Source of the DNA: Gimibacter soli
Lineage (GTDB): Bacteria > Pseudomonadota > Alphaproteobacteria > Sphingomonadales > Kordiimonadaceae
DNA length: 64,000 nt
NCBI RefSeq assembly: GCF_028463845.1
Contig: NZ_CP116805.1
Coordinates: 1,240,001-1,304,000 of the forward strand
Direction: 5' to 3'
In this document: in pieces, positions 1 to 64,000 of the stretch
How the letters are laid out: each line of letters starts with the position of its first letter
Position numbering within the stretch: position 1 is the stretch's first letter
The notes under the pieces: model-generated
The model's input: only the letters and a program-made list of their open reading frames with translations
Told to the model about the DNA's origin: nothing
Databases searched by the model: none
Program-made: the position numbers and the translations under genes

Positions 1-1
1 G

Positions 2-982
2 GTGAACGGCGTGGCTGTCGGCAACAGCTTCGGCTGGGGCACGCCGCGCACTTACAGGGTGAAAGCAGGGCTCCTGCGCGAAGGGCGCAACCGGATCGTC
101 GTCAATGTCTATAATAGCTGGGCGGCAGGCGGCTTGACCGGCCCGGCGGAGGCCATCGCACTGACGCTGCCGGATGGCGCGCAGGTCCCCGTCACGGGCT
201 GGCGTTACAGGATCGAACGGCAGATCGCAGACATGCCGGCCCCGGCGCCCTGGTATTCGATCAATGGCCTGACCGGGCTCCATAACGCCATGATCGCCCC
301 GCTCGGCCCTCTGCCGTTGAAGGGCGTGCTCTGGTATCAGGGGGAATCAAACATCACAAAAGCCGCCAGCTATGAGCGGCTGCTGCATGCCATGATCGCC
401 GATTGGCGCGGTCAGTTTGGTGCCGACCTGCCGTTCATCGTCATCCAGCTTCCGGCTTTCGGCAACCTGAATGCCACGCCGATGGAAAATGGCTGGGCCG
501 GGGTGCGTGATGCCGAACGCCGCGTGGCGCAGGCGGACCCGGCAGTCGGCCTCGCTGTCACCATCGACGCAGGCGACAGGTTCGAGCTTCACCCGCCGAG
601 CAAGCAGGAAGTCGCCCGGCGCACCGCCCTTATTGCGCGGCGGCTTGCTTACGGTGATGACACGGATATCCGCCTTGATGGCCGTTCGCCCCTGTCCGCG
701 CGGCGGGACGGGGACGGGATAACGGTGGAGTTTGGCACGGAAGGCGGCGCGCTGACAGCGATGAGCGCAGGCGCCCCCTTCGGTTTCGAAGTCTGCGGCG
801 AGGCGAAAAACAGCTGCGCTTTTGCACCCGCAAAGCGGGATGGTACCCGCGTGCTGATCGATGTGCCTGCGGGGCTGGTCGTCCGGCGCGTTCGCTACGC
901 CTGGGGCGGGGCGCCTGTCGCCAACCTTTATGAAGCTAACGGCATGCCGGTCAGCCCGTTCGAGATTGCTGTGACACCCTGA
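2..982 (+). CDS. Sialate O-acetylesterase-like (SASA) carbohydrate esterase, 5'-truncated
   Basis: The reading frame is open at the left window edge, so about 326 C-terminal residues are seen and the true start lies outside. The motif WYQGESN (about residue 110) and the later D-x-F-x-L-HP segment (about residues 190-200) are typical of the SGNH-like sialate O-acetylesterase/DUF303 family, where the final Asp/His pair completes the catalytic site. The nucleophile serine region would lie upstream and is not visible. Next to xylanase, glucuronidase and GH3 genes, the likely role is removing acetyl groups from xylan or its oligosaccharides rather than from sialic acid; that is inference. It is transcribed toward the GH10 gene and ends at a strong hairpin. 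Confidence 0.8.
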   Translation: MNGVAVGNSFGWGTPRTYRVKAGLLREGRNRIVVNVYNSWAAGGLTGPAEAIALTLPDGAQVPVTGWRYRIERQIADMPAPAPWYSINGLTGLHNAMIAPLGPLPLKGVLWYQGESNITKAASYERLLHAMIADWRGQFGADLPFIVIQLPAFGNLNATPMENGWAGVRDAERRVAQADPAVGLAVTIDAGDRFELHPPSKQEVARRTALIARRLAYGDDTDIRLDGRSPLSARRDGDGITVEFGTEGGALTAMSAGAPFGFEVCGEAKNSCAFAPAKRDGTRVLIDVPAGLVVRRVRYAWGGAPVANLYEANGMPVSPFEIAVTP

Positions 983-1052
983 GATTTGCGGGCGGCAATT
1001 GCGCCCCCCGCGCCCGAGGCACTTCCCTGTTTCGAGTAGTGCACTTCCCTCA

Positions 1053-1090
1053 GAAAAGGCGCCGCCGGTACTGCCGACGGCGCTTTTCTC
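1053..1090 (+). terminator. Rho-independent-type terminator after the esterase
   Basis: The arms AGAAAAGGCGCCG and CGGCGCTTTTCT form a long GC-rich stem flanked by A and T runs, so it could act in both directions. It sits about 70 bases after the esterase stop codon. Confidence 0.7.
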
Positions 1091-1098
1091 TTTGTCGC

Positions 1099-1132
1099 AA
1101 AAAAGCGGCGGCCCCACGGATGCGGGGCCGCC
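1099..1132 (-). terminator. Terminator of the leftward GH10/GH3 operon
   Basis: A nine-base-pair perfect stem (GGCGGCCCC / GGGGCCGCC) at 1107-1132 is followed, when read leftward, by a run of six T residues (A run at 1099-1104). It lies 38 bases past the GH10 stop codon. Confidence 0.8.
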
Positions 1133-1169
1133 GATGATCCGGCCGGGAATGCCGGGTCAGGGGTTCTGG

Positions 1170-2321
1170 TCAGCTGCGCGGGGTTGCGGCCCTCAGGCTG
1201 GCAGCGATGGCTTCATGCAAGGGCTTGGCCTTGAAATCATGGCCGTAGGGGCAGCCGCGCACCGGTGTGCCGTCGTCTCGCGGGCTGAAGCCCTGCAGCC
1301 ACGAATAGCGGTCGCTGAGGCCCCAGGCGAGGACATCGCCCATTTCCTTGTAATTGAGCATCATGTCGAGATAGGCGCGGGCATAGGCCGAAACCCCGGC
1401 GTCGCGGGCGGCGATATCCGTGGGCAGGGCTTTGTCCTGCACATCGAACTCAGTGATGACGAGGCGGTAGCCCATGCCGACGGCTTCATCCACGAAAGCC
1501 TGCCATGCCTCTTCCTCGCGCCTGCCGATGCCCGTTTCGGGGTCAAGCGAATTGACGATCAGGTGCGATTGCAGGCCGAGCGTATCGACCGGGACATTCC
1601 GTTTGCGCAAGCCTTCAAGAAGCTTCAGCACGCCGGTGCGGTGCGCATCATTGCCGGCTTCCCAGCCCATATAATCGTTATAGACAAGTTCGGCATGCGG
1701 GGCATGTTCGCGGGCCATGTGGAAGGCCAGATCGATGGTCGCTTCGGCACCGCCCAGCGCCTTTGAAAGGGCGGTTTCTTCCAGCACGCCATCGGCATCA
1801 TGCACGGCTTCATTGACCACGTCATAGCTGACGATGGCGTCACCGTAGCGCTTGCAAATGGTGGTGATATGATTTGTCAGCATCGCTTCCGCGGCCTGCA
1901 CCGGATTGGCGCCGAAATCATGGGTCGCTTCCCAGTCGGGCATCCATTTGGACTTGTGCCAAAGGAGCGTATGACCGCGCACCGCCATGCTGTGGGCCTT
2001 GGCATAGTCGACAAGCCGGTCGAAGCCCGAGAAATCGAACGTGTCGGGTGTGGGGCGCAGCCACTGCCATTTCATCTCGTTTTCGGCGACCAATATGCCG
2101 CAGTCGGCCTCGATGATGCGGCGGTAACCGGGGTCGGCAAAGGGTCCGGCGTTGCTGCCCGGCTGGCCTTGCCCCACGGCGGTGCCAAAACGGCGGCCGG
2201 TGCGGCGGGCGAGGCTATCGAGCGAGGGTTCCGCCACCCCAAAAGCATGGGTCGATGCGGCGGCACAGGCAGCGGCACCCAGTAGCAGTTGAAGGCTTTG
2301 ACGGCGGGTGATGTCGGTCAT
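1170..2321 (-). CDS. Endo-1,4-beta-xylanase, GH10
   Basis: The 383-residue protein matches a single-domain GH10 xylanase. It hydrolyses internal beta-1,4 bonds of xylan, probably in the periplasm or outside the cell. The N-terminus (TRRQSLQLLLGAAA) looks like a Tat signal peptide. The acid/base glutamate is visible as E171 in DVVNEAVHD, and the nucleophile as E291 in VITEFDVQ. Other GH10 landmarks are RGHTLLWH (residues 115-122) and the C-terminal WGLSDRYSW. There is no carbohydrate-binding module. It is the last gene of a leftward operon, 11 bases after a GH3 gene. Its product, xylo-oligosaccharides, feeds the neighbouring GH3 and GH67 enzymes. Confidence 0.95.
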   Translation of the reverse strand: MTDITRRQSLQLLLGAAACAAASTHAFGVAEPSLDSLARRTGRRFGTAVGQGQPGSNAGPFADPGYRRIIEADCGILVAENEMKWQWLRPTPDTFDFSGFDRLVDYAKAHSMAVRGHTLLWHKSKWMPDWEATHDFGANPVQAAEAMLTNHITTICKRYGDAIVSYDVVNEAVHDADGVLEETALSKALGGAEATIDLAFHMAREHAPHAELVYNDYMGWEAGNDAHRTGVLKLLEGLRKRNVPVDTLGLQSHLIVNSLDPETGIGRREEEAWQAFVDEAVGMGYRLVITEFDVQDKALPTDIAARDAGVSAYARAYLDMMLNYKEMGDVLAWGLSDRYSWLQGFSPRDDGTPVRGCPYGHDFKAKPLHEAIAASLRAATPRS

Positions 2322-2332
2322 CGGTGTGGCCC

Positions 2333-4726
2333 TTACACGATCTCAAGCTCGGCGGACTTCAGGTCCACCGAATTCGGGCCGGCCATAATGTCAAAGAAGC
2401 CGGGTTCCACCACATGCTGCATCTCGCGGTTCCAGATGGCGAAGGCAGCGGGATCAAGGGTGAAAGTGACCTGTCGTTCTTCACCCGGCTGCAGGGTGAC
2501 GCGCTTGAAGCCGCACAGTTTTTGCCGTGGTTGGGTAACGCTTGCCACCCTGTCGCGCAGATACAGTTGCACCACTTCATCCCCGGCCCGTATGCCGGTG
2601 TTTTTCACTTTCACCGATACGGTCACGCTGATGTCAGCCGCAATGCGGGGCACCGAAAGGACAGGAGCGCCAATCTCGAAGCTTGTATAGCTGAGGCCAT
2701 GCCCGAACGGGAAAAGGGGCGAGCTGTCGTCAAGGAGATAGGCACGCCGCGCGCTGGGTTTCAGATTGTGGAAATAGGGTATCTGGCCTTCATGCCGAAC
2801 GACCGTCACCGGCAGCTTGGCGCCGGGGTTGATATCACCGAACAGCGCTTCCGCCATCGCAGTGCCGCCTTCCTGTCCCGGATACCAGCATTCGAGGATC
2901 GCATGCGCCTTATCCACCACGTTCGGCCATGAAGGCGGGCGTCCGTTGATGGCAGTGACGACCACAGGTTTGCCAAGCGCGTGAAGCGCATCAAACAGCT
3001 CGTTCTGCTCGCCGACCAGATCCAGCTTCGTGCGGTCGCCAAGGTGGGTCTTGGCATAGCCTTCGCGGCTTGTCTGTTCGGTGTCACCAATCGCGAGGAT
3101 GATGATATCGGCTTGCCGCGCCACCTTCACGGCCTCGCGGATGCGGCGGCGATTGTCTTCGGGCTTGGGCAGGATTACCGGATCATCCGATCGGTCATCG
3201 CTCATGGTGATCCGCACGCCCTGGGCAAAGGTGACCTTCGCTTTGCCCTCAAGCCGGTCGCGGATGGCATCAAGGAGCGTGACCGTCTGCCGGGGTTCGC
3301 TTGAATAGCCGCCAAGCCGGGCAATTGCCGCGTTGGGGCCGATCACCGCCACGGTTTTCAGCTTGCTGTCGTCAAGCGGCAGGGTGCCGTCGTTCGTCAG
3401 CAGGCACAGCGATTTGCGCGCGGCCTCCAGCGCCAGTGCGCGAGCCTCGGCGTTGCCGGTGATCGCATCGGCCTTGGCGAAATCGCCGAACGGGTTTTCA
3501 AAAAGCCCGGCACGGAATTTAAGGGCGAGCATGCGGCTGGCGGCGGCGTCGATTGCCGCTTCCGAAACCTTGCCGGCCTTCACCTGTGCCGTGAGCGTGC
3601 GGTAGCCAAGCCCGTCCGGCAATTCGCAGTCAACGGTGGCCGCCAACGCCTTGCGGGCGGCGTCTTCAAGGTCGGTCGCCACATGATGCAGACTATCAAG
3701 CTCCTGCACCGCCATATAGTCGCTGGCGATCACGCCATCAAAGCCCCATTCGCCGCGCAGTATATCTTTCAGGAGCCAGGTATTGGCGTGGCTCGGCACC
3801 CCGTCGATCTCGTTATAGGACGGCATGACGGCGCCTACCGACGTCCGTTCCACGATGGCCTTGAAGGGCGGGAAGAAGTTTTCGCGAAGCTCGCGCTCCG
3901 ACAATTGGGCGGGGGCAACATTGTTGCCACTTTGGGGCTGGCCGTGGCCGGTCATATGCTTCAGCGTCGCATAGACCTTGCCGTCAGCAAGCTTCTCAAA
4001 CTTGCCCTTGCCTTGCAGGCCTTCCACGGCGGCGACACCCATTTCTGTTACCAGATACGGGTCTTCCCCGAAGGTTTCCTCGATGCGGCCCCAGCGCGGG
4101 TCCCGCACGATATCAACAACGGGGGAGAGGACATAAGGCACACCGTGCGCGCGCACCTCGCGGGCGATCACACTGGAAACGCGTACCATCAGGCCGGTAT
4201 CAAAACTGCCGGCCAGCGCAATCGCCTGCGGGAACATGGTGGCATTCGGCGCCATGTAACCGTGCAGCGATTCCTCATGGAACAGCACCGGAATACCAAG
4301 CCGGGTTTCGGTGGTGGCCCACACCTGCACGGCATTGATGAATTTCACCGTGTCCTTCGGCTCGCGCCAGCGCGCAGCCGTGCCGCCTGCGGCATTCGCC
4401 ACATTTGGGCCGCCGCGCCGATCCGAAGGCCGGGTGATCTGGCCGATCCCGTGCGGATAGGCGCGCGCCGCCTTGCCCGGATTGAAATCGAGCCCGTCCA
4501 TGATCTCCGCCTTGGTGGCCCAAAGTGCCACCATCTGGGCGACCTTTTCTTCAAGCGTCATGCGCGACAGAAGATCGGCGACCCGGTCCTTGACGGGGGC
4601 GGTGGCATCGCGGTAGCGCGGTTCGTGGTCGGCGTGGACAAGCGAAGCGGGCAGGGCGCCCGCCGCCACGGCAAGCGCGGAGGCGGAGCCCATCCAGGCG
4701 AGCAGGCGGCGGCGGGTGAGGTTCAT
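2333..4726 (-). CDS. GH3 beta-xylosidase/beta-glucosidase (paralogue A)
   Basis: A 797-residue family 3 glycoside hydrolase of the three-domain BglX type. The Tat-like leader LTRRRLLAW suggests folded export to the periplasm. The catalytic TIM barrel has KHMTGHGQ (about 256-263) and the nucleophile D336 in GVIASDY. The second domain holds the GDTEQTSREGY loop, and a fibronectin-III-like domain closes the protein (about 690-790). Context with GH10 and GH67 favours release of xylose from short xylo-oligosaccharides, but GH3 specificity cannot be read from sequence. It lies 10 bases after paralogue B, which is similar over its whole length, so tandem duplication is likely. Confidence 0.93.
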   Translation of the reverse strand: MNLTRRRLLAWMGSASALAVAAGALPASLVHADHEPRYRDATAPVKDRVADLLSRMTLEEKVAQMVALWATKAEIMDGLDFNPGKAARAYPHGIGQITRPSDRRGGPNVANAAGGTAARWREPKDTVKFINAVQVWATTETRLGIPVLFHEESLHGYMAPNATMFPQAIALAGSFDTGLMVRVSSVIAREVRAHGVPYVLSPVVDIVRDPRWGRIEETFGEDPYLVTEMGVAAVEGLQGKGKFEKLADGKVYATLKHMTGHGQPQSGNNVAPAQLSERELRENFFPPFKAIVERTSVGAVMPSYNEIDGVPSHANTWLLKDILRGEWGFDGVIASDYMAVQELDSLHHVATDLEDAARKALAATVDCELPDGLGYRTLTAQVKAGKVSEAAIDAAASRMLALKFRAGLFENPFGDFAKADAITGNAEARALALEAARKSLCLLTNDGTLPLDDSKLKTVAVIGPNAAIARLGGYSSEPRQTVTLLDAIRDRLEGKAKVTFAQGVRITMSDDRSDDPVILPKPEDNRRRIREAVKVARQADIIILAIGDTEQTSREGYAKTHLGDRTKLDLVGEQNELFDALHALGKPVVVTAINGRPPSWPNVVDKAHAILECWYPGQEGGTAMAEALFGDINPGAKLPVTVVRHEGQIPYFHNLKPSARRAYLLDDSSPLFPFGHGLSYTSFEIGAPVLSVPRIAADISVTVSVKVKNTGIRAGDEVVQLYLRDRVASVTQPRQKLCGFKRVTLQPGEERQVTFTLDPAAFAIWNREMQHVVEPGFFDIMAGPNSVDLKSAELEIV

Positions 4727-4736
4727 GTCAGGCCTC

Positions 4737-7142
4737 TCAGTTCGTGATCGTCAGGGTCACGGTTTTGAGGTCAACCGAGTTTGCACCGGTCATGATGTCG
4801 ATCTCGCCGGCTTCTACTACCCGCTCCATCTTGTCGTTCCACAGGCGGAATGATTTCGGCGTCAGGGTCAGTTCCACCGTTTGCTTCTCGCCCGGCTTCA
4901 GGGTGACGCGCTTGAAGCCTTTCAGTTCCTTCACCGGCTGGGTGACGGAGCTGACCTTGTCGCGAATATAAAGCTGCACAACTTCGTCGCCCGCTACCTT
5001 GCCGGTGTTGGTGACATCCACCGATACGGTCACGTTGCCATCCGTGGCGATGGAGGCAGCCGAAAGACGCGGTTCGGAAAGATCGAAGGTCGTGTAGCTG
5101 AGGCCATATCCGAAGGGATAGAGGGGATCGACCGTGTCGAACAGATAGCCCCGGTGGGCCGTCGGCTTGTGGTTATAGAACATCGGCAACTGGCCGACGC
5201 TGCGGGGCAGGGTGACAGGCAGCTTGCCGCCGGGGTTCACATCGCCCATCAGCACAGCGGCGAGCGCGGGGCCGCCCTGTTCGCCCGGATACCAGGCCTC
5301 GATGATGGCGTTGGCTTCCTCGGCGATTTTTACGGTGGAAGCAGGGCGCCCGTTGATCAGCACCACGGTGATCGGCTTGCCAAGCTTCTTGAGCGCGTCA
5401 AAAAGCTCCTGCTGCTCGCCCACAAGATCAAGGCTTGCCCTGTCGCCAAGGTGACTGTCGGCCCAGGCTTCGCGGCTGGTCTGTTCGGTATCGCCGAGGG
5501 TGAGGACGATCTGATCCGCGCCCTTCGCCACCTTCACGGCTTCGGCGATGCGCTTGCGGTTCTCGGCCGGGTCGGCGAGTTTCACTTCATCGGCCCACCA
5601 GTCGTCATTCTCGGTGATCTTCACGCCCTCGGCAAACACGACTCTCACGGAATCGCCGAGTCTCGCCTTCATGCCATCCAGGAGCGACACCGGATTGCGC
5701 GGCTCGCCGTAATAGCCGCCAAGGCGGGCAACGGCGGCGCTCGGCCCGATCACGGCAACCGTCGGCTTCGATTTGCCAAGCTTCAGGGGCAGCGTGCCAT
5801 CGTTTTTGAGCAGGATCAGCGAACGCTCGGCTGCCTTGCGGGCAAGGGCCACGCCCTCGGCATTATTGGCCACAGCTTCGGCTTCATCAGCGTTTGCATA
5901 GGGGTTTTCAAAAAGCCCGGCGCGGAACTTGACCGACAGCATGCGGCGCACCGCATCGTCGATCATCGCCATCGTCACCTTGCCGTCCTTCAGGGCCTCC
6001 GGCAGCGTTGCGTAGCTTGTGCCGTCCGGCAGGTCGCTATCGACGCCGGCCTTGAGCGCGAGGACAGCCGCACTTTCAATATCGGGTGCCACATGGTGGA
6101 TGCTGGCCATCTGGTCGATCGCCACATAGTCGCTGACAATGGCGCCCTTGAAGCCCCATTCGACGCGCAGCACATCGTGCAACAGCCAGGTGTTGGCGTG
6201 GCTCGGCACGCCGTCGATTTCATTGTAGGAGGGCATCACTGCCTCGATCCCGGTGCGGGTGACGACTTCCTCGAACGGCGGGAAGAAGTTTTCGCGCAGT
6301 TCGCGCTCGGACACCGGCGCCGGGCCGATGTTGGTGCCGCTTTCGGGCTGGCCGTGGCCGGTGAGGTGCTTCAGCGTGGCGAAGACCTTGCCGGGCGCCA
6401 GCGTACGGGCACGGTTGGTGCCCTGCAGGCCCTCGACCGCCGCCACACCCATTTCACCGACCAGATAGGGATCTTCCCCGAAGGTTTCCTCGAACCGGCC
6501 CCAGCGCGGGTCGCGGGCGATATCAACGACCGGCGACAGCGCGAGATGCGCGCCGCGCGCCCGCATTTCAAGCGCGGTCAGTTCGTTCACTTCGCGGATG
6601 AGATCAATGTCCCATGAGGACGCAAGGCCGATGGCCTGCGGGAAGCTGGTGGCATCCACGGCTGCATAGCCATGCAGGCCTTCTTCGTGGAACAGCATGG
6701 GGATGCCGAGCCGGGTTTCCTCGACCATATATTTCTGCAGCTTGTTGACAAGCGCCACGGTGCCGCGGGCATCAAGGCGTTTGGCAACGCGCGGCGACAC
6801 GGCACCGGCCACGTCCGACGGGCGGGCATATTGCCCGATGCCGAGCGGATGGGTGGCCTTCAGCTTGGCAAGGTCTACCTCGCCCTTGGCGCCGACAAAC
6901 TTGACCTTGCCGTCCCAGACGGTGGTCATCTGGACGATTTTCTCTTCCAGCGTCATGCGGGCCAGCAGGTCCTCGACCCGGGCTTCAACGCTGGCGGTAG
7001 CGTCCTTGTAAACGGGCAGGTCGGCAGCAACGGCAGTGCCTTCAAACCAGACGCTTGCGGCCCCGGTCAGTGCCGGTGCGGCAACCCCGAGTGCGAGCGC
7101 GATGCTGGTGCCCATTAGAAACTGATTCATGCGGATGTGCAT
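4737..7142 (-). CDS. GH3 beta-xylosidase/beta-glucosidase (paralogue B)
   Basis: A 801-residue GH3 enzyme with a Sec-type signal peptide ending near AVAA (residue 40), so periplasmic. The nucleophile is D338 in GAIVSDY; KHLTGHGQPESG and GDTEQTSREAW are conserved with paralogue A, as is the C-terminal fibronectin-III-like domain. A second in-frame ATG lies four codons inside and could be the real start. It is first in the leftward operon GH3-GH3-GH10 and faces the GH67 gene across a 208-base promoter region carrying a LacI-type site. The likely role is trimming xylo-oligosaccharides; two differing GH3 enzymes in one operon suggest complementary specificities. Confidence 0.93.
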   Translation of the reverse strand: MHIRMNQFLMGTSIALALGVAAPALTGAASVWFEGTAVAADLPVYKDATASVEARVEDLLARMTLEEKIVQMTTVWDGKVKFVGAKGEVDLAKLKATHPLGIGQYARPSDVAGAVSPRVAKRLDARGTVALVNKLQKYMVEETRLGIPMLFHEEGLHGYAAVDATSFPQAIGLASSWDIDLIREVNELTALEMRARGAHLALSPVVDIARDPRWGRFEETFGEDPYLVGEMGVAAVEGLQGTNRARTLAPGKVFATLKHLTGHGQPESGTNIGPAPVSERELRENFFPPFEEVVTRTGIEAVMPSYNEIDGVPSHANTWLLHDVLRVEWGFKGAIVSDYVAIDQMASIHHVAPDIESAAVLALKAGVDSDLPDGTSYATLPEALKDGKVTMAMIDDAVRRMLSVKFRAGLFENPYANADEAEAVANNAEGVALARKAAERSLILLKNDGTLPLKLGKSKPTVAVIGPSAAVARLGGYYGEPRNPVSLLDGMKARLGDSVRVVFAEGVKITENDDWWADEVKLADPAENRKRIAEAVKVAKGADQIVLTLGDTEQTSREAWADSHLGDRASLDLVGEQQELFDALKKLGKPITVVLINGRPASTVKIAEEANAIIEAWYPGEQGGPALAAVLMGDVNPGGKLPVTLPRSVGQLPMFYNHKPTAHRGYLFDTVDPLYPFGYGLSYTTFDLSEPRLSAASIATDGNVTVSVDVTNTGKVAGDEVVQLYIRDKVSSVTQPVKELKGFKRVTLKPGEKQTVELTLTPKSFRLWNDKMERVVEAGEIDIMTGANSVDLKTVTLTITN

Positions 7143-7249
7143 GGGTCCCCTCCCTTGGAAAATTGCGAACCGCTCCTCCCCAGAAGCGGCGGAAACTATG
7201 GTCGGCGGCCATCGATATGCGGGAAAATTCCCATCGGACGGTAGCCAAT

Positions 7250-7261
7250 GATAGCGGTAAC
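7250..7261. promoter_or_regulatory. LacI-type operator between GH3 and GH67
   Basis: GATAGCGGTAAC is an imperfect copy of the GTTAGCGCTAAC palindrome found upstream of the sugar porter. It sits in the 208-base divergent region, about 108 bases from the GH3 start and 90 from the GH67 start, so it could control both. The regulator is inferred to be the LacI protein encoded at 9569. Confidence 0.6.
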
Positions 7262-7350
7262 ATGATATAGGCTTGCAAAGTTTGTCAATGCCCGATGGGA
7301 GGGCATGGTGTCGATTTGGCCATGTGAGGGGCCATATGAGGGGAGGGCGT

Positions 7351-9492
7351 ATGGCGAACCGGACCTTGCGGAGCCTTGTGTTCCTGCTGGTTATGGCGGC
7401 GGGGCTTTCTGCCCGTGTTTTTGCCGAAGATGGATATGACCTGTGGCTGCGCTACCAGCCGCTCGCAGCACCGGTGCAGGCCGAGCTTCGGCAGGCGGCG
7501 GCACATATCGTAGCCCCCGGTGCGCGGACACCGACATTGCAGGCGGCGGTGGATGAACTGGTGCGGGGGATCGGCGGGCTTGCAAGGCAGGTGCCAGCGA
7601 TTCCTGAGTCTGCCGAGTCCGGCGCGATTCTCCTTGTGAAGCCGGATACCCTGCCGGGAAATCTGAAGGGCAAGGTCAGCTTCGACGGGCTGGGCCAAGA
7701 AGGCTACCGTCTGCTATCGCTCGGCGGCGCACAGACGCTGATTGCGGCCAACAGCGATATCGGCCTTCTTTACGGCAGCTTTGCCCTGCTGCGGCATTTG
7801 CAGACGGGTGGTGGCCTTCAGGGGCTTGATATCAGCGATAGCCCGCGCCTGCAGCGTCGCATGCTCAATCACTGGGACAATCCCGACCGCACGGTCGAGC
7901 GCGGCTATGCCGGCCAGTCGATCTGGGACTGGTGGAAGCTCCCCGATCATCTGGACGCGCGCTACACGGATTATGCCCGCGCCAATGCCTCTGTCGGCAT
8001 CAATGGCACCGTGCTGAATAATGTGAATGCCAAGGCCGAAATGCTGACCCCCCGCTGGATCGAAAAGGCGGCGGCGGTGGCTGATGTGCTGCGCCCCTAT
8101 GGCATCCGTGTCTATCTGTCGGCACGCTTTTCGGCGCCCTTCGAGCTTGGCGCTACCGCTACAGCCGACCCGCTTGACCCGGCCGTGCGCGACTGGTGGG
8201 CGAAAAAGGCGGACGAGATTTACGCCACCATCCCGGATTTCGGCGGCTTTCTGGTGAAGGCCAATTCCGAGGGCCAGCCCGGTCCGCAGGATTATGGTCG
8301 CAGCCATGCAGACGGCGCCAACATGCTGGCCGCAGCCTTGAAGCCGCATGGCGGTATCGTCCTGTGGCGGGCGTTTGTTTACAGCGAAACGGATGCGACC
8401 GATCGGGCGAAGCAGGCCTATGCCGAGTTCAAGCCGCTGGATGGCCAGTTCGCGGACAATGTGACCGTGCAGGTGAAAAACGGCCCCATCGATTTCCAGC
8501 CGCGCGAGCCCATCCATCCGCTGTTTGGTGCCATGCCCGAAACCTCGGTGACTGCCGAGTTCCAGATCACCAAGGAATATCTGGGCTTTGCCACCCACCT
8601 TGCCTATCTCGGGCCCATGTATGAGGAAGTGCTGAAAACCGACACTTTCCGGGGCGGCGAAGGCCAGACGGTCGCGAAGCTTCTAATGGCCGAGCCGCTA
8701 TCCGGCATTGCCGGGGTCGCCAATATCGGCAGCGACAGAAACTGGAGCGGGTCGCACTTCGATCAGGCCAACTGGTACACCTTTGGCCGCCTTGCCTGGA
8801 GCCCGGAAGGCTCGGCCGCAGATATCGCCCGCGAATGGGCGGCGATGACCTTCAGTCGCGACCGCGAGGTGATCGACAAGATCACCGGCATGATGATGGC
8901 CTCGCGTGAGGCCGTGGTGGACTATATGACGCCCATGGGGCTCGCGCACCTGATGGGCACCGGCCACCATTATGGCCCGGCGCCGTGGGTCAATGATCTC
9001 GCCCGTCCCGAATGGAACCCGGCCTATTATCACCGGGCGGACGCGGGCGGCATCGGCTTTGACCGCACGGCCACCGGCAGCAATGCCGCCGTGCAATATG
9101 CCGCGCCGCACGCCGCACTTTACGGAAACCGGCAGACGGTGCCGCCTGAGCTCCTCCTCTGGTTCCACCGCGCGGGATGGGATGAGGCGCTGCCGTCCGG
9201 GCGTACCGTCTGGGCTGAGCTTGTCTATCATTATGATCGCGGTGTGGCGGCCGTTGGCACCATGCGGCGCACATGGGCGGGGCTTGAGGTGCGCGTTGAT
9301 CCGGCCCGTTTCAGGGATGTCTCCGACTTTCTGGCAATACAGGAACAGGAAGCCATCTGGTGGCGGGATGCCTGCCTCGCCTATTTCGCCGCCGTATCGG
9401 GGCGCGCCTTGCCGCCGGGCACACGCCTGCCGGCGCATCCGCTTTCCTGGTATCAGGCGCAGCAGTTTCCCTATGCGCCGGGGCATCCCTGA
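7351..9492 (+). CDS. aguA: Alpha-glucuronidase, GH67
   Basis: GH67 enzymes cut 4-O-methyl-glucuronic acid from the non-reducing-end xylose of glucurono-xylo-oligosaccharides. From the ATG at 7351 the protein has 713 residues, a Sec signal peptide (LRSLVFLLVMAAGLSARVFA) and a purine-rich ribosome site just upstream; a longer frame from 7273 lacks these and was rejected. The general acid is E307 in KANSEGQPGP, and the paired base residues are D381 in NGPIDFQPREP and E409 in FQITKEY, with the 28-residue spacing of characterised GH67 enzymes. A signal peptide puts it in the periplasm. It is divergent from the GH3-GH10 operon and is followed by the LacI regulator. Confidence 0.95.
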   Translation: MANRTLRSLVFLLVMAAGLSARVFAEDGYDLWLRYQPLAAPVQAELRQAAAHIVAPGARTPTLQAAVDELVRGIGGLARQVPAIPESAESGAILLVKPDTLPGNLKGKVSFDGLGQEGYRLLSLGGAQTLIAANSDIGLLYGSFALLRHLQTGGGLQGLDISDSPRLQRRMLNHWDNPDRTVERGYAGQSIWDWWKLPDHLDARYTDYARANASVGINGTVLNNVNAKAEMLTPRWIEKAAAVADVLRPYGIRVYLSARFSAPFELGATATADPLDPAVRDWWAKKADEIYATIPDFGGFLVKANSEGQPGPQDYGRSHADGANMLAAALKPHGGIVLWRAFVYSETDATDRAKQAYAEFKPLDGQFADNVTVQVKNGPIDFQPREPIHPLFGAMPETSVTAEFQITKEYLGFATHLAYLGPMYEEVLKTDTFRGGEGQTVAKLLMAEPLSGIAGVANIGSDRNWSGSHFDQANWYTFGRLAWSPEGSAADIAREWAAMTFSRDREVIDKITGMMMASREAVVDYMTPMGLAHLMGTGHHYGPAPWVNDLARPEWNPAYYHRADAGGIGFDRTATGSNAAVQYAAPHAALYGNRQTVPPELLLWFHRAGWDEALPSGRTVWAELVYHYDRGVAAVGTMRRTWAGLEVRVDPARFRDVSDFLAIQEQEAIWWRDACLAYFAAVSGRALPPGTRLPAHPLSWYQAQQFPYAPGHP

Positions 9493-9568
9493 GGCGGGCT
9501 GTATTAGTCCGTGACAGGGGGCGGTCGCTATGGCATGGAACACAAGGCGAGCAAGGGCAGGGTAACCG

Positions 9569-10624
9569 ATGAGTATCAAACAGCAGCGACGCGGCACAGG
9601 CAGTGCGACCATCAGCGATGTGGCGCGCCTTGCCGGCTTTTCTCCGATGACCGTTTCCCGCGTGATCAACGGCGGCGGCAATGTGAAGGAAAGCACCCGC
9701 GATGCCATCAATGCCGCGATCAAGGAACTGAACTATTCGCCGAACCCGGCAGCACGCAGCCTTGCCGGTGTCGAGCCGATCCGGATCGGGCTTCTCTACA
9801 GCAACCCGTCTGCCGCCTATCTCAGCGAAGTGCTGGTGGGCAGCCTTGACCGCGCCAGCCGCATCGATGTGCAGCTTGTGGTCGCGCGCTGCGAGCCGCC
9901 GGAAAATTACCGCGAGGCGACCGAGCACCTGTTGGAGCGCGGCGTGCACGGCTTGATCCTCACCTCGCCGCTTTGCGACCTGCAGGAAGTGGTGGATGTG
10001 GTGACCGAAGGCGACCAGCCGGTTGTGGCGCTCGCCGGTGGCAAACCGTCGGATGACCTGATCACCATCAACGTCGATGATTTCGAAGCCGCCTATGCGA
10101 TGACGAAGCATCTGATCGGGCTTGGGCACCAGCGTATCGGTTTCATCATCGGCAGCCCGTTGCAGGCCGCTTCCGGTCGCCGTCTTGAGGGCTACCGCGC
10201 GGCATTGGCCGAGGCCGGCATCCCGGTGGACGACGCATTGATCCAGCAGGGTCATTTCACCTACCGCTCAGGCCTTGCCGCTGCCGACAAGCTGATGGAA
10301 CTGGCCGCTGCGCCGACCGCCATCTTCGCCTCGAACGATGACATGGCTGCTGCCGCTGTGGCGGTTGCCCACCGGCGCGGGCTTGATGTGCCGAACGACC
10401 TGACCGTTTGCGGGTTCGATGATACGGCCTTCGCCAGCTCGATCTGGCCGGAACTGACGACGATTCGCCAGCCGATTGCCGAAATGGCCCGTACCGCCGT
10501 TGACATGCTGACAGATGAAATTCTTGCCCACCGTGCCGGGAAATCGCTGCCGCGCGAACACCGGCTTGCCGCGTTCGAGCTGATCAAACGCCAGTCCGAC
10601 GCGCCGCCGAAGAACAGCAAGTAA
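9569..10624 (+). CDS. LacI-family regulator of the xylan/xylose locus
   Basis: A 351-residue LacI/GalR repressor. The N-terminal helix-turn-helix is ISDVARLAGFSPMTVSRVIN (about residues 14-33), followed by the hinge NPAARSLAG and a periplasmic-binding-protein-like sensor domain ending with the family motif TTIRQPI. It lies 76 bases after GH67 and 127 before the sugar porter. The palindrome GTTAGCGCTAAC and relatives occur only at promoters of this locus, so it is the likely regulator; the inducer would be xylose or a related sugar or acid. The Caulobacter xylose genes are under a LacI-family repressor (XylR), which makes this an apparent functional analogue. Confidence 0.9.
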   Translation: MSIKQQRRGTGSATISDVARLAGFSPMTVSRVINGGGNVKESTRDAINAAIKELNYSPNPAARSLAGVEPIRIGLLYSNPSAAYLSEVLVGSLDRASRIDVQLVVARCEPPENYREATEHLLERGVHGLILTSPLCDLQEVVDVVTEGDQPVVALAGGKPSDDLITINVDDFEAAYAMTKHLIGLGHQRIGFIIGSPLQAASGRRLEGYRAALAEAGIPVDDALIQQGHFTYRSGLAAADKLMELAAAPTAIFASNDDMAAAAVAVAHRRGLDVPNDLTVCGFDDTAFASSIWPELTTIRQPIAEMARTAVDMLTDEILAHRAGKSLPREHRLAAFELIKRQSDAPPKNSK

Positions 10625-10684
10625 TTCCGGCGCTTGACGCCAGATTTGACCGAAAGGTTGAAATTTCGGCTTCTCTTTGTAAAA

Positions 10685-10696
10685 GTTAGCGCTAAC
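10685..10696. promoter_or_regulatory. LacI-type operator upstream of the sugar porter
   Basis: GTTAGCGCTAAC is a perfect 12-base palindrome 55 bases before the porter start codon. It is the cleanest copy of the motif seen at 7250, 18373, 18509 and 18532. Confidence 0.75.
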
Positions 10697-10751
10697 ATGC
10701 GTGCATGACCCGTGGGGACGGGTGCGAGATTGACAGGGGAGAACCAGTTAC

Positions 10752-12164
10752 ATGTCAGAGGGTAATGCTGACCGCGTGAATATGGCATTCATCGCGGCAA
10801 TCGTGGCTGTCGCTACCATCGGCGGCTTCATGTTCGGATACGATAGCGGGGTGATCAACGGCACCCAGGACGGGCTTGAGAAAGCCTTCGACCTGAGCGA
10901 ACTCGGTACCGGGCTCAATGTGGGGGCGATCCTCCTTGGTTGCGCCACCGGTGCGTTCCTTGCTGGCCGCATGGCCGACCTGATCGGCCGCCGCAACGTG
11001 ATGCTGATCGCGGCTGTGCTTTTCATCATCAGCGCCATTGCGGCTGGGGCCGCGGATTCGTCCGGCCTCTTCATCGTCGCCCGCTTCATCGGAGGCGTGG
11101 GTGTGGGGGCGGCAAGCGTGTTGTCGCCCGCTTACATCAGCGAGGTAACGCCAGCCAGCATTCGCGGGCGGCTGATCAGCGTGAACCAGGTGATGATCAT
11201 CTCGGGCCTGACGGGCGCTTTCGTCGCGAACTATGCGCTGGCGAAACTCGCTGGCGGCTCGACGGCTGAATTCTGGCTCGGCTTCCCGGCATGGCGCTGG
11301 ATGTTCTGGATGCAGATCATCCCGGCCACCATCTTCCTCGTCACGCTGACCATCATTCCGGAAAGCCCGCGCTTCCTGGTGGTGAAGGGGCGTGAAGCCG
11401 AGGCTGAAGCTGTGCTGACCCGCCTTTTCGGCCCGACGGCCGCCAAGTTCAAGGTGAACGAGATCCGCCAGTCGCTTGCCGCAGATCACCAGCCGCGCCT
11501 GTCGGACCTGATCGATCCGTCGACCGGCAAGGTGCGCAAGGTTGTCTGGGGTGGCATCATGCTCGCCGTATTCCAGCAGCTTGTTGGCATCAATATCGTT
11601 TTCTATTACGGCGCAGTCCTCTGGCAGGCCGTCGGCTTCAGCGAGAATGATGCGCTTCTGATCAACATCATGTCCGGCAGCCTCTCTATCGGCGCCTGCT
11701 TCGTTGCCATGGCCCTCATTGACCGGATCGGCCGCAAGCCACTGCTGCTCATCGGCTCGGCCGGGATGGCAGTCACGCTGGCGCTGATGGCGATTTCCTT
11801 CGCCACCGGTACGCTTGACGAGACCGGCAAGCTGCATCTTTCCGACAATTTCGGCCTGATCGCGCTTGTCAGCGCCAATGCATACGCGGCACTCTTCAAC
11901 CTCAGCTGGGGGCCGGTGATGTGGACGATGCTTGGTGAAATGTTCCCGAACCAGATCCGTGGCTCCGGCCTTGCGGTTTCGGGCTTCGCGCAGTGGATCG
12001 CCAACTTCGCCATTGTTGTCAGCTTCCCGTGGCTCCTTACCGTGGTTGGCCTGCCGATCACCTATGGCTTCTATGCTGCGTGCGCCTTCATCTCCTTCTT
12101 CCTGGTGCGGTCGCTGATCCGCGAAACCAAGGGGCAGGAGCTTGAGGAAATGCTCGGCTCGTAA
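10752..12164 (+). CDS. xylE: Sugar porter MFS transporter, probably D-xylose:H+ symporter
   Basis: A 470-residue inner-membrane protein with about 12 hydrophobic segments and the sugar-porter signatures: GFMFGYDSGVING in helix 1, RMADLIGRRN in loop 2-3, PESPRFLV before the central loop, QQLVGINIVFYYG in helix 7 and GFAQWIANF in helix 10. These define the family that includes XylE, GalP and AraE. Position between the xylan regulator and xylonate dehydratase, with a perfect LacI palindrome in the promoter, argues that the substrate is xylose set free in the periplasm. The symbol is given by context; another pentose or hexose cannot be excluded. Confidence 0.88.
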   Translation: MSEGNADRVNMAFIAAIVAVATIGGFMFGYDSGVINGTQDGLEKAFDLSELGTGLNVGAILLGCATGAFLAGRMADLIGRRNVMLIAAVLFIISAIAAGAADSSGLFIVARFIGGVGVGAASVLSPAYISEVTPASIRGRLISVNQVMIISGLTGAFVANYALAKLAGGSTAEFWLGFPAWRWMFWMQIIPATIFLVTLTIIPESPRFLVVKGREAEAEAVLTRLFGPTAAKFKVNEIRQSLAADHQPRLSDLIDPSTGKVRKVVWGGIMLAVFQQLVGINIVFYYGAVLWQAVGFSENDALLINIMSGSLSIGACFVAMALIDRIGRKPLLLIGSAGMAVTLALMAISFATGTLDETGKLHLSDNFGLIALVSANAYAALFNLSWGPVMWTMLGEMFPNQIRGSGLAVSGFAQWIANFAIVVSFPWLLTVVGLPITYGFYAACAFISFFLVRSLIRETKGQELEEMLGS

Positions 12165-12180
12165 GAGCCCGATCTTATGC

Positions 12181-12200
12181 GGGGCCGGTAAGCCGGCCCC
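12181..12200. terminator. Hairpin between porter and xylD
   Basis: A perfect eight-base-pair stem (GGGGCCGG / CCGGCCCC) with a four-base loop. There is no T run after it, so it may be a weak terminator, an mRNA-stability element or an attenuator setting the ratio of porter to dehydratase. Confidence 0.4.
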
Positions 12201-12227
12201 GTCTATGTTCCGTTTCAGGAGGTTCAG

Positions 12228-14009
12228 TTGAACGACAGGAACAAGGACCGCCGCTTCCGCTCGGAAGACTGGTTCGCCGATCCCGCCCGGTCCGACATGA
12301 CGGCGCTTTATCTCGAGCGCTTCATGAATTACGGCATCACGCCCGAGGAGCTGCGCTCCGGCCGCCCGATCATCGGGATTGCGCAAACCGGCAGCGACCT
12401 TTCGCCCTGCAACCGTATCCATGTGGAACTGGCGCGCCGCGTGCGCGACGGGATCCGCGATGCGGGCGGGATAGCCATCGAGTTCCCGGTTCACCCGATT
12501 TTTGAAAACTGCCGCCGCCCGACCGCAGCGCTGGACCGCAACCTCGCCTACCTCGGCCTTGTCGAGGTGCTCTATGGTTATCCGATCGATGCCGTGGTGC
12601 TGACCACCGGCTGCGATAAGACGACCCCTTCAGGTATCATGGCAGCCTCGACCGTTGATATCCCGGCCATCGTCCTTTCGGGCGGGCCGATGCTCGATGG
12701 CTGGCACGAAGGCGACCTCGTGGGCTCCGGCACCGTCATCTGGCGCAGCCGCCGCAAGCTGGCGGCGGGCGAGATTACGGAAGAAGAATTCCTAGACCGC
12801 GCCTGCAAGAGCGCGCCGTCCGCCGGGCATTGCAACACGATGGGCACGGCCTCCACGATGAATGCCGTGGCGGAGGCCTTGGGGCTTTCGCTCACCGGCT
12901 GTGCGGCGATCCCGGCGCCTTACCGCGAGCGCGGCCAGATGGCCTATCTGACCGGCAAGCGGATTGTCGAGATGGCCTATGAAGACCTGAAACCTTCGGA
13001 CATCCTGACCCGCGAAAGTTTCCTGAATGCCATCGCGGCGGTGAGCGCGCTTGGCGGTTCATCGAACGCACAGCCGCACATCATGGCGATGGCGCGGCAT
13101 GCGGGCGTTGAACTGACGCCCGATGACTGGACGGCGCACGGATACGATATTCCGCTCCTGCTCAACATGCAGCCGGCGGGCAAATATCTGGGCGAACGCT
13201 TCCACAGGGCTGGCGGCGTGCCGGCGGTGCTGCATGAACTCTTGGACGCTGGCAAGCTGAACGGCGACTGCCACACGGTGACCGGTCGTTCAATGGCGGA
13301 AAACCTGTCCGGCAAACAATCACCCGACCGCGAAATGATCCGCCCCTATGCCGATCCGCTGATGCAGAAGGCGGGGTTCCTCGCGCTCAAGGGTAACCTT
13401 TTCGATTTCGCGATCCTGAAAACGTCGGTGATTTCGGACGAATTCCGCAACCGTTACCTCCGCCGCCCCGGTCATGAAGGCGTGTTCGAGGCGCGCGCCA
13501 TCGTGTTCGACGGGTCGGACGATTATCACCACCGGATCAACGATCCGGCCCTGAATATTGATGAAAACTGCATCCTCGTGATCCGTGGTTCGGGCCCCAT
13601 CGGCTGGCCCGGTTCGGCCGAGGTCGTGAACATGCAGCCGCCAGACGCACTGATCAAGCGTGGCATCCAGTGGTTGCCGACGCTTGGTGACGGCCGCCAG
13701 TCGGGCACGTCCGACAGTCCGTCGATCCTGAATATCTCGCCCGAAAGCGCGGTGGGCGGTGGCCTCGCGTGGCTCAAGACTGGCGACACGATCCGCATCG
13801 ACCTGAATGAAGGCACCTGCAACGCGCTGGTGGACGAAGCCGAGATCGCCCGCCGCAAGGCCGAACCTGCACCACCGGTCCCTGCCAGCAACACGCCGTG
13901 GGAAGAACTGTACCGCGAAAAGACCGGCCAGATGGCCACGGGCGCAGCGCTCGAGTTTGCGGTCAAATACCGGGGCATCGCGGCAAAAACACCGCGCCAC
14001 AATCACTAG
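12228..14009 (+). CDS. xylD: D-xylonate dehydratase (IlvD/Edd family)
   Basis: This enzyme dehydrates xylonate to 2-keto-3-deoxyxylonate, step three of the Weimberg pathway. The 593-residue protein has the three iron-sulfur cysteines C61 (SPCNRIH), C129 (TTGCDKTTP) and C202 (GHCNTMGTAS), matching the pattern and spacing of the [2Fe-2S] Caulobacter xylonate dehydratase; K131 in the second motif is the usual metal-site lysine. The start is an unusual TTG, chosen because AGGAGG lies five bases upstream. It follows the porter on the same strand and converges on xylC. In Caulobacter xylD is the last gene of the xyl operon, so here it is detached and inverted. Confidence 0.93.
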   Translation: MNDRNKDRRFRSEDWFADPARSDMTALYLERFMNYGITPEELRSGRPIIGIAQTGSDLSPCNRIHVELARRVRDGIRDAGGIAIEFPVHPIFENCRRPTAALDRNLAYLGLVEVLYGYPIDAVVLTTGCDKTTPSGIMAASTVDIPAIVLSGGPMLDGWHEGDLVGSGTVIWRSRRKLAAGEITEEEFLDRACKSAPSAGHCNTMGTASTMNAVAEALGLSLTGCAAIPAPYRERGQMAYLTGKRIVEMAYEDLKPSDILTRESFLNAIAAVSALGGSSNAQPHIMAMARHAGVELTPDDWTAHGYDIPLLLNMQPAGKYLGERFHRAGGVPAVLHELLDAGKLNGDCHTVTGRSMAENLSGKQSPDREMIRPYADPLMQKAGFLALKGNLFDFAILKTSVISDEFRNRYLRRPGHEGVFEARAIVFDGSDDYHHRINDPALNIDENCILVIRGSGPIGWPGSAEVVNMQPPDALIKRGIQWLPTLGDGRQSGTSDSPSILNISPESAVGGGLAWLKTGDTIRIDLNEGTCNALVDEAEIARRKAEPAPPVPASNTPWEELYREKTGQMATGAALEFAVKYRGIAAKTPRHNH

Positions 14010-14030
14010 GGCAAACTGTATCGAGTAAGG

Positions 14031-14058
14031 ACGGGGCCATCAGGCCCCGTTTTGTTTT
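14031..14058 (+). terminator. Terminator after xylD
   Basis: The stem ACGGGGCC / GGCCCCGT is followed by TTTTGTTTT, 22 bases after the xylD stop codon. It overlaps the end of the convergent xylC gene. Confidence 0.85.
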
Positions 14059-14950
14059 AAGTGCGGTCCGGCCAGGCGCTGATCGGTATCACCGTTTGCC
14101 CCGCCACATCGGCGCGGAAAGCGAAGAGGTTCCCGGCATCCGGCTGCATGCGTCGCTCGTCGGCTGACAGGCCCTTGGTGGCGGTGGTGGCGTAAACAGT
14201 CATCAGGTCGTCGCTCCCGAAGGCGAGCTTGGTGACATTCGCCACAGGGAAGCGCACGGTGCGGACAAACGTGCCATCAGGGGCATAGCAGCGCGCGCCC
14301 CATCCGGCGAAAAGCCCGGTCCAGACATTGCCTTCGGCGTCCACAATCGGGCCGTCAGGATAGCCGCCGCCCGCTTCGATCCGCGCAAAAAGGCGGGTGT
14401 TTGTGGGCCAGCCATCAGCGCCTACGTCGCTTGCATGGATCGTCTGGCCGAGTGTGTCGGTATGGTATAGCGTGCGGCCGTCGGGCGAGATCGCAGGGCC
14501 ATTGGTGATGCAGACGGGCGCGAGGCCGCTATCGGCAATCAGCCCGTCCCGGAAGCGGTATATACGCCCGCTGTCGGCTTCCTCGGCGTCGTCCATCGAG
14601 CCGAACCACAGCGCGCCGTCCTTGTCGGTTGTCGCATCATTCAGCCGGTTGCCGGGCAGGTCGCCCTCCACCTTGCGGACAAGGGTGAAGAAGCCGCTGT
14701 CGGGATCAAAAAGATAGAGCCCGCCCTGCAGGCCGGTCATCAGCTTGCCGCCCTCCACGGGCAGCACCCAGCCGATCTGGGCGGGCGCGTCCCAGCTGTT
14801 CAGGCGGTGGCTGACGGGATCGAAGCAATGGAGCTTCCGGCCCTTGATATCAACGAACCAGAGCCGCTTTTCTTCGGGCAGCCACACCGGCCCCTCGCCG
14901 AGCGTGGCACCAACGGGGCAGACACTCGCCGGGGTCCAGAGGTCGGTCAT
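14057..14950 (-). CDS. xylC: Xylonolactonase, SMP-30/gluconolactonase family
   Basis: It opens xylono-lactone to xylonate, step two of the Weimberg pathway. From the ATG at 14950 the protein has 297 residues and the six-bladed propeller signatures of the SMP-30 family: the metal-ligand glutamate in ATLGEGPVW near the N-terminus, NRLNDATTDKDGALWFGSMD, and YHTDTLGQ. No signal peptide is seen, so it is cytoplasmic. A longer frame would run into xylB; the chosen start lies one base after the xylB stop codon. It is the last gene of the leftward xylXABC operon. Confidence 0.92.
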   Translation of the reverse strand: MTDLWTPASVCPVGATLGEGPVWLPEEKRLWFVDIKGRKLHCFDPVSHRLNSWDAPAQIGWVLPVEGGKLMTGLQGGLYLFDPDSGFFTLVRKVEGDLPGNRLNDATTDKDGALWFGSMDDAEEADSGRIYRFRDGLIADSGLAPVCITNGPAISPDGRTLYHTDTLGQTIHASDVGADGWPTNTRLFARIEAGGGYPDGPIVDAEGNVWTGLFAGWGARCYAPDGTFVRTVRFPVANVTKLAFGSDDLMTVYATTATKGLSADERRMQPDAGNLFAFRADVAGQTVIPISAWPDRT

Positions 14951-14951
14951 G

Positions 14952-15758
14952 TCAGCGCCATCCACCATCCACGAAATAGGTATGGGCGGTACAATAACGC
15001 GCATTTTCGGTCGCGAGGAAGACAATCATCGCGGCCACATCCGCCGGCATCACCCGGCCGGGCAGGCACTGGGCTTCCATGATGCGGCGGGTTTCTTCCT
15101 CGTCATGCCAGAGGGCATCCTGACGCGGGGTCTTGATGGCGCCGGGGATGACCGCATTGACGCGGATATTGTGAGGGCCGAGGTCACGGGCAAGCGCCCG
15201 GGTCATGCCCTCGATGCCTGCTTTGGCGGTCTGGTACAGAACCAGATCGGGCAGGCCCAGATGCCAGCTGATGGAACCGAGATTGATGATGGAACCGCGC
15301 CCGCGGGCTTTCATGCCCGGCACCACGGCTTGCGCCGCGAAAAACAGGTGGCGCAGGTTCACGGCCAGCCGGTTATCCCAGTATTCCGGGGTCACGTCCT
15401 CGATCTTGTGGCGATCGTCATTCGCGGCGTTATTGACCAGGATGTCGATGCCGCCGAGGGCCTTGTCGGCTTCCGTCATGGCAGCGGCGAGATCGTCAAG
15501 ATCGGTCAGGTCAGTGCGGCGGAAGGTCGGGGCGATTGCCGCCGTCGGCTTCAGCCGTGCGACCAGCGCTTCTGAATCTTTCGCTGCGATATCAAGGAAC
15601 ACGACGCGCGCGCCCTGTGCCACGAAGCCTTCAACAATCGCCTCGCCGATGCCCGAGCCGCCCCCGGTGATGACCACGCGCTTGCCGGCGAGGTCGGGGT
15701 AAACGGCGGCGCGGACGGCACTTTCTACATGCTTGTTCAAGGCCTCAGTCTCCGACAT
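14952..15758 (-). CDS. xylB: D-xylose 1-dehydrogenase, SDR family
   Basis: This enzyme oxidises D-xylose to xylono-lactone with NAD+, the entry step of the Weimberg pathway. The 268-residue protein is a classical short-chain dehydrogenase: the cofactor loop TGGGSGIGEA (about residues 32-41), NNAANDDRHK, and the catalytic Ser/Tyr/Lys in GSISWHLGLPDLVLY-x-x-x-K. The stretch SISWHLGLPDLVLYQTAKAG closely matches my recollection of Caulobacter XylB, which is why the specific name is given rather than generic SDR. It overlaps the end of xylA by 14 bases and is followed directly by xylC, implying translational coupling. Confidence 0.92.
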   Translation of the reverse strand: MSETEALNKHVESAVRAAVYPDLAGKRVVITGGGSGIGEAIVEGFVAQGARVVFLDIAAKDSEALVARLKPTAAIAPTFRRTDLTDLDDLAAAMTEADKALGGIDILVNNAANDDRHKIEDVTPEYWDNRLAVNLRHLFFAAQAVVPGMKARGRGSIINLGSISWHLGLPDLVLYQTAKAGIEGMTRALARDLGPHNIRVNAVIPGAIKTPRQDALWHDEEETRRIMEAQCLPGRVMPADVAAMIVFLATENARYCTAHTYFVDGGWR

Positions 15759-17175
15759 AGCAGGTCTTCACCTGCGTGTAGAATTCGACCGCCGCGAAGC
15801 CTTGTTCGCGGGGGCCGTAGCTCGATTTGCGGGTGCCGCCGAACGGGACGTGATAGTCCACGCCAGCGGTCGGCAGATTGATCATCACCATGCCGGCGCG
15901 CACGTTGCGGCGGAAATGGCGGGCATGCTTCAGCGAGCTGGTCACGATACCGGCCGACAGGCCGAACTGGCCACGGTTGGCCAGTGCCAAGGCTTCCTCG
16001 TAATCCTTCACGCGCACGGTGGAGACGACGGGGCCGAAAACTTCCTCGTTGTTGATGCGCATCTCGGGCGTGGTGTCGGCGATCAGCGCCGGGCTCATAT
16101 AATAGCCGGGGGTCGAAAGCTTCAGTGCCTCGCCGCCGGTGACAAGCCGGCCGCCATCCTTGGTGGCAACATCCACATATTTAAGATTCTGCAGGAATTG
16201 CGCCTCGCTGGAGGCCGGGCCTACCTGCGTGGCGGCATCGAGGGCGGCACCCACCTTCAGCGCCTTGGCGCGTTCGGCGAGGGCTGCGACGAACTTGTCA
16301 TGGATGCTGTCCTCAACGATGACACGGGAGGATGCCGTGCAGCGCTGGCCGGTCTGGAAGAAGCCGCCATCAAGCGCGATGGCAACCGCGCGGTCGAGGT
16401 CGGCGTCGCCCATCACGACAAGCGGGTTCTTGCCGCCCATCTCAAGCTGCACGCGGGCCTGCCGGGCGACGGCACCGGCCGCCACCTTGGCGCCAACGCC
16501 TTGCGAACCCGTGAAGCTGATCGCATCCACATCCGGGTGATCGACAATCGCCTGGCCGACTTCACCGCGCCCGAGGACGACGTTGAACACACCGGCAGGC
16601 GCACCGCATTCCTGAATGATATTGGCAAGCGCGCAGGCGGTGGCCGGGGTCACGTTCGCGGGCTTCAGCACCACGGTGTTGCCGAAGGCGAGGGCAGGGG
16701 CCGCTTTCCATGCCGGGATGGCAATCGGGAAGTTCCAGGGGGTGATCAGGCCGTATACGCCGACCGCTTCTCGGTGCGTGGAAACATCAAGGCCGGGGCG
16801 GGTGGATTCGAGCGTGAGGCCGTGGCGGCGGAGCGCCTCGCCCGCGAAATATTTGAAGATGCGGGCAGCCCGCATCACTTCGCCTGTGGCTTCCGCGCGG
16901 GTCTTGCCTTCCTCGCGGGCAAGCAGTTCGCCAAGCTCGCCAGCGCGGGCCATCAGCGTGGCGCCAACCTTGTCGAGAAGGTCTGAGCGCACTTCGGGCG
17001 ATGCCATCGACCATGCCGGGAAAGCCGCACGGGCAGCCGCAACAGCGGCGTCCACTTCGGCCTGTCCGCCAGCTGGGAAGGTGGCGACAACGTCGTTAGT
17101 GTCGGAAGGGTTGAGGCTTTCAAGCGGCGCGTCTGCGGCGACCGCCTCGCCATTGATCAGGTGATTGAGTTTCAT
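15745..17175 (-). CDS. xylA: 2,5-dioxopentanoate (alpha-ketoglutarate semialdehyde) dehydrogenase
   Basis: The last Weimberg step: oxidation of 2-oxoglutarate semialdehyde to 2-oxoglutarate, which enters the TCA cycle. From the ATG at 17175 the protein has 476 residues, usual for the aldehyde dehydrogenase superfamily. Visible are WNFPIAIPAWK, the cofactor loop FTGSQGVG, the general-base glutamate in LEMGGKNP, and the nucleophile cysteine in FFQTGQRCTASSR. A much longer upstream-open frame would overlap xylX and has no family sequence, so it was rejected. It starts 22 bases after the xylX stop codon. The name follows the Caulobacter xylXABCD scheme and is not the xylose isomerase called xylA in enteric bacteria. 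Confidence 0.92.
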   Translation of the reverse strand: MKLNHLINGEAVAADAPLESLNPSDTNDVVATFPAGGQAEVDAAVAAARAAFPAWSMASPEVRSDLLDKVGATLMARAGELGELLAREEGKTRAEATGEVMRAARIFKYFAGEALRRHGLTLESTRPGLDVSTHREAVGVYGLITPWNFPIAIPAWKAAPALAFGNTVVLKPANVTPATACALANIIQECGAPAGVFNVVLGRGEVGQAIVDHPDVDAISFTGSQGVGAKVAAGAVARQARVQLEMGGKNPLVVMGDADLDRAVAIALDGGFFQTGQRCTASSRVIVEDSIHDKFVAALAERAKALKVGAALDAATQVGPASSEAQFLQNLKYVDVATKDGGRLVTGGEALKLSTPGYYMSPALIADTTPEMRINNEEVFGPVVSTVRVKDYEEALALANRGQFGLSAGIVTSSLKHARHFRRNVRAGMVMINLPTAGVDYHVPFGGTRKSSYGPREQGFAAVEFYTQVKTCYVGD

Positions 17176-17197
17176 GGTCTTGTCCCGTCCATCAGGT

Positions 17198-18343
17198 CTA
17201 GAGCAAACCGCGCTTCGCGAGATTGCCCATGAGGTCGCGGATGCCGAAGGTCCATGCCGGGGCCGCCTTCGACGTGGTGACGCGGTTGACAAGATTGCCA
17301 AGCCGCGCCGATGAAATGGTGACGATATCGCCAACCTTGTGGGTGAAGCCCCGGCCCGGCTCGTCGCGGTCCTGTACCGGCGCGAAAAGAGTGCCAAGGA
17401 AAAGGGCATAGCCATCCGGGTAATGATGTTCGCTCATCGCCTGCGCGGCGAGATCGGTCGGGTCCCGGCTGATCTTCGACATATTGCTGGTGCCCTTGAG
17501 GGAATAGCCCTCGGGCCCGAGGATATCGAGGTCGACAGTGGCGCTGCGCACATCGTCCATCGTGAAGCTGGCGTCGAACACCCGGATCAAAGGCCCAAGC
17601 GCGCAGGAGGCGTTATTGTCCTTCGCTTTGCCAAGGAGGAGGGCGGAGCGCCCTTCGAAATCGCGCAGGTTCACATCATTGCCGAGCGTGGCGCCAAGCG
17701 GCTTGCCCTTGCTGTTCATCACAAGGACGATTTCGGGCTCGGGGTTGTTCCAGGTGGAATCGGACCGGATGCCGATATCGGTGCCCCAGCCGACGGTCGA
17801 CAGCACCGGCGACTTGGTGAAAATCTCGGCGTCGGGGCCGATTGCGACTTCCAGATACTGGGACCACATGCCGTCTTCGATGAGGGCGGCCTTCAGGGCA
17901 GCGGCCTGTTCGGACCCCGGTTTCACCGACTGGATGCCGGAGCCGACCTTGTCCTCAAGGGCGGCGCGGATGGAAGCGGCCTTGGCATAGTCGCCGCGGG
18001 CGCGTTCCTCGATCACCCGTTCCACTGCCGATACTGCGAAAGTCACGCCGGCGGCTTTCACGCATTGCAGGTCAACGGGGGAGAGAAGACGCTTTTTCGC
18101 GCCCGGCGCGGCTGAAAGGCCGAGCGCCGCGATGTCGCCAAGCGGGCGCCCGGCGGAAGCATCAAACGCAGCTTTTTCAAAGAGGTCGGCAACGGTTGCT
18201 GCCACCGGTGTCATATCGTGAAGATTGCCGCCGGAAAGAAGCACCGGGGTCGGGCCTTCGCCCGTGTCGATACGGCCAACAAATGTGCCATTCCGCCAGT
18301 CCGCGGGCAAAGCCAGGGACGGATCGAAGTCGGTAGAAAACAT
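17198..18343 (-). CDS. xylX: 2-keto-3-deoxy-D-xylonate dehydratase, FAH superfamily
   Basis: It converts 2-keto-3-deoxyxylonate to 2-oxoglutarate semialdehyde, step four of the Weimberg pathway. The 381-residue protein (ATG at 18343, with GGGAGGGG upstream) carries fumarylacetoacetase-fold sequence: LLSPVDLQCVKAAGVTFAVS, VEPGSE-like KPGSEQAA, WSQYLEVAIGPDAEIF, WNNPEPEIVLV and GNDVNLRDFEGRSALLLGKA. These resemble Caulobacter XylX closely. It is the first gene of the leftward xylXABC operon. A longer frame starting at 18493 would put the LacI-type site at 18373 inside the coding region and has no family sequence, so it was rejected. Confidence 0.92.
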   Translation of the reverse strand: MFSTDFDPSLALPADWRNGTFVGRIDTGEGPTPVLLSGGNLHDMTPVAATVADLFEKAAFDASAGRPLGDIAALGLSAAPGAKKRLLSPVDLQCVKAAGVTFAVSAVERVIEERARGDYAKAASIRAALEDKVGSGIQSVKPGSEQAAALKAALIEDGMWSQYLEVAIGPDAEIFTKSPVLSTVGWGTDIGIRSDSTWNNPEPEIVLVMNSKGKPLGATLGNDVNLRDFEGRSALLLGKAKDNNASCALGPLIRVFDASFTMDDVRSATVDLDILGPEGYSLKGTSNMSKISRDPTDLAAQAMSEHHYPDGYALFLGTLFAPVQDRDEPGRGFTHKVGDIVTISSARLGNLVNRVTTSKAAPAWTFGIRDLMGNLAKRGLL

Positions 18344-18372
18344 GTAGGAAGCCCCTCCCAAGGCTTGCGTAT

Positions 18373-18386
18373 TGATAGCGCTACCA
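18373..18386. promoter_or_regulatory. LacI-type operator proximal to xylX
   Basis: TGATAGCGCTACCA lies 30 bases upstream of the xylX start codon in the 247-base region between xylX and the divergent GH3 gene. It shares the TAGCGCTA core with the porter site. Confidence 0.7.
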
Positions 18387-18508
18387 TCAGCATCCGGGCC
18401 CTCGTTGTCAAGCTTCTTGACGGGGTCTTCCGGGTGCAGCCGCGCAGCAGGGCGGGTTTGTGCCGTTTGCGAACATTCCGACAGGTTTTTCACGATTTCC
18501 GTTGAAAT

Positions 18509-18520
18509 GGTAGCGCTAAC
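18509..18520. promoter_or_regulatory. LacI-type operator in the xylX/GH3 divergent region
   Basis: GGTAGCGCTAAC differs from the perfect porter palindrome by one base. It is 136 bases from the site at 18373; paired sites could allow looping over both promoters. Confidence 0.7.
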
Positions 18521-18531
18521 GCATAATATGT

Positions 18532-18545
18532 GGAAACGCTACCAT
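18532..18545. promoter_or_regulatory. Third LacI-type half-conserved operator near the GH3 promoter
   Basis: GGAAACGCTACCAT keeps the CGCTACCA half of the motif, with a diverged left arm. It lies 46 bases before the GH3 start, 11 bases after the previous site. Confidence 0.5.
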
Positions 18546-18590
18546 CTGAGGGGATGGTGTAAATATATTGGGGATACAAGGGGATAGGGG

Positions 18591-21128
18591 ATGAAGCGTT
18601 TCATCGCACTTGGCGATTCTGTAGCGGTTTTTGCGCTGGTGGTGGCAGGCGCAGGCCTTCTGGCGGCCTGTTCGGACCAGAAAACCGCCACTCCGGGTGA
18701 GGCCAAGGCCCCGGAATCCGCTGAGTCAGCCACTATCCCGGCCGAGTCCCCTGTCAATCCCGCCGCATGGCCCGAAGCACGCAGCAAAGGGCTGATTGAT
18801 GCGGCAACGGAAGCAAAGATCACCGAACTGATGGCGGCCATGAGCCTTGAGGAAAAGGTCGGCCAGCTGATCCAGGGTGATCTTTCAACCATCCGCCCCG
18901 AAGACCTGCGCGACGTGCCGGTTGGCAGCATCCTTGCCGGCGGCAGCAGCGCGCCGCTGGGTTACCCTGATCGCGCCCCCGCCGAAGCGTGGGTTGAAAC
19001 GGCAAAGGCCTTCCGGGCGGTGGCGATGGAAAGCCGCGACGGGCACACGGCCATCCCGCTTCTCTTCGGGATCGATGCCGTGCACGGACACGGCAATGTG
19101 GTGGGGGCCGTGGTGTTCCCGCACAATGTGGGGCTCGGGGCGGCGAACGACCCGGATCTGGTGAAACGCATATCGGAGGTGACGGCCATCGAGGTGGCGG
19201 CTACCGGCATCAACTGGGCCTTCGCGCCCACGCTTGCCGTGCCGCAGGATGACCGCTGGGGAAGGACATACGAAGGCTATTCGGAATCGCCCGACCTTGT
19301 TGCCTCCTACGCCGCCGCCGCTGTGGAAGGCTTGCAGGGCAAAGCGGGGGAAATCCGCATTCAGGACGGTCATGTGGCAGGCTCGGCCAAGCATTTCCTC
19401 GGCGACGGCGGCACCGAAGGCGGGATCGATCAGGGGGACACGAAAGTCTCCGAGGCCGATCTCGCCCGCATTCACGGGGCAGGCTATCCCCCGGCTATCG
19501 ATGCCGGTGTGATGACGGTGATGGCCTCCTACAACAGCTGGTACGGCGTGAAGATGCACGGCAACCGGTCGGTGCTGACCGATATCCTGAAGGGCCGCAT
19601 GGGCTTTGACGGCTTCGTGGTTGGCGACTGGAACGGCCACGGCCAGATTCCGGGCTGCGTGCCGACCAATTGCCCCCATGCCTTCAATGCCGGGCTCGAC
19701 ATGGCAATGGCGCCCGACAGCTGGCGCGAGCTTTATGCCAATACGCTGGCGCAGGTGAAGGATGGCACCATTCCGCTCGCCCGTGTTGAAGATGCCGTAC
19801 GGCGTATCCTGCGTGTCAAATTCCATCTGGGGCTGTTCGATCCCGCCCGCCCGTTTGAAGGGCGCACCGACCTTGTCGGCAGTGCGGCGCACCGTGCGGT
19901 GGCGCGCGAGGCCACGGCCAAATCGCTGGTGCTGCTGAAAAATGAAGGTGGCGCCCTGCCGGTGAAGGCTGGTGCCAACGTGCTGGTGGCGGGCGCTGCG
20001 GCCAATGACATGGGCCAGCAAACCGGTGGCTGGACGCTCAGCTGGCAAGGCGATGGCAACAGCCGCGCCGATTTCCCGAACGGGCAAACGATCCTTGAAG
20101 GCCTGCAGCAAACGATGGCAGCGGGCGGCGGCAGCGCCACCTTCTCGGCTGATGGCAGTTTCACCGACAAGCCGGATGTCGCCATCGTGGTGTTCGGCGA
20201 GCAACCCTATGCCGAAATGCGCGGCGACCTTCGCACGCTCGAATTCGAGCCGGGCGACAAGGCCTCGCTTGCCATCCTCAAGAAACTGAAGGCCGCCGGT
20301 GTGCCGGTCGTTTCCGTGTTCCTGTCGGGTCGCCCCATGTGGGTGAACCCGGAGCTGAACGCGTCCGATGCTTTTGTCGCCGCGTGGCTGCCGGGCAGCG
20401 AAGGTGGCGGCGTGGCCGACGTTCTGATCGGCGACAAAGATGGCAAGGCCCGCACCGATTTCACAGGCAAGCTCTCCTACAGTTGGCCGAAAAGCGCCGA
20501 CCAGTTTGCGCTGAATGTGGGGCAGGAAGGCTATGACCCGCTCTTTGCCTTCGGCTACGGCCTGAAGGCAGGGGAGGCGAGCAGCCTGCCGATGCTTTCC
20601 GAAGAGCCGGGCATTGACGCCAGCGACTTCAACCGCACGCTCTTCTTCGCGCGCGGCGCCTTTGTGAAGCCCTATTCGGCAAGTTACGGCGAGGGCATCG
20701 CCCATGCGCATATCGATTCCGCCAACATGCAGGAAGGGGCCGTGAAGCTTGAGTGGGGCGGTGCGCCCGCCACTTTCGCCATCACCGGCCCCGAAATGGA
20801 AATGAGCCGCGAGACGAATGCCGATATGTCGCTTGCAGTCACCTACCGGGTGGATGCGGCACCCGAAGGCGAAGTCAGCATCGCGATGCCGACAACCCTT
20901 GGGGACACAGGGCTTGATGCCAAGCCGCTCTTCTCCGCAAACATTGGCGAATGGCGGACAGTGAAACTGTCACTCAGCTGTTTTGCCCGTGCAAACCCCG
21001 GCATGCAGCAGGTGGCGTCACCCCTTGTCATTACGGCAAGCGGGGCGTTCGGCATCAGCATTTCGGACGCGCGGATCGTGACCGACCCCGAAGGGACGGT
21101 CTGCCCGGATGGTAGCGCGGTTGACTGA
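18591..21128 (+). CDS. ExoP-type GH3 exo-beta-glycosidase, lipoprotein
   Basis: A 845-residue GH3 enzyme of the exo-1,4-beta-glucan/xylan glucohydrolase type, different from the tandem GH3 pair upstream. The leader ends in a lipobox LAAC with C27, so it is probably anchored to a membrane facing the periplasm. Landmarks are GIDAVHGHGNVVGA, KHFLGDGGTEGG and the nucleophile D346 in GFVVGDWNGHGQIPGC. After the two GH3 domains there is an extra C-terminal segment of about 180 residues (from about 660), which in ExoP-like enzymes forms a beta-sandwich. It is under the xylX divergent promoter with LacI-type sites, so beta-xylo-oligosaccharides are a likely substrate. Confidence 0.92.
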   Translation: MKRFIALGDSVAVFALVVAGAGLLAACSDQKTATPGEAKAPESAESATIPAESPVNPAAWPEARSKGLIDAATEAKITELMAAMSLEEKVGQLIQGDLSTIRPEDLRDVPVGSILAGGSSAPLGYPDRAPAEAWVETAKAFRAVAMESRDGHTAIPLLFGIDAVHGHGNVVGAVVFPHNVGLGAANDPDLVKRISEVTAIEVAATGINWAFAPTLAVPQDDRWGRTYEGYSESPDLVASYAAAAVEGLQGKAGEIRIQDGHVAGSAKHFLGDGGTEGGIDQGDTKVSEADLARIHGAGYPPAIDAGVMTVMASYNSWYGVKMHGNRSVLTDILKGRMGFDGFVVGDWNGHGQIPGCVPTNCPHAFNAGLDMAMAPDSWRELYANTLAQVKDGTIPLARVEDAVRRILRVKFHLGLFDPARPFEGRTDLVGSAAHRAVAREATAKSLVLLKNEGGALPVKAGANVLVAGAAANDMGQQTGGWTLSWQGDGNSRADFPNGQTILEGLQQTMAAGGGSATFSADGSFTDKPDVAIVVFGEQPYAEMRGDLRTLEFEPGDKASLAILKKLKAAGVPVVSVFLSGRPMWVNPELNASDAFVAAWLPGSEGGGVADVLIGDKDGKARTDFTGKLSYSWPKSADQFALNVGQEGYDPLFAFGYGLKAGEASSLPMLSEEPGIDASDFNRTLFFARGAFVKPYSASYGEGIAHAHIDSANMQEGAVKLEWGGAPATFAITGPEMEMSRETNADMSLAVTYRVDAAPEGEVSIAMPTTLGDTGLDAKPLFSANIGEWRTVKLSLSCFARANPGMQQVASPLVITASGAFGISISDARIVTDPEGTVCPDGSAVD

Positions 21129-21215
21129 GGCACCTAGCCTTTTGAAATGACTTGAAGCCCGGCAAGCTTGCCGCCACAGTCCCCGGATGTAGAACAAACG
21201 TTTGGGGGCAAGGCC

Positions 21216-22382
21216 ATGCAGAGACGCGACTTTCTGAAAACGCTGGCGGGGTCGACAGCCGCGCTTTGGGCGCTAAAGGCGGGCGGCGCTGCGGCATTCG
21301 CGGGCGACGGCGCATGGCCGGGATACGACAAGGCGTTTGTCATCAACAATCTTGGCGGGCTCAGTGACCCCAACCTTCGGCTGAAGGATTACGAAGCCGA
21401 AGGGATCGACAAGAAGACCTTCGTCGTGTCCCCGCGCATTCTGGCGGACCTCAAGGCCTCGGGCATGACGGCGGTGAACCACACAATCGGCCATGTGATG
21501 GGGCCGGGCGACCCGTTCGAAATCTCGGTTGCCGATATCGCCTTCTGGAACCAGGTGGTGCGCCACAATGCCGATGCGCTGACGCTCGTGCGCTCGGTTG
21601 CCGATATCAAGGAAGCGAAGCAAAGCGGGCGCTGCGGCATCATTCTCGGCTTCCAGAATACAACGATGCTGGGCGACGACGCGGAGCGGGTGGATACCTT
21701 CGCCGGGCTTGGTGTGAAGATCATCCAGCTGACCTATAACGACCGCAACCGGGTCGGCGATGGCTCGATGGTCGCCGAAAACCGGGGCCTGACTGCCTTT
21801 GGCCGTGAGGTGGTGGAACGCCTGAACCATGTCCGTGTGCTCGTTGATCTCAGCCACTCGGGCGAACAGACCTGCCTAGATGCCGTGAAGGCCAGCAAGC
21901 GACCGATCTGGATTTCGCACACCGGCTGCCGGGCGCTCGCCGACACGCCGCGCAACAAGACGGACGTCGAACTCCGCGCCGTTGCCGAAAAGGGTGGCAT
22001 GGTCGGCATCTATTTCATGCCGTTCCTTCGGGACGACAGCTTCGCGATGGCGGAGGACGCCGTCCGCCATATCGAGCATGCCATCGATATCTGCGGCGAG
22101 GATCATGTGGGCATCGGCACCGATGGCGGCACCACGGCGGTTGATGATGTGGATGCTTTCCGCGCCGTTATCGCCCGCGAGATCGAGGAGCGCCGCAAGG
22201 CCGGCATCTCGGCCAAGGGGGAAAAGCCCGGCGTCGTCACCTTCCTGCCTGACATGCAGGGGCCGGATCAGTTCCGCATGCTCGCGGCCATGCTTTCAAA
22301 GCGCGGGCATTCGACCGGCCGGATCGAGAAGATTCTGGGGCAAAACAGCCTCGCTTTCATGCGCGAGATCTGGGGCGCCTGA
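21216..22382 (+). CDS. M19 membrane-dipeptidase homologue with altered metal-site motifs
   Basis: A 388-residue amidohydrolase-fold protein with a Tat-type leader (MQRRDFLKTLAGSTAA), so exported. The second half is clearly M19: VDLSHSGEQTCLDAV and IWISHTGCRAL hold the two metal-binding histidines, and HVGIGTDGG the catalytic-region aspartate. The first half departs from the family: where M19 enzymes have HND near the start of the barrel this one has INNLGG, and where they carry the bridging Glu (EGG) it has GFQNTTM. It may bind metal differently, or act on another substrate. Neighbours do not tell: it stands alone between GH3 and the efflux genes. The start at 21216 has GGGGGCAAGG upstream. 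Confidence 0.82.
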   Translation: MQRRDFLKTLAGSTAALWALKAGGAAAFAGDGAWPGYDKAFVINNLGGLSDPNLRLKDYEAEGIDKKTFVVSPRILADLKASGMTAVNHTIGHVMGPGDPFEISVADIAFWNQVVRHNADALTLVRSVADIKEAKQSGRCGIILGFQNTTMLGDDAERVDTFAGLGVKIIQLTYNDRNRVGDGSMVAENRGLTAFGREVVERLNHVRVLVDLSHSGEQTCLDAVKASKRPIWISHTGCRALADTPRNKTDVELRAVAEKGGMVGIYFMPFLRDDSFAMAEDAVRHIEHAIDICGEDHVGIGTDGGTTAVDDVDAFRAVIAREIEERRKAGISAKGEKPGVVTFLPDMQGPDQFRMLAAMLSKRGHSTGRIEKILGQNSLAFMREIWGA

Positions 22383-22391
22383 TCAGGCGCC
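22374..22391. terminator. 18-base perfect palindrome over the M19 stop codon
   Basis: GGCGCCTGATCAGGCGCC reads the same on both strands and contains the TGA stop codon at its centre. RNA would form a tight stem, but no T run follows. It may be a terminator-like or RNA-end-protecting structure, or simple chance. Confidence 0.3.
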
Positions 22392-22540
22392 ACTAATACC
22401 CAGATATAACTTCACCCTTTCGGGTGGCGGCGTTACTATCGGGCCTCGACGTTCCGATTATGTTGATCCATCGATTGTTGCCAACCTCACGCCGTGGCTG
22501 CGCTTTTTGCCCGTGTGCGTTTTTCCCATGAGGCCCGACA

Positions 22541-23674
22541 ATGACCCGTTTTCCGCACCTTGCCGCACTCGCCCTTGCCCTGATCGCCAGCACAGCCGCC
22601 TCCGCGCAGGACAGGCCGCCCACCCCCGTGGATGTGGCGCAGCCTATTGTCCGCTCGGTGACCGAATATAACGAATATACGGGCCGGTTCGAGGCCGCCC
22701 AGCAGGTGGAAATCCGCGCCCGTGTGTCGGGCTATGTGCAGGAAATCCGCTTCAAGGACGGCGAGGATGTGAAGGCGGGCGATGTGCTGATCGTCATCGA
22801 TCCGCGCCCCTACCGGGCGAATGTGGCGCGCGCCAAAGCGGACAAGAGCCACGCAGTTGCCATGCGGAAACTGGCGGAGCTTGAGGTTGCCCGGGGCGAA
22901 AAGCTGATCAAGAGCAACAATATCCCGGCAGACGAGCTCGACAAGCGCCGCGCCAACCTTTCGGCGGCGACGGCGACCGAGGAAGCCGCCCAAGCAGCGC
23001 TCACGAATGCGGAACTTGATCTGGAATTCACCGAGGTGAAGGCGCCCTTCGATGGCCGCCTGTCGCGCAAGCTTGTGGATATCGGCACGCTTGTCTCGGG
23101 CGGGTCGCCGCAATCGACGGTGCTTGTGAATATCGTCAGCCGCGGGCTCGCGCATTTCTGGTTCGACGCGCCGGAGGCCGACTATCTGCATTTCCTGCGG
23201 CTCGATAACCGGGGCGAGCGCACGTCGGCCCGGTTCGAGGTCAAGAAGGTGCAGGTGCGGCTCCTGGACGAACAGGAGTTTGTCCATGAAGGGTATCTCG
23301 ATTTTCTCGATAACCGCATCAACGAAGGCACCGGCACGCTGCGGGCCCGGGCTGTGTTTGACGAGGGCGGCGAACTGCTGATCCCCGGTGCCTTCGGGCG
23401 CCTGCGCCTGCCGGCTTACGGCCCGCATGAAGTGATGCTGCTGCCGGATACGGCGATCCTTTCCGATCAGGGGCGGAAGCTCGTTTATGTGATTGGCGAA
23501 GGCAATGTGGTGGGGGTTCGCATGGTCGAAACCGGCCCGATTGCCGAGGGCATGCGGATCGTGCGGAGCGGCATCCAGCCGACCGACAAGGTGATCGTCA
23601 ACGGCGGGGTGAAGGTCCGCCCCGGCATGCCTGTCGCCCCCAATCCGGTTGATCTTGCCGCCAGCGCCAGCTGA
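22541..23674 (+). CDS. RND efflux periplasmic adaptor (MexE/AcrA type)
   Basis: A 377-residue membrane-fusion protein linking an inner-membrane RND pump to an outer-membrane channel. It has a Sec signal peptide ending at ASAQ, the lipoyl-like halves (VEIRARVSGYVQEIRFKDGEDVKAG and FTEVKAPFDGRLSRKLVDIG) around an alpha-helical hairpin (about residues 95-150), and the C-terminal membrane-proximal strands. No lipobox cysteine is seen. It precedes the pump gene by 23 bases, so they form an operon. No outer-membrane factor gene follows, so a TolC-type protein encoded elsewhere is probably used. No linked regulator is present. Confidence 0.92.
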   Translation: MTRFPHLAALALALIASTAASAQDRPPTPVDVAQPIVRSVTEYNEYTGRFEAAQQVEIRARVSGYVQEIRFKDGEDVKAGDVLIVIDPRPYRANVARAKADKSHAVAMRKLAELEVARGEKLIKSNNIPADELDKRRANLSAATATEEAAQAALTNAELDLEFTEVKAPFDGRLSRKLVDIGTLVSGGSPQSTVLVNIVSRGLAHFWFDAPEADYLHFLRLDNRGERTSARFEVKKVQVRLLDEQEFVHEGYLDFLDNRINEGTGTLRARAVFDEGGELLIPGAFGRLRLPAYGPHEVMLLPDTAILSDQGRKLVYVIGEGNVVGVRMVETGPIAEGMRIVRSGIQPTDKVIVNGGVKVRPGMPVAPNPVDLAASAS

Positions 23675-23697
23675 CCCCAGCGAAGAAGGAAATCGCC

Positions 23698-26600
23698 ATG
23701 CGCTTCTTCCAGAATTTCATCGACCGGCCGATTTTCGCGACGGTCATCTCCATTCTGATCGTCATTGTCGGGGCCGTCAGCTATATCGGCCTGCCGGTTT
23801 CGCAATATCCCGAAGTTGCCCCGCCGACCATTCAGGTGGTGGCCAACTATCCGGGTGCATCCGCCGAAACCGTGGCCGATACGGTGGCCACACCCATCGA
23901 GCAGGAAATCAACGGCGTTGAAGGCATGCTCTATATGCTGTCGCAGGCGACGGGGGACGGGCTGCTTACCATCACGGTGACCTTCGCGACGGGCACCGAT
24001 CTGGATGACGCGCAGGTGCTGGTGCAGAACCGCGTGGCGATTGCCGAGCCGCGCCTGCCCGAGGAAGTGCGGCGCCTGGGCGTCATCACCCGCAAAAACT
24101 CGCCGGACCTGATGATGGTGATCCACCTCAGCTCCCCCGATGGCAGCCGCGACCAGCTTTATATCTCGAACTATGCCAAGACCCAGATCGTGGACCGGCT
24201 GGCGCGGATCGAAGGCGTGGGCGAAGCCCGCATCTTTGCCGAACGGGCCTATTCGATGCGGGTCTGGCTGGACCCTGACCGGATCGCCGCGCGGGAACTG
24301 ACAGCAGGGGATGTGGTCAGTGCGCTTCGCCGCAACAACCTGCAGGTTGCCTCCGGCGTCATCAACCAGTTGCCGGTGAAGGATCAGGGCGCATTCGAGC
24401 TTGGCGTGCGCACACAAGGCCGGCTGACAGCACCCGAAGAGTTCGCCAACATCGTGGTGAAAACCGATACCGAAGGCCGCGTCACCCGTGTGCGGGATAT
24501 CGGCCGGGTGGAACTGGGTGCGCAGGACTTTTCGAACAACGGTTACCTGAATGCCGATCCGGCCCTGCCGATCGCCATTTTCCAGCGGCCGGGGTCGAAC
24601 GCGCTGGCAACGGCTGCCGAGATCATCGCGGCGATGGAGGATATCGCCTCCGAGTTTCCGGCGGGCATGGTGCATACGATTGCCTATAACCCGACCGATT
24701 ATATTGAGCGCTCGGTCGATGCCGTTTACGACACGATCTTCGAGGCCATCTTGCTCGTCGTCATCGTGATTGCCGTGTTCCTGCAGTCATGGCGGGCGTC
24801 GCTGATTCCGGTGATCGCGATCCCTGTGTCGCTGATCGGCACCTTTGCGGTGATGGCGGCCTTCGGTTTCTCAATCAATAACCTGACCCTTTTCGGGCTG
24901 GTGCTAGCCGTGGGTATCGTGGTCGATGACGCGATTGTGGTGGTCGAGAATGTGGAACGCTACCTGAAGGCCGGGCTGCCGGCGCGGGAAGCGGCACGGA
25001 AGACGCTTTCCGAGGTCGGCGGCGCCCTGATCGCAATTGCGCTGGTGCTTGTCGCCGTGTTCGTGCCGGCGGCCTTCATCACCGGTATCAGCGGGCAGTT
25101 CTACCGCCAGTTCGCACTGACGATCGCGACCGCAACGGTGATTTCCGCCATCGTTTCGCTCACCCTTTCGCCAGCGCTTGCCGCGCTTCTCTTGAAGGCG
25201 CACGGCGAAGAGGGGGAGGAAGGCCATAAGGCGCGGCCATGGGACGCCTATGTGACCCGCTTCTCGGACGCCTTCAACAAGGGCTTCGACCGGCTGTCGG
25301 ATCGTTACGGCGCCCTGACAGAGAAGCTCACTGGGCGTACGCTTGCCATGAGCGGTGTCTATGCCGGGCTGCTGCTAGCCACCGTCCTGGTGTTCGCGCG
25401 CGTTCCCACGGGGTTCATCCCGCAGCAGGATGTTGGTTATTTCATCACTGTGATCCAGTTGCCGCCGGGGTCGTCCCTGTCGCGGACTGACGAAGTGGTG
25501 CGCCGGGCCTCGGCCATCCTCGCCGAGCATCCGGCCATCGCCAATGCCGCTGCCTTTGCGGGCTTCGATGGTGCCACCTTCACGAATGCGCCGAACGCCG
25601 GTGCGATCTTCTCGCCACTCAAGCCGTTCGAGGAGCGCCTTTCGGATGGCTGGACCATCGACAAGGTGATGGGCGAAGTGCAGATGAAGTTTTTCGGCAT
25701 CAAGGAAGCCATGATCTTCGTCGTGCAGCCGCCGCCGGTGAGCGGTATCGGCAGCGCGGGCGGCTGGAAACTTTACCTGCAGGATCGTGGCGGGCGCGGC
25801 AGTGCAATGCTCGCGGGGCAAGCCTACGGCCTGATGGGCGCGGCGAGCCAAAGCCCTGTGGTGCGCCAGCCCTTCACGCTCTTCAATACCGCAACGCCGC
25901 AGATATATGCGGATATCGACCGGGTGAAGGCGCAGATGCTGGGCGTGCCGCCTGAGCGGATTTTCGAGACGCTTGAGGTTTATCTCGGCTCTGCCTTCGT
26001 CAACGATTTCAACTTCCTTGGCCGCACCTACCGCGTAACCGCGCGGGCAGACGGTGAATTCCGTGATGACCCGAGCGATATTTCGGGCCTGCGCACACGG
26101 TCGGACAACGGCGAGATGGTGCCGATCGGCTCTGTCGCCACATTCGAGAACCAGACGGCCCCCTACCGGGTGTCGCGCTATAACCTCTATCCCGCCGCCG
26201 AATTGATCGGCGACGTGGCACCGGGCTATTCGACCGGCGATGCGATTGCCGAAATGGAGGGGATTGCCGCGAATGTGCTGCCCGACGGGTTCGCCATCGA
26301 GTGGACGGATCTTGCCTATCAGGAACTGACGCAGGGTGACACCAGCGTGGTCGCCTTCTCGCTGGCTGTTGTTTTCGTCTTCCTGCTCTTGGCCGCCCTT
26401 TATGAAAGCTGGATGCTGCCGCTCGCGGTGATCCTGATCGTGCCGATGTGTATTCTGGCCGCCATGATCGGCGTGTCGATGCGGGGAATGGACAATAATA
26501 TCCTCACCCAGATCGGGCTTCTGGTGCTGATCGGCCTTGCCGCCAAGAATGCCATCCTGATCGTCGAGTTTGCCCGTCAGCTGGAAAACGAGGGCCGCAC

Positions 26601-26874
26601 ACGGTTTGAAGCCGCGGTCGAGGCCGCCCGTCTGCGCCTTCGGCCCATCCTGATGACATCCTTTGCCTTCATCTTCGGCGTGATCCCGCTCGCCATTGCC
26701 TCAGGGGCCGGGGCGGAGATGCGCCAGTCGCTGGGCACGGCGGTTTTCTCGGGGATGCTGGGCGTTACCTTCTTCGGGCTGATCTTCACACCGGTCTTCT
26801 ATGTCATTTGCCGCACAGCCGGCGGCTGGTGGGAACGCCGGAGCGCACGTGAGGCTCAGGCAAAAGCGTCGTAA
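23698..26874 (+). CDS. RND multidrug efflux pump, HAE-1 family (MexF/AcrB type)
   Basis: A 1058-residue proton-driven drug exporter of the inner membrane, full length for the family. It starts with the typical MRFFQNFIDRPIFATVISILI and QYPEVAPPTIQV. The proton-relay aspartate pair is in AVGIVVDDAIVVVENV (helix 4), and the repeated second half has GLLVLIGLAAKNAILIVEFA and RLRPILMTSFAFIFGVIPLA. Two large periplasmic loops follow helices 1 and 7. Substrate range cannot be read. The gene's end overlaps the convergent permease gene by 19 bases. Confidence 0.95.
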   Translation: MRFFQNFIDRPIFATVISILIVIVGAVSYIGLPVSQYPEVAPPTIQVVANYPGASAETVADTVATPIEQEINGVEGMLYMLSQATGDGLLTITVTFATGTDLDDAQVLVQNRVAIAEPRLPEEVRRLGVITRKNSPDLMMVIHLSSPDGSRDQLYISNYAKTQIVDRLARIEGVGEARIFAERAYSMRVWLDPDRIAARELTAGDVVSALRRNNLQVASGVINQLPVKDQGAFELGVRTQGRLTAPEEFANIVVKTDTEGRVTRVRDIGRVELGAQDFSNNGYLNADPALPIAIFQRPGSNALATAAEIIAAMEDIASEFPAGMVHTIAYNPTDYIERSVDAVYDTIFEAILLVVIVIAVFLQSWRASLIPVIAIPVSLIGTFAVMAAFGFSINNLTLFGLVLAVGIVVDDAIVVVENVERYLKAGLPAREAARKTLSEVGGALIAIALVLVAVFVPAAFITGISGQFYRQFALTIATATVISAIVSLTLSPALAALLLKAHGEEGEEGHKARPWDAYVTRFSDAFNKGFDRLSDRYGALTEKLTGRTLAMSGVYAGLLLATVLVFARVPTGFIPQQDVGYFITVIQLPPGSSLSRTDEVVRRASAILAEHPAIANAAAFAGFDGATFTNAPNAGAIFSPLKPFEERLSDGWTIDKVMGEVQMKFFGIKEAMIFVVQPPPVSGIGSAGGWKLYLQDRGGRGSAMLAGQAYGLMGAASQSPVVRQPFTLFNTATPQIYADIDRVKAQMLGVPPERIFETLEVYLGSAFVNDFNFLGRTYRVTARADGEFRDDPSDISGLRTRSDNGEMVPIGSVATFENQTAPYRVSRYNLYPAAELIGDVAPGYSTGDAIAEMEGIAANVLPDGFAIEWTDLAYQELTQGDTSVVAFSLAVVFVFLLLAALYESWMLPLAVILIVPMCILAAMIGVSMRGMDNNILTQIGLLVLIGLAAKNAILIVEFARQLENEGRTRFEAAVEAARLRLRPILMTSFAFIFGVIPLAIASGAGAEMRQSLGTAVFSGMLGVTFFGLIFTPVFYVICRTAGGWWERRSAREAQAKAS

Positions 26875-27617
26875 ATGAGTTTGAGGCCCGAGAGGAACAC
26901 AGCCGCATAAATGATGCGGTAAAAAAGCGCGTGCGACACACGGGCATTGAGCCACATGCCGAGCTTGAAACCGATGGGCACGAGCGGCGCCAGCACGGCG
27001 GCGGCAACAGCCGCCTTCAGGGTCAGTTGCCCGGCGAGGATATAGGCCGGCAGCTTGCCCGCATTCACCAGCGCGAAGAACCACACACCGGTGGCGGCAA
27101 ACACGCCCGGCGCCAGCTTCTTGGGCAGCAGGTAGGTGTGGAAGGGCGGCGAACCCGCGTGGGCGATATAGCTTGTATAGCCCGCGACTGCGCCCCAGAA
27201 CTGGCCGTCATTCGACGGGGCTTTCGGGCCGTTTTCTGCCTCCGCCGCTTTCCTTGGCCACCAGCTGTAAAGACAGAAGGCGACGGCGATGATGCCGACC
27301 ATCAGCCGCACCATGTCGGCGCTGACCATACTGGCGGTCAGCCCGCCGATGATGATGCCGACCGCCGCGCCGGGCAGCAGTTTCTTCAGATGGCCCCAAT
27401 CCGCCTGACCGCGCCAGGCGCGCACCCCGAAAAGGTCCATGAACAACAGAAGCGGCAGCATGATCGCCGCCGCTTCGGTTGGCGGCACGGCAAGCGACAA
27501 CAGCGGCACAGCCAGAAGCGCAATGCCGCCGAACCCGCCTTTCGACACGCCGGTAATTACCACCGCCGGGATGGCGGCGGCATAAAACCAGGGGTCGGTC
27601 GGGATCATTTCAATCAT
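26856..27617 (-). CDS. TauE/SafE-family inner-membrane permease
   Basis: A 253-residue protein with seven to eight hydrophobic segments and the family signature near the N-terminus (VITGVSKGGFGGIALLAVPLLSL) and again in the middle (GAVAGYTSYIAHAGSPPFHTYLLP). Members export sulfite or sulfonate-derived anions in some bacteria, but most are uncharacterised and the substrate here is unknown. The start at 27617 (MIEMIPTD) is preceded by GAGGAAAT; a longer frame from 27929 overlaps the kinase gene and is not credible. It follows the kinase gene after 91 bases. Confidence 0.85.
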   Translation of the reverse strand: MIEMIPTDPWFYAAAIPAVVITGVSKGGFGGIALLAVPLLSLAVPPTEAAAIMLPLLLFMDLFGVRAWRGQADWGHLKKLLPGAAVGIIIGGLTASMVSADMVRLMVGIIAVAFCLYSWWPRKAAEAENGPKAPSNDGQFWGAVAGYTSYIAHAGSPPFHTYLLPKKLAPGVFAATGVWFFALVNAGKLPAYILAGQLTLKAAVAAAVLAPLVPIGFKLGMWLNARVSHALFYRIIYAAVFLSGLKLIYDAFA

Positions 27618-27708
27618 CGGATTTCCTCTCGTCGGCGTGGCCACCATAACAGAGGAAAAGCGATTGTCGCGTCGCGAGTTTCGAAACGGCGTGTCGCTTC
27701 GAAAAGGT

Positions 27709-29298
27709 TCAGGACGCGGTATCGAGGGTGAGGCTTTTCTCTGCCACCATCGTGCGCTCGGGCGGGAAGTCGAGGATGACCGTGGTGCCGGCGCCGGGTG
27801 TGGAATCGATGGAAAGCTTGGCCTGATGCAGTTTCGATAGCGCGTCCACAATGGCGAGGCCAAGCCCGAGGCCGCTTTGCTTTTCGCTTGTCCACACCGA
27901 ATGCAGCTTCGAGAAGCGCGCGACGGCACGAGAGACGTCGTCGGGGCTCATGCCGCAGCCGTTATCAGACACCGCAAGCCGGATGCCATGATCGCGCCGC
28001 ACATAGGCCTCCATCGTTACCCACCCGCCGGGCTCGGTGAATTTGATGCTGTTGGTGACAAGATTGAGGATGACCTGCAGAAGCCGCAGCCTGTCTCCCC
28101 AAAGCTGGGGCATATCTTTCGCGCACTCGATATAAAGCCGGATATTCTTTTCCTTGGCGCGGGTCTGGGACATGGTCCGCACTTTCTCGAGCAAACTGCC
28201 GACCTCCAGCTCCTGCTCGCGCAGTTCCACAAGGCCAAGGTCAACGCGGGACATTTCAAGGATATCGCCGACAAGTTCATTGAGCAGCGATCCGGCGTGG
28301 CTGATATAGCCGGCATAGCCTTTCAGTCGCTCCTGATTGTCAGACGTGAAATCGAGGCTCTGGATAAGGCCCGCGTAGCCGATGATGGCGTTGAGCGGTG
28401 TGCGCAGTTCGTGGCTGAGGTTCGCCAGAAACTCCGTCTTGCTGCGGTTGGCTTCGGTTTCGCGCATCAGCGCTTCATTCATCTTGTCCTGCAGGTTGCT
28501 GACATCGGTGAAATCCTGCACCGATCCGATCACCAGGCGGGGGCGGCCAAGGTCGTTGCGCTCCACCCGGCCGATTTGGCGAACGACACGCACCTTGCGA
28601 TCGCGCCGCATGATCCGGTGCTGGATATCATACTGGTCCAACTCGCCCGTCAACACCCGGTCCACGGCTTCTTTCACCTTGTCCCGGTCTTCAGGATGGA
28701 TCATCCGGGCAACTTCGGTCATGCCCGGCGGCTGACTGGTGTTGTCGTACCCGCAGATTCGGTAAACCTCGTCCGACCAGTAAAGATCGCCGGTTGCGAT
28801 GTTCCAGTCCCAGCTGCCCACATTGGCCAGTTGCTGCGCCATCAGGAAGCGGGCTTCGGCGTGGCGGAGGCGCGTGAGCGAGCTTTTCAGTTCCGCCTCG
28901 CGCTGCACCAGCAGCGAATGCGCCTGCTTCAGCGGGGTCATGTCGGTCATGATCACGCCGAACAAGAGTTCGCCGTTCGCGTCGCTTTTCACAATCGACG
29001 TGCCAACCGCACGGGTTTCGCCGTCCTTGGTCAGCATCGGCAGGGCGTCGCGCTGGCCCATCAGATAGATCGGCGCGCCGCTCCGGCTATGATCGTCGAA
29101 ATAGCGGGTATGGTGCTGGCGAAGCTCGGTCGGGATCAGTTTTTCGAAGTGATCGCCGACGAGTTCTTCCTGCCCGTAGCCTGTCATCTCGGATGCGCCG
29201 GGATTGGCGTAGCGGATGATGCCGCCAGCGTCGATCAGGTAGAAGGCGTTGGGGGCCAGCCCCACAAGGCGCGCGATGATTTCTTCAACTTCGCTCAT
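27709..29298 (-). CDS. Soluble PAS-PAS sensor histidine kinase
   Basis: A 529-residue kinase without membrane segments or signal peptide, so it senses in the cytoplasm. Order: PAS 1 (about 5-120, with LIDAGGIIRYANPGASEMTGY), a coiled linker (120-155), PAS 2 (about 155-270, with GSWDWNIATGDLYWSDEVYRICGY, a PAS_3-like fold), HisKA with phospho-acceptor H296 in FLANLSHELRTPLN, and an ATPase domain (N-box LVTNSIKF, G1 SDNGCGM, G2 SGLGLGLAI). There is no receiver domain and no response-regulator gene nearby. It lies 29 bases after the Crp/Fnr gene, so the two are probably co-transcribed. No haem or flavin-binding motif could be assigned to the PAS domains with confidence. Confidence 0.92.
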   Translation of the reverse strand: MSEVEEIIARLVGLAPNAFYLIDAGGIIRYANPGASEMTGYGQEELVGDHFEKLIPTELRQHHTRYFDDHSRSGAPIYLMGQRDALPMLTKDGETRAVGTSIVKSDANGELLFGVIMTDMTPLKQAHSLLVQREAELKSSLTRLRHAEARFLMAQQLANVGSWDWNIATGDLYWSDEVYRICGYDNTSQPPGMTEVARMIHPEDRDKVKEAVDRVLTGELDQYDIQHRIMRRDRKVRVVRQIGRVERNDLGRPRLVIGSVQDFTDVSNLQDKMNEALMRETEANRSKTEFLANLSHELRTPLNAIIGYAGLIQSLDFTSDNQERLKGYAGYISHAGSLLNELVGDILEMSRVDLGLVELREQELEVGSLLEKVRTMSQTRAKEKNIRLYIECAKDMPQLWGDRLRLLQVILNLVTNSIKFTEPGGWVTMEAYVRRDHGIRLAVSDNGCGMSPDDVSRAVARFSKLHSVWTSEKQSGLGLGLAIVDALSKLHQAKLSIDSTPGAGTTVILDFPPERTMVAEKSLTLDTAS

Positions 29299-29327
29299 AA
29301 TGACCTACCCCCTGAAGATCATCCGTC

Positions 29328-30077
29328 TCAAAACAGGCCCATGGCCTTGAAGTCCTGTAATGCTTCCCTGATCGGCTCAGGGTCGAGAATGGTGATGAGC
29401 CGGTCCGTCCGTACCAGTTTGCCGGCCTGCTCCAGCTCCCTGAATGTACGGCTGGTTTGTGCCTTCGATAGGCCGTTGATGAGGCCGATCTCGGTTTGGG
29501 TAATGCCCAGCGGGATGGCATCGCCCACTTTAGGCAGTTCATCGGGGCGGCTGCGCAGCCACAGTTCTGCCAGGAAGGCGACGAGCTTGGATTGTGCGTC
29601 CCCGAAGTTGGTGATTGTGCCCCGAAGCGAGCATTTCTGGATTGAACTCAGAAGTTCCTGCGTCAGCGCGGGATACAGCGATGGCCGTTCGTCCAGAAGG
29701 GCAAAAAGCTGTGCACGGGGCAGGGCTGTGGCTGTCACCTTGTTCAGTGCCATCAGGTTCACCCGGACGTCGCCATGCACCAGGACGCGGGCCGGCGCAA
29801 AATCGCCGGGGATGAAAAGCTGGGGGTAGAAAGTGCGGCCACAGGGCAAGTCGACATAGCAAACAGCACAGCCGCTGCGGATCAGATACACGGTCTCGAG
29901 CGGGGAACGGCAAGTTGCAATGACAGCGCGACGGTCAAAGGAGACTTCTTTGCCATGTGTGCATGCAATATTGGCCAAGTCATCGTGGGTCGGACATGAC
30001 TGACGAACACTTGTCTCTTTTACACCTTCGGTTGCAAACAACGCCGGAATTCCCGTTAAGATCGGCCATTTTACCAA
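29328..30077 (-). CDS. Crp/Fnr-family transcription regulator
   Basis: A 249-residue regulator with an N-terminal cyclic-nucleotide-binding fold (about 35-155) and a C-terminal winged helix (about 165-235) holding ITQTEIGLINGLSKAQTSRTFRELEQAGKL, the Crp-type recognition helix. Seven cysteines (28, 39, 56, 70, 73, 79, 149) are present, but their spacing does not match the four iron-sulfur ligands of FNR. The classical cAMP-binding residues are not apparent. It is upstream of the PAS kinase and faces the TetR gene across 182 bases. Redox or nitric-oxide sensing is possible, but this is inference. Confidence 0.85.
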   Translation of the reverse strand: MVKWPILTGIPALFATEGVKETSVRQSCPTHDDLANIACTHGKEVSFDRRAVIATCRSPLETVYLIRSGCAVCYVDLPCGRTFYPQLFIPGDFAPARVLVHGDVRVNLMALNKVTATALPRAQLFALLDERPSLYPALTQELLSSIQKCSLRGTITNFGDAQSKLVAFLAELWLRSRPDELPKVGDAIPLGITQTEIGLINGLSKAQTSRTFRELEQAGKLVRTDRLITILDPEPIREALQDFKAMGLF

Positions 30078-30215
30078 CTCGGATACAAGGCTACAGGTTT
30101 ATATAAAGGCCAAATCCTTGCACGCCCTCCATACAATTTTGGTTTCATTTGGAACATGCGTCCTGTTGCCGCGGGTTGTGCCGGGCTTGCATTTCATGGG
30201 CAATGCATCTAAATA

Positions 30216-30231
30216 TTTTAGTCAGCTAAAA
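30216..30231. promoter_or_regulatory. TetR-type operator upstream of the TetR gene
   Basis: TTTTAGTCAGCTAAAA has perfect six-base arms around TCAG and lies 28 bases before the TetR start codon. The same TAGTCArCTAAA sequence recurs near the TonB receptor promoter, so the protein probably represses both its own gene and the receptor. Confidence 0.65.
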
Positions 30232-30259
30232 ATATTGAGATTAGGTCCGGACTATCCCC

Positions 30260-30901
30260 ATGACAGGCTTGCGTGAACAACAGAAGGCCCAGCGGCGTCG
30301 CCAGATCGAGGTGGCGGCTGCTGAACTCTTTGTCGAAAAAGGCTTTGCCGACGCCACCATCGAGGAAATCGCGCGTCGTGCGATGGTGTCCGCGCCGACC
30401 GTTTATAATTATTACGGCACGAAGGGTGACCTGCTGCTGGCGCTGGTGGCGCGCGGGGAAGAGGGGATTGCCGCCCATATGCCCGATTTCGAAGCACGGG
30501 CCGCAGTCGAGGAGCCGGTTGATCTGGTCACAGCCGTGATCGCCTCGAACGTGCGGGATACGCTTTCCGCCCTGTCGCGGGAACTCTGGGGGCATGTCGT
30601 CGCCTTCGTTGCGACCTCGCCGGACCCGGAAGTAGCGCCCAAGTATCTGAATACGATTGCGGAAGGGCTGGCAGCGGCCATTGAATCCGTACTGCGGGCC
30701 TATCAGGCATCGGGCCGGGTTATCGATGCGGTGAATGCCCGCGAGACCGCCTATATGCTGACCCGGCTGGAGCGCATCCATTTCCTGAATTTCGTCTATC
30801 TGAAATCCATGACGCTGGAAGCGCTGGAGGCGGCAATCGCTGCGGACGTGGCTGTCGTGATGGCGGGGATCACGCGCCCTGCTGCATCAGGACGGGCTTA
30901 A
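30260..30901 (+). CDS. TetR-family repressor
   Basis: A 213-residue regulator with the N-terminal TetR helix-turn-helix (residues about 10-55): RRQIEVAAAELFVEKGFADATIEEIARRAMVSAPTVYNYYG in order, here given as its start RRQIEVAAAELF and its recognition helix SAPTVYNYYG. The C-terminal ligand domain is not recognised. It is followed 92 bases later by the TonB receptor operon, and matching palindromes lie before both genes. By position it controls uptake and breakdown of the unknown ligand of that operon, which would also be its inducer. Confidence 0.9.
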   Translation: MTGLREQQKAQRRRQIEVAAAELFVEKGFADATIEEIARRAMVSAPTVYNYYGTKGDLLLALVARGEEGIAAHMPDFEARAAVEEPVDLVTAVIASNVRDTLSALSRELWGHVVAFVATSPDPEVAPKYLNTIAEGLAAAIESVLRAYQASGRVIDAVNARETAYMLTRLERIHFLNFVYLKSMTLEALEAAIAADVAVVMAGITRPAASGRA

Positions 30902-30909
30902 AAATTTAT

Positions 30910-30922
30910 TAGCCAGCAAAAT
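30910..30922. promoter_or_regulatory. TetR-type operator copy 2, receptor promoter
   Basis: TTAGCCAGCAAAA differs from the core of the site at 30216 (TTAGTCAGCTAAAA) by one substitution in each arm. It is just upstream of the predicted -35 element. Confidence 0.45.
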
Positions 30923-30926
30923 TAGT

Positions 30927-30938
30927 TTAGTTGACTAT
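30927..30938 (-). promoter_or_regulatory. TetR-type operator copy 3 overlapping the -35 box
   Basis: Read leftward the bases are TAGTCAACTAAA, one mismatch from TAGTCAGCTAAA at 30216. It overlaps the TTGACT -35 element, the expected place for a repressor. Confidence 0.6.
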
Positions 30939-30960
30939 AAAAAAATAGCCTGCCATATTT
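30932..30960 (+). promoter_or_regulatory. Predicted sigma-70-type promoter of the receptor operon
   Basis: TTGACT, a 17-base spacer and CATATT lie 34-62 bases before the receptor start codon in an AT-rich stretch. The ribosome site GGGAGG follows at 30981-30986. Alphaproteobacterial promoters are loosely conserved, so this is a prediction. Confidence 0.5.
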
Positions 30961-30993
30961 TCTTCACGTGGGCACCTTACGGGAGGAAAAATC

Positions 30994-33360
30994 ATGGCCA
31001 TCAAGGCTCGTTATAAGCTCAGTCTCACGCTCGCCGGATCAACGGCGGCAATCGCACTTCTCGCCGGGGCGCCTGTCGTCCATGCGGACGATGATGTCAC
31101 TTTCGAGGAAATCACGGTTACGGCGTCGCGCCGTGCCGAGCGTATCCAGGATATCCCCTATAATATCTCGGCTGTCACCGGCGGCACGATCGAACGCGCC
31201 AACATGCTGGATTCGGCCGAGCTTCTGCGCTCGGTTTCCGGTGTCACGGTCGCTGACCGCGGCCCGCGTAACGCCAGCGCCGTGAACAGCATCCGCATCC
31301 GCGGCCTCAACGTGGATAGCTCGGTACTTGGTGACTATGCAGTCTCTGCTGCAGCGTCCGTTTCCACCTACCTTGGCGACACGCCGCTTTTCGCGAACCT
31401 CCTGCTGAAGGATCTGGAGCGGGTCGAGGTGCTGCGTGGGCCGCAGGGCACGCTTTATGGCTCGGGCGCGCTCGGCGGTACGGTTCGCTATATCCCGAAC
31501 AAGCCGGATACAGCTGAATTCACCGGCCAGGTGGCAGGCTCAATGAGCAAGGTGAAGGGCTCGGACAGTGTGGGCTGGACGGGTGACCTGACGCTCAACG
31601 TACCGCTTTCCGACAAGCTCGCCTTCCGCGCCACCGGCGCACGGCAGGATTTCCCCGGCCTCACCGACTATGTGAATGTGTATGAGCTGGACGGGAACGG
31701 GGCACCGGTCGCGCCGAACGGCATCCTGTCGCCGGATGCTTCCTACAAGAATGTCGAGGACGCCGACACCTATGATGTCTGGTTCGGTCGCGCTGCCCTG
31801 ATGTTCAAGCCGTCCGATACAGTTGAAATCACCGCCAGCTATATGCGCCAGTCGGATGATATCGGTGGCCGCCGCGCTGAAACGGTTGGCAAGGATGGCT
31901 TCGGCAACACCTATGGCCGCTACGAAGTTGGCTCGGTGCAGCTTGAGCCCGCCGAAGCGGATGTCGAGATGATGGCACTTGAGGCCAGTATCGATCTCGG
32001 CTTCGCGACGCTCACATCATCGACCAGCCACTATGATGTGGATGGCTGGAGCACCAGCGAAAACACAGGCTTCTATGCACAGGCCGGCTGGCTGGGCTTC
32101 TATTATAACTTCGCGCGCCCGATGGCGACGGCTTACCGCACCTATTATGACAAGGCTTTCGTGCAGGAAGTGCGGCTGGTTTCTGAAGGGTCCGGCCCCA
32201 TCCAGTATGTCGTCGGCCTTTACTATCAGGATCAGGACCGGCAATCGACGCAGCAGAGCTTCCTGCCCGGTGCCTTTGAATATCTGGACGCCCTTTACGG
32301 CCCCGGTATCACCTGGGCGAACCCGAACAATCAGGATTTCGAATATAGCCTGACCGAGAATTTCAAGCAGAAGGCCGTTTACGGCGAACTGACCTGGGCT
32401 CTCAGCGAAAACTTCGATGTGACGGGCGGTGTGCGCTGGTTTGATAACGACAGCACGTCGACCTCCTATATGGACCTGCCCTTCTATGTGGGGCTTTTCA
32501 CCCCGCTGAACGGCGCGCCTATCGAGGGCGGTGAAAGCAAGGCGATCTTCAAGGCGAATGCCACCTATCACCTCAGTGACGACAGCCTCGTTTACGCGAC
32601 CTTCAGCCAGGGCTATCGCCGCGGCGGCGTGAATGCGGTGCCGACAGCCGGTACTTTTGCCGAAAACCCTGCCTGGATCGTTTACGAGCCCGATACGGTC
32701 GATAACTACGAGCTTGGCTTCAAGGGCTCGGCCGATGGCCTGCGCTACACCGCCAGCGTCTTCTATGTCGACTGGTCCAACCCGCAGCTCAACACCTCGA
32801 CCCCCAACTGGGGCTTCTTCGCGGTGGCAAACGGCGACAAGGCTTCAACCAAAGGGGTGGAGCTGGAACTTGAAGGCCAAATCGGCACCAGCCTCAACTA
32901 TACGGTCGGCTATGCCTTTGCGGACGCCAAGCTGAAGGATGACTTCATCTCGCCGACCGGCGCCAACTATGCGCCCGATGGCACCCGGCTGCCGTCTTCG
33001 CCGAAGCATATGTTCAATGTGGCGCTGACAAATACCCACCCGATTTCCGAAAGCATGACGCTGATCAGCCGGGTGGACGGCTATATGCAGTCGAAGGTCA
33101 GAAACACCATCGGCACCACCAGCAGCCTGACCCGCGATATCGGCGGCTACGGCATCTGGAACGGCTCGGTGACGCTGGCGATGGAGGAAATTGATATCTC
33201 CATCTGGCTGAAGAATGCCTTCAATGCGCGGGGCGTGAGCGGTGTGTTCACCAATGCCTATATGGGCACGGCACCAAGCGAAGGCTATTACGGCAACGGC
33301 TCCAAGGAGCAGATCGCGCTGCCGCGTACCTTCGGCCTGTCGGCCACCTACCGCTTCTGA
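30994..33360 (+). CDS. TonB-dependent outer-membrane receptor
   Basis: A 788-residue receptor that would import a ligand across the outer membrane using TonB energy. It has a signal peptide ending at VVHA, a TonB-box-like FEEITVTA, a plug domain (about 50-165, with SIRIRGLNVDSS and RVEVLRGPQGTLYGSGALGGTVRYI), and a 22-strand-type barrel ending in LSATYRF with the terminal phenylalanine. It belongs to the FecA/FhuA-like group with a short plug, not the long carbohydrate-type plug seen in the receptor at 39024. The ligand is unknown. TetR sites overlap its promoter, and it opens a five-gene cluster. Confidence 0.93.
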   Translation: MAIKARYKLSLTLAGSTAAIALLAGAPVVHADDDVTFEEITVTASRRAERIQDIPYNISAVTGGTIERANMLDSAELLRSVSGVTVADRGPRNASAVNSIRIRGLNVDSSVLGDYAVSAAASVSTYLGDTPLFANLLLKDLERVEVLRGPQGTLYGSGALGGTVRYIPNKPDTAEFTGQVAGSMSKVKGSDSVGWTGDLTLNVPLSDKLAFRATGARQDFPGLTDYVNVYELDGNGAPVAPNGILSPDASYKNVEDADTYDVWFGRAALMFKPSDTVEITASYMRQSDDIGGRRAETVGKDGFGNTYGRYEVGSVQLEPAEADVEMMALEASIDLGFATLTSSTSHYDVDGWSTSENTGFYAQAGWLGFYYNFARPMATAYRTYYDKAFVQEVRLVSEGSGPIQYVVGLYYQDQDRQSTQQSFLPGAFEYLDALYGPGITWANPNNQDFEYSLTENFKQKAVYGELTWALSENFDVTGGVRWFDNDSTSTSYMDLPFYVGLFTPLNGAPIEGGESKAIFKANATYHLSDDSLVYATFSQGYRRGGVNAVPTAGTFAENPAWIVYEPDTVDNYELGFKGSADGLRYTASVFYVDWSNPQLNTSTPNWGFFAVANGDKASTKGVELELEGQIGTSLNYTVGYAFADAKLKDDFISPTGANYAPDGTRLPSSPKHMFNVALTNTHPISESMTLISRVDGYMQSKVRNTIGTTSSLTRDIGGYGIWNGSVTLAMEEIDISIWLKNAFNARGVSGVFTNAYMGTAPSEGYYGNGSKEQIALPRTFGLSATYRF

Positions 33361-33372
33361 GGAAGCCGATAT

Positions 33373-33421
33373 AAGACGGGTCTGCCGGCGCCGCTTGCCG
33401 GCGGCGGCCGATCCGTCTTTA
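33373..33421 (+). terminator. Long hairpin between receptor and sulfotransferase genes
   Basis: AAGACGG and CCGTCTT enclose a GC-rich inner stem; only three T residues follow. Partial termination would make more receptor than downstream enzyme mRNA. Confidence 0.5.
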
Positions 33422-33449
33422 ATCAGGCAAACCGGAGCGAAAGCCAGCC

Positions 33450-35018
33450 ATGCATCCTGCCCTCAAACCCATCGACGACATGCTTCGCCGCCGCGATATC
33501 GCGGGGGCAGCAGCCGGGCTTGAGGCTTTCATGGCCCGCTCGCCCGATGTCGCCGAAGCGCACTTGATGGCAGGGCGACTTGCGCAGATGCAGGCCGATT
33601 TCACCCGCATGCGGGATGCGGCGGGGCAGGCCGAACGGCTTGCCCCCGGCCACCCTGTCGCCAGCCTGATGGGGATCGAGGCGCGCATTCATCTGGGCGA
33701 GATTGCCGAGGCCGCAGAGCGGCTGGCGCAGATGGAAGTGGCGGCAGCCACCAACCCTGTGATGCTGCAGCATATTGCCGAGTTTTACACGCAGGCCGGG
33801 CGGCACGCAGACGCGGACCGCGTTTACAAGGCCGCTCTTGCGATCACGCCCGATGACCCGCGCCTTCTGTTCAACGCCGCGACGGCAGCCTTGTCGCTCG
33901 GTCAGATTGACGCGGCAGAAGCGCTGCTGGACCGCGCAATTGCGATCAACCCCGCCGACGGCGACGCCTGGTACAATCGCGCCACGCTCCGCACCTGGAC
34001 GCACGAGAATAATCATATCGCCGCCCTTGAGGGCTGGCTCAAAACCGGCCCTGTAAAATCGCTTCGGGCCGTGCCCATCCATTATGCCCTCGCCAAGCAA
34101 TATGAAGATACCGGCGACCATGCCGCCGCCTTCCGGCATCTGCAGGCGGGTGGTGACCTGCGGGCGGCCCATATGCGCTATTCAGTGCAGGCGGATACGG
34201 ATGCGATGGCACTGATCGCCGGCACCTTTGACGCCGATTTTGCGGCAGGTGTTCCGGCCATGAGTGATGAACCCGGCCCGGTTTTCGTCCTCGGCCTGCC
34301 GCGCACGGGCACCACGCTGGTGGAGCGGATGCTGGCGGCGCATGACGAGGTCGAAAGCCTCGGCGAGATCAATGATTTTGCCTATGCCCTGATGGCGGAG
34401 GCCGGTCCCGCCAAGGGCAAGGCGGACCTTATCGCCCGTACGCGCGACATGGATCATGCTTCACTCGGCGCCCGGTATTTGCGCACCAGTGCGGGCAGGG
34501 GCGCGGGCAAGGCCTACCGGATCGACAAGACGCCGTCGAATTTCCTGTATCTCGGCCTCATCGCCAAGGCGCTGCCGACCGCGCGGATCATCCATCTGCG
34601 CCGCCATCCGATGGACAGCTGTTTCGCGATTTATAAAACGCTCTTCCGCATGGGATATCCGTGGAGCTACCGGCTCGCCGATATTGCCGAATATTATGTG
34701 GCATACAGCCGCCTGATGGATCACTGGCGGGCGGTGCTGCCGGGCCGGTTCCTTGATGTGGACTATGAAGCCCTTGTCGCCGACCCGGAAGGCGAAAGCC
34801 GCCGCCTCAGCGCCCATCTTGGGCTTGATTGGTCGCCTGCGGTTCTCGATTTCCACCGGAGCGACGCGCCGTCGACAACGGCCAGTGCCGTGCAGGTGCG
34901 TCGCCCGGTTTACAAAAGCTCGGTCGGCAAGTGGCAGCATTATGCGCGCGAACTGGCGCCCTTGGCTGAGCGGCTGCAGGCGGCGGGTATCGATATCGGC
35001 GTAGGGGCCGTGGCATGA
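33450..35018 (+). CDS. TPR-repeat sulfotransferase-family protein
   Basis: A 522-residue cytoplasmic protein. Residues about 1-250 are helical TPR-like repeats (for example EFYTQAGRHADADRVYKAAL, then AAEALLDRAIAINPADGDAW). The C-terminal half is a PAPS-dependent sulfotransferase fold: the 5'-phosphate loop VLGLPRTGTTLVERML (about 277-292) and the 3'-phosphate region IIHLRRHPMDSCF (about 383-395). Such fusions are common in Alphaproteobacteria but substrates are mostly unknown. A related protein is encoded at 62499. It overlaps the next gene by four bases (ATGA), so the pair is translationally coupled. It might sulfate an imported compound or a protein; both are inference. Confidence 0.87.
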   Translation: MHPALKPIDDMLRRRDIAGAAAGLEAFMARSPDVAEAHLMAGRLAQMQADFTRMRDAAGQAERLAPGHPVASLMGIEARIHLGEIAEAAERLAQMEVAAATNPVMLQHIAEFYTQAGRHADADRVYKAALAITPDDPRLLFNAATAALSLGQIDAAEALLDRAIAINPADGDAWYNRATLRTWTHENNHIAALEGWLKTGPVKSLRAVPIHYALAKQYEDTGDHAAAFRHLQAGGDLRAAHMRYSVQADTDAMALIAGTFDADFAAGVPAMSDEPGPVFVLGLPRTGTTLVERMLAAHDEVESLGEINDFAYALMAEAGPAKGKADLIARTRDMDHASLGARYLRTSAGRGAGKAYRIDKTPSNFLYLGLIAKALPTARIIHLRRHPMDSCFAIYKTLFRMGYPWSYRLADIAEYYVAYSRLMDHWRAVLPGRFLDVDYEALVADPEGESRRLSAHLGLDWSPAVLDFHRSDAPSTTASAVQVRRPVYKSSVGKWQHYARELAPLAERLQAAGIDIGVGAVA

Positions 35019-36619
35019 TCCGCGCGCTCACCTTTGCCCTGATGCTAGCGGCCGCCCCTGCCTTCGCCAACCAGCCCGCCGTTCGTGCCCTGCCGATGGA
35101 TATCATGGGGATGGCGGGCGAGGCGCCGGTCCCCGAAACGCCGGTGACTGGCACCTTGCGGCTTGGCGCTATCTCTGGCGGTGGCTTCCAGAAGATCGTC
35201 GATCTTGAAGGCTCCGCTGACAATCCGGTCCTCGCTGTGCGGGCCTTGCCGGACATGGAAATAGCGCTTGTCTCGGATGGTCACGACCTGATCCCGCTCA
35301 ATCGGGGTATTCGCACGACTACGCATCCTTACTGGGATTATATCGTCGAGCCCGGCAAAACATGGATGACGGACGAGGGCGAAACCGTCCTGTCGTTGCC
35401 TTTTGCGCTGATCGAAAAGAATGCCAACTGCATCCATAACGGCGTGCTGATGGCATGGACGGGTAAGGATGGTGCGCCTGCGCGTGCGCGGGTGCAGATC
35501 GCCAGCGAGACCTGCCTCTATTTCAAGTTTAACCTTTGGGCTGAAGCAGACGCCGCGTGGCAACCGGAAGTGCTGAATGGTGATGCTGCCATCGCGCGCT
35601 GGCACGCCGAACGGGCGACGGCCCTGCCGGTGCAGCCGGCATCCGCGCTTGCGGGTATCGATCTCGCGCAACCGGATATCATCCTGCCCGGCGACATGAC
35701 GGCCTATGGCGCGGTCGTTGACGGTGTGCATTACACCAGCGGTTGCAATACCCGCTTTGGTGCGTACCCTTATTGCGACGTGATGCCGGTGCCGAGCTAT
35801 TCCTTCGCCAAGACGTTTGTCGGTGGCCTTGGCCTCATGCGCCTTGAGGCCTTCGTGCCCGACGCGCGGGAGCGGCTGGTGGTAGACCTCGTCCCCGAAT
35901 GTTCGGCCTATGAAGGTGTCACGCTCGGCCATCTTCTGGATATGGCGACGGGTCATTACCGGTCCGAAAAGGCGGAAGCGGATGAGGCTGCCGCCGACTA
36001 TCTGCCCTTCTTCCTTGCCGCAAGCGCCAGCGAGAAGACGGCCTTTGCCTGCGGCCATTTCCCGCGTCGTGCCGCACCCGGCACCCGGTTCAGCTACCAT
36101 ACGTCCGATACCTGGCTTCTGGGTGTCGCCATGCAGGCGCTGTGGCGGCAGTATACGGGTGAACCGGATGCCGATTTCTATGCAGACCTGATGGTGCCCC
36201 TCTGGCGCAAGCTCGGCCTCAGTGCGCTTGCTGAAACCACACGGCGGCTGGATGGCATCCCCTTCACCGGATACGGCCTTGTGCTGCACACGGGCGATAT
36301 CGCCAAACTCGCGCATCTGATGGCCGCGGGCGACAAGCGCCTTGCCCCGGCCTTGTCCAAGGGCGCTGGGCTGCCGGCGGGAGACAAGTCCCTGCGCTAC
36401 TCAAGCGGCTTCTGGCAGTGGGATGCAGGCAGTGCCTTTGGCTGCGGTCAGCAGGTGTGGCTGCCGTTCCTGTCGGGTTATGGCGGGCTCAGCGCCGTGC
36501 TGCTGCCGGACGGGGGCGCCTATTATTATATCAGCGACAGCGGCGTGCATCGCTTCGCGGGGCCGGTGAAGGCGCTGGCAACGAAAGCTGAAATCTGTGG
36601 GGGGACAAAGAATGAGTGA
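35015..36619 (+). CDS. SxxK serine hydrolase, beta-lactamase/DD-peptidase fold, with unknown N-terminal domain
   Basis: A 534-residue secreted protein with a signal peptide ending at AFA (residue 18). Residues about 40-200 match nothing I recognise. The C-terminal part resembles class C beta-lactamase-related hydrolases: S263-F-A-K266 gives the nucleophile and base, LGHLLDMATGH is the typical following segment, and Y361-H-T-S stands where the family has YxN, an unusual third residue. The last KTG-like motif is not evident. Esterase, amidase or lactonase activity on the imported ligand is possible. It sits between coupled genes, overlapping both neighbours. Confidence 0.72.
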   Translation: MIRALTFALMLAAAPAFANQPAVRALPMDIMGMAGEAPVPETPVTGTLRLGAISGGGFQKIVDLEGSADNPVLAVRALPDMEIALVSDGHDLIPLNRGIRTTTHPYWDYIVEPGKTWMTDEGETVLSLPFALIEKNANCIHNGVLMAWTGKDGAPARARVQIASETCLYFKFNLWAEADAAWQPEVLNGDAAIARWHAERATALPVQPASALAGIDLAQPDIILPGDMTAYGAVVDGVHYTSGCNTRFGAYPYCDVMPVPSYSFAKTFVGGLGLMRLEAFVPDARERLVVDLVPECSAYEGVTLGHLLDMATGHYRSEKAEADEAAADYLPFFLAASASEKTAFACGHFPRRAAPGTRFSYHTSDTWLLGVAMQALWRQYTGEPDADFYADLMVPLWRKLGLSALAETTRRLDGIPFTGYGLVLHTGDIAKLAHLMAAGDKRLAPALSKGAGLPAGDKSLRYSSGFWQWDAGSAFGCGQQVWLPFLSGYGGLSAVLLPDGGAYYYISDSGVHRFAGPVKALATKAEICGGTKNE

Positions 36620-37832
36620 CGGTGTAACCCTGACGGCGCAGCCTTCGCTGTTCGCCGGGCCGCGCGCCAACCCGGATGGCTTCTGGGCAGCGATCATGCT
36701 GGCGTTTCTCACCACCGCCGGGCTTTTCTATGTGAACATCATGCCCGCCATCGTCTCCGGCCTTGTGGACGGGATGGGGGCATCGCCCGACCGCGCCGGC
36801 TATGTCGGGGCGGCCAATATGTATGGCTCTGCCGTTGGCGCGCTTGCCGCCGTTTTCGCGGCCTCCCGCTTGCCGTGGCGCAAGGCGGCCTTTGTGGCGC
36901 TCGTGCTGCTTGTCGGGATCGACGGGATATCGGCCCTGCAAACCAGCGTGACGCCCCTGATCGCCATCCGGGCGTGCCACGGCCTTGTCGGCGGCTTCCT
37001 GATCGGTGTCGGCTTCACGGTGATCGCCCGCACGGCTTCGCCCGACCGCAGCTTCGGCATGCTGCTTGTTGTGCAATATGGGCTCGGGGGGCTTGGCTTG
37101 CGCTTCCTGCCGGGACTCGTGCAAACCGGCGGTACGGCGGTGCTTTTCGAAGCATTGACGGCGTTCAGCCTTGTCACCTTGGTCATGCTGCCCTTCCTCG
37201 CGCCCTATCCGCCGCGCCCGAAAGCGATTGAAGGCGAGGCCGCCGCACCCGGTGTGCCGAAGTTGCCGGCGTTCCTCGCCCTTCTTGCTGTCTTCCTCTT
37301 TCAGGGCGGCAATATGGCGGTGATGGCCTATGTGATCGAGCTTGGCCGTGCCAAGGGGTTGGAGCTCGGCTGGATCAGCAACGCGCTTTCCGAGGCCAAC
37401 TGGATCGCTATCCTTGGGGCTGTCGCCGTCTATGCGGTCGGCGCGCGGTTCGGCCGCATGAAGCCATTGATGATCGGCCTTGCCGTCACGCTTGTCGGCA
37501 TGGGGCTTTTCTACCGGTCGGATGTCGCCGCCTTCTTCTATGCAGCGAATGTGGTGACGGGCCTGACCTGGGCCTTCCTGATCCCCTATCTCCTTGGCCA
37601 GTGCGCGGCTTTTGATACGCACGGCCAGATGGCCGCGCTTTCCGGTTTCTTCTCCAAGATGGGGCTGGCATCCGGCCCCATGATCGCGGCGCTCGTCGTG
37701 GGCGGCAGCGCGCACTATGAACCCATCCTCCATCTTGCCATCGTCGCCCTTGTGCTGTGCGCGGTGGCGGCCTTCCTGCCTGCCCGGTTGCTCGACCGCG
37801 CGGCGGCCTCCAGACAGGGAACTGAATCATGA
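36612..37832 (+). CDS. MFS transporter of unknown substrate
   Basis: A 406-residue inner-membrane protein with about 12 hydrophobic segments. The start at 36612 overlaps the previous stop by eight bases and has GGGG a few bases upstream; a GTG 15 bases earlier is the alternative. The typical loop 2-3 MFS motif is weak (FAASRLPWRKAA), and no sugar-porter or drug-pump signature is seen. By context it carries the product of the serine hydrolase, or the receptor's ligand, from periplasm to cytoplasm. It overlaps the nitrilase gene by four bases (ATGA). Confidence 0.85.
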   Translation: MSDGVTLTAQPSLFAGPRANPDGFWAAIMLAFLTTAGLFYVNIMPAIVSGLVDGMGASPDRAGYVGAANMYGSAVGALAAVFAASRLPWRKAAFVALVLLVGIDGISALQTSVTPLIAIRACHGLVGGFLIGVGFTVIARTASPDRSFGMLLVVQYGLGGLGLRFLPGLVQTGGTAVLFEALTAFSLVTLVMLPFLAPYPPRPKAIEGEAAAPGVPKLPAFLALLAVFLFQGGNMAVMAYVIELGRAKGLELGWISNALSEANWIAILGAVAVYAVGARFGRMKPLMIGLAVTLVGMGLFYRSDVAAFFYAANVVTGLTWAFLIPYLLGQCAAFDTHGQMAALSGFFSKMGLASGPMIAALVVGGSAHYEPILHLAIVALVLCAVAAFLPARLLDRAAASRQGTES

Positions 37833-38680
37833 GCCATTTCGCCATCGCAGGCTTGCAGCTCGATCTGCCGATTGCCGGCAACCTCGATCTTGTGCTGAAA
37901 AAAATACGGGTTACTGCGCTGCGCTATCCCTGGGTGCAGATGGTGGTGCTGTCCGAGCTCGCGATTTGCGGGCCTGTCACCGGCACCGCGACTGCATTGC
38001 CGTCACCCACCGAAGACACGCTGGCCTCTCTCGCGAAAGAGCTTGGCCTCTGGATCGTCAGCGGGTCGCTTTATGAAATGCACGAGGGCAAGGTCTATAA
38101 CACTGCAAGCGTGATCAATCCGGACGGCGAAGTCGTCACCCGGTATCGCAAGATGTACCCCTTCTATCCCTATGAGGCCGGTGTTGCTGAAGGGCAGGAG
38201 ATTTGCGTCTTCGACGTGCCGGGGGTAGGGCGCTTCGGCCTCTCGATCTGTTATGACATGTGGTTCCCCGAAACGACACGGGCGATGGTCACCCAGGGCG
38301 CCGAGGTGATCCTGCACCCGACGCTGACAAGCACGGCAGACCGCGATGTGGAGCACGCCATGGCGCGCGCCGCTGCCGCACAAAACCAGTGCTATGTGAT
38401 CGACATCAACGGGGCGGGCGAGCAGGCCTACGGCTGTTCGATGATCATCGGGCCTGAGGGTGATGTGATCCACGCCGCCCGCCGGGCTGAGGAAATCATC
38501 GCGGTGGAGATTGATCTCGGCCGGGTGCGGCGCACGCGGGAACGCGGCCTGATGGGGCTTGGCCAGCCGCTCAAGAGCTTCCGGGATGCCGGGCACCGCT
38601 TCCCGCAGGAGGGGATGGCCAACCGGACAGCCTATCTGGATAGCCTTGGGCCGCTGGAGATGCCGAAACGGGGTGGTTGA
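37829..38680 (+). CDS. Carbon-nitrogen hydrolase (nitrilase superfamily)
   Basis: A 283-residue cytoplasmic amidohydrolase. The Glu-Lys-Cys triad is visible: E43 in VVLSELAICGP, K108 in YRKMYPFYPYEAG and C141 in FGLSICYDMWFPE. Family members hydrolyse nitriles, amides or carbamoyl compounds. FPYE-like sequence after the lysine and ICYDMWFPE suggest an aliphatic amidase-like branch, but the substrate is unknown. It is last of four coupled genes, followed by a strong terminator, so it probably performs the final cytoplasmic step on the imported compound. Confidence 0.9.
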   Translation: MSHFAIAGLQLDLPIAGNLDLVLKKIRVTALRYPWVQMVVLSELAICGPVTGTATALPSPTEDTLASLAKELGLWIVSGSLYEMHEGKVYNTASVINPDGEVVTRYRKMYPFYPYEAGVAEGQEICVFDVPGVGRFGLSICYDMWFPETTRAMVTQGAEVILHPTLTSTADRDVEHAMARAAAAQNQCYVIDINGAGEQAYGCSMIIGPEGDVIHAARRAEEIIAVEIDLGRVRRTRERGLMGLGQPLKSFRDAGHRFPQEGMANRTAYLDSLGPLEMPKRGG

Positions 38681-38718
38681 TCCCCGCACTCTCTCGTATG
38701 ACAGCGCTGCCGTAAGAA

Positions 38719-38743
38719 GGGCCGATGAGAATCGGCCCTTTTT
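38719..38743 (+). terminator. Terminator of the TetR-linked operon
   Basis: Perfect stem GGGCCGAT / ATCGGCCC with loop GAGA followed by five T residues, 38 bases after the nitrilase stop codon. Confidence 0.9.
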
Positions 38744-38887
38744 CTTGCCATTTTGCCTGTTTTCGGCAGCGCGGCGATCATTGGACAGATCCGCATTGTG
38801 GCTGTTTACTGCGCCTGCGAAGGCATTTTGCGGTGCCATGCCTGTTGATTTCTGCGGCTTTTCAGCTTTTCTGGTGTTAAAGAAAAA

Positions 38888-38911
38888 TTTACTGACAGCG
38901 CTGTCAGTAAA
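38888..38911. promoter_or_regulatory. 24-base perfect palindrome, LacI-type operator
   Basis: Each arm is TTTACTGACAGC, so all 24 bases are symmetric. The core TGACAGCGCTGTCA recurs at 38950, 47565, 48741 and, with changes, 48799. The LacI regulator encoded at 47676 is the probable partner. Confidence 0.8.
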
Positions 38912-38949
38912 ATGTGGACAATATATGACATAGCTGCTATCCAAAATAA

Positions 38950-38961
38950 GACAGCGCTGTC
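38950..38961. promoter_or_regulatory. Second LacI-type operator before the TonB receptor
   Basis: GACAGCGCTGTC is a perfect 12-base palindrome 62 bases before the receptor start codon and 50 bases after the end of the 24-base palindrome centre, so cooperative binding is possible. Confidence 0.78.
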
Positions 38962-39023
38962 ATCTGCTGGGGAGTAGAGGCAAGCCTGCGAGGGGAAACG
39001 CTGTTTTCTGGAGGAGGGAAAAC

Positions 39024-42008
39024 GTGAAATCGAAAGCAATGAGACTCGGCTCGGTCGCGAGCACGATGTCGCTTATCCTTGCGGCCGTTTCGGCCGGTTC
39101 GGCCGTGGCACAAGATGCAGGGGCCGGCGAGACTGAATTTGAAGAAATCACCGTCACTGGTATCCGCGGCAGCCTTCAGCGTGCCATGGATATCAAGCGG
39201 AGCAACGCAGGTGTCGTCGATGCCATTTCGGCTGAAGACATGGGCAAGTTCCCTGATACCAACCTGGCTGAATCGCTGCAGCGTATTACCGGCGTGTCAA
39301 TCGACCGTGTGAACGGCGAAGGCTCGAAGGTAACGGTTCGCGGTTTCGGCCCGGATTTTAACCTTGTCACCCTGAACGGTCGCCAGATGCCGGTTTCGAC
39401 GCTCGAAGAAACAACGGCTTCGTCGTCGCGTTCGTTCGACTTCGCGAACCTTGCTTCTGAAGGCATCGCAGGCGTTGAAGTATTTAAAACCGGCCGCGCC
39501 TCGATCCCCACGGGCGGTATCGGTTCGACGATCAATATCAAGACGACCCGTCCGCTTGACGCACCCGGCATGAAGGCCTCGATTGGTGCAAAGGCGCTGG
39601 CCGACACGTCGGAAATTGACGGTACGTCCTACAATCCGGAATTCTCGGGCATCTACAGCAACACATTCGCTGAAGACAAGTTTGGCGTCGCCGTTTCGGG
39701 TAGCTATCAGAAGCGCGAAAGCGGTTATGCCCAGGCAAGCACGCCGAGTGGCTGGCGCGGTGCCTATCTCGGTTCCGAGAACAACTGGGGCACACTGCCG
39801 CAGATTCCGGATGGAGGCACTGAAGAAGACATCAATGTCATCAACCGTCCGGGCCCGAACGATGTTTATGGCGTCCAGCAGAGCCTTGGCTATGTGTTCA
39901 CGTCGATCGATCGTGAGCGCATCAACGGCCAGGCCACCATGCAGTTCCGCCCGGTGGATACCTTCACCGCAACGGTTGACTACACCTATTCGAAGCACAA
40001 GGTGAAAACCAACCGTAACGACGTTTCGGTCTGGTTCAACTTTGGCGATACATCGAGCGAATGGACCGATGGTCCGGTCGCAGGCCCGGTTCGCTACTCC
40101 GAATATTTCGCTGGCTCCAAAGACGTTTCGATGGGCGGCGGCAAGTTCGAAGTGAACACCGAGATGAACTCGATCGGCCTCAATCTCGATTGGCAGGCAA
40201 CCGACCGCCTGCACCTCGAGCTTGATGTGCACGATTCGAGCTCGCTGTCGGACTCCGGTAGCCCCTATGGCACCAGCGCCGTAGTTAGTACTGCGGCCTT
40301 CCTCAGCGACTTCACCCAGTCGATCGACTACAGCCGCGACTTCCCGGTCCTGTCACTGGACGGCGTCTCGGGTGTAAGCCCTGCTGGACTGCTGACGACG
40401 GGTTCGAGCTTCCGCAACAGCCTGATGCGGACGGATATCAAACAGGCCCAGTTCAACGGCAGCTATGATTTCGATACCGATTTCATCAAGAGCGTCGATT
40501 TCGGCGCAAGCTACACCGAGAACAAGGTCCGTTCGGCCTTCTCGAATGCCCAGCGCGACACTTGGGGTGGCGTGGGTACGGCTGCGGATATCCCGGACGA
40601 TATCTTCGTGCTGCAAACCATCTCTGACAAGTTTAGCCAGGTGGAAGGCCATGATGATCCGGCCCTCTTCAACGAGTTCTATTCGTTCGACTTCGACCGT
40701 ATGGTTGGCCTGATTGACAGTCTCTATGATGCTTGCGGCGGCGACGGCGTCTGTATCGCAGACGACTTCACCACCGACCGCCGGACCGAGGAAAAGAGCT
40801 GGGCAGGTTATGTTCAGGTCAATTCCGAGTTCGATATCGTTGATCGTCCGGCTCGCCTTGTTGCCGGCATGCGCTACGAGAAAACCGACGTAGACAGCCG
40901 CGCACTCGTGCCGATTGCTGTGGGCACCCAGTGGGTGGCCAACAACGAGTTTGGCGTGATCTTCTCGGATGATCAGGATTTCACCGAACTCACCGGTTCG
41001 TATGAACACTGGCTGCCGTCGATCGACTTCGATGTCGAATTCTACGACAATATGGTGTTCCGTGCGTCCTACAGCGAGACCTTCACGCGCCCCGGCTACA
41101 ACCATATCCAGGGTGGCCAGACGGTGAACCAGATCTTCCGTGTTGACGGTGGTGACGGCAGCCAGGGTGATCCGGGTCTTCTGCCCTTCTCGTCGAAGAA
41201 TATCGATCTGTCGACCGAATGGTACTATGACGACGCGAGCTACTTCTCGGTTGGCTTCTTCCACAAGAAAGTCAGCAACTTCATCGCTTCGTCTGAAATT
41301 CAGGCTACGCCGTTCGATCTCGTCACGCCTTATGGCGGCAAGCGCTACAACGACGCCGTTGCAGCCCTTGGCGGCTCGACCGACCTGACTGCAATCCGCA
41401 ACTGGATTTTCGCCAATGCTGATCCGAGCACGGTTGAAATCCTCGGGACGGACTCGTCGGGCAATACCATCGGCAATATCTTTGGTGTACCGGGTGAAGA
41501 CCCGACCCTCACCTTCGATATCACTGTGCCGATCAACGAACGCAGCGCCAAGCTGCATGGTTGGGAATTCGCCCTGCAGCATACGTTCGGCGATACTGGC
41601 TTCGGCGCGATCCTGAACTATACCATCGTCCGCGGCGATGTTGATTTCGACATCACCCAACCCGCGAGCGTGGCGCAGTTCGCCCTTGTCGGTCTGTCCG
41701 ATAGTGCCAACATCATCGGCTTCTACGACAAGAACGGTCTGCAGGTTCGTGTTGCCTATAACTGGCGCGACAAGTTCCTGAACTCGACGAGTTCGGCCGC
41801 CGGCCCGAACAACCCGCTCTTCACCGAGGCTTACGGGCAGTTCGACGTCAGCATGAGCTACGATGTCACCGAAGCTCTCACGGTCTTTGCCGAAGCTATC
41901 AACCTGACCAACAGCTACAACCGTGTGCATGGCCGCCATGTCAACGAGGTCAACTATCTGACCCAGACCGGCCCGCGCTACGCGATTGGTGCTCGCTACA
42001 AGTTCTGA
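39024..42008 (+). CDS. TonB-dependent receptor, glycan-type
   Basis: A 994-residue outer-membrane receptor. It has a signal peptide ending at AVAQ, TonB-box-like FEEITVTGI, and the plug signature VVDAISAEDMGKFPDTNLAE followed by RITGVSIDRV, typical of the large receptors that Caulobacter, Xanthomonas and marine Gammaproteobacteria use for oligosaccharides. The barrel ends in YAIGARYKF with terminal phenylalanine. Start codon is GTG by position (39024), with GGAGGAGGG upstream. Context with GH16 and ExoP-type GH3 suggests a beta-glucan oligosaccharide ligand. It opens the SapC-cupin-halogenase run. Confidence 0.93.
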   Translation: MKSKAMRLGSVASTMSLILAAVSAGSAVAQDAGAGETEFEEITVTGIRGSLQRAMDIKRSNAGVVDAISAEDMGKFPDTNLAESLQRITGVSIDRVNGEGSKVTVRGFGPDFNLVTLNGRQMPVSTLEETTASSSRSFDFANLASEGIAGVEVFKTGRASIPTGGIGSTINIKTTRPLDAPGMKASIGAKALADTSEIDGTSYNPEFSGIYSNTFAEDKFGVAVSGSYQKRESGYAQASTPSGWRGAYLGSENNWGTLPQIPDGGTEEDINVINRPGPNDVYGVQQSLGYVFTSIDRERINGQATMQFRPVDTFTATVDYTYSKHKVKTNRNDVSVWFNFGDTSSEWTDGPVAGPVRYSEYFAGSKDVSMGGGKFEVNTEMNSIGLNLDWQATDRLHLELDVHDSSSLSDSGSPYGTSAVVSTAAFLSDFTQSIDYSRDFPVLSLDGVSGVSPAGLLTTGSSFRNSLMRTDIKQAQFNGSYDFDTDFIKSVDFGASYTENKVRSAFSNAQRDTWGGVGTAADIPDDIFVLQTISDKFSQVEGHDDPALFNEFYSFDFDRMVGLIDSLYDACGGDGVCIADDFTTDRRTEEKSWAGYVQVNSEFDIVDRPARLVAGMRYEKTDVDSRALVPIAVGTQWVANNEFGVIFSDDQDFTELTGSYEHWLPSIDFDVEFYDNMVFRASYSETFTRPGYNHIQGGQTVNQIFRVDGGDGSQGDPGLLPFSSKNIDLSTEWYYDDASYFSVGFFHKKVSNFIASSEIQATPFDLVTPYGGKRYNDAVAALGGSTDLTAIRNWIFANADPSTVEILGTDSSGNTIGNIFGVPGEDPTLTFDITVPINERSAKLHGWEFALQHTFGDTGFGAILNYTIVRGDVDFDITQPASVAQFALVGLSDSANIIGFYDKNGLQVRVAYNWRDKFLNSTSSAAGPNNPLFTEAYGQFDVSMSYDVTEALTVFAEAINLTNSYNRVHGRHVNEVNYLTQTGPRYAIGARYKF

Positions 42009-42041
42009 CGCTCAGGCGTTGGAGCACGTCACTAGGTAATG

Positions 42042-42075
42042 AGAAGGCCGTTGGAAACAGCGGCCTTCTTGTTCT
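42042..42075 (+). terminator. Terminator after the glycan receptor
   Basis: Stem AGAAGGCCG / CGGCCTTCT, loop of ten bases, then TTGTTCT. It lies 34 bases after the receptor stop codon and may only partly stop transcription into sapC. Confidence 0.7.
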
Positions 42076-42122
42076 AAGCTGACCCCGGTGCCGGCAAGCA
42101 CCAAGCGACAAGAAGGACAGGT

Positions 42123-42833
42123 ATGACCCGCCACGCGCTTCTCAATAACGGGGATCACCAGAACCTCCGTATCAACAACCGCCGCGCCGCTGACCTTGGC
42201 GACGGTGTGATGTATGTGCCCACTTTCCCGTTCGAATTTCGCGCCGTTCAGGCGCACTATCCGATCCTGTTTCATCAGGATGCGTCCACCGGTCGCTACC
42301 ATGCGCTTGCCATGTTCGGGTTCGAGCGCGGCGAAAACCTGTTCCTGACAGACGCCGGCTGGGATGCCCATTATGTGCCGCTCGCCATCCAGCGCCAGCC
42401 CTTCCTGATCGGGCAGGACGGCCGGGGTGGTCAGGTTGTTCATATCGACCTTGATAGCCCGCGGGTGAGTGGAACGGAGGGTGAGCCGCTCTTTCAGGCG
42501 AACGGCGCCAGTACGCCGTATCTGGAGCATGTCGCCGCCGTCCTTGATGCCATGCACAGGGGGGGCGAGGAAGCTGCGGCCTTCACGGAAACGCTGGCTA
42601 CACTTGGCCTTCTGGAAAGCCTCGCGCTCGATGTCGAACTCGCCGACGGCAGCAAGAACCGCCTGATGGGCTTTCATGTGATCAATGAAGAAAAGCTGAT
42701 GGCGCTTGATGGCGCCACGCTTGTCGATCTCAATGCCCGTGGCTATCTCGCGGCAATCTATATGGTGCTCGCCTCACTTTCGCACATCCGTGATCTGATC
42801 GTGCGCAAGAATGCACGGCTCGGAGGCCAGTGA
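42123..42833 (+). CDS. SapC-family protein
   Basis: A 236-residue protein without signal peptide. MYVPTFPFEFRAVQAHYPILF, FLTDAGWDAHYVPLAIQRQPF and the C-terminal LNARGYLAAIYMVLASLSHI belong to the SapC family, named from a Campylobacter S-layer-linked protein but of unknown biochemical role. In Alphaproteobacteria and Gammaproteobacteria such genes commonly sit next to glycan TonB receptors together with cupin and tryptophan-halogenase-like genes, as here. It starts 114 bases after the receptor and is seven bases before the cupin gene. Confidence 0.87.
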   Translation: MTRHALLNNGDHQNLRINNRRAADLGDGVMYVPTFPFEFRAVQAHYPILFHQDASTGRYHALAMFGFERGENLFLTDAGWDAHYVPLAIQRQPFLIGQDGRGGQVVHIDLDSPRVSGTEGEPLFQANGASTPYLEHVAAVLDAMHRGGEEAAAFTETLATLGLLESLALDVELADGSKNRLMGFHVINEEKLMALDGATLVDLNARGYLAAIYMVLASLSHIRDLIVRKNARLGGQ

Positions 42834-42840
42834 CAGGCCC

Positions 42841-43854
42841 ATGCGTGCCGCACCGAAAGCGATCAGGGAAATCACGGGCGTCCGGTCGGATGCCTTGCCG
42901 CTGGATATCCTGACCGGCAATGAACCCATCGTGTTCAAGGGGCTGGTTGCCAATTGGCCGCTCGTGAAGGCGGGCCGCGCCTCGGTGGCGGCGGCGCGGG
43001 ACTATCTGAAAAGCTTCCACAACGGCGCCTCCGTTGCGGTCACGCTGGCGGCACCCGAGGAAGGCGGTCGGGTTTTCTATAACGACGACCTTTCCGGCCC
43101 GAATTTCGAGCAGCATATGGCGCGGCTCGATATCGTGCTCGACAAGATGGTCGCCGATATGGGCAACGCGCAAGCGCCGCTTGCCTATGTGGGCTCCACG
43201 ACGATTGATGCCTGCCTGCCGGGCATGAGGGGTGAAAACGATATCGACCTCGGCGCCCGCGATGCGCTTGCCAGCATCTGGATCGGCGGCAAGTCGCGCA
43301 TCCCGGCGCACTATGACCTGCCGGACAATGTGGCCTGCGTGGCCGTGGGCCGCCGCCGTTTCACGCTTTTCCCGCCCGAGCAGTTGCCGAACCTTTATGT
43401 CGGCCCGCTGGATGTCACTCCTGCGGGGCAGTCGGTAAGCGTGGTGGATATCACGAACCCCGACCTTGAGCGTTTCCCGCGCTTTGCAGAAGCCTGGGGT
43501 GCGGCGCAGGTGGCGGAGATGGAGCCGGGTGACGCGCTCTTCATCCCGTCCATGTGGTGGCATCATGTGGAAAGCCTTGATGGCTTCAACGTGCTTATCA
43601 ATTACTGGTGGCGCCAGTCGCCCGCGCACATGGGGCCGCCGGTGAACGTGCTTTTCCACGCACTGATGGCGATCCGCGACCTGCCGCCGGCGCAGAAGGC
43701 GGTGTGGAAGGGCATCTTTGACCATTATGTTTTCGATCAGCCGGAAGGCAGCCTAGACCATATCCCGGAGGGGAGCCGGGGGGTGCTTGGGGCCATGGAT
43801 GAAAGGAATGCGCAGCGTATCCGCGCTTTCCTCCAGAAGCGGCTGAGCCGGTAA
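42841..43854 (+). CDS. JmjC-like cupin (Cupin_8) Fe(II)/2-oxoglutarate oxygenase homologue
   Basis: A 337-residue protein of the cupin-8/JmjC-like group, which hydroxylates proteins or small molecules. The iron facial triad is visible as H157-x-D159 (IPAHYDLPDNV) and a distal histidine at 241 or 242 in WWHHVE. The typical GPxxFKGLVANWP-like start is seen as PIVFKGLVANWPLVK, and GRRRFTLFPPEQL follows the first ligands. The ATG at 42841 is chosen over an earlier one that overlaps sapC. It is cytoplasmic and 27 bases upstream of the halogenase gene. A substrate shared with the halogenase is suggested only by linkage. Confidence 0.88.
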   Translation: MRAAPKAIREITGVRSDALPLDILTGNEPIVFKGLVANWPLVKAGRASVAAARDYLKSFHNGASVAVTLAAPEEGGRVFYNDDLSGPNFEQHMARLDIVLDKMVADMGNAQAPLAYVGSTTIDACLPGMRGENDIDLGARDALASIWIGGKSRIPAHYDLPDNVACVAVGRRRFTLFPPEQLPNLYVGPLDVTPAGQSVSVVDITNPDLERFPRFAEAWGAAQVAEMEPGDALFIPSMWWHHVESLDGFNVLINYWWRQSPAHMGPPVNVLFHALMAIRDLPPAQKAVWKGIFDHYVFDQPEGSLDHIPEGSRGVLGAMDERNAQRIRAFLQKRLSR

Positions 43855-43881
43855 CAGGTTTTGAGAGGAAGAGGGATTCTC

Positions 43882-45378
43882 GTGGAACAGGCAGAAGGAA
43901 AAGTCCGGCGCGTTGTCATTGCCGGGGGCGGCACCGCCGGCTGGATGGCGGCGGCCATCATGTCCAAGGTGCTGGGCAAGGCGCTTGAAATCCGCCTGAT
44001 CGAATCCGAGGAAATCGGCACAGTCGGCGTGGGCGAGGCGACGATCCCGACGCTTCTGACCTATAACCGACTTGCGCGGATTGACGAGCGCGAGTTCATG
44101 GCGGCCACCAAGGGCACCTTCAAACTTGGCATCGAGTTCGTGAACTGGCGCCAAAAGAACCACAGCTATATCCACTCTTTCGGCATCACCGGCAAGGATC
44201 ACTGGACAGCCGGTTTCCAGCATTTCTGGCGGCGCGGCCTGCAGGAGGGGCAGGCGTCCGACTTCGGGGACTATTGCCTTGAGCTGAAAGCGGCCCTTGA
44301 AAACAAGTTCGCGCACCTGCCGGACCTCGGCCTGAACTATGCCTATCACCTTGATTCCAGCCTTTACGCCAAGTTCCTGCGCAAGATGGCGGAAGAATAC
44401 GGCGTGGAGCGGATCGAGGGCAAGATTGTCTCGGTGCAGCAGGACGGTGAGACCGGCTTTGTGTCGTCTGTCACCATGATGTCGGGGCAGGTGGTGGAAG
44501 GTGATCTTTTCATCGATTGCTCGGGCTTCCGGGGCCTCCTCATCGAGCAGACCCTGCACACCGGCTATGACGACTGGACCCACTGGCTGCCGTGCGATAG
44601 CGCCGTGGCGGTGCAGACCGAAGCGGTCGAGGACCCGATCCCCTATACCCGTTCAACGGCCCACGATTCCGGCTGGCAGTGGCGTATCCCGCTGCAGCAC
44701 CGGGTGGGTAACGGGCTCGTCTTCTGCAGCCGGTACCAAAGCGATGACGACGCCATCCGCCTGCTGATGGACAATGTGCAGGGCAAGGCCTTGGTCGAGC
44801 CGCGCGTGCTGAAGTTTCGCACCGGCACGCGGCGCAAGCACTGGAACCGCAACGTGGTGGCGCTGGGCCTCGCCAGCGGCTTTATCGAACCCCTGGAATC
44901 GACCAGCATCCATCTTATCCAGCGTGGCATCCTGCGCCTGATGCAGATGTTCCCCAATCAGGGTATCCGGCAGGAAGATGTGGACGAGTTCAACAAGCAG
45001 ACCCGCGAGGAAACCGAAGGCATCCGCGACTTCATCATCCTGCACTATCATGTGACCGACCGGCGCGACACGCCCTTCTGGCGCCAGTGTGCCTCGATGG
45101 ATATCCCGGAAACGCTGGCGCATCGCATCCGCCTGTTCCGCGAAACCGGACGGGTTTTCCGGAAGGCGGACGAGTTGTTTGCCGAAAACAGCTGGATCCA
45201 GGTGATGCTGGGGCAGGGTATCCTGCCCGAACGCTATCACCCGGTGGTCGACGTGATGGAGAAGAAGGAACTCGGCGAGTTCCTTGATATGGTGAAGATG
45301 AATGTGGCGAAGACGGTGGCAAGCCTGCCGAGCCACCAGCAATATATCCGCCAATATTGCCCCTCGAAAATGGACTGA
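43882..45378 (+). CDS. Flavin-dependent tryptophan-halogenase-family protein
   Basis: From the GTG at 43882 (GAGGAAGAGGG upstream) the protein has 498 residues. It has the FAD loop GGGTAGWMAAA, a lysine (K81 in GTFKLGIEFVNW) where halogenases carry the chloramine-forming lysine, the WxWxIP motif (GWQWRIPLQHR, about 264-274), and a glutamate at 336 or 339 in FIEPLEST where the catalytic glutamate lies. So the halogenase landmarks are kept. Substrate is unlikely to be assured as tryptophan: these homologues sit in sugar loci and have no known product. It is last of the SapC-cupin-halogenase run and ends 10 bases from the convergent GH16 gene. Confidence 0.88.
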   Translation: MEQAEGKVRRVVIAGGGTAGWMAAAIMSKVLGKALEIRLIESEEIGTVGVGEATIPTLLTYNRLARIDEREFMAATKGTFKLGIEFVNWRQKNHSYIHSFGITGKDHWTAGFQHFWRRGLQEGQASDFGDYCLELKAALENKFAHLPDLGLNYAYHLDSSLYAKFLRKMAEEYGVERIEGKIVSVQQDGETGFVSSVTMMSGQVVEGDLFIDCSGFRGLLIEQTLHTGYDDWTHWLPCDSAVAVQTEAVEDPIPYTRSTAHDSGWQWRIPLQHRVGNGLVFCSRYQSDDDAIRLLMDNVQGKALVEPRVLKFRTGTRRKHWNRNVVALGLASGFIEPLESTSIHLIQRGILRLMQMFPNQGIRQEDVDEFNKQTREETEGIRDFIILHYHVTDRRDTPFWRQCASMDIPETLAHRIRLFRETGRVFRKADELFAENSWIQVMLGQGILPERYHPVVDVMEKKELGEFLDMVKMNVAKTVASLPSHQQYIRQYCPSKMD

Positions 45379-45388
45379 GGCCGGCGCC

Positions 45389-46180
45389 TCAGTCTTTCTT
45401 CTGCCAGACACGTACCCAGTCGATCTCGTAACGAACCGGGAACGCCGTATCGTCCACACCTTGTGATCCGCCCCAGTCACCGCCGACGGCGAGATTGAGG
45501 ATCAGGTGGAAGGGGTGGTCGAGCGGCCATTCGGGGTGACCGTCGCTGTCGGCTTTGGTCACGCTGTAATATTCGCGGCCGTCGATATACCAGCGGATGT
45601 CGGTTTCGGTCCATTCCGCCGAATATTCGTGGAAGTCTTCGGTCGCATATTCCACCACCATATTGCCGCCCTTCTGGGTGCCGATCCGGTGGTTATAGGC
45701 TTCGGTATGGATGGTGCCATGCACCCGGCCTTCGTCGTATCCCACATGCTCCATCAGGTCGATCTCGCCGGACTTGGGCCACGGGCCGTAAGACGCCTTG
45801 TCCGGCATCATCCAGAAGGCCGGCCAGGTGCCGCGCCCCTTCGGCAGTTTGGCGCGCATGGTGAAGCGGCCGTAGGTCCAGCCTTCGCGGTTCTGCGTGG
45901 TGATCTTGGCAGAGGTGAAATCCTTGCCTGCACCCTTCGCTTCGATGACCAGCACACCGTTTTCGATACGCAGGTTCTCAGACGCTTTGGTGTAGGTTTG
46001 CAGTTCGTTATTGCCGAAATAGCAATTCTGGGGGCAGCCATTGCCTTCGATGATGCGCCAGTCGCCCGTATTCAGTGCCGCACCGTCAAACTCGTCCGCC
46101 CAGACAAGCTGCCAGCTGTCGTCAGCCATGACAGGTGAGGAGGCGAGGAGGGTGGCAAGGCAAAGTGCGGTGCGGTTCAT
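45389..46180 (-). CDS. GH16 endo-beta-1,3-glucanase (laminarinase type)
   Basis: A 263-residue secreted enzyme with a signal peptide ending at VMA (residue 19). The GH16 active-site motif E139-I-D-L-M-E144 (GEIDLMEHVG) supplies nucleophile and acid/base; the extra residue between them (ExDxxE) marks the laminarinase-like bulge group. Other landmarks are NNELQTYT, WPAFWMMP and HPFHLILNLAVGGDWGG. It probably cuts beta-1,3 or mixed-linkage glucan. A far longer frame starting at 46669 is antisense or frame-shifted with respect to the symporter and was rejected. Its start overlaps the symporter stop by four bases (ATGA), so they are coupled. Confidence 0.94.
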   Translation of the reverse strand: MNRTALCLATLLASSPVMADDSWQLVWADEFDGAALNTGDWRIIEGNGCPQNCYFGNNELQTYTKASENLRIENGVLVIEAKGAGKDFTSAKITTQNREGWTYGRFTMRAKLPKGRGTWPAFWMMPDKASYGPWPKSGEIDLMEHVGYDEGRVHGTIHTEAYNHRIGTQKGGNMVVEYATEDFHEYSAEWTETDIRWYIDGREYYSVTKADSDGHPEWPLDHPFHLILNLAVGGDWGGSQGVDDTAFPVRYEIDWVRVWQKKD

Positions 46181-47541
46181 GATTTCATTTCCCTGAGCTT
46201 GGCGACAATCGCCGCGTGCGACTGTGCGGTAACCGGATAGAAAAGGATGACAAGGGCCGAGCCCAGAAGGGCTGTAGCCGGAATGAGCGTGAAGATATTG
46301 CGGATGCCGTCGGCGGTGGTCGATGCCACGTCTGCGCCCGCCTGATAGCCGATCATGTCCAGCAGGATGCCGGCCACGAAGGCGGATAGGCCGATGGTCA
46401 CCTTCTGGAAGCTTGAGGCCATGCCGATCAGGAAGGATTCGATCTTTATGCCGGTCAGATACTGGCCGTATTCGATCGTGTCGGGGAGGGCGCTCCAGAA
46501 AAGCACCGCAAAGCTCGATAGCCCGATCACGATGACGATGACAGCACCATATGCCGCCATGATCGACCCGCTGCGGTCGAAATAGAGCATCATCAGGCCG
46601 GCAGCGCCCGTCAGGCAGCCGAGGATCCAGGCGAAACGCTTGCCGATCTTCAGCGCCACCAGCGCCCAAAGCGGGATGGTAATCAAGGGTGCCGCCCCCA
46701 TGATGATGATCGCATTGTTGCCGGCCGTGCGGTTGCCAAGTGTGCTTTCGAAGAAATAGAGCATCGTCTGCCCGACGATGGAATTGGCGACAGTCACGAG
46801 CATGATGCCGCCGATCACCAGCATGAAGGGCCGGTTGCGCATCATGGCGGAAAGGCTTTCACCAAGGCCCGGCATCTCCTCGTCTGCCGGTTCCGGCTCT
46901 TCGTGGGTGTCGGTCAGCGCGAAGCAGGCGACAAGCACGATCACGGCCAGCACGCCAGCCGCGATGCCCATATGGCTGAAGGCCACAGCGTCGGGGTGTT
47001 CGGTCTGCAGATGCTTGGCGATGAAGCTGATGCTGACCCCACCCAGAAACCCGAAATACATGCGGATGCCGGCCAGCCGGGTGCGGCCATCGAAGTTTTG
47101 CGTGATGCGGGCGCCGAGCGTGGAATAGGGGATCGATACGATGGTGTAGGTGGTGCGAAACAGCAGGAGCACGATCAGCGTGTAAACAATCGTCATCCAT
47201 TCTTCGGGAAAGCGGACGGGTGTGAACATCAGCGCAAACATGATGGCCAGCGGCACACAGCCGAACAGCAGATAGGGCCGGTAAGGCCCGAAACGGCTGC
47301 GGGTGCGCTCGGCAATGAAGCCCATGATGGGGTCGGTGACGGCGTCCCATATCGAGGCGATCAGGAAAAGCGTGCCAACGACGGTGCCCGAAAGGCCCAC
47401 CACATTGGTTTCGAAAAAGAAGAGGAAGAAGCCGACACCCTGCCAGAAAAGATTGAGCGCATAGTCGCCAAGGCCAAAGCCGATAAAGGGTTTGAGCGGC
47501 GTCGCGCGGGCGTCGTTATCTGTCTGCAGTTGATCTGCCAT
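46177..47541 (-). CDS. GPH-family (MelB-like) sugar:cation symporter
   Basis: A 454-residue inner-membrane protein with about 12 hydrophobic segments. FGLGDYALNLFWQGVGFFLFFF at the N-terminus, WDAVTDPIMGFIAERTRSRFGPYRPYLLFG and the later PDTIEYGQYLTGIKIESF are glycoside-pentoside-hexuronide symporter signatures. It likely imports glucose, gentiobiose or laminari-oligosaccharides released by GH16 and GH3. The ATG at 47541 gives the family start; an earlier in-frame start would overlap the operator at 47565. It is first in a two-gene operon with GH16, divergent from the LacI gene. Confidence 0.9.
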   Translation of the reverse strand: MADQLQTDNDARATPLKPFIGFGLGDYALNLFWQGVGFFLFFFETNVVGLSGTVVGTLFLIASIWDAVTDPIMGFIAERTRSRFGPYRPYLLFGCVPLAIMFALMFTPVRFPEEWMTIVYTLIVLLLFRTTYTIVSIPYSTLGARITQNFDGRTRLAGIRMYFGFLGGVSISFIAKHLQTEHPDAVAFSHMGIAAGVLAVIVLVACFALTDTHEEPEPADEEMPGLGESLSAMMRNRPFMLVIGGIMLVTVANSIVGQTMLYFFESTLGNRTAGNNAIIIMGAAPLITIPLWALVALKIGKRFAWILGCLTGAAGLMMLYFDRSGSIMAAYGAVIVIVIGLSSFAVLFWSALPDTIEYGQYLTGIKIESFLIGMASSFQKVTIGLSAFVAGILLDMIGYQAGADVASTTADGIRNIFTLIPATALLGSALVILFYPVTAQSHAAIVAKLREMKS

Positions 47542-47564
47542 ACTGCCTTTTCCGGACCTCTTGC

Positions 47565-47578
47565 TGACAGCGCTATCA
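47565..47578. promoter_or_regulatory. LacI-type operator between symporter and LacI gene
   Basis: TGACAGCGCTATCA matches TGACAGCGCTGTCA with one change. It lies 24 bases before the symporter start and about 100 before the regulator start, so both the operon and the regulator could be controlled. Confidence 0.78.
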
Positions 47579-47675
47579 TGTGAGCGTGACAGCAGCAACT
47601 TTCTTGTGATATGAGGCACTTGAGACCATGCGCTGTTCCGGCGGGTCTGTCCAGCTTCAGTGCCCGGGGGAACTG

Positions 47676-48701
47676 GTGGCCATCGCGAAATCGAAAACCG
47701 CAACCATGAGCGACGTGGCCCGGCTTGCCGGCGTCTCGATGAAGACCGTTTCACGCGTTTTCAACAACGAGAAATATGTCGCCAAGGACAAGAAGGACAA
47801 GGTCCTCGCTGTCGCGACCGAGCTCAACTATCACCCGTCGCTGCAGGCGCGGGGGCTGGCGGGCAGCAAAACCTATATCGTCGGTTTCTTCGTGGACGTG
47901 CCAAGCGGCGACTATATCAGCAAGGTGCTGCGCGGCCTTCTGTCGCGCGCGGAGGAAGCCGGCTGCCATCTGGTGGTTGAGGTACTCAAAGACCGCGGCG
48001 ACGAAGTGAAGCTGAAGCAGGTTTTAAGCTCGATCCGCTTTGACGGCGTCGTCCTGTCGCCGCCGATCTGCGATGACGTGGTGGTGCTGAATGCCCTGCG
48101 CGCCATCGGCGTGCCTGCGGCCCGTATCGCGCCGGGTATTCCGGCCAAGGATATGTCCGAAGTCCATATCGACGATTATCAGGCTGCCTTCGACATGACC
48201 GAATTCCTGATCGGCAAGGGGCATCGCCGCATCGGCTTCATCAAGGGCAACCCGAACCACTCCTGTTCGCTGGACCGCGAGCGGGGCTATGTCCGTGCCA
48301 TGCAAAGCCACGGGATCGAGGTCAGGAACGAGCTGGTGGTGCCCGGCATGTTCTCCTTCGCGAGCGGGAAGGAAGCCGCCGAGATACTGCTGTCGCGCAC
48401 CGAAAAGCCGACCGCCATTTTCGCCTGTAACGACGAAATGGCGGCAGGCGTGCTGGCGGTCGCGCGCGAGAAGGGGCTGGCGGTGCCGGCGGACCTTTCG
48501 ATTGTCGGTTTCGATGATGACGCCATCGCCACCATCGTGTCACCCGCCCTCACCACCATGCGCCAGCCGGTCGAGGCCATGGCCGCCGCGGCCTTCGACC
48601 TGATGATGCAAAGTGCGGATGACGAAAGCACCGCCGGTACGCGGGTCGAGCATGCCTATGTGCTGTGCGACCGGGAATCCGTGGCCGATCTCACCCAATA
48701 G
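47676..48701 (+). CDS. LacI-family regulator of the glucan locus
   Basis: From the GTG at 47676 (GGGGG a few bases upstream) it has 341 residues; an ATG 48 bases earlier is the alternative. The helix-turn-helix is MSDVARLAGVSMKTVSRVFN, followed by the hinge HPSLQARGLAG and the sugar-sensing core ending with TTMRQPV. The recognition-helix residues (MK before TVSR) differ from the xylan regulator (PM) and the third regulator (VT). Palindromes of type TGACAGCGCTGTCA lie at the promoters of the receptor, the symporter operon and the GH3 gene flanking it, so these form its probable regulon. Confidence 0.9.
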   Translation: MAIAKSKTATMSDVARLAGVSMKTVSRVFNNEKYVAKDKKDKVLAVATELNYHPSLQARGLAGSKTYIVGFFVDVPSGDYISKVLRGLLSRAEEAGCHLVVEVLKDRGDEVKLKQVLSSIRFDGVVLSPPICDDVVVLNALRAIGVPAARIAPGIPAKDMSEVHIDDYQAAFDMTEFLIGKGHRRIGFIKGNPNHSCSLDRERGYVRAMQSHGIEVRNELVVPGMFSFASGKEAAEILLSRTEKPTAIFACNDEMAAGVLAVAREKGLAVPADLSIVGFDDDAIATIVSPALTTMRQPVEAMAAAAFDLMMQSADDESTAGTRVEHAYVLCDRESVADLTQ

Positions 48702-48740
48702 TCCGGTTTTCTGCCCCTCAGGGTGGTGCCTGTCAGAAAT

Positions 48741-48756
48741 ATGACAGCGCTATCAT
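48741..48756. promoter_or_regulatory. LacI-type operator upstream of the second ExoP-type GH3
   Basis: ATGACAGCGCTATCAT is a 16-base palindrome with one mismatched pair, identical in its core to the site at 47565. Confidence 0.78.
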
Positions 48757-48798
48757 GTTATTCATGGACAAAATCGCCATTTTTTGGCATTTGAATAA

Positions 48799-48812
48799 GA
48801 CATCGCTGTCAT
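48799..48812. promoter_or_regulatory. Second LacI-type operator before the GH3 gene
   Basis: GACATCGCTGTCAT keeps GACA and TGTC arms with a changed centre. It is 75 bases before the GH3 start and 58 bases after the first site. Confidence 0.6.
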
Positions 48813-48887
48813 ATGCGATTCCCGGGCGGGCGGAATGGGGCCGCGCGATCCGGCAAGTTCAGACTTTCGGGGATTGGGGAGACCAGT

Positions 48888-51425
48888 ATGTCCGCCTACC
48901 AGACCTTTGGCCGCACGGCCAAGGCCTTTGCCATTTCCGCCTTGATGATGAGCGTGGCGCCTGCGCCGCTGCTGGCTGCCGATGAAGGCGCTGCCAGCTG
49001 GCCGGTTGTCGCGTCTGCCGTGAAGGCCGATGCTGCCATCGAAGCGCGGGTGAGCGAAATCCTCGCCAAGATGAGTGTCGAGGAAAAGGTCGGGCAGGTG
49101 ATGCAGGCCGAAATCCAGTTCGTGACGCCGGACGATATCCGCAAATATCATCTGGGCTCTGTCCTCAATGGCGGCGGCTCGCTGCCGAACAGGAACAAGC
49201 ATGCGACACCCGGCGAGTGGCTGGCGCTTGCGGATTCCTTCTATGAGGCCTCTGTCGATACGGCAGATGGCGGTGTGGCTGTCCCGATCATCTGGGGATC
49301 GGATGCCGTGCACGGCCATAACAATGTGATCGGCGCCACGCTGTTCCCGCACAATATCGGCCTTGGCGCGATGCATGATCCGGCCCTGATCCGCAAGATC
49401 GGCGAAGTGACAGCGCGTGAAGTGCGCGCCACAGGCATCGACTGGACCTTCGCGCCGACCGTGGCGGTTGCTCGCAACGATCGCTGGGGCCGCACGTATG
49501 AAAGCTATTCTGAAGACCCGGCATTGGTGAAATCCTATGCCCGCGAAATGGTGCTTGGCCTGCAGGGCGAGCCCGGTACACCCGATTTCCTGAATGGCAA
49601 CCATGTGATTGCCACCGCCAAACACTTCCTGGCGGACGGTGGCACCACGGCGGGGGACGATCAGGGCAATGCTGAAATGCCGGAGAAGGCCCTCCGCGAT
49701 ATCCACGCGCCCGGCTATTTCTCGGCGCTTGAGGCTGGCGCGCAAAGCGTGATGGCGAGCTTCTCGTCATGGAACGGCACCAAGATGCACGGCAACCCGT
49801 ATCTCCTCTCCGATGTGCTGAAGGATCGCATGGGCTTTGACGGCTTCATCGTCGGGGATTGGAACGGTCATGGTCAGGTGCCGGGTTGCACCAACGTGTC
49901 GTGTGCGGCTTCAATCAATGCGGGGCTTGATCTTTTCATGGTGCCCGAGGACTGGAAAGGCCTTTACGAGCATACACTGACGCAGGTGAAGGCTGGCGAT
50001 ATCCCGATGCAGCGGCTGGATGATGCGGTTGCCCGCATGCTGCGCGTCAAGCTGCGCGCCGGGCTCTTCGATGGGGGCAAGCCCTCGACCCGCGGCGTTG
50101 CCGGGCGTGACGATGTGATCGGTTCGCCCGAACACCGCGCTGTAGCGCGGCAGGCTGTACGCCAGAGCCTTGTTCTCCTGAAAAATGCTGGCGGTGTGCT
50201 GCCGATCAAGCCGTCGGCCCGTATTCTTGTCACCGGCGACGGGGCCGACAATATCGGCAAGCAAAGCGGCGGCTGGACGATCAGCTGGCAGGGCACCGGC
50301 AATGTGAACAGTGATTTCCCGGGTGCTACCTCCATCTATGGCGGTATTGCTGACGCTGTGAAGGCTGCTGGCGGTATCGCCACACTTTCGGAAGACGGCT
50401 TCTACAAGGAAAAGCCCGATGTAGCCGTTGTGGTGTTCGGTGAAGAACCCTATGCCGAAGGGCAGGGCGACCGCGACACGCTCGAGTTCGAGCCCGGCAA
50501 CAAGCGCGCCCTCGCCACGCTCAAGAAACTGAAGGCCGAGGGCATCCCGGTCGTATCCGTCTTCCTTTCCGGTCGTCCGATGTGGGTAAACCCGGAAATC
50601 AATGCGTCCGACGCCTTTGTCGCGGCCTGGCTGCCGGGCAGCGAGGGCGGCGGTTTGGCCGATGTGCTGGTTGCTGACGCACAGGGCAAGCCGCGTCATG
50701 ATTTCACCGGCCGCCTTTCCTTCTCGTGGCCGAAAACGCCGATGCAGGACACGCTGAACAAGGGCCAGAAGGGTTATGACCCGCAGTTCGCGCTCGGCTA
50801 TGGCCTCGACTATAAAGCCAAGGGCAAAGGTCCGGGCAAACTGGCCGAGGATGTGGAAGGCGTGAAAGCGCCGGGCATGGACGATATCCCGCTTTATGTG
50901 GGCCGTCCGCTCGCCCCGTGGCTTGTCTTCATCACCGACGATACCGCCGGCCAGCAGCTGAGCGGCGCCTATGCGGCGCTGCGCACCGGCACGGCGCGCG
51001 CCAATGTGGTCGACAAGAATGTGCAGGGCGACGCGCTGCTCGTCGAGTGGCTGACCGGCGACCGCGCGGCCCTCGCGCTGCGCGACGGACCGGTGCTTGA
51101 CTGGTCCGGCTATTACACCGCCGGCGCCACGCTGACGTTCGAGCTGAAAACCGACAAGCTTGATGCCATGGCCGTTGGCTTCGGCTGCGGGGCGGATTGC
51201 GGCGGTGACGTTTCGCTCGCCAAAGTGCCGGATGTTGGCGCAGCGGATGCTGCCGGCTGGCGCAAGGTCAGCGTGCCGCTTGTCTGCCTTGCAGACAGCG
51301 CCGAAAACTTCAGCCATGTGACCGAACCCTTCCGTCTGTCCGCGACAGGCGTGATGAAGGCAACCGTTGCGAACATCACCATTGATCTCACCGAAGAGGG
51401 TGTGAAGGCCTGTCCCTTCCCTTGA
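48888..51425 (+). CDS. ExoP-type GH3 exo-beta-glucosidase (second copy)
   Basis: A 845-residue GH3 enzyme from the ATG at 48888, with a signal peptide ending at LLAA (about 30) and no lipobox. It shares length and layout with the lipoprotein GH3 at 18591: GSDAVHGHNNVIGA, KHFLADGGTTAGDDQG, nucleophile D324 in GFIVGDWNGHGQVPGC, and an extra C-terminal beta-rich segment (from about 640). It is periplasmic and probably releases glucose from beta-1,3 or beta-1,4 oligoglucans produced by GH16. Two LacI-type sites in its promoter tie it to the glucan regulon. The frame extends 25 codons upstream, but that part overlaps an operator. Confidence 0.93.
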   Translation: MSAYQTFGRTAKAFAISALMMSVAPAPLLAADEGAASWPVVASAVKADAAIEARVSEILAKMSVEEKVGQVMQAEIQFVTPDDIRKYHLGSVLNGGGSLPNRNKHATPGEWLALADSFYEASVDTADGGVAVPIIWGSDAVHGHNNVIGATLFPHNIGLGAMHDPALIRKIGEVTAREVRATGIDWTFAPTVAVARNDRWGRTYESYSEDPALVKSYAREMVLGLQGEPGTPDFLNGNHVIATAKHFLADGGTTAGDDQGNAEMPEKALRDIHAPGYFSALEAGAQSVMASFSSWNGTKMHGNPYLLSDVLKDRMGFDGFIVGDWNGHGQVPGCTNVSCAASINAGLDLFMVPEDWKGLYEHTLTQVKAGDIPMQRLDDAVARMLRVKLRAGLFDGGKPSTRGVAGRDDVIGSPEHRAVARQAVRQSLVLLKNAGGVLPIKPSARILVTGDGADNIGKQSGGWTISWQGTGNVNSDFPGATSIYGGIADAVKAAGGIATLSEDGFYKEKPDVAVVVFGEEPYAEGQGDRDTLEFEPGNKRALATLKKLKAEGIPVVSVFLSGRPMWVNPEINASDAFVAAWLPGSEGGGLADVLVADAQGKPRHDFTGRLSFSWPKTPMQDTLNKGQKGYDPQFALGYGLDYKAKGKGPGKLAEDVEGVKAPGMDDIPLYVGRPLAPWLVFITDDTAGQQLSGAYAALRTGTARANVVDKNVQGDALLVEWLTGDRAALALRDGPVLDWSGYYTAGATLTFELKTDKLDAMAVGFGCGADCGGDVSLAKVPDVGAADAAGWRKVSVPLVCLADSAENFSHVTEPFRLSATGVMKATVANITIDLTEEGVKACPFP

Positions 51426-51446
51426 GGCCTTCACGCTCCGGTGCCA

Positions 51447-51487
51447 AACGGGGAGGCTGCAACGGTTGCGGCCTCCCCGTTCCCTTT
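51447..51487 (+). terminator. Terminator after the GH3 gene
   Basis: Stem AACGGGGAGGC / GCCTCCCCGTT followed by CCCTTTTT, 22 bases after the stop codon. Confidence 0.88.
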
Positions 51488-51525
51488 TTGGGCGGTCTTT
51501 TCGGGGGATAAGGGACTGGGGATGC

Positions 51526-51552
51526 TTGACACATTCCCTGAAAGCGTTTTCA
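51526..51552 (+). promoter_or_regulatory. Promoter and LacI-type operator of the third LacI gene
   Basis: A TTGACA element at 51526-51531 is followed by the palindrome TGAAAGCGTTTTCA at 51539-51552 (one mismatched pair), 36 bases before the start codon. The site lies where the -10 box should be, so the regulator probably represses its own gene. Confidence 0.6.
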
Positions 51553-51587
51553 TATGACGGGCGAGTTTTCAGCCCCAAGGATACGGA

Positions 51588-52610
51588 ATGGCACCGAAGT
51601 CGAAGCCGACAATCATTGATGTCGCCCGCGTGGCCGGTGTTTCCGTCACCACCGTCAGCCGCGTGCTGAATGGCGGCAAATATGTCAGCCCCGACAAACT
51701 CGCCGCCGTGCAGGAAGCCTTCGACAAGCTTGATTACCAGCCGAACCTGCACGCCCGCAGCCTTGCCGGTGAGCGCGCCTATCTGATCGGCCTGCTGTTC
51801 GATGACCCGCGCGGGGATTACTTGTCCGGCATGCAACGCGGCACGCTCCTCGCCGGCCAGAAGGCGGATTATCATGTGCTGGTGGAGCTTTTGGGGCGTA
51901 CCGGCACACTTGCCCAGATGAAGCGACTGATCAGCCGGGTGCGGCTGTCGGGCGTGATCCTCACCCCGCCGGTGTGCGATCATACCTCGCTTCTCAACAC
52001 ATTGGTGCGGCACCATATTCCCGCGGTGCGCATTTCGCCGAGCAGTGATTTTCCCGGCATCCCATCGGTGAAGATCGATGACTATGCGGCGGCAACCGAA
52101 ATGACCCGCCACCTGATCACGCTTGGTCACCGCAAGATCGGTTTCATCATCGGGGACCCCGAGCATGCCGACGCGCGCGAGCGCCAGCGCGCCTTCAATG
52201 ATGCGCTGGCCAAGGCCGGTCTTGAAGCCAAGCCCGAATGGGTGGCGGAAGGCGGCTATCAGTTCTCGGGCGGCCTGACGGCGGCCCGCAAGATCCTGTC
52301 GCAGCCGGACAGGCCGACGGCCATTTTTGCCTCGAACGATGATATGGCGGCAGCGGTGATTGCCGTGGCCGATGAAATGGGCCTGCGGGTCCCGGCTGAC
52401 CTGTCGGTCTCGGGCTTTGACGATACCTCGCTCGCCTCCGCCGTTTCACCCGCGCTTACCACCATCCGCCAGCCCGTGGAGCAGATGGCCATGAAGGCGG
52501 TTGAAATCCTCCTTGAGCGGATATCGGGCGAGAAGCCGGAAACCGAAACGCCGGTGATGATGGGCACGAAATTCGTGCGGCGTGGCTCCACCGGCCCGGC
52601 GCCGCAATAG
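51588..52610 (+). CDS. LacI-family regulator (third)
   Basis: A 340-residue LacI/GalR protein with helix-turn-helix IIDVARVAGVSVTTVSRVLN, hinge QPNLHARSLAG and sensor core ending in TTIRQPVEQMA. It resembles the xylan regulator more than the glucan one in the sensor domain (FASNDDMAAAVIAVA). Only one likely target, its own promoter, is visible here. It converges on the PfkB kinase gene with six bases between them, so it may control sugar genes elsewhere. Confidence 0.9.
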   Translation: MAPKSKPTIIDVARVAGVSVTTVSRVLNGGKYVSPDKLAAVQEAFDKLDYQPNLHARSLAGERAYLIGLLFDDPRGDYLSGMQRGTLLAGQKADYHVLVELLGRTGTLAQMKRLISRVRLSGVILTPPVCDHTSLLNTLVRHHIPAVRISPSSDFPGIPSVKIDDYAAATEMTRHLITLGHRKIGFIIGDPEHADARERQRAFNDALAKAGLEAKPEWVAEGGYQFSGGLTAARKILSQPDRPTAIFASNDDMAAAVIAVADEMGLRVPADLSVSGFDDTSLASAVSPALTTIRQPVEQMAMKAVEILLERISGEKPETETPVMMGTKFVRRGSTGPAPQ

Positions 52611-52616
52611 GCTGCC

Positions 52617-53585
52617 TCAGTCAAACGGCCAGGCGGCCACATTCGTAAAGCACGGCATCGCTGGAAAGGCACCCTGCCGGGTGACCGCATGGGCACCGCA
52701 AGCCGCGGCAAAGGTCGTGATGCCCTGCAGCGTTTCCCGGTCCTCCGGCAGATGGCCGAGACGCGACAGCGCATATAGAAGCCCGCCGCAGAAGGCATCG
52801 CCCGCACCGGTCGTATCGACAGCTGCCACTTCGGGGCAGGGCACTTCAAAATCATGCGTCCGGCTTTTCACCCTTGCAGGCGCCGCGCCATCGGTGATGA
52901 AGACAAGCGACACGCCTGAAGACAGAAGGCTGTCCAGATAGGCGTCCGCTGACCCTTCCGCGAGAAATTCAAGCTCTTCCCGCGCCAGCTTCACGATATC
53001 GGCGCTGCGGGCGAAGGTGTCGACGCACGCACGATCAACCTTGCCATCCAGCCACAGGGCGGGGCGGAGGTTGGCGTCGAAACTGACAAGCGCGCCTGCC
53101 GCCTTCGCGCGGGCGACGGCATGGGCGCTAACGTCCGCAATCGCGACATCTGTCAGCATGTTGCTGCAATGATGGAAGAAAGCCGATTGGGCAGGCCAAA
53201 GCCTGTCGATATCGCTCGCGGTGATGGCCAAATCGGCGCTGCCGTCCCGGCGGAAGCTGAAGCTGCGCTCGCCACTGGCATCAAGTGATACGAAAGCAAG
53301 GCTGGTCGGCGCCGCCGCGTGCCGGGCGAGCGGGCTGGTATCAACGCCGTAACGGGCAAGCGCGTCCGCAAGGAAATCCCCGAACATATCGGTCCCCACT
53401 TGCCCCAGAAAAGCAGCCCGTCCGCCAAGGCGTGCCACGGCAACCGCCACATTGGCCGGGGCTCCGCCGGGATAGGGGGTGAAGGGGGCAAGGCTGCCGT
53501 CAGCGTTTCGCCCGCCCAGAAAATCGATCAGGCACTCGCCGTAACAGACGACTGCTTTGCCATCCGTGTCGGCAAGGGCAGCCAT
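52617..53585 (-). CDS. PfkB-family sugar kinase (fructokinase-like)
   Basis: A 322-residue cytoplasmic kinase that phosphorylates a sugar with ATP. The N-terminal signature is YPGGAPANVAVAVARLGGRAAFLGQVGTD (residues about 38-66, start YPGGAPANVAVA), and the anion-hole and base motif DTTGAGDAFCGGLL is near the C-terminus with the catalytic aspartate in GAGD. GECLIDFLG at the start is common in fructokinases. The substrate is not fixed by sequence. Its start codon overlaps the kynureninase stop (TGATG), so it is translated right after that gene. Confidence 0.9.
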   Translation of the reverse strand: MAALADTDGKAVVCYGECLIDFLGGRNADGSLAPFTPYPGGAPANVAVAVARLGGRAAFLGQVGTDMFGDFLADALARYGVDTSPLARHAAAPTSLAFVSLDASGERSFSFRRDGSADLAITASDIDRLWPAQSAFFHHCSNMLTDVAIADVSAHAVARAKAAGALVSFDANLRPALWLDGKVDRACVDTFARSADIVKLAREELEFLAEGSADAYLDSLLSSGVSLVFITDGAAPARVKSRTHDFEVPCPEVAAVDTTGAGDAFCGGLLYALSRLGHLPEDRETLQGITTFAAACGAHAVTRQGAFPAMPCFTNVAAWPFD

Positions 53586-54838
53586 CAGGTGACGGCATCC
53601 TGTGCCCGGAAGCGGGCCTCGCGCCAGAGGCCGCTATCAAGGATATAGGCGAGCGTCTCGATGGCGTCCCACACATCGGTGTAGCGTGTGTAAAGCGGCG
53701 TGAAGCCGAAGCGCATGATATCGGGTGCCCGGAAATCGCCGATCACACCGCGTTCGATCAGTGCCTTGATGACCGGATAGCCGCCATCTGCAAAGGAAAG
53801 CGCCACCTGGCTGCCGCGCGCGTCCGCGTCGCGCGGGGTGGCGACCGTGACACCGAAACGGGCGAGGCGTTCGTCGGCGAGGTCGATGAAAAGCCCGGTC
53901 AGCGCCTGCGATTTTTTTCGGATAGCCGCCATGTCGGTTTTCAGGAAAACATCAAGCCCAGCTTCCACAAGGGCAAGGCTGGTGATCGGCTGGGTGCCGG
54001 TCAGGAATTTGGTGAGCGCGGGGGCAGGCGCATAGTCGCGCGTGAAATCGAACGGCGCCTTGTGGCTCCACCAGCCGGTCAGCGGCTGGCGGGCAGCTTC
54101 CTGATGGCGCTTGGCCACAAACAGGAAGGCCGGGGCACCGGGGCCGCCATTCAGATACTTATAGCCGCACCCGACCGCGAAATCGGCCTTGGCACCGTTC
54201 AGGTCCACCGGCAGCGCACCGGCGCTGTGGCACAGGTCCCAGATGGCAATCGCACCGGCCTTGTGGGCCTTTTCGGTGATGGCGGCCATGTCCAAAAGGT
54301 GGCCGGTTTTATAATGCACATGGGTAAGGCAGACCGCAGCGACCGTGTCGTCGATCGCGTCCATGATCTCGTCTTTCTCGGCGAAGCGGATTTCGTGGCC
54401 GCGCCCCAGAAAATCGACAAGGCCCTGCGCCATATAATTGTCGGTCGGGAAGTTGCTGCCTTCCATCACGATCACCCGACGCTCGGGGCGCAGGGCAAGG
54501 GCGGCGGCCAGCACCTTGAACAGGTTGACGCCGGTCGCATCCGTCACCAGCACTTCATCGTCGCCCGCACCGACAAGCGGGGCAAGCTTGTTGCCAAGCC
54601 GCCGGGGCAGTTCGTACCAGCCGGCGGTGTTCCAGCTTTTGATCAGGTCGGTCGCCCATTCCTGCCGGATCAGCCGCTCGGCCCGTGCCATCGCGGCCTT
54701 CGGGGCGGCGCCAAGCGAATTGCCATCAAGATAGATCACGCCTTCCGGCAGGTCGAATTCGTCGCGCAAGGGTGCCAGCGGATCGGCGGCATCCATGGCG
54801 GCAAGGGCATCGCGGGTGAGATTTCTGGTGTCGGTCAT
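53585..54838 (-). CDS. kynU: Kynureninase
   Basis: A 417-residue PLP enzyme that splits kynurenine to anthranilate and alanine in tryptophan breakdown. Landmarks are YLDGNSLGAAPKAAMARAER-type start (YLDGNSLG), VLVTDATGVNLFKVLAAAL, the region WDLCHSAGALPVDLNGAKADF, and the PLP lysine in GCGYKYLNGGPGAPAF. Length and order fit the family. It is cytoplasmic and coupled to the PfkB kinase gene. No other kynurenine-pathway gene is in the window. Confidence 0.93.
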   Translation of the reverse strand: MTDTRNLTRDALAAMDAADPLAPLRDEFDLPEGVIYLDGNSLGAAPKAAMARAERLIRQEWATDLIKSWNTAGWYELPRRLGNKLAPLVGAGDDEVLVTDATGVNLFKVLAAALALRPERRVIVMEGSNFPTDNYMAQGLVDFLGRGHEIRFAEKDEIMDAIDDTVAAVCLTHVHYKTGHLLDMAAITEKAHKAGAIAIWDLCHSAGALPVDLNGAKADFAVGCGYKYLNGGPGAPAFLFVAKRHQEAARQPLTGWWSHKAPFDFTRDYAPAPALTKFLTGTQPITSLALVEAGLDVFLKTDMAAIRKKSQALTGLFIDLADERLARFGVTVATPRDADARGSQVALSFADGGYPVIKALIERGVIGDFRAPDIMRFGFTPLYTRYTDVWDAIETLAYILDSGLWREARFRAQDAVT

Positions 54839-54875
54839 GCTGTTTTCGTCCCAAGGCTTGCGGCTTTGTCGCGCC

Positions 54876-55958
54876 TCAGTCGAGCCACGTCAAGCTCGCG
54901 ACGGAGCTGATGCCAAGCCCCGGCGTTTCGTTGAGCCTGATGGACGGTCCCTCAAACCGGCTGCCGCCTTTGGCAGGGTCGTGGGTGCAAAGGGCGGGTC
55001 CGTCCAGATCGATCCGCGTGATCACGTCGCTTGCGGCGGCAGCCAGATGTGCGGCGGCGGCGGCGCTGATCGAGGATTCCATCATTGCCCCCATCATGCA
55101 GCTGGCACCGAAGGAGCGGACGGTATCGACAATCGCCAGCGCGCCCCGGATGCCACCGGCTTTCATCAGCTTGATATTGACGATATCGGCGGCCCCCATA
55201 TCAAGCACGCGGCGGGCCTCGGTGGCGTTGAAGGCGCTTTCGTCCGCAAGCACCGGCACATGCGTGCGTTTCTTGACGAAGAGAAGCCCGTCAAGGTCTG
55301 CCGCCGGCACCGGCTGTTCGATCAGGTCAAGCTCGATCCCTGCGGTTTCGATGGCGTCCAGGAGCCGGACGGTTTCTTCCGCCGTCCAGCCCTGATTGGC
55401 ATCAAGCCGGATGGCGGCACGGTCACCGGCTGCGGCATGCACGGCTTTCACGCGGGCGAGGTCCAGGTCCGCGTCGCGGCCGACCTTCACCTTCAGCATG
55501 CCGAAGCCTGCCTTGATGGCCGCGCGCGTATCCGCTTCCATCTTCTCCACACTATCAAGGCTGATGGTGATATCGGTCTCGATGCTCAGTGGGCCACCGC
55601 CCAGGAAGGCTGCAAGGTGCTTGCCCGCCGCCCGCGCCTGCAGGTCAAAAAGCGCGATTTCGGTCGCGGCCAGTGCGCTCGTATTGCCCGGCGGCAGGGC
55701 GCTGAAATCAGGCGGCTCGTCAACCGGACGGCCGACAAGGCCGGGCAGCAAATGGGTGCGCAGGGCCCGAAGGATGCTCTCGTGCGTTTCGCCGGTAATG
55801 GCCGCTGTCGGTGGCGCCTCGCCCCAGCCGCAGATGCCCGCGTCGGTTTCAAGCTTCAAGACGATATCTTCAACGGTATCGACACTGCGGAGCGCGGTCT
55901 TGAAGGGCGTGACGAGCGGAACCTTCAGGAGGCCAAGCCTGTAACCCGTAATCCGCAT
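54876..55958 (-). CDS. Dipeptide epimerase, enolase superfamily (L-Ala-D/L-Glu epimerase type)
   Basis: A 360-residue enzyme of the muconate-lactonizing subgroup. The KxK base is in FGMLKVKVGRDAD (about 158-163), metal ligands in LDANQGW, EQPV and ADESAF, and the second-side lysine in IKLMKAGGI. These fit L-Ala-D/L-Glu epimerases, which recycle murein dipeptides, though other dipeptides are possible. The start at 55958 was chosen by homology start MRITGYRLGLLKVPL; a longer frame at 56042 runs into the divergent promoter region. It faces the NhaC-type antiporter gene across 152 bases. Confidence 0.9.
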   Translation of the reverse strand: MRITGYRLGLLKVPLVTPFKTALRSVDTVEDIVLKLETDAGICGWGEAPPTAAITGETHESILRALRTHLLPGLVGRPVDEPPDFSALPPGNTSALAATEIALFDLQARAAGKHLAAFLGGGPLSIETDITISLDSVEKMEADTRAAIKAGFGMLKVKVGRDADLDLARVKAVHAAAGDRAAIRLDANQGWTAEETVRLLDAIETAGIELDLIEQPVPAADLDGLLFVKKRTHVPVLADESAFNATEARRVLDMGAADIVNIKLMKAGGIRGALAIVDTVRSFGASCMMGAMMESSISAAAAAHLAAAASDVITRIDLDGPALCTHDPAKGGSRFEGPSIRLNETPGLGISSVASLTWLD

Positions 55959-56110
55959 ACCCGCTGATACTCCTGAAGTGATATTTCCGCCACCATTGCA
56001 TGCCCCGGCGCGGGCGTAAATATTTTGTGCGGTGGGCGGCACCTGCCTTGCACCTCAGGCATTTGTCCGGCACCTTGGGCGGCCTGATCGACTGCTATTC
56101 CGGGGGAAGT

Positions 56111-57520
56111 ATGGAAGGCTGGCTCACCGTTCTACCGCCATTATTGGTTCTGGCACTGGTATTGTGGAAGAAGGAGGTCCTTTCGGCGTTGCTGGTGGGT
56201 CTCTTTGTGTCGGAACTGCTGCTTCTGGTGTCGGGGGGCGCTGGTGGTCCGGTGGCGTCGGTGGGATTGGGGGCCTTGGCCACCATCGACCGGATCGTCG
56301 CCGTGGTGGCGGACGCCGATAATGCCCGGGTGCTGGTGTTCGCCCTCCTCATCGGGTCGCTCCTCGCCTTCATGTACCGCTCCGGCGGGGTGGCTGCGGT
56401 GATCGACCGGGTGGTCGGCATGGGGCTCGTGAAGTCCCGCCGGCAGGCGCTGGGGCTGACCGCGGTGACCGGCACGGTCATCTTTGTCGAATCCAACCTC
56501 AGCGTCCTGGCCTCGGGGCTCCTGTCGCGCGGGCTTTATGACCGCTACGGCCTCAGCCGGGCCCATCTCGCCTATATCGTCGACAGTACTTCGGCCCCCA
56601 TCTGTATCCTCATTCTCCTGAATGGCTGGGGCGCCTTCGTGCTGGCGCTTCTGGGCGGTTATGACCTCGGGGTCAGTTCGGCCTCGGTCCTCTGGGGCAG
56701 CGTGCCCTTCAACTTCTATGCCCTCATCACCCTCGCCATCATCGTCTATTCGGTGGCAAGCGGGCGCTTCCATGGCCCCCTTGGCCGGGTGAAGGCCTCG
56801 GAAGGCCGCATCGGTCCCGACGCCCATGAGGCAACGGACGGCGGCCATGAATATGCCCCGACCCGCTCCCGCTTCATGATCCTGCCGCTGCTCGCCATGA
56901 TCTTCGGGATGGTCGGCTTCATGCTCTGGACCGGGAACGGGAGCATCGCGGCGGGTAGCGGCTCACGCTCGATCCTTTATGCCACCGTGCTCGGCTGCCT
57001 TGTTGCCTATCTCCTTCTGGTCATCGACCGGCGCTTCGGTCACAAGGAACTGGTGGAGATCGGCCTCAAGGGCATGAATGACCTGATGCCGGTCGTTCTG
57101 ATCCTCCTGATGTCGATCGCCTTCGGGGCCAGCCTCAAGGCGCTCGGCACCGGGGCCTTCATCGCCGGGATCGTCAGCGACGGCATGACGCCCATCCTGA
57201 TCGCCCCGGCGCTCTTCATTGCGGGCGCGCTGATGTCCTTCTTCACCGGCACCTCGTGGGGCACCTTCGCGATCCTCGTGCCCATCGCCATGCCGATCGT
57301 GCAGACGCTCGGCCTGCCGCCTGCCTTCATCCTCTCGGCTGTTCTGGGCGGCGGGGTGTTCGGCGACCATTGCTCGCCGATCTCGGACACCACCATCGTC
57401 TCGTCGCTCGCCTCCGGCTGCGACCATCTCGAGCATGTCCGTACCCAGATCCCCTATGCCCTCACCGCAGCAGCCATCACCATCGTCGCGTACATCATCG
57501 CAGGGGCGGTGGTGCTGTGA
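56111..57520 (+). CDS. NhaC-family Na+/H+ antiporter-like transporter
   Basis: A 469-residue inner-membrane protein with about 11 to 12 hydrophobic segments and the family sequences ESNLSVLASGLLSR, STSAPICILILLNGWGAF, FFTGTSWGTFAILVPIAMP and GGGVFGDHCSPISDTTIVSS. Members exchange Na+ for H+, or Na+/lactate or amino-acid-type substrates. The ATG at 56111 has GGGGGAAG just upstream; a longer frame overlaps the epimerase promoter. Its stop overlaps the next gene's GTG by four bases, so the pair is coupled. Confidence 0.9.
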   Translation: MEGWLTVLPPLLVLALVLWKKEVLSALLVGLFVSELLLLVSGGAGGPVASVGLGALATIDRIVAVVADADNARVLVFALLIGSLLAFMYRSGGVAAVIDRVVGMGLVKSRRQALGLTAVTGTVIFVESNLSVLASGLLSRGLYDRYGLSRAHLAYIVDSTSAPICILILLNGWGAFVLALLGGYDLGVSSASVLWGSVPFNFYALITLAIIVYSVASGRFHGPLGRVKASEGRIGPDAHEATDGGHEYAPTRSRFMILPLLAMIFGMVGFMLWTGNGSIAAGSGSRSILYATVLGCLVAYLLLVIDRRFGHKELVEIGLKGMNDLMPVVLILLMSIAFGASLKALGTGAFIAGIVSDGMTPILIAPALFIAGALMSFFTGTSWGTFAILVPIAMPIVQTLGLPPAFILSAVLGGGVFGDHCSPISDTTIVSSLASGCDHLEHVRTQIPYALTAAAITIVAYIIAGAVVL

Positions 57521-59037
57521 TCCTTTGGCGGTCAGCCCGGCTCGTCGCCCTTGCCGCTTGCCTCAGCCTGCCGGCAGTTGCCGGTGTGCCGGATGAAGCT
57601 GCGCTTGACGCGCTGGTGCCGAAGGCGCTCACCGCGTTCGATGTGCCGGGCATGGCCATAGCCGTCGTCAAGGACGGCGAGATACAGCTGATGAAGGGAT
57701 ACGGCCTGCGCGATGTTGCCGCCGGGCTGCCCGTGGATAGCCGCACCTATTTCCGGCTGGGGTCGACGACCAAGGCCTTCACGACAGCCGCACTTTCGCT
57801 GCTTGTCTCCGAAGGCAAGCTTGGCTGGAACGACAGGCTTGTCACCCACCTGCCGGCGTTCCGGCTGCATGATCCGGCGGTGACCGATATGTTCACCGTG
57901 AAAGACATGCTGACCCACCGGTCCGGCCTGCCGGCGAGTGCAGGGGACTTCATGCTGTGGCCGATGCCATCGGGCTTCAGCCGCGCCGAGGTGATCGCGA
58001 ACCTGCATCGCTTTGCCCCGGTTGCGCCTTTCCGCGCCAAATATGCCTACAATAATGCCTTCTATGTGGTGGCGGGGGAGCTGGTCGCGGCGTTATCCGG
58101 CATGCCATACGAGGATTTTGTCGAGGCGCGGCTGATGAAGCCGCTCGGGATCGACTGTTACGCGGGCGAGGTGCCGAAAGCGGCCCTCGCCGACGCGGCA
58201 GAGCCCTATGTGCCCTATCAGGGCAAGCCCCTTCGGGTTGATCGCAACCGGCTCGGCACCGGTACACTTGTCATGGCAGCGGCGGGTGGTGTCGCCTGCA
58301 ACGCCGAAGGCATGGCGCGCTGGATGACGGCTCTTCTGGATGGTGGTGCGGGTGTGATCGCGCCTGAACGGGTCGCTGAAATGTGGGCGGGCGTGACCCC
58401 GATGCCGGTTTCGGCGCGGGACAAGGAACGCGACGGCACCAGTGCGCGCAGTTATGCGCTCGGCTGGCGGGTGGCTGATGTGAAAGGGCATCAGACCGTG
58501 TCGCACACCGGCGCCCTTCTCGGCACTCAGTCGCAGGTGATGCTGGTGCCGGAAATCGGCCTTGGCATCACGCTCCTGAGCAACGGGACAAACAGCGGGC
58601 CGCAGTCCGCCGTGATGCAGGCGCTGTTGATGCAGTATCTGGCGCCCGAAGAGGCGGACAGGGACTGGATCGCCGCCTTCGCCCGCAAGCCCTTCACCCC
58701 GCCTCCGATGCCGGAAACCATGCCGCTCGCAGCACCTGAAGAAGCCTATATCGGAACCTACGCAGATGAATGGTACGGTAGCGTAATGATATCTCGCCGG
58801 GAAGATGGCAGCCTTGGTTTTGAAATGGCCCGCATGGCGGCCTTCAAGGGCAAGATGCGGCCCATCGCTGCCGATGAAACCCTGATCAAGTGGGATGACC
58901 CGACGGCGGACGCTGACTTTATCGCGAAGTTCGACATGGTGGGCGATAAGATCACCGGCTTCCGGCTGATCTATACCGCCGGCAGCAAGGGATCGGTCAC
59001 CGATCTTGATGCGATGTATTTCCACCGGCTCGACTAG
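57517..59037 (+). CDS. SxxK serine hydrolase, class C beta-lactamase-related
   Basis: From the GTG at 57517, which overlaps the antiporter stop codon, the protein has 506 residues with a signal peptide ending at AVAG (about 22). S83-T-T-K86 in LGSTTKAF is the nucleophile motif, Y178-N-N the second, and HTGALLG (near 330) stands for the KTG/HxG motif. A C-terminal domain of about 120 residues follows. Members include D-aminopeptidases, esterases and peptidoglycan hydrolases. With a dipeptide epimerase and antiporter nearby, cutting D-amino-acid peptides in the periplasm is plausible. Its end overlaps the convergent crotonase gene by four bases. Confidence 0.88.
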   Translation: MILWRSARLVALAACLSLPAVAGVPDEAALDALVPKALTAFDVPGMAIAVVKDGEIQLMKGYGLRDVAAGLPVDSRTYFRLGSTTKAFTTAALSLLVSEGKLGWNDRLVTHLPAFRLHDPAVTDMFTVKDMLTHRSGLPASAGDFMLWPMPSGFSRAEVIANLHRFAPVAPFRAKYAYNNAFYVVAGELVAALSGMPYEDFVEARLMKPLGIDCYAGEVPKAALADAAEPYVPYQGKPLRVDRNRLGTGTLVMAAAGGVACNAEGMARWMTALLDGGAGVIAPERVAEMWAGVTPMPVSARDKERDGTSARSYALGWRVADVKGHQTVSHTGALLGTQSQVMLVPEIGLGITLLSNGTNSGPQSAVMQALLMQYLAPEEADRDWIAAFARKPFTPPPMPETMPLAAPEEAYIGTYADEWYGSVMISRREDGSLGFEMARMAAFKGKMRPIAADETLIKWDDPTADADFIAKFDMVGDKITGFRLIYTAGSKGSVTDLDAMYFHRLD

Positions 59038-59831
59038 CCCTGGTCCGTGCCGTCACCAAACCTGCCGTGACGCCCGGCGCCGCCCGCAAAACGCTGCGCG
59101 CCGGAATGGGCTTCTGCTGCAAGAACAGGATATCCGCCTTTGCCCTCAGCCGTGAGGGCATCCCGGAAGCCAAGGTCCCATTGGCCGAGCGCCGAGGCGC
59201 GGTCGGCGCGCATGCACATCTCCGGGAAGGCGGCGATTTCCTTGGCGAGTGCGATGGCGGCGATGAGCGCCGTGCCATCCGCCACCACACGGTTGGCAAG
59301 GCCAAAAGTGAGAGCTTCATCCGCCTTCACCGGGCGTCCGGTGAGGATCATATCGAGCGCGCGCCCTTGGCCGACGATGCGCGGCAGGCGTACGGTGCCG
59401 CCGTCAATCAGTGGCACACCCCAGCGACGGCAGAAAACACCGAAGACAGCACTTTCCTCAGCAATGCGCAGATCGGCGAGGAGCGCGAGTTCCAGCCCGC
59501 CCGCCACGGCATAGCCGGCTATTGCTGCAATCAGGGGCTTTGAAAGTTCCATCCGGCTTGGCCCCATCGGGCCGGGACCGGTGCCGGTAGGTTCCACTTC
59601 GTTGCCGCGCTCGGGGTCGCCCACGCTTGCGAGATCGGCGCCCGCACAGAAATTGCCGCCGGCACCGGTGAGGACCGCGACCTTCAGGCTGTCGTCGGCC
59701 TCGAACGTCTCGAACGCGGCGCGCAGGGCATTCGCGGTGGGGCGGTCCACGGCGTTGCGTTTTTCCGGCCGGTTGATGGTGACGATGAAGATCGGGCCAT
59801 CGCGTTCGGTCAGGACAAGCGCATCTTCCAT
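59034..59831 (-). CDS. Enoyl-CoA hydratase/isomerase (crotonase) family
   Basis: A 265-residue CoA-enzyme homologue from the ATG at 59831. The oxyanion-hole motifs are FCAGADL and AVAGGLELALLADLRIA. The catalytic glutamates of true enoyl-CoA hydratases are not found: the usual FG-x-PE position reads FGVFCRRWGVPLIDGG, with no Glu. So it may be an isomerase, thioesterase or other member. It lies one base after the Gfo/Idh/MocA gene on the same strand. Confidence 0.85.
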   Translation of the reverse strand: MEDALVLTERDGPIFIVTINRPEKRNAVDRPTANALRAAFETFEADDSLKVAVLTGAGGNFCAGADLASVGDPERGNEVEPTGTGPGPMGPSRMELSKPLIAAIAGYAVAGGLELALLADLRIAEESAVFGVFCRRWGVPLIDGGTVRLPRIVGQGRALDMILTGRPVKADEALTFGLANRVVADGTALIAAIALAKEIAAFPEMCMRADRASALGQWDLGFRDALTAEGKGGYPVLAAEAHSGAQRFAGGAGRHGRFGDGTDQG

Positions 59832-59832
59832 G

Positions 59833-60873
59833 TCAGATATCCCTGAGGGTGGCGGGGACCGGCATTGTGCAGCCCTTTTCGCTGCTTTCCAAGGCAAGCT
59901 CGATCAGGCGGAGGCCGGCGAGTGCGTCACGGGGGCTTGCAGGCACCGGTGCGTCGTTCAGGATGGCGTCAGCGAGTGCGCGGTAGTAAAGCCGGTAATC
60001 CCCGGCCTTTGTTTCCACCGGGCAGCTGGCTGCGCCGTCATAGAGGAAGCCATAGTCTTCTGGCGTTTCCTTGCCCCAGCTATCGCCGATGGGCAGGCGG
60101 CCTTCCTTGCGGGCCGCTTCCTGCGGGTCGAGGCCATATTTGCGCCAGCTGCCCATTGTGCCATCAAGCGCGAAACGCAGGTTCGGCGCCGCCACAAACG
60201 GGCTCGCATGCAGGGAAACTTCCTTGTCGCCATAATGCAGCAGCAGGTGGAACCAGTCGGTCGCTTCGGTGTCCTCGCGTAAGGTCCGGCAGCGGGCGGT
60301 GATGGCGTCCGGCAAGCCGAACAGCACAAGTGCCTGATCAATCAGGTGTGGCCCGAGATCGAACAGGATACCGTTGCCAAGCCCTGCTGCCTCGCGCCAG
60401 CGTTTGGTGGCAACCGGGCGGAAACGGTCGAATCTGGATTCGAGACTCCGAACTTCACCGACGGCTCCTGATTGAACAAGCTCCACCAAGGTCATGAAAT
60501 CGCCGTCGAAACGCCGGTTATGGAAAACGCTGAGGGTGAGTCCCTTGGCTTCGGCCAGTTTGATCAGGTCAGCGGCTTCGCGGGACCTGATCGCAATCGG
60601 CTTTTCCACAAGCACATGTTTACCGGCTTCAAGGGCGGCCCGGGCGAGAGGGAAGTGGCTGTCGTTCGGTGACGTGATGACGATGAGGTCGGCGTCCGTA
60701 GCCGCAATCAGGTCCGGCCCCGTCTCATAGTGATGGATATGGGGATGGTCGGTGCGGAGCTCCGCCTGCCGTGAGGAGACGGCGACAAGCTCGAAAGCCG
60801 GGTCAAGGTCGATGAAAGGCAGGTGGAAGATGCGTGCCGAGGCGCCATAGCCGATGACGGCGGTGCGGATCAT
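59833..60873 (-). CDS. Gfo/Idh/MocA-family oxidoreductase
   Basis: A 346-residue NAD(P)-dependent dehydrogenase of the glucose-fructose oxidoreductase/inositol dehydrogenase group. Residues 1-30 form a Rossmann loop (VIGYGASARIFHLPF), GKHVLVEKPIA is the family EKP motif with the conserved lysine, and the following RFDGDF and GPHLIDQAL segments belong to the substrate domain. Substrate is unknown; sugars and sugar acids are usual. It is one base from moaB and one from the crotonase gene, implying a leftward operon. Confidence 0.9.
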   Translation of the reverse strand: MIRTAVIGYGASARIFHLPFIDLDPAFELVAVSSRQAELRTDHPHIHHYETGPDLIAATDADLIVITSPNDSHFPLARAALEAGKHVLVEKPIAIRSREAADLIKLAEAKGLTLSVFHNRRFDGDFMTLVELVQSGAVGEVRSLESRFDRFRPVATKRWREAAGLGNGILFDLGPHLIDQALVLFGLPDAITARCRTLREDTEATDWFHLLLHYGDKEVSLHASPFVAAPNLRFALDGTMGSWRKYGLDPQEAARKEGRLPIGDSWGKETPEDYGFLYDGAASCPVETKAGDYRLYYRALADAILNDAPVPASPRDALAGLRLIELALESSEKGCTMPVPATLRDI

Positions 60874-60874
60874 C

Positions 60875-61405
60875 TCAGCGTTCCATCAGGCGGGGCATGA
60901 TGTCGACAAGATTGCAGGGCCGGTAGCGCGCGTCGAGCTCGAACTTCAGGATATTGTCCCATGCGTCCTTCACCGCGCCGGTAGAGCCCGGCAGCAGGAA
61001 GATGAAGGTGCCGCGCACGAGGCCGGCAGAGGCCCGCGATTGCAGGGTGGAAAGGCCGACCGTCTGGTAGCTCACCTGATGGAAGATCACCGAGAAGCCC
61101 TCGATTTCCTTCTCGAAAAGCGGCCGAACGGCTTCAACCGTGACATCACGGCCGGTGAGGCCGGTGCCGCCGGTGGTGATGATCGCGTCCACCGCCGGGT
61201 CATTGATCCAGCGGGTGACGATGGCCTCCACCTCGGCCTTGTCGTCCTTTACGAGCGCGCGGTCGGCGAGGATATGGCCGTCTGCCTCGATCCGCGCGGC
61301 AAGCGTGCTGCCCGAAGTGTCGGTCTCCAGCGTGCGGGTGTCGGATACAGTCAGTACGGCGATGCGCACCGGTTTGAAGGTGAGGCTTTCATCGATCCCA
61401 GCCAT
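60875..61405 (-). CDS. moaB: Molybdenum cofactor biosynthesis protein B
   Basis: A 176-residue cytoplasmic protein of the MoaB/MogA fold, which acts late in molybdenum cofactor assembly. VLTVSDTRTLETDTSG, TTGGTGLTGRDVTVEAVRPLFEKE (start TTGGTGLTGRD) and the C-terminal LPGSTGAVKDAWDNIL are diagnostic. It is one base after the moaA-side gap: nine bases separate it from moaA, so the pair is co-transcribed. Confidence 0.93.
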   Translation of the reverse strand: MAGIDESLTFKPVRIAVLTVSDTRTLETDTSGSTLAARIEADGHILADRALVKDDKAEVEAIVTRWINDPAVDAIITTGGTGLTGRDVTVEAVRPLFEKEIEGFSVIFHQVSYQTVGLSTLQSRASAGLVRGTFIFLLPGSTGAVKDAWDNILKFELDARYRPCNLVDIMPRLMER

Positions 61406-61414
61406 AAAGTCTCC

Positions 61415-62452
61415 TCAGCCGCCGGTGACCGACATCTGCCTTGCGACGGCGGAATCGCGGTGGGTGGCGTCGATATGGAAATCATGGCCCTTCGGCTTGC
61501 GGCCGATGGCTTCGTCGATGGCGGCATCAAGGCCGGCGGCGTCGATGCCGGCACGCATCAGGGCGCGGAAATCGGCGGCGTCGTCCTGCCCCAGGCACAT
61601 ATAAAGCCGCCCGGTGCAGGTGAGGCGCACGCGGTTGCAGCCATCGCAGAAATTGTGGGTGAGCGGCGTGATGAAACCAAGGCGCCCGCCGGTTTCTTCC
61701 ACCCGCACATAACGCGCCGGGCCGCCGGTGCGATGGGGAATGGGGGTAAGCCGCCATTTGGCTTCAAGCTGGCTGCGGACCTCTGAAAGGGGCAGATACT
61801 GGTCCATCCGGTCGCCATCAATTTCGCCCATCGGCATGGTCTCGATCAGTGTCAGGTCCATGCCGCGCCCGTGCGCCCATTCGATCAGCGCCGGGATTTC
61901 ATGGGCATTATAGTCGCTGAGCGCGACCGTGTTGATCTTGATGGAAAGGCCAGCCGCCTGTGCCGCATCAAGCCCGGCGATCACGTCCGAAAGGACAGCC
62001 CGGCGCGTAAGGCGGGCGAAGGTGTCGGGGTCGAGTGTGTCGAGCGACACATTGATCCGTTTCACACCGGCCTTGGCGAGTGTTTCGGCGTGGGTGGCAA
62101 GCTGGGTGCCGTTCGTCGTGAGGGTCAGTTCATCAAGGTTGCCGGCTTTCACTTCCGCACCCAGCCGCTCGATCAGTGTTTCAATGCCGCGCCGCACCAG
62201 CGGTTCGCCGCCGGTGAGCCGGATTTTCCGCACCCCGCGCCGCATGAAGGCATGGATCAGGGTATCGAGTTCCTCAAGCGTCAGCAGTTCGGCCTTCGGC
62301 AGGAAGGTCATGGCCTGCGGCATGCAATAGGCGCAGCGGAGATCGCAGCGGTCGGTGACGGACACGCGCAGATAGGTGATCGTCCGCCCTAAGGGGTCGA
62401 TCAGGGGGCGGTTGCCTGTGTCCGCGTCCGGCATATTGGTCAGAAGGTTCAT
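61415..62452 (-). CDS. moaA: GTP 3',8-cyclase
   Basis: A 345-residue radical-SAM enzyme that starts molybdenum cofactor synthesis by converting GTP to the 3',8-cyclised intermediate. The N-terminal 4Fe-4S cysteines are C36, C40 and C43 in [12 protein letters not shown], the SAM region has [11 protein letters not shown], and the C-terminal cluster is in [21 protein letters not shown] (given as [10 protein letters not shown] and [10 protein letters not shown]). The protein ends in the essential GG. It precedes moaB by nine bases. No molybdenum enzyme is in this window. Confidence 0.96.
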
Positions 62453-62498
62453 GGCGCGACCTTAGCAACGCCCCATGGGGCCGTAAAGCCGCGCTGCA

Positions 62499-64000
62499 TC
62501 ACACCTTCGGGATATAACTTTCAAAGCGGGCAAGGGTGGCAGGCCCCAAGGCTTCGGCGAGCGGCTTCAGTTCAGCTTCCACCTGCTGCCATGCGGCCAC
62601 GCTTTTCCGGTAGATCGGCTGGCGGACCTGTTCGCTGCTTGCGGTGCGCACGGCGCGGTCATTTTTGTGGAATTCAAGGCAGGCGGGCTCGAACGCCACC
62701 CCGACGTGATCGAGGACAGCGCGGACGGTGGCTTCAGTATCTGCCACCATTTCCTCATATTGCACGGTCAGCACACGGCCGGGCAGGGCCTTGGCCCAAT
62801 GATCCATCAGTCGCAGATAGGCATTATAGTGCGCGCCGATATGGGCGAGGTCGTAGCTCCATTCATGGCCACCGGCGAAATGCTGCTTGAAGGCGCTGTA
62901 GCCCGTGTCCATCGGATGGCGGCGCGCATCGATGACGACGGCGCCGGGCAGGATTTTGTGGATGAGGCCGACACGTTCGAAATTCGGCGGCAGCTTGTCG
63001 ATGAAATAGGGCTTTCCGGTGCGGAAAAGGGCCGTTTCCTCTATATAGGCGCGTCCAAAGGCCGCCAGTTCATCGGCTGTCAGCACGCCTATATTGGCCG
63101 GCCATTCGCCGCCCGCCTTCTGGCCCGCTGCAATCCGCATATGCCGTTCGATCTGTGGCAGCGTCGGCAGTTCCATCGTGCCTTCGATCTGGCTGTGGCT
63201 CGCCAGAATCTGCTCGATGAGCGTAGAACCTGACCGCGGCAGGCCGACTATGAAAATCGGGCGCGGCAGGGCCGAGTCGGCAGGCGCCGTCATAGCCAGA
63301 TTGTCACGGCTGAAGGCGGATACCAGGCCGTTGATGACGGCATCATTTTCGCCCACGTCAAACCGGATATCGGGGCGGAGGCGGGCGCCTGTACTGTACC
63401 AGCGGAAGGCGGATTTGTGGTCGCCGTCATTTTCGAACGCCTTGCCGAGCCCGTAAGCGGCCTGCGAGCGCTGCTCGCCTTTCAGCGCTTCGTCCGTTGC
63501 CAGCGTTTCCATATGCTGGCGGTCTTCGGGCGAAAAACGATAGGTCTTCATATCAGCGAGCGCCCACCAGGCGGCGCCGTTGCCGGGCACAACCTTGGCG
63601 CTTTCCGTGTAGGCGGCGATGGCCTCGTCGCGCTGCCCGAGGATTTTCAGGATATGCCCACGCAGAAGGGCGATGCGGCCGCACTCTTCAGGATCGCCAG
63701 CCAGAGGCAGGGCGGCGTCATAGGCAGCAAGCGAGGCTTCATACTGCCCCGCATGACCATGCACCCGGCCAAGGGTCAGGTGGCTGCCCACATCGCCGGG
63801 CATCAGGTGGGTCAGTTTTTCGGCTTCAGCGATGGCGCCCTTATAGTCGCCCGCTTCCTCGAGCGAGACGATGAAGGCACGGCGGAGCGGTATGTCGGCA
63901 GGGTAAAGGGGCACGGCATAGCCAAGGATTTTCGGCGCTTCCTCAAGCGCCCCCACTTGCCCGGCCAGCGTGGCGAGCGTGCGGGCCGCGGGCGGATAAC
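62499..64000 (-). CDS. TPR-repeat sulfotransferase, truncated at the window edge
   Basis: The frame stays open to base 64000, so the N-terminus is outside; about 500 residues are seen. The left part is TPR-like (LTLGRVHGHAGQYEASLAAYDAAL and SAYGLGKAFENDGDHKSAFRWY-type repeats). The sulfotransferase domain has the 5'-phosphate loop IVGLPRSGSTLIEQILASH and the 3'-phosphate region VVIDARRHPMDTGY, with the shared segment YNAYLRLMDHWAKALPGRV. It is a relative of the protein at 33450 with a different setting, followed by moaA and moaB. Its acceptor is unknown. Confidence 0.87.
   Translation of the reverse strand, partial: YPPAARTLATLAGQVGALEEAPKILGYAVPLYPADIPLRRAFIVSLEEAGDYKGAIAEAEKLTHLMPGDVGSHLTLGRVHGHAGQYEASLAAYDAALPLAGDPEECGRIALLRGHILKILGQRDEAIAAYTESAKVVPGNGAAWWALADMKTYRFSPEDRQHMETLATDEALKGEQRSQAAYGLGKAFENDGDHKSAFRWYSTGARLRPDIRFDVGENDAVINGLVSAFSRDNLAMTAPADSALPRPIFIVGLPRSGSTLIEQILASHSQIEGTMELPTLPQIERHMRIAAGQKAGGEWPANIGVLTADELAAFGRAYIEETALFRTGKPYFIDKLPPNFERVGLIHKILPGAVVIDARRHPMDTGYSAFKQHFAGGHEWSYDLAHIGAHYNAYLRLMDHWAKALPGRVLTVQYEEMVADTEATVRAVLDHVGVAFEPACLEFHKNDRAVRTASSEQVRQPIYRKSVAAWQQVEAELKPLAEALGPATLARFESYIPKV

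Follow-up and report, generated by a model that had tools for sequence, protein, structure and literature searches.

In a window of 64,000 nucleotides from Gimibacter soli (contig NZ_CP116805.1, positions 1,240,001 to 1,304,000), a TonB-dependent receptor gene is followed by genes for a SapC protein, a Cupin_8 protein and a flavin-dependent halogenase. It is nearly certain that this cassette is real and that it is linked to TonB receptors. Its recurrence beside outer-membrane receptors in many related bacteria suggests that the enzymes act on the receptor or work together with it. The reading favoured here, as a tentative choice, is that the receptor polypeptide is modified in the cytoplasm by the cassette enzymes.

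Organization of the beta-glucan locus

The four genes are co-oriented and are headed by LacI-type operators. The locus contains the following features:

38893..38962, no strand: two LacI-type operators 5' of the receptor gene, 38893-38906 an exact TGACAGCGCTGTCA and 38949-38962 with one mismatch
39024..42008, plus strand: TonB-dependent receptor, TIGR01782 (Xanthomonas/Caulobacter type), by profile matches
42038..42073, plus strand: hairpin directly 3' of the receptor gene, a possible partial terminator or mRNA stabiliser
42123..42833, plus strand: SapC (PF07277), by profile match, with an AlphaFold2 model
42841..43854, plus strand: Cupin_8/JmjC-like protein with HxD...H; frame open from 42811, likely start ATG 42841
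43882..45378, plus strand: flavin-dependent halogenase of the Xcc4156/BrvH group; frame open from TTG 43861, likely start GTG 43882
45372..45395, plus strand: terminator-like hairpin across the halogenase stop codon
45389..46669, minus strand: GH16, frame taken from its first possible start codon, though translation probably begins further in
46177..47754, minus strand: sugar symporter of the GPH family, long form of the reading frame
47628..48701, plus strand: LacI-family regulator with an operator at 47565; best NCBIfam matches are PurR/RbsR models, below their cut-offs
48813..51425, plus strand: GH3, with operators at 48742 and 48798

The first-pass annotation of this DNA had the receptor followed by SapC, cupin and halogenase on one strand, and all four genes were found at the place and on the strand that it gave. 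It had also described the same LacI-type sites across the locus, and palindromes are indeed present before the receptor, LacI and GH3 genes. The TGACAGCGCTGTCA palindrome at 47565 has one mismatch and lies before the LacI gene, within the long form of the GPH reading frame; the profile match of the symporter begins only at residue 92 of that form. The sites 5' of the GH3 gene have one mismatch (48742) and two mismatches (48798). With up to three mismatches, the palindrome has 12 matches in the whole window compared to 3.4 expected, and there are six exact sites in the genome.

Of 79 receptor gene ends, 66 have such a hairpin no more than 150 bases away, compared to 17.5 expected from mononucleotide shuffles. 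The hairpin at 42038..42073 is absent from the terminator-like sites found in the scan. Nine such sites occur in 7.1 kb where 6.7 are expected, which makes the hairpin at 45372..45395 weak when taken alone.

The receptor matches TIGR01782 with 644.1 bits (cut-off 310), as well as PF00593 and PF07715. Its N terminus, judged by eye, resembles a signal peptide. It has no solved sequence relative at an E value of 0.001.

Linkage to TonB-dependent receptors

Among the 80 loci with the halogenases most similar to that of the window, 78 carry a co-oriented receptor gene upstream; the other two lie at contig ends. In a set of 12 genomes, a TIGR01782 receptor gene is found no more than 10 kb from 72 of the 77 halogenases, compared to 4.5 expected, and linkage by chance was rejected on these numbers. 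Three further halogenases of the 12 genomes adjoin, or stand one gene away from, TonB-type barrels of other families. In the window's own genome, all eight halogenases, all four SapC and all three Cupin_8 genes are within about 4 kb of six of the nine TIGR01782 receptors. The first-pass annotation had stated that such trios occur near sugar receptors in several proteobacteria and had called for a check of conserved gene linkage; these counts confirm the linkage.

The composition of the unit varies. There are loci with receptor and halogenase alone, with a second halogenase, with a DUF6445 gene, or with a cupin and a receptor but no halogenase nearby. An example of the last kind, new here, is locus L332, in which a Cupin_8 gene comes after the receptor. 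The trio of the first-pass annotation does recur as a cassette, with its catalytic residues intact, but is too narrow as a description of the unit. Locus L336 carries a halogenase-SapC-DUF6445 set and no receptor was found in its 18 kb, and L058 has none by profile. Furthermore, the 12 genomes have at least 116 receptors, of which 73 are more than 10 kb from any halogenase.

The neighboring sugar genes differ even within one genome: an alpha-amylase (L046), a YgjK/trehalase-like gene (L047), GH94 and CBM9 (L049), and GH16 and GH3 in the window. The commonest other neighbor clusters, with GH3 and LacI representatives, are present in 50 and 33 of 81 loci, respectively. Because the enzymes are retained at loci with different sugar genes, it is the receptor that appears to be their constant partner.

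Halogenase

The halogenase matches PF04820 (Trp_halogenase) with 655.6 bits against a curated cut-off of 21. In the 505-residue frame opening at TTG 43861 it contains K88, E346 and the WQWRIP motif, as well as FIEPLESTS. Counted from GTG 43882, which comes after a purine-rich stretch, K88 becomes K81. The K81, WxWxIP and Glu in FIEPLEST of the first-pass annotation are therefore all present, its numbering fitting the shorter and more plausible start. The catalytic Lys and Glu correspond to K79 and E346 of PrnA, and WxWxIP is a motif of the superfamily. Loss of these two residues in an alignment had been named as a check, and both are retained in 169 of 172 halogenase frames of the examined loci; the exceptions are three degenerate additional copies, found in L053, L060 and L064.

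The nearest solved sequence relatives are 6y1w (E value 1.3e-212), 9luq (1.8e-180) and 6frl (5.8e-140), the next being at 6.5e-84. Pseudokordiimonas caeni has a halogenase that is 99% identical to that of the window. Judged by PF04820 and the Lys, Glu and WxWxIP residues, the protein can be assigned to the tryptophan halogenase superfamily and, by its nearest solved relatives, to the Xcc4156/BrvH subgroup.

Cupin_8, SapC and DUF6445 proteins

The cupin matches PF13621 with 239.9 bits (cut-off 27.4). Its HxD motif is H167/D169 in the frame from 42811, and H157/D159 from ATG 42841, which is positioned just 3' of the SapC stop codon. The iron triad residues H157 and D159 of the first-pass annotation are thus confirmed with the numbering of the shorter start. 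H167 and D169 are conserved in 77 of 77 relatives and H251 in 76, with one gap. The closest solved sequence relatives are FIH and JMJD5. In FIH the Lys for the co-substrate carboxylate is K214. All 77 cupins have Arg at the equivalent position, so the Lys of hydroxylases of the FIH/JMJD5 type is replaced throughout; this Arg may perform the same task, which would be compatible with a hydroxylase function.

SapC matches PF07277 with 244.2 bits (cut-off 28.9), and no export signal is seen by eye. The AlphaFold2 model has a pLDDT of 96.4. The sequence has no match in the PDB at an E value of 1. A Foldseek search of the PDB with the model gave nothing at 0.001 and 539 matches at 10 or better, the best at 0.13. 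VIA-align found none at Z 2 among 999 chains, all taken from the Foldseek list, which falls short of proving a new fold. SapC can therefore be described, as new here, as a confidently predicted fold with no detected solved counterpart. Among 192 alphaproteobacterial genomes it has 50 matches in 42 genomes, at least seven of them near listed halogenases, at most eight halogenase candidates per genome having been scored for this comparison. At 29 other SapC loci, profiles detected no receptor, cupin or halogenase within 1.5 kb. The possibility that SapC is exclusive to the receptor-halogenase cassette was rejected on this count (0 of 29).

DUF6445 is a further receptor-linked gene, new here, the product of which is predicted to fold like a 2OG/Fe(II) oxygenase. 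The best VIA match of its model is OGFOD1, whereas the Foldseek list is headed by small-molecule oxygenases (FtmOx1). In VIA the small-molecule oxygenases have Z scores of 12.6-12.7, level with prolyl hydroxylases and close behind protein hydroxylases.

Search for a modified receptor residue

In a first set of 98 linked and 20 unlinked receptors, with four 'edge' receptors excluded from the counts, R120, D401, W514, W914 and W255 seemed enriched in linked receptors, W514 most tellingly. At least 116 new receptors were over the cut-off in the 12 genomes, in six of which only 36 candidates were scored. The 111 that were used leave out that of L078 (already in the first set), a split and a partial receptor, one interrupted by a stop codon and one more. 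Removal of 11 duplicates of the first set left 31 linked and 69 unlinked receptors. The respective frequencies in these are 12/31 and 19/69 for W514, 15/31 and 24/69 for W914, 23/31 and 28/69 for R120, 24/31 and 23/69 for D401, and 16/31 and 10/69 for W255.

A tree was calculated from 179 thinned and realigned receptors of both sets (91 linked, 88 unlinked, 21 changes of linkage), in which W514 is present in 64 of 91 linked and 12 of 88 unlinked receptors. In a sign test controlled by this tree, with 18 supported pairs, W514 changed in the direction of linkage in 4.5 pairs and against it in 0.1, with a median p of 0.125. The corresponding values are 2.5 and 0.7 for W914, 0.4 and 0.3 for R120, 0.9 and 1.2 for D401, and 0.5 and 0.6 for W255. 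The results of 3505 residue-column tests are symmetric, ranging from +7.0 (E499, the best) to -6.8, so that the best is essentially no larger than the opposite extreme. A receptor residue as a mark of the substrate was rejected, as none tracks halogenase linkage after control for phylogeny; most of the signal in the first set arose because its receptors were sampled around close relatives of a single halogenase. V495, E499 and S504, which are among the best columns, sit in the strand before W514 and constitute a weak lead.

Distances between receptors and between halogenases were compared at a small number of loci (17, from four genomes). They gave no signal of correlation: rho was 0.10, and 1779 of 5000 permutations, made within genomes, were as high.

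Possible functions of the cassette

On the favoured reading, the cassette is an oxidative tailoring unit linked to the receptor. Its enzymes would remain in the cytoplasm and act on the receptor polypeptide before its export. The halogenase would act on an electron-rich aromatic residue; the cupin, and elsewhere also the DUF6445 protein, would hydroxylate the receptor, with SapC as a possible chaperone or adaptor. As long as the sugar is available, ligand binding or gating of the receptor would be tuned in this way. This reading is favoured because of the linkage, because the receptor appears to be the hub (other barrel families, and one cupin without a halogenase nearby) while the sugar context changes, and because of the enzyme types, the cupin being nearest to FIH and JMJD5, DUF6445 matching OGFOD1 best in VIA and the halogenase being nearest to Xcc4156 and BrvH. 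The CciT-CciO pair of Caulobacter, as described in the available text, is a precedent (PMC11870441).

The direct tests, residue linkage and distance correlation, did not support modification of the receptor. Also counted against it are L336 and L058, in which no receptor was found, and the 73 receptors that have no halogenase within 10 kb. The small-molecule oxygenases close behind the protein hydroxylases among the DUF6445 matches reduce its weight further. The first-pass annotation had named an aromatic residue of the receptor, a surface protein or a glycan-bound compound as targets. A protein or peptide target fits the closest solved relatives of the cupin and the proposals made for BrvH and Xcc4156 in the available texts (PMC5945002, PMC7336383), but no receptor residue follows linkage beyond phylogeny. 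The glycan-bound compound has lost ground, since the enzymes adjoin genes for different sugars in one genome.

The main rival, a possible though doubtful one, is that the enzymes tailor a small aromatic compound, imported through the receptor or made when the sugar is present, such as an indole, a phenolic attached to a polysaccharide or a signal that deters competitors. It agrees with the lack of residue coupling, with the small-molecule oxygenases among the DUF6445 fold matches and, according to the available texts, with the bromination of free indole by BrvH and the action of both BrvH and Xcc4156 on indole and its derivatives in vitro (PMC5945002, PMC7336383). However, the indole activity of BrvH is low and its authors doubt the natural relevance (PMC5945002, available text), and one shared compound has to be assumed for loci with different sugar genes and other receptor families.

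Another protein of the uptake path, such as TonB, a surface protein, a regulator or a partner in the periplasm, is an improbable target; the enzymes would then stand beside receptors for co-regulation. The operators common to the whole locus would suit this, and the receptors without a nearby halogenase (73 of at least 116 in the 12 genomes) would allow action in trans, but in the examined loci the receptor is the most frequent companion of the halogenase (78/80, compared to 50/81 and 33/81 for the neighbor clusters with GH3 and LacI representatives). Very improbable is that the enzymes modify no specific partner and instead help the cell to sense or protect itself during uptake, for instance by clearing oxidants or traces of aromatics: the shared operators and the SapC genes found away from receptor, cupin and halogenase genes are consistent with it, but the Lys and Glu of 169/172 halogenases and the HxD of 77/77 cupins indicate a specific reaction.

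Modification of the receptor can be put more generally, namely that Proteobacteria halogenate and hydroxylate TonB receptors before export by means of receptor-linked cytoplasmic enzymes (flavin halogenases, Cupin_8, DUF6445 and SapC proteins). This is rather unlikely. If true, nutrient uptake would be subject to a form of post-translational control that is new, the BrvH/Xcc4156 halogenases would have the natural role that is missing for them, and halogenation or hydroxylation of a transporter would add a new layer to glycan uptake by these bacteria. With the receptor as a constant neighbor, the substrate question of BrvH-type enzymes can be put as a defined test by mass spectrometry. The analysis also gives DUF6445 a predicted enzyme class and SapC a fold predicted with confidence.

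Comparison with known systems

The cupin and the protein hydroxylases FIH and JMJD5 have HxD...H in common; FIH differs in its co-substrate residue, the Lys K214, where the cupins have Arg. In an N-acetylglucosamine locus of Xanthomonas (nix genes), SapC-, cupin- and halogenase-like genes reportedly adjoin a TonB receptor. A search of the open-access literature found no account of the receptor-linked cassette in the texts consulted, although one may exist in print. The terms 'tryptophan halogenase' and 'TonB-dependent receptor' both occur in the available texts of PMC11337851 and PMC3377617, and that of the former draws no link between the halogenase and receptor genes. The words halogenase, SapC and cupin are absent from PMC1790865.

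Xcc4156 (6y1w, 710 bits) and BrvH (6frl, 471 bits) are the first and third solved relatives of the window's halogenase, 9luq being the second, and have the same catalytic motifs. According to the available texts, both act on indole compounds, not on free tryptophan, and have an open active site; peptide substrates were proposed for both by their authors (PMC7336383, PMC5945002), and BrvH is described as an enzyme without a known natural substrate (PMC5945002). The window's halogenase sits in a receptor operon, whereas the main texts of PMC7336383 and PMC5945002 mention no receptor for these enzymes: the word 'receptor' is absent from both, and 'TonB' from that of PMC5945002. MibH, a halogenase of the same superfamily that acts on Trp within a peptide, is a precedent for such a substrate (PMC5945002, PMC7336383, available texts). 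It is distant, with 26% identity between Xcc4156 and MibH and no clustering (PMC7336383, available text).

The CciT-CciO system was compared by its description in the available text of PMC11870441. It differs in serving iron uptake under Fur and in the homologues of its oxygenase, PiuC and YbiX, and that text mentions no halogenase or SapC. The TonB receptor CciT requires the cytoplasmic Fe(II)/2OG dioxygenase CciO, and still reached the outer membrane without it (PMC11870441). The likeness lies in a co-conserved pair, an outer-membrane receptor and a cytoplasmic oxygenase that is needed for receptor function (PMC11870441).

The receptor operon

The TonB receptor of the beta-glucan locus is the first of four genes, each identified by a profile match:

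39024-42008, + strand, TonB receptor, full TIGR01782
42123-42833, + strand, SapC
likely 42841-43854, + strand, Cupin_8 protein
likely 43882-45378, + strand, flavin-dependent halogenase

The first-pass annotation had described this order on one strand, under the LacI-type sites of the GH16/GPH/GH3 locus. The coordinates agree with it, and LacI-type palindromes are found 5' of the receptor, of the LacI gene and of GH3, so that the operon belongs with that locus. The receptor-SapC gap is 114 bases and contains a hairpin. The receptor has an N-terminal signal peptide and SapC, the cupin and the halogenase have none, as judged by eye.

Exact copies of the operator palindrome occur elsewhere in the genome, near two other halogenase loci: at G000:C1:2840616, ~140 bases upstream of the L049 receptor ORF, and at G000:C1:147179. 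At the far end of the glucan locus is a kynureninase-like gene (tryptophan breakdown; 53585-54838). Another modifying enzyme may adjoin a second TonB receptor (30994-33360): directly 3' of it is the gene for a TPR protein that carries a Sulfotransfer_3 domain (33450-35018).

Linkage to TonB receptors

In the window's genome, all halogenases (8/8), SapC genes (4/4) and Cupin_8 genes (3/3) lie within ~4 kb of TIGR01782 receptors, and six of the nine full receptors of this family have such genes close by. Conservation of gene order across genomes, one of the checks named in the first-pass annotation, was examined by a contig scan with the window halogenase as query. Of 172 loci confirmed, the 80 best, near relatives of the query by design, were kept; the receptor is upstream on the same strand in 78, and the two exceptions (L082, L130) are at contig ends. 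The order receptor-SapC-cupin-halogenase is present, by profiles, in 65 of these 80, many with a second halogenase between; a second, upstream halogenase occurs in 47. Five consist of receptor and halogenase only and four of receptor and two halogenases, while SapC is missing from two (L079, L140) and the cupin from two (L083, L141).

Twelve of the 80 genomes, picked by eye for taxonomic spread, were searched whole (halogenase cut-off E 1e-40). A TIGR01782 receptor lies within 10 kb of 72 of the 77 halogenases (within 4 kb of 66), against 4.5 expected within 10 kb from the genome share lying equally close to a receptor; 12 of the 77 are those that brought in the genomes, chosen by sequence, linkage playing no part. 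Among the other five, L333 and L334 lie next to TonB-type barrels from outside the TIGR01782 family (Plug is not among the domains listed for the L334 barrel), and L335 is one ORF from a TonB-type receptor of another family. The nearest TIGR01782 receptor to L337 is 13.5 kb off, and no receptor was found within 18 kb of L336.

In the class sample, 13 of 14 loci of higher-scoring halogenases have a receptor by the receptor profile used. By this profile, with other receptor families outside the search, none was found at L058, also higher-scoring, or at six lower-scoring loci (L067-L072); from the latter, the linkage is not common to every PF04820 protein.

The halogenase loci of the window's genome have differing sugar genes as neighbors: GH16/GH3 in the window, alpha-amylase at L046, a YgjK/trehalase-like protein at L047, and GH94 and CBM9 at L049. 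The enzymes are thus not tied to one sugar. No glycosidase was present at L048 and L050 among the neighbors scanned (20, mostly picked by size). The commonest neighbor clusters in the best 80 of 172 loci plus the window, by representatives, are GH3 (50 loci), LacI (33) and GH16 (24).

Active sites

The residue numbers given for the cupin and halogenase in the first-pass annotation were right. It had also named loss of the halogenase Lys and Glu in an alignment as a result that would count against it; both are kept in 169 of 172 halogenase ORFs, drawn from the loci read. The other three are extra copies adjoining intact ones, and may be non-catalytic partners:

L053, 10633-12138, halogenase copy, Lys and Glu lost
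L060, 9041-10528, halogenase copy, Lys and Glu lost
L064, 11535-13031, halogenase copy, Lys and Glu lost

The solved structures nearest the window halogenase are Xcc4156 (6y1w), 9luq and BrvH (6frl). The cupin HxD is invariant (77/77) and the distal His is found in 76 of 77, with one gap. Among solved structures, the cupin is most closely related to FIH and JMJD5. Where FIH has its co-substrate Lys, all the cupins compared have an Arg (77/77).

Modularity

The cassette is modular. A scan of 128 loci found DUF6445 (PF20043) downstream of a halogenase in 13:

L152, 11480-12157, DUF6445, 3' of halogenase
L086, L093, L094, L099, L102, L105, L123, L126, L138, L145, L146, L150, DUF6445, 3' of halogenase

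The 12 genomes and the window's own contain 11 DUF6445 matches, eight within 10 kb of a halogenase and three farther; none was found in the window's genome. The model (pLDDT 93.3) is predicted to have a 2OG/Fe(II)-oxygenase fold, and H103-x-D105, H197 and R215 are kept in 12 aligned relatives. Its best VIA match is OGFOD1 (Z 14.0, rmsd 2.8, 171 residues), followed by Trichoplax prolyl hydroxylase (Z 13.0), Tpa1 and P4H (12.9) and PHD2 (12.6); the small-molecule enzymes PasI (12.7) and SnoN (12.6) are level with the protein hydroxylases below the top, and FtmOx1 heads Foldseek's list. At L333 (6374-12053) the halogenase has the TonB receptor of a different family on one side and a 2OG-FeII_Oxy_5 protein on the other.

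The 12 genomes contain 19 Cupin_8 genes; a halogenase lies no more than 10 kb from 16 of them, and a TIGR01782 receptor no more than 10 kb from 17. At L332 (6742-10702) a Cupin_8 gene is 206 bases 3' of such a receptor, and the stretch read contains no halogenase; a GH20 gene is near this pair. Given the cupin linkage and this variant without a halogenase, the constant neighbor looks like the receptor, not the halogenase.

SapC (model pLDDT 96.4, high confidence) matched no solved structure by sequence or by fold of the model. It also occurs alone in many alphaproteobacteria, so its role is wider than the cassette; our guess is an adaptor or chaperone.

Within 150 bases 3' of the receptor stop, 66 of 79 loci have a hairpin with 7 or more pairs; mononucleotide shuffles, which lose dinucleotide order, give 17.5. 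Hairpins 3' of genes are common. This one would fit a receptor made at a high level and enzymes at a lower, catalytic level.

Possible substrates

The receptor polypeptide itself may be what the enzymes modify, a reading that we hold tentatively and at less than even confidence. If cytoplasmic, the enzymes would meet the receptor before export only. The reading is suggested by the kinship of the cupin to protein hydroxylases, by the peptide substrates proposed for BrvH/Xcc4156-group halogenases in two reports (PMC5945002, PMC7336383), and by the receptor, which stays the neighbor even where its family changes. Counting against it, no receptor residue followed halogenase linkage in the tree-controlled residue tests, and the mirror test of receptor against halogenase divergence failed. 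In the window receptor (P0001, 495-514), V495, E499 and S504, among the columns leaning most to linkage, are in the strand before W514; their lean is within the spread of the tree-controlled column scan.

Action on a small aromatic compound is the main alternative, held with only slightly less confidence. The Caulobacter receptor CciT bears on both: iron import by CciT requires the cytoplasmic dioxygenase CciO, and CciT reaches the outer membrane without CciO (PMC11870441). A receptor whose function depends on a cytoplasmic dioxygenase is a precedent for the receptor-enzyme pair here. The authors favor no protein modification and discuss siderophore chemistry (PMC11870441), an equally good model for a small-compound substrate.

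Comparison with known systems

No description of the receptor-linked unit was found in the open-access literature searched, in which few of the matches were inspected. A Xanthomonas N-acetylglucosamine locus reportedly contains genes similar to those of the cassette. The cassette enzymes are of known classes.
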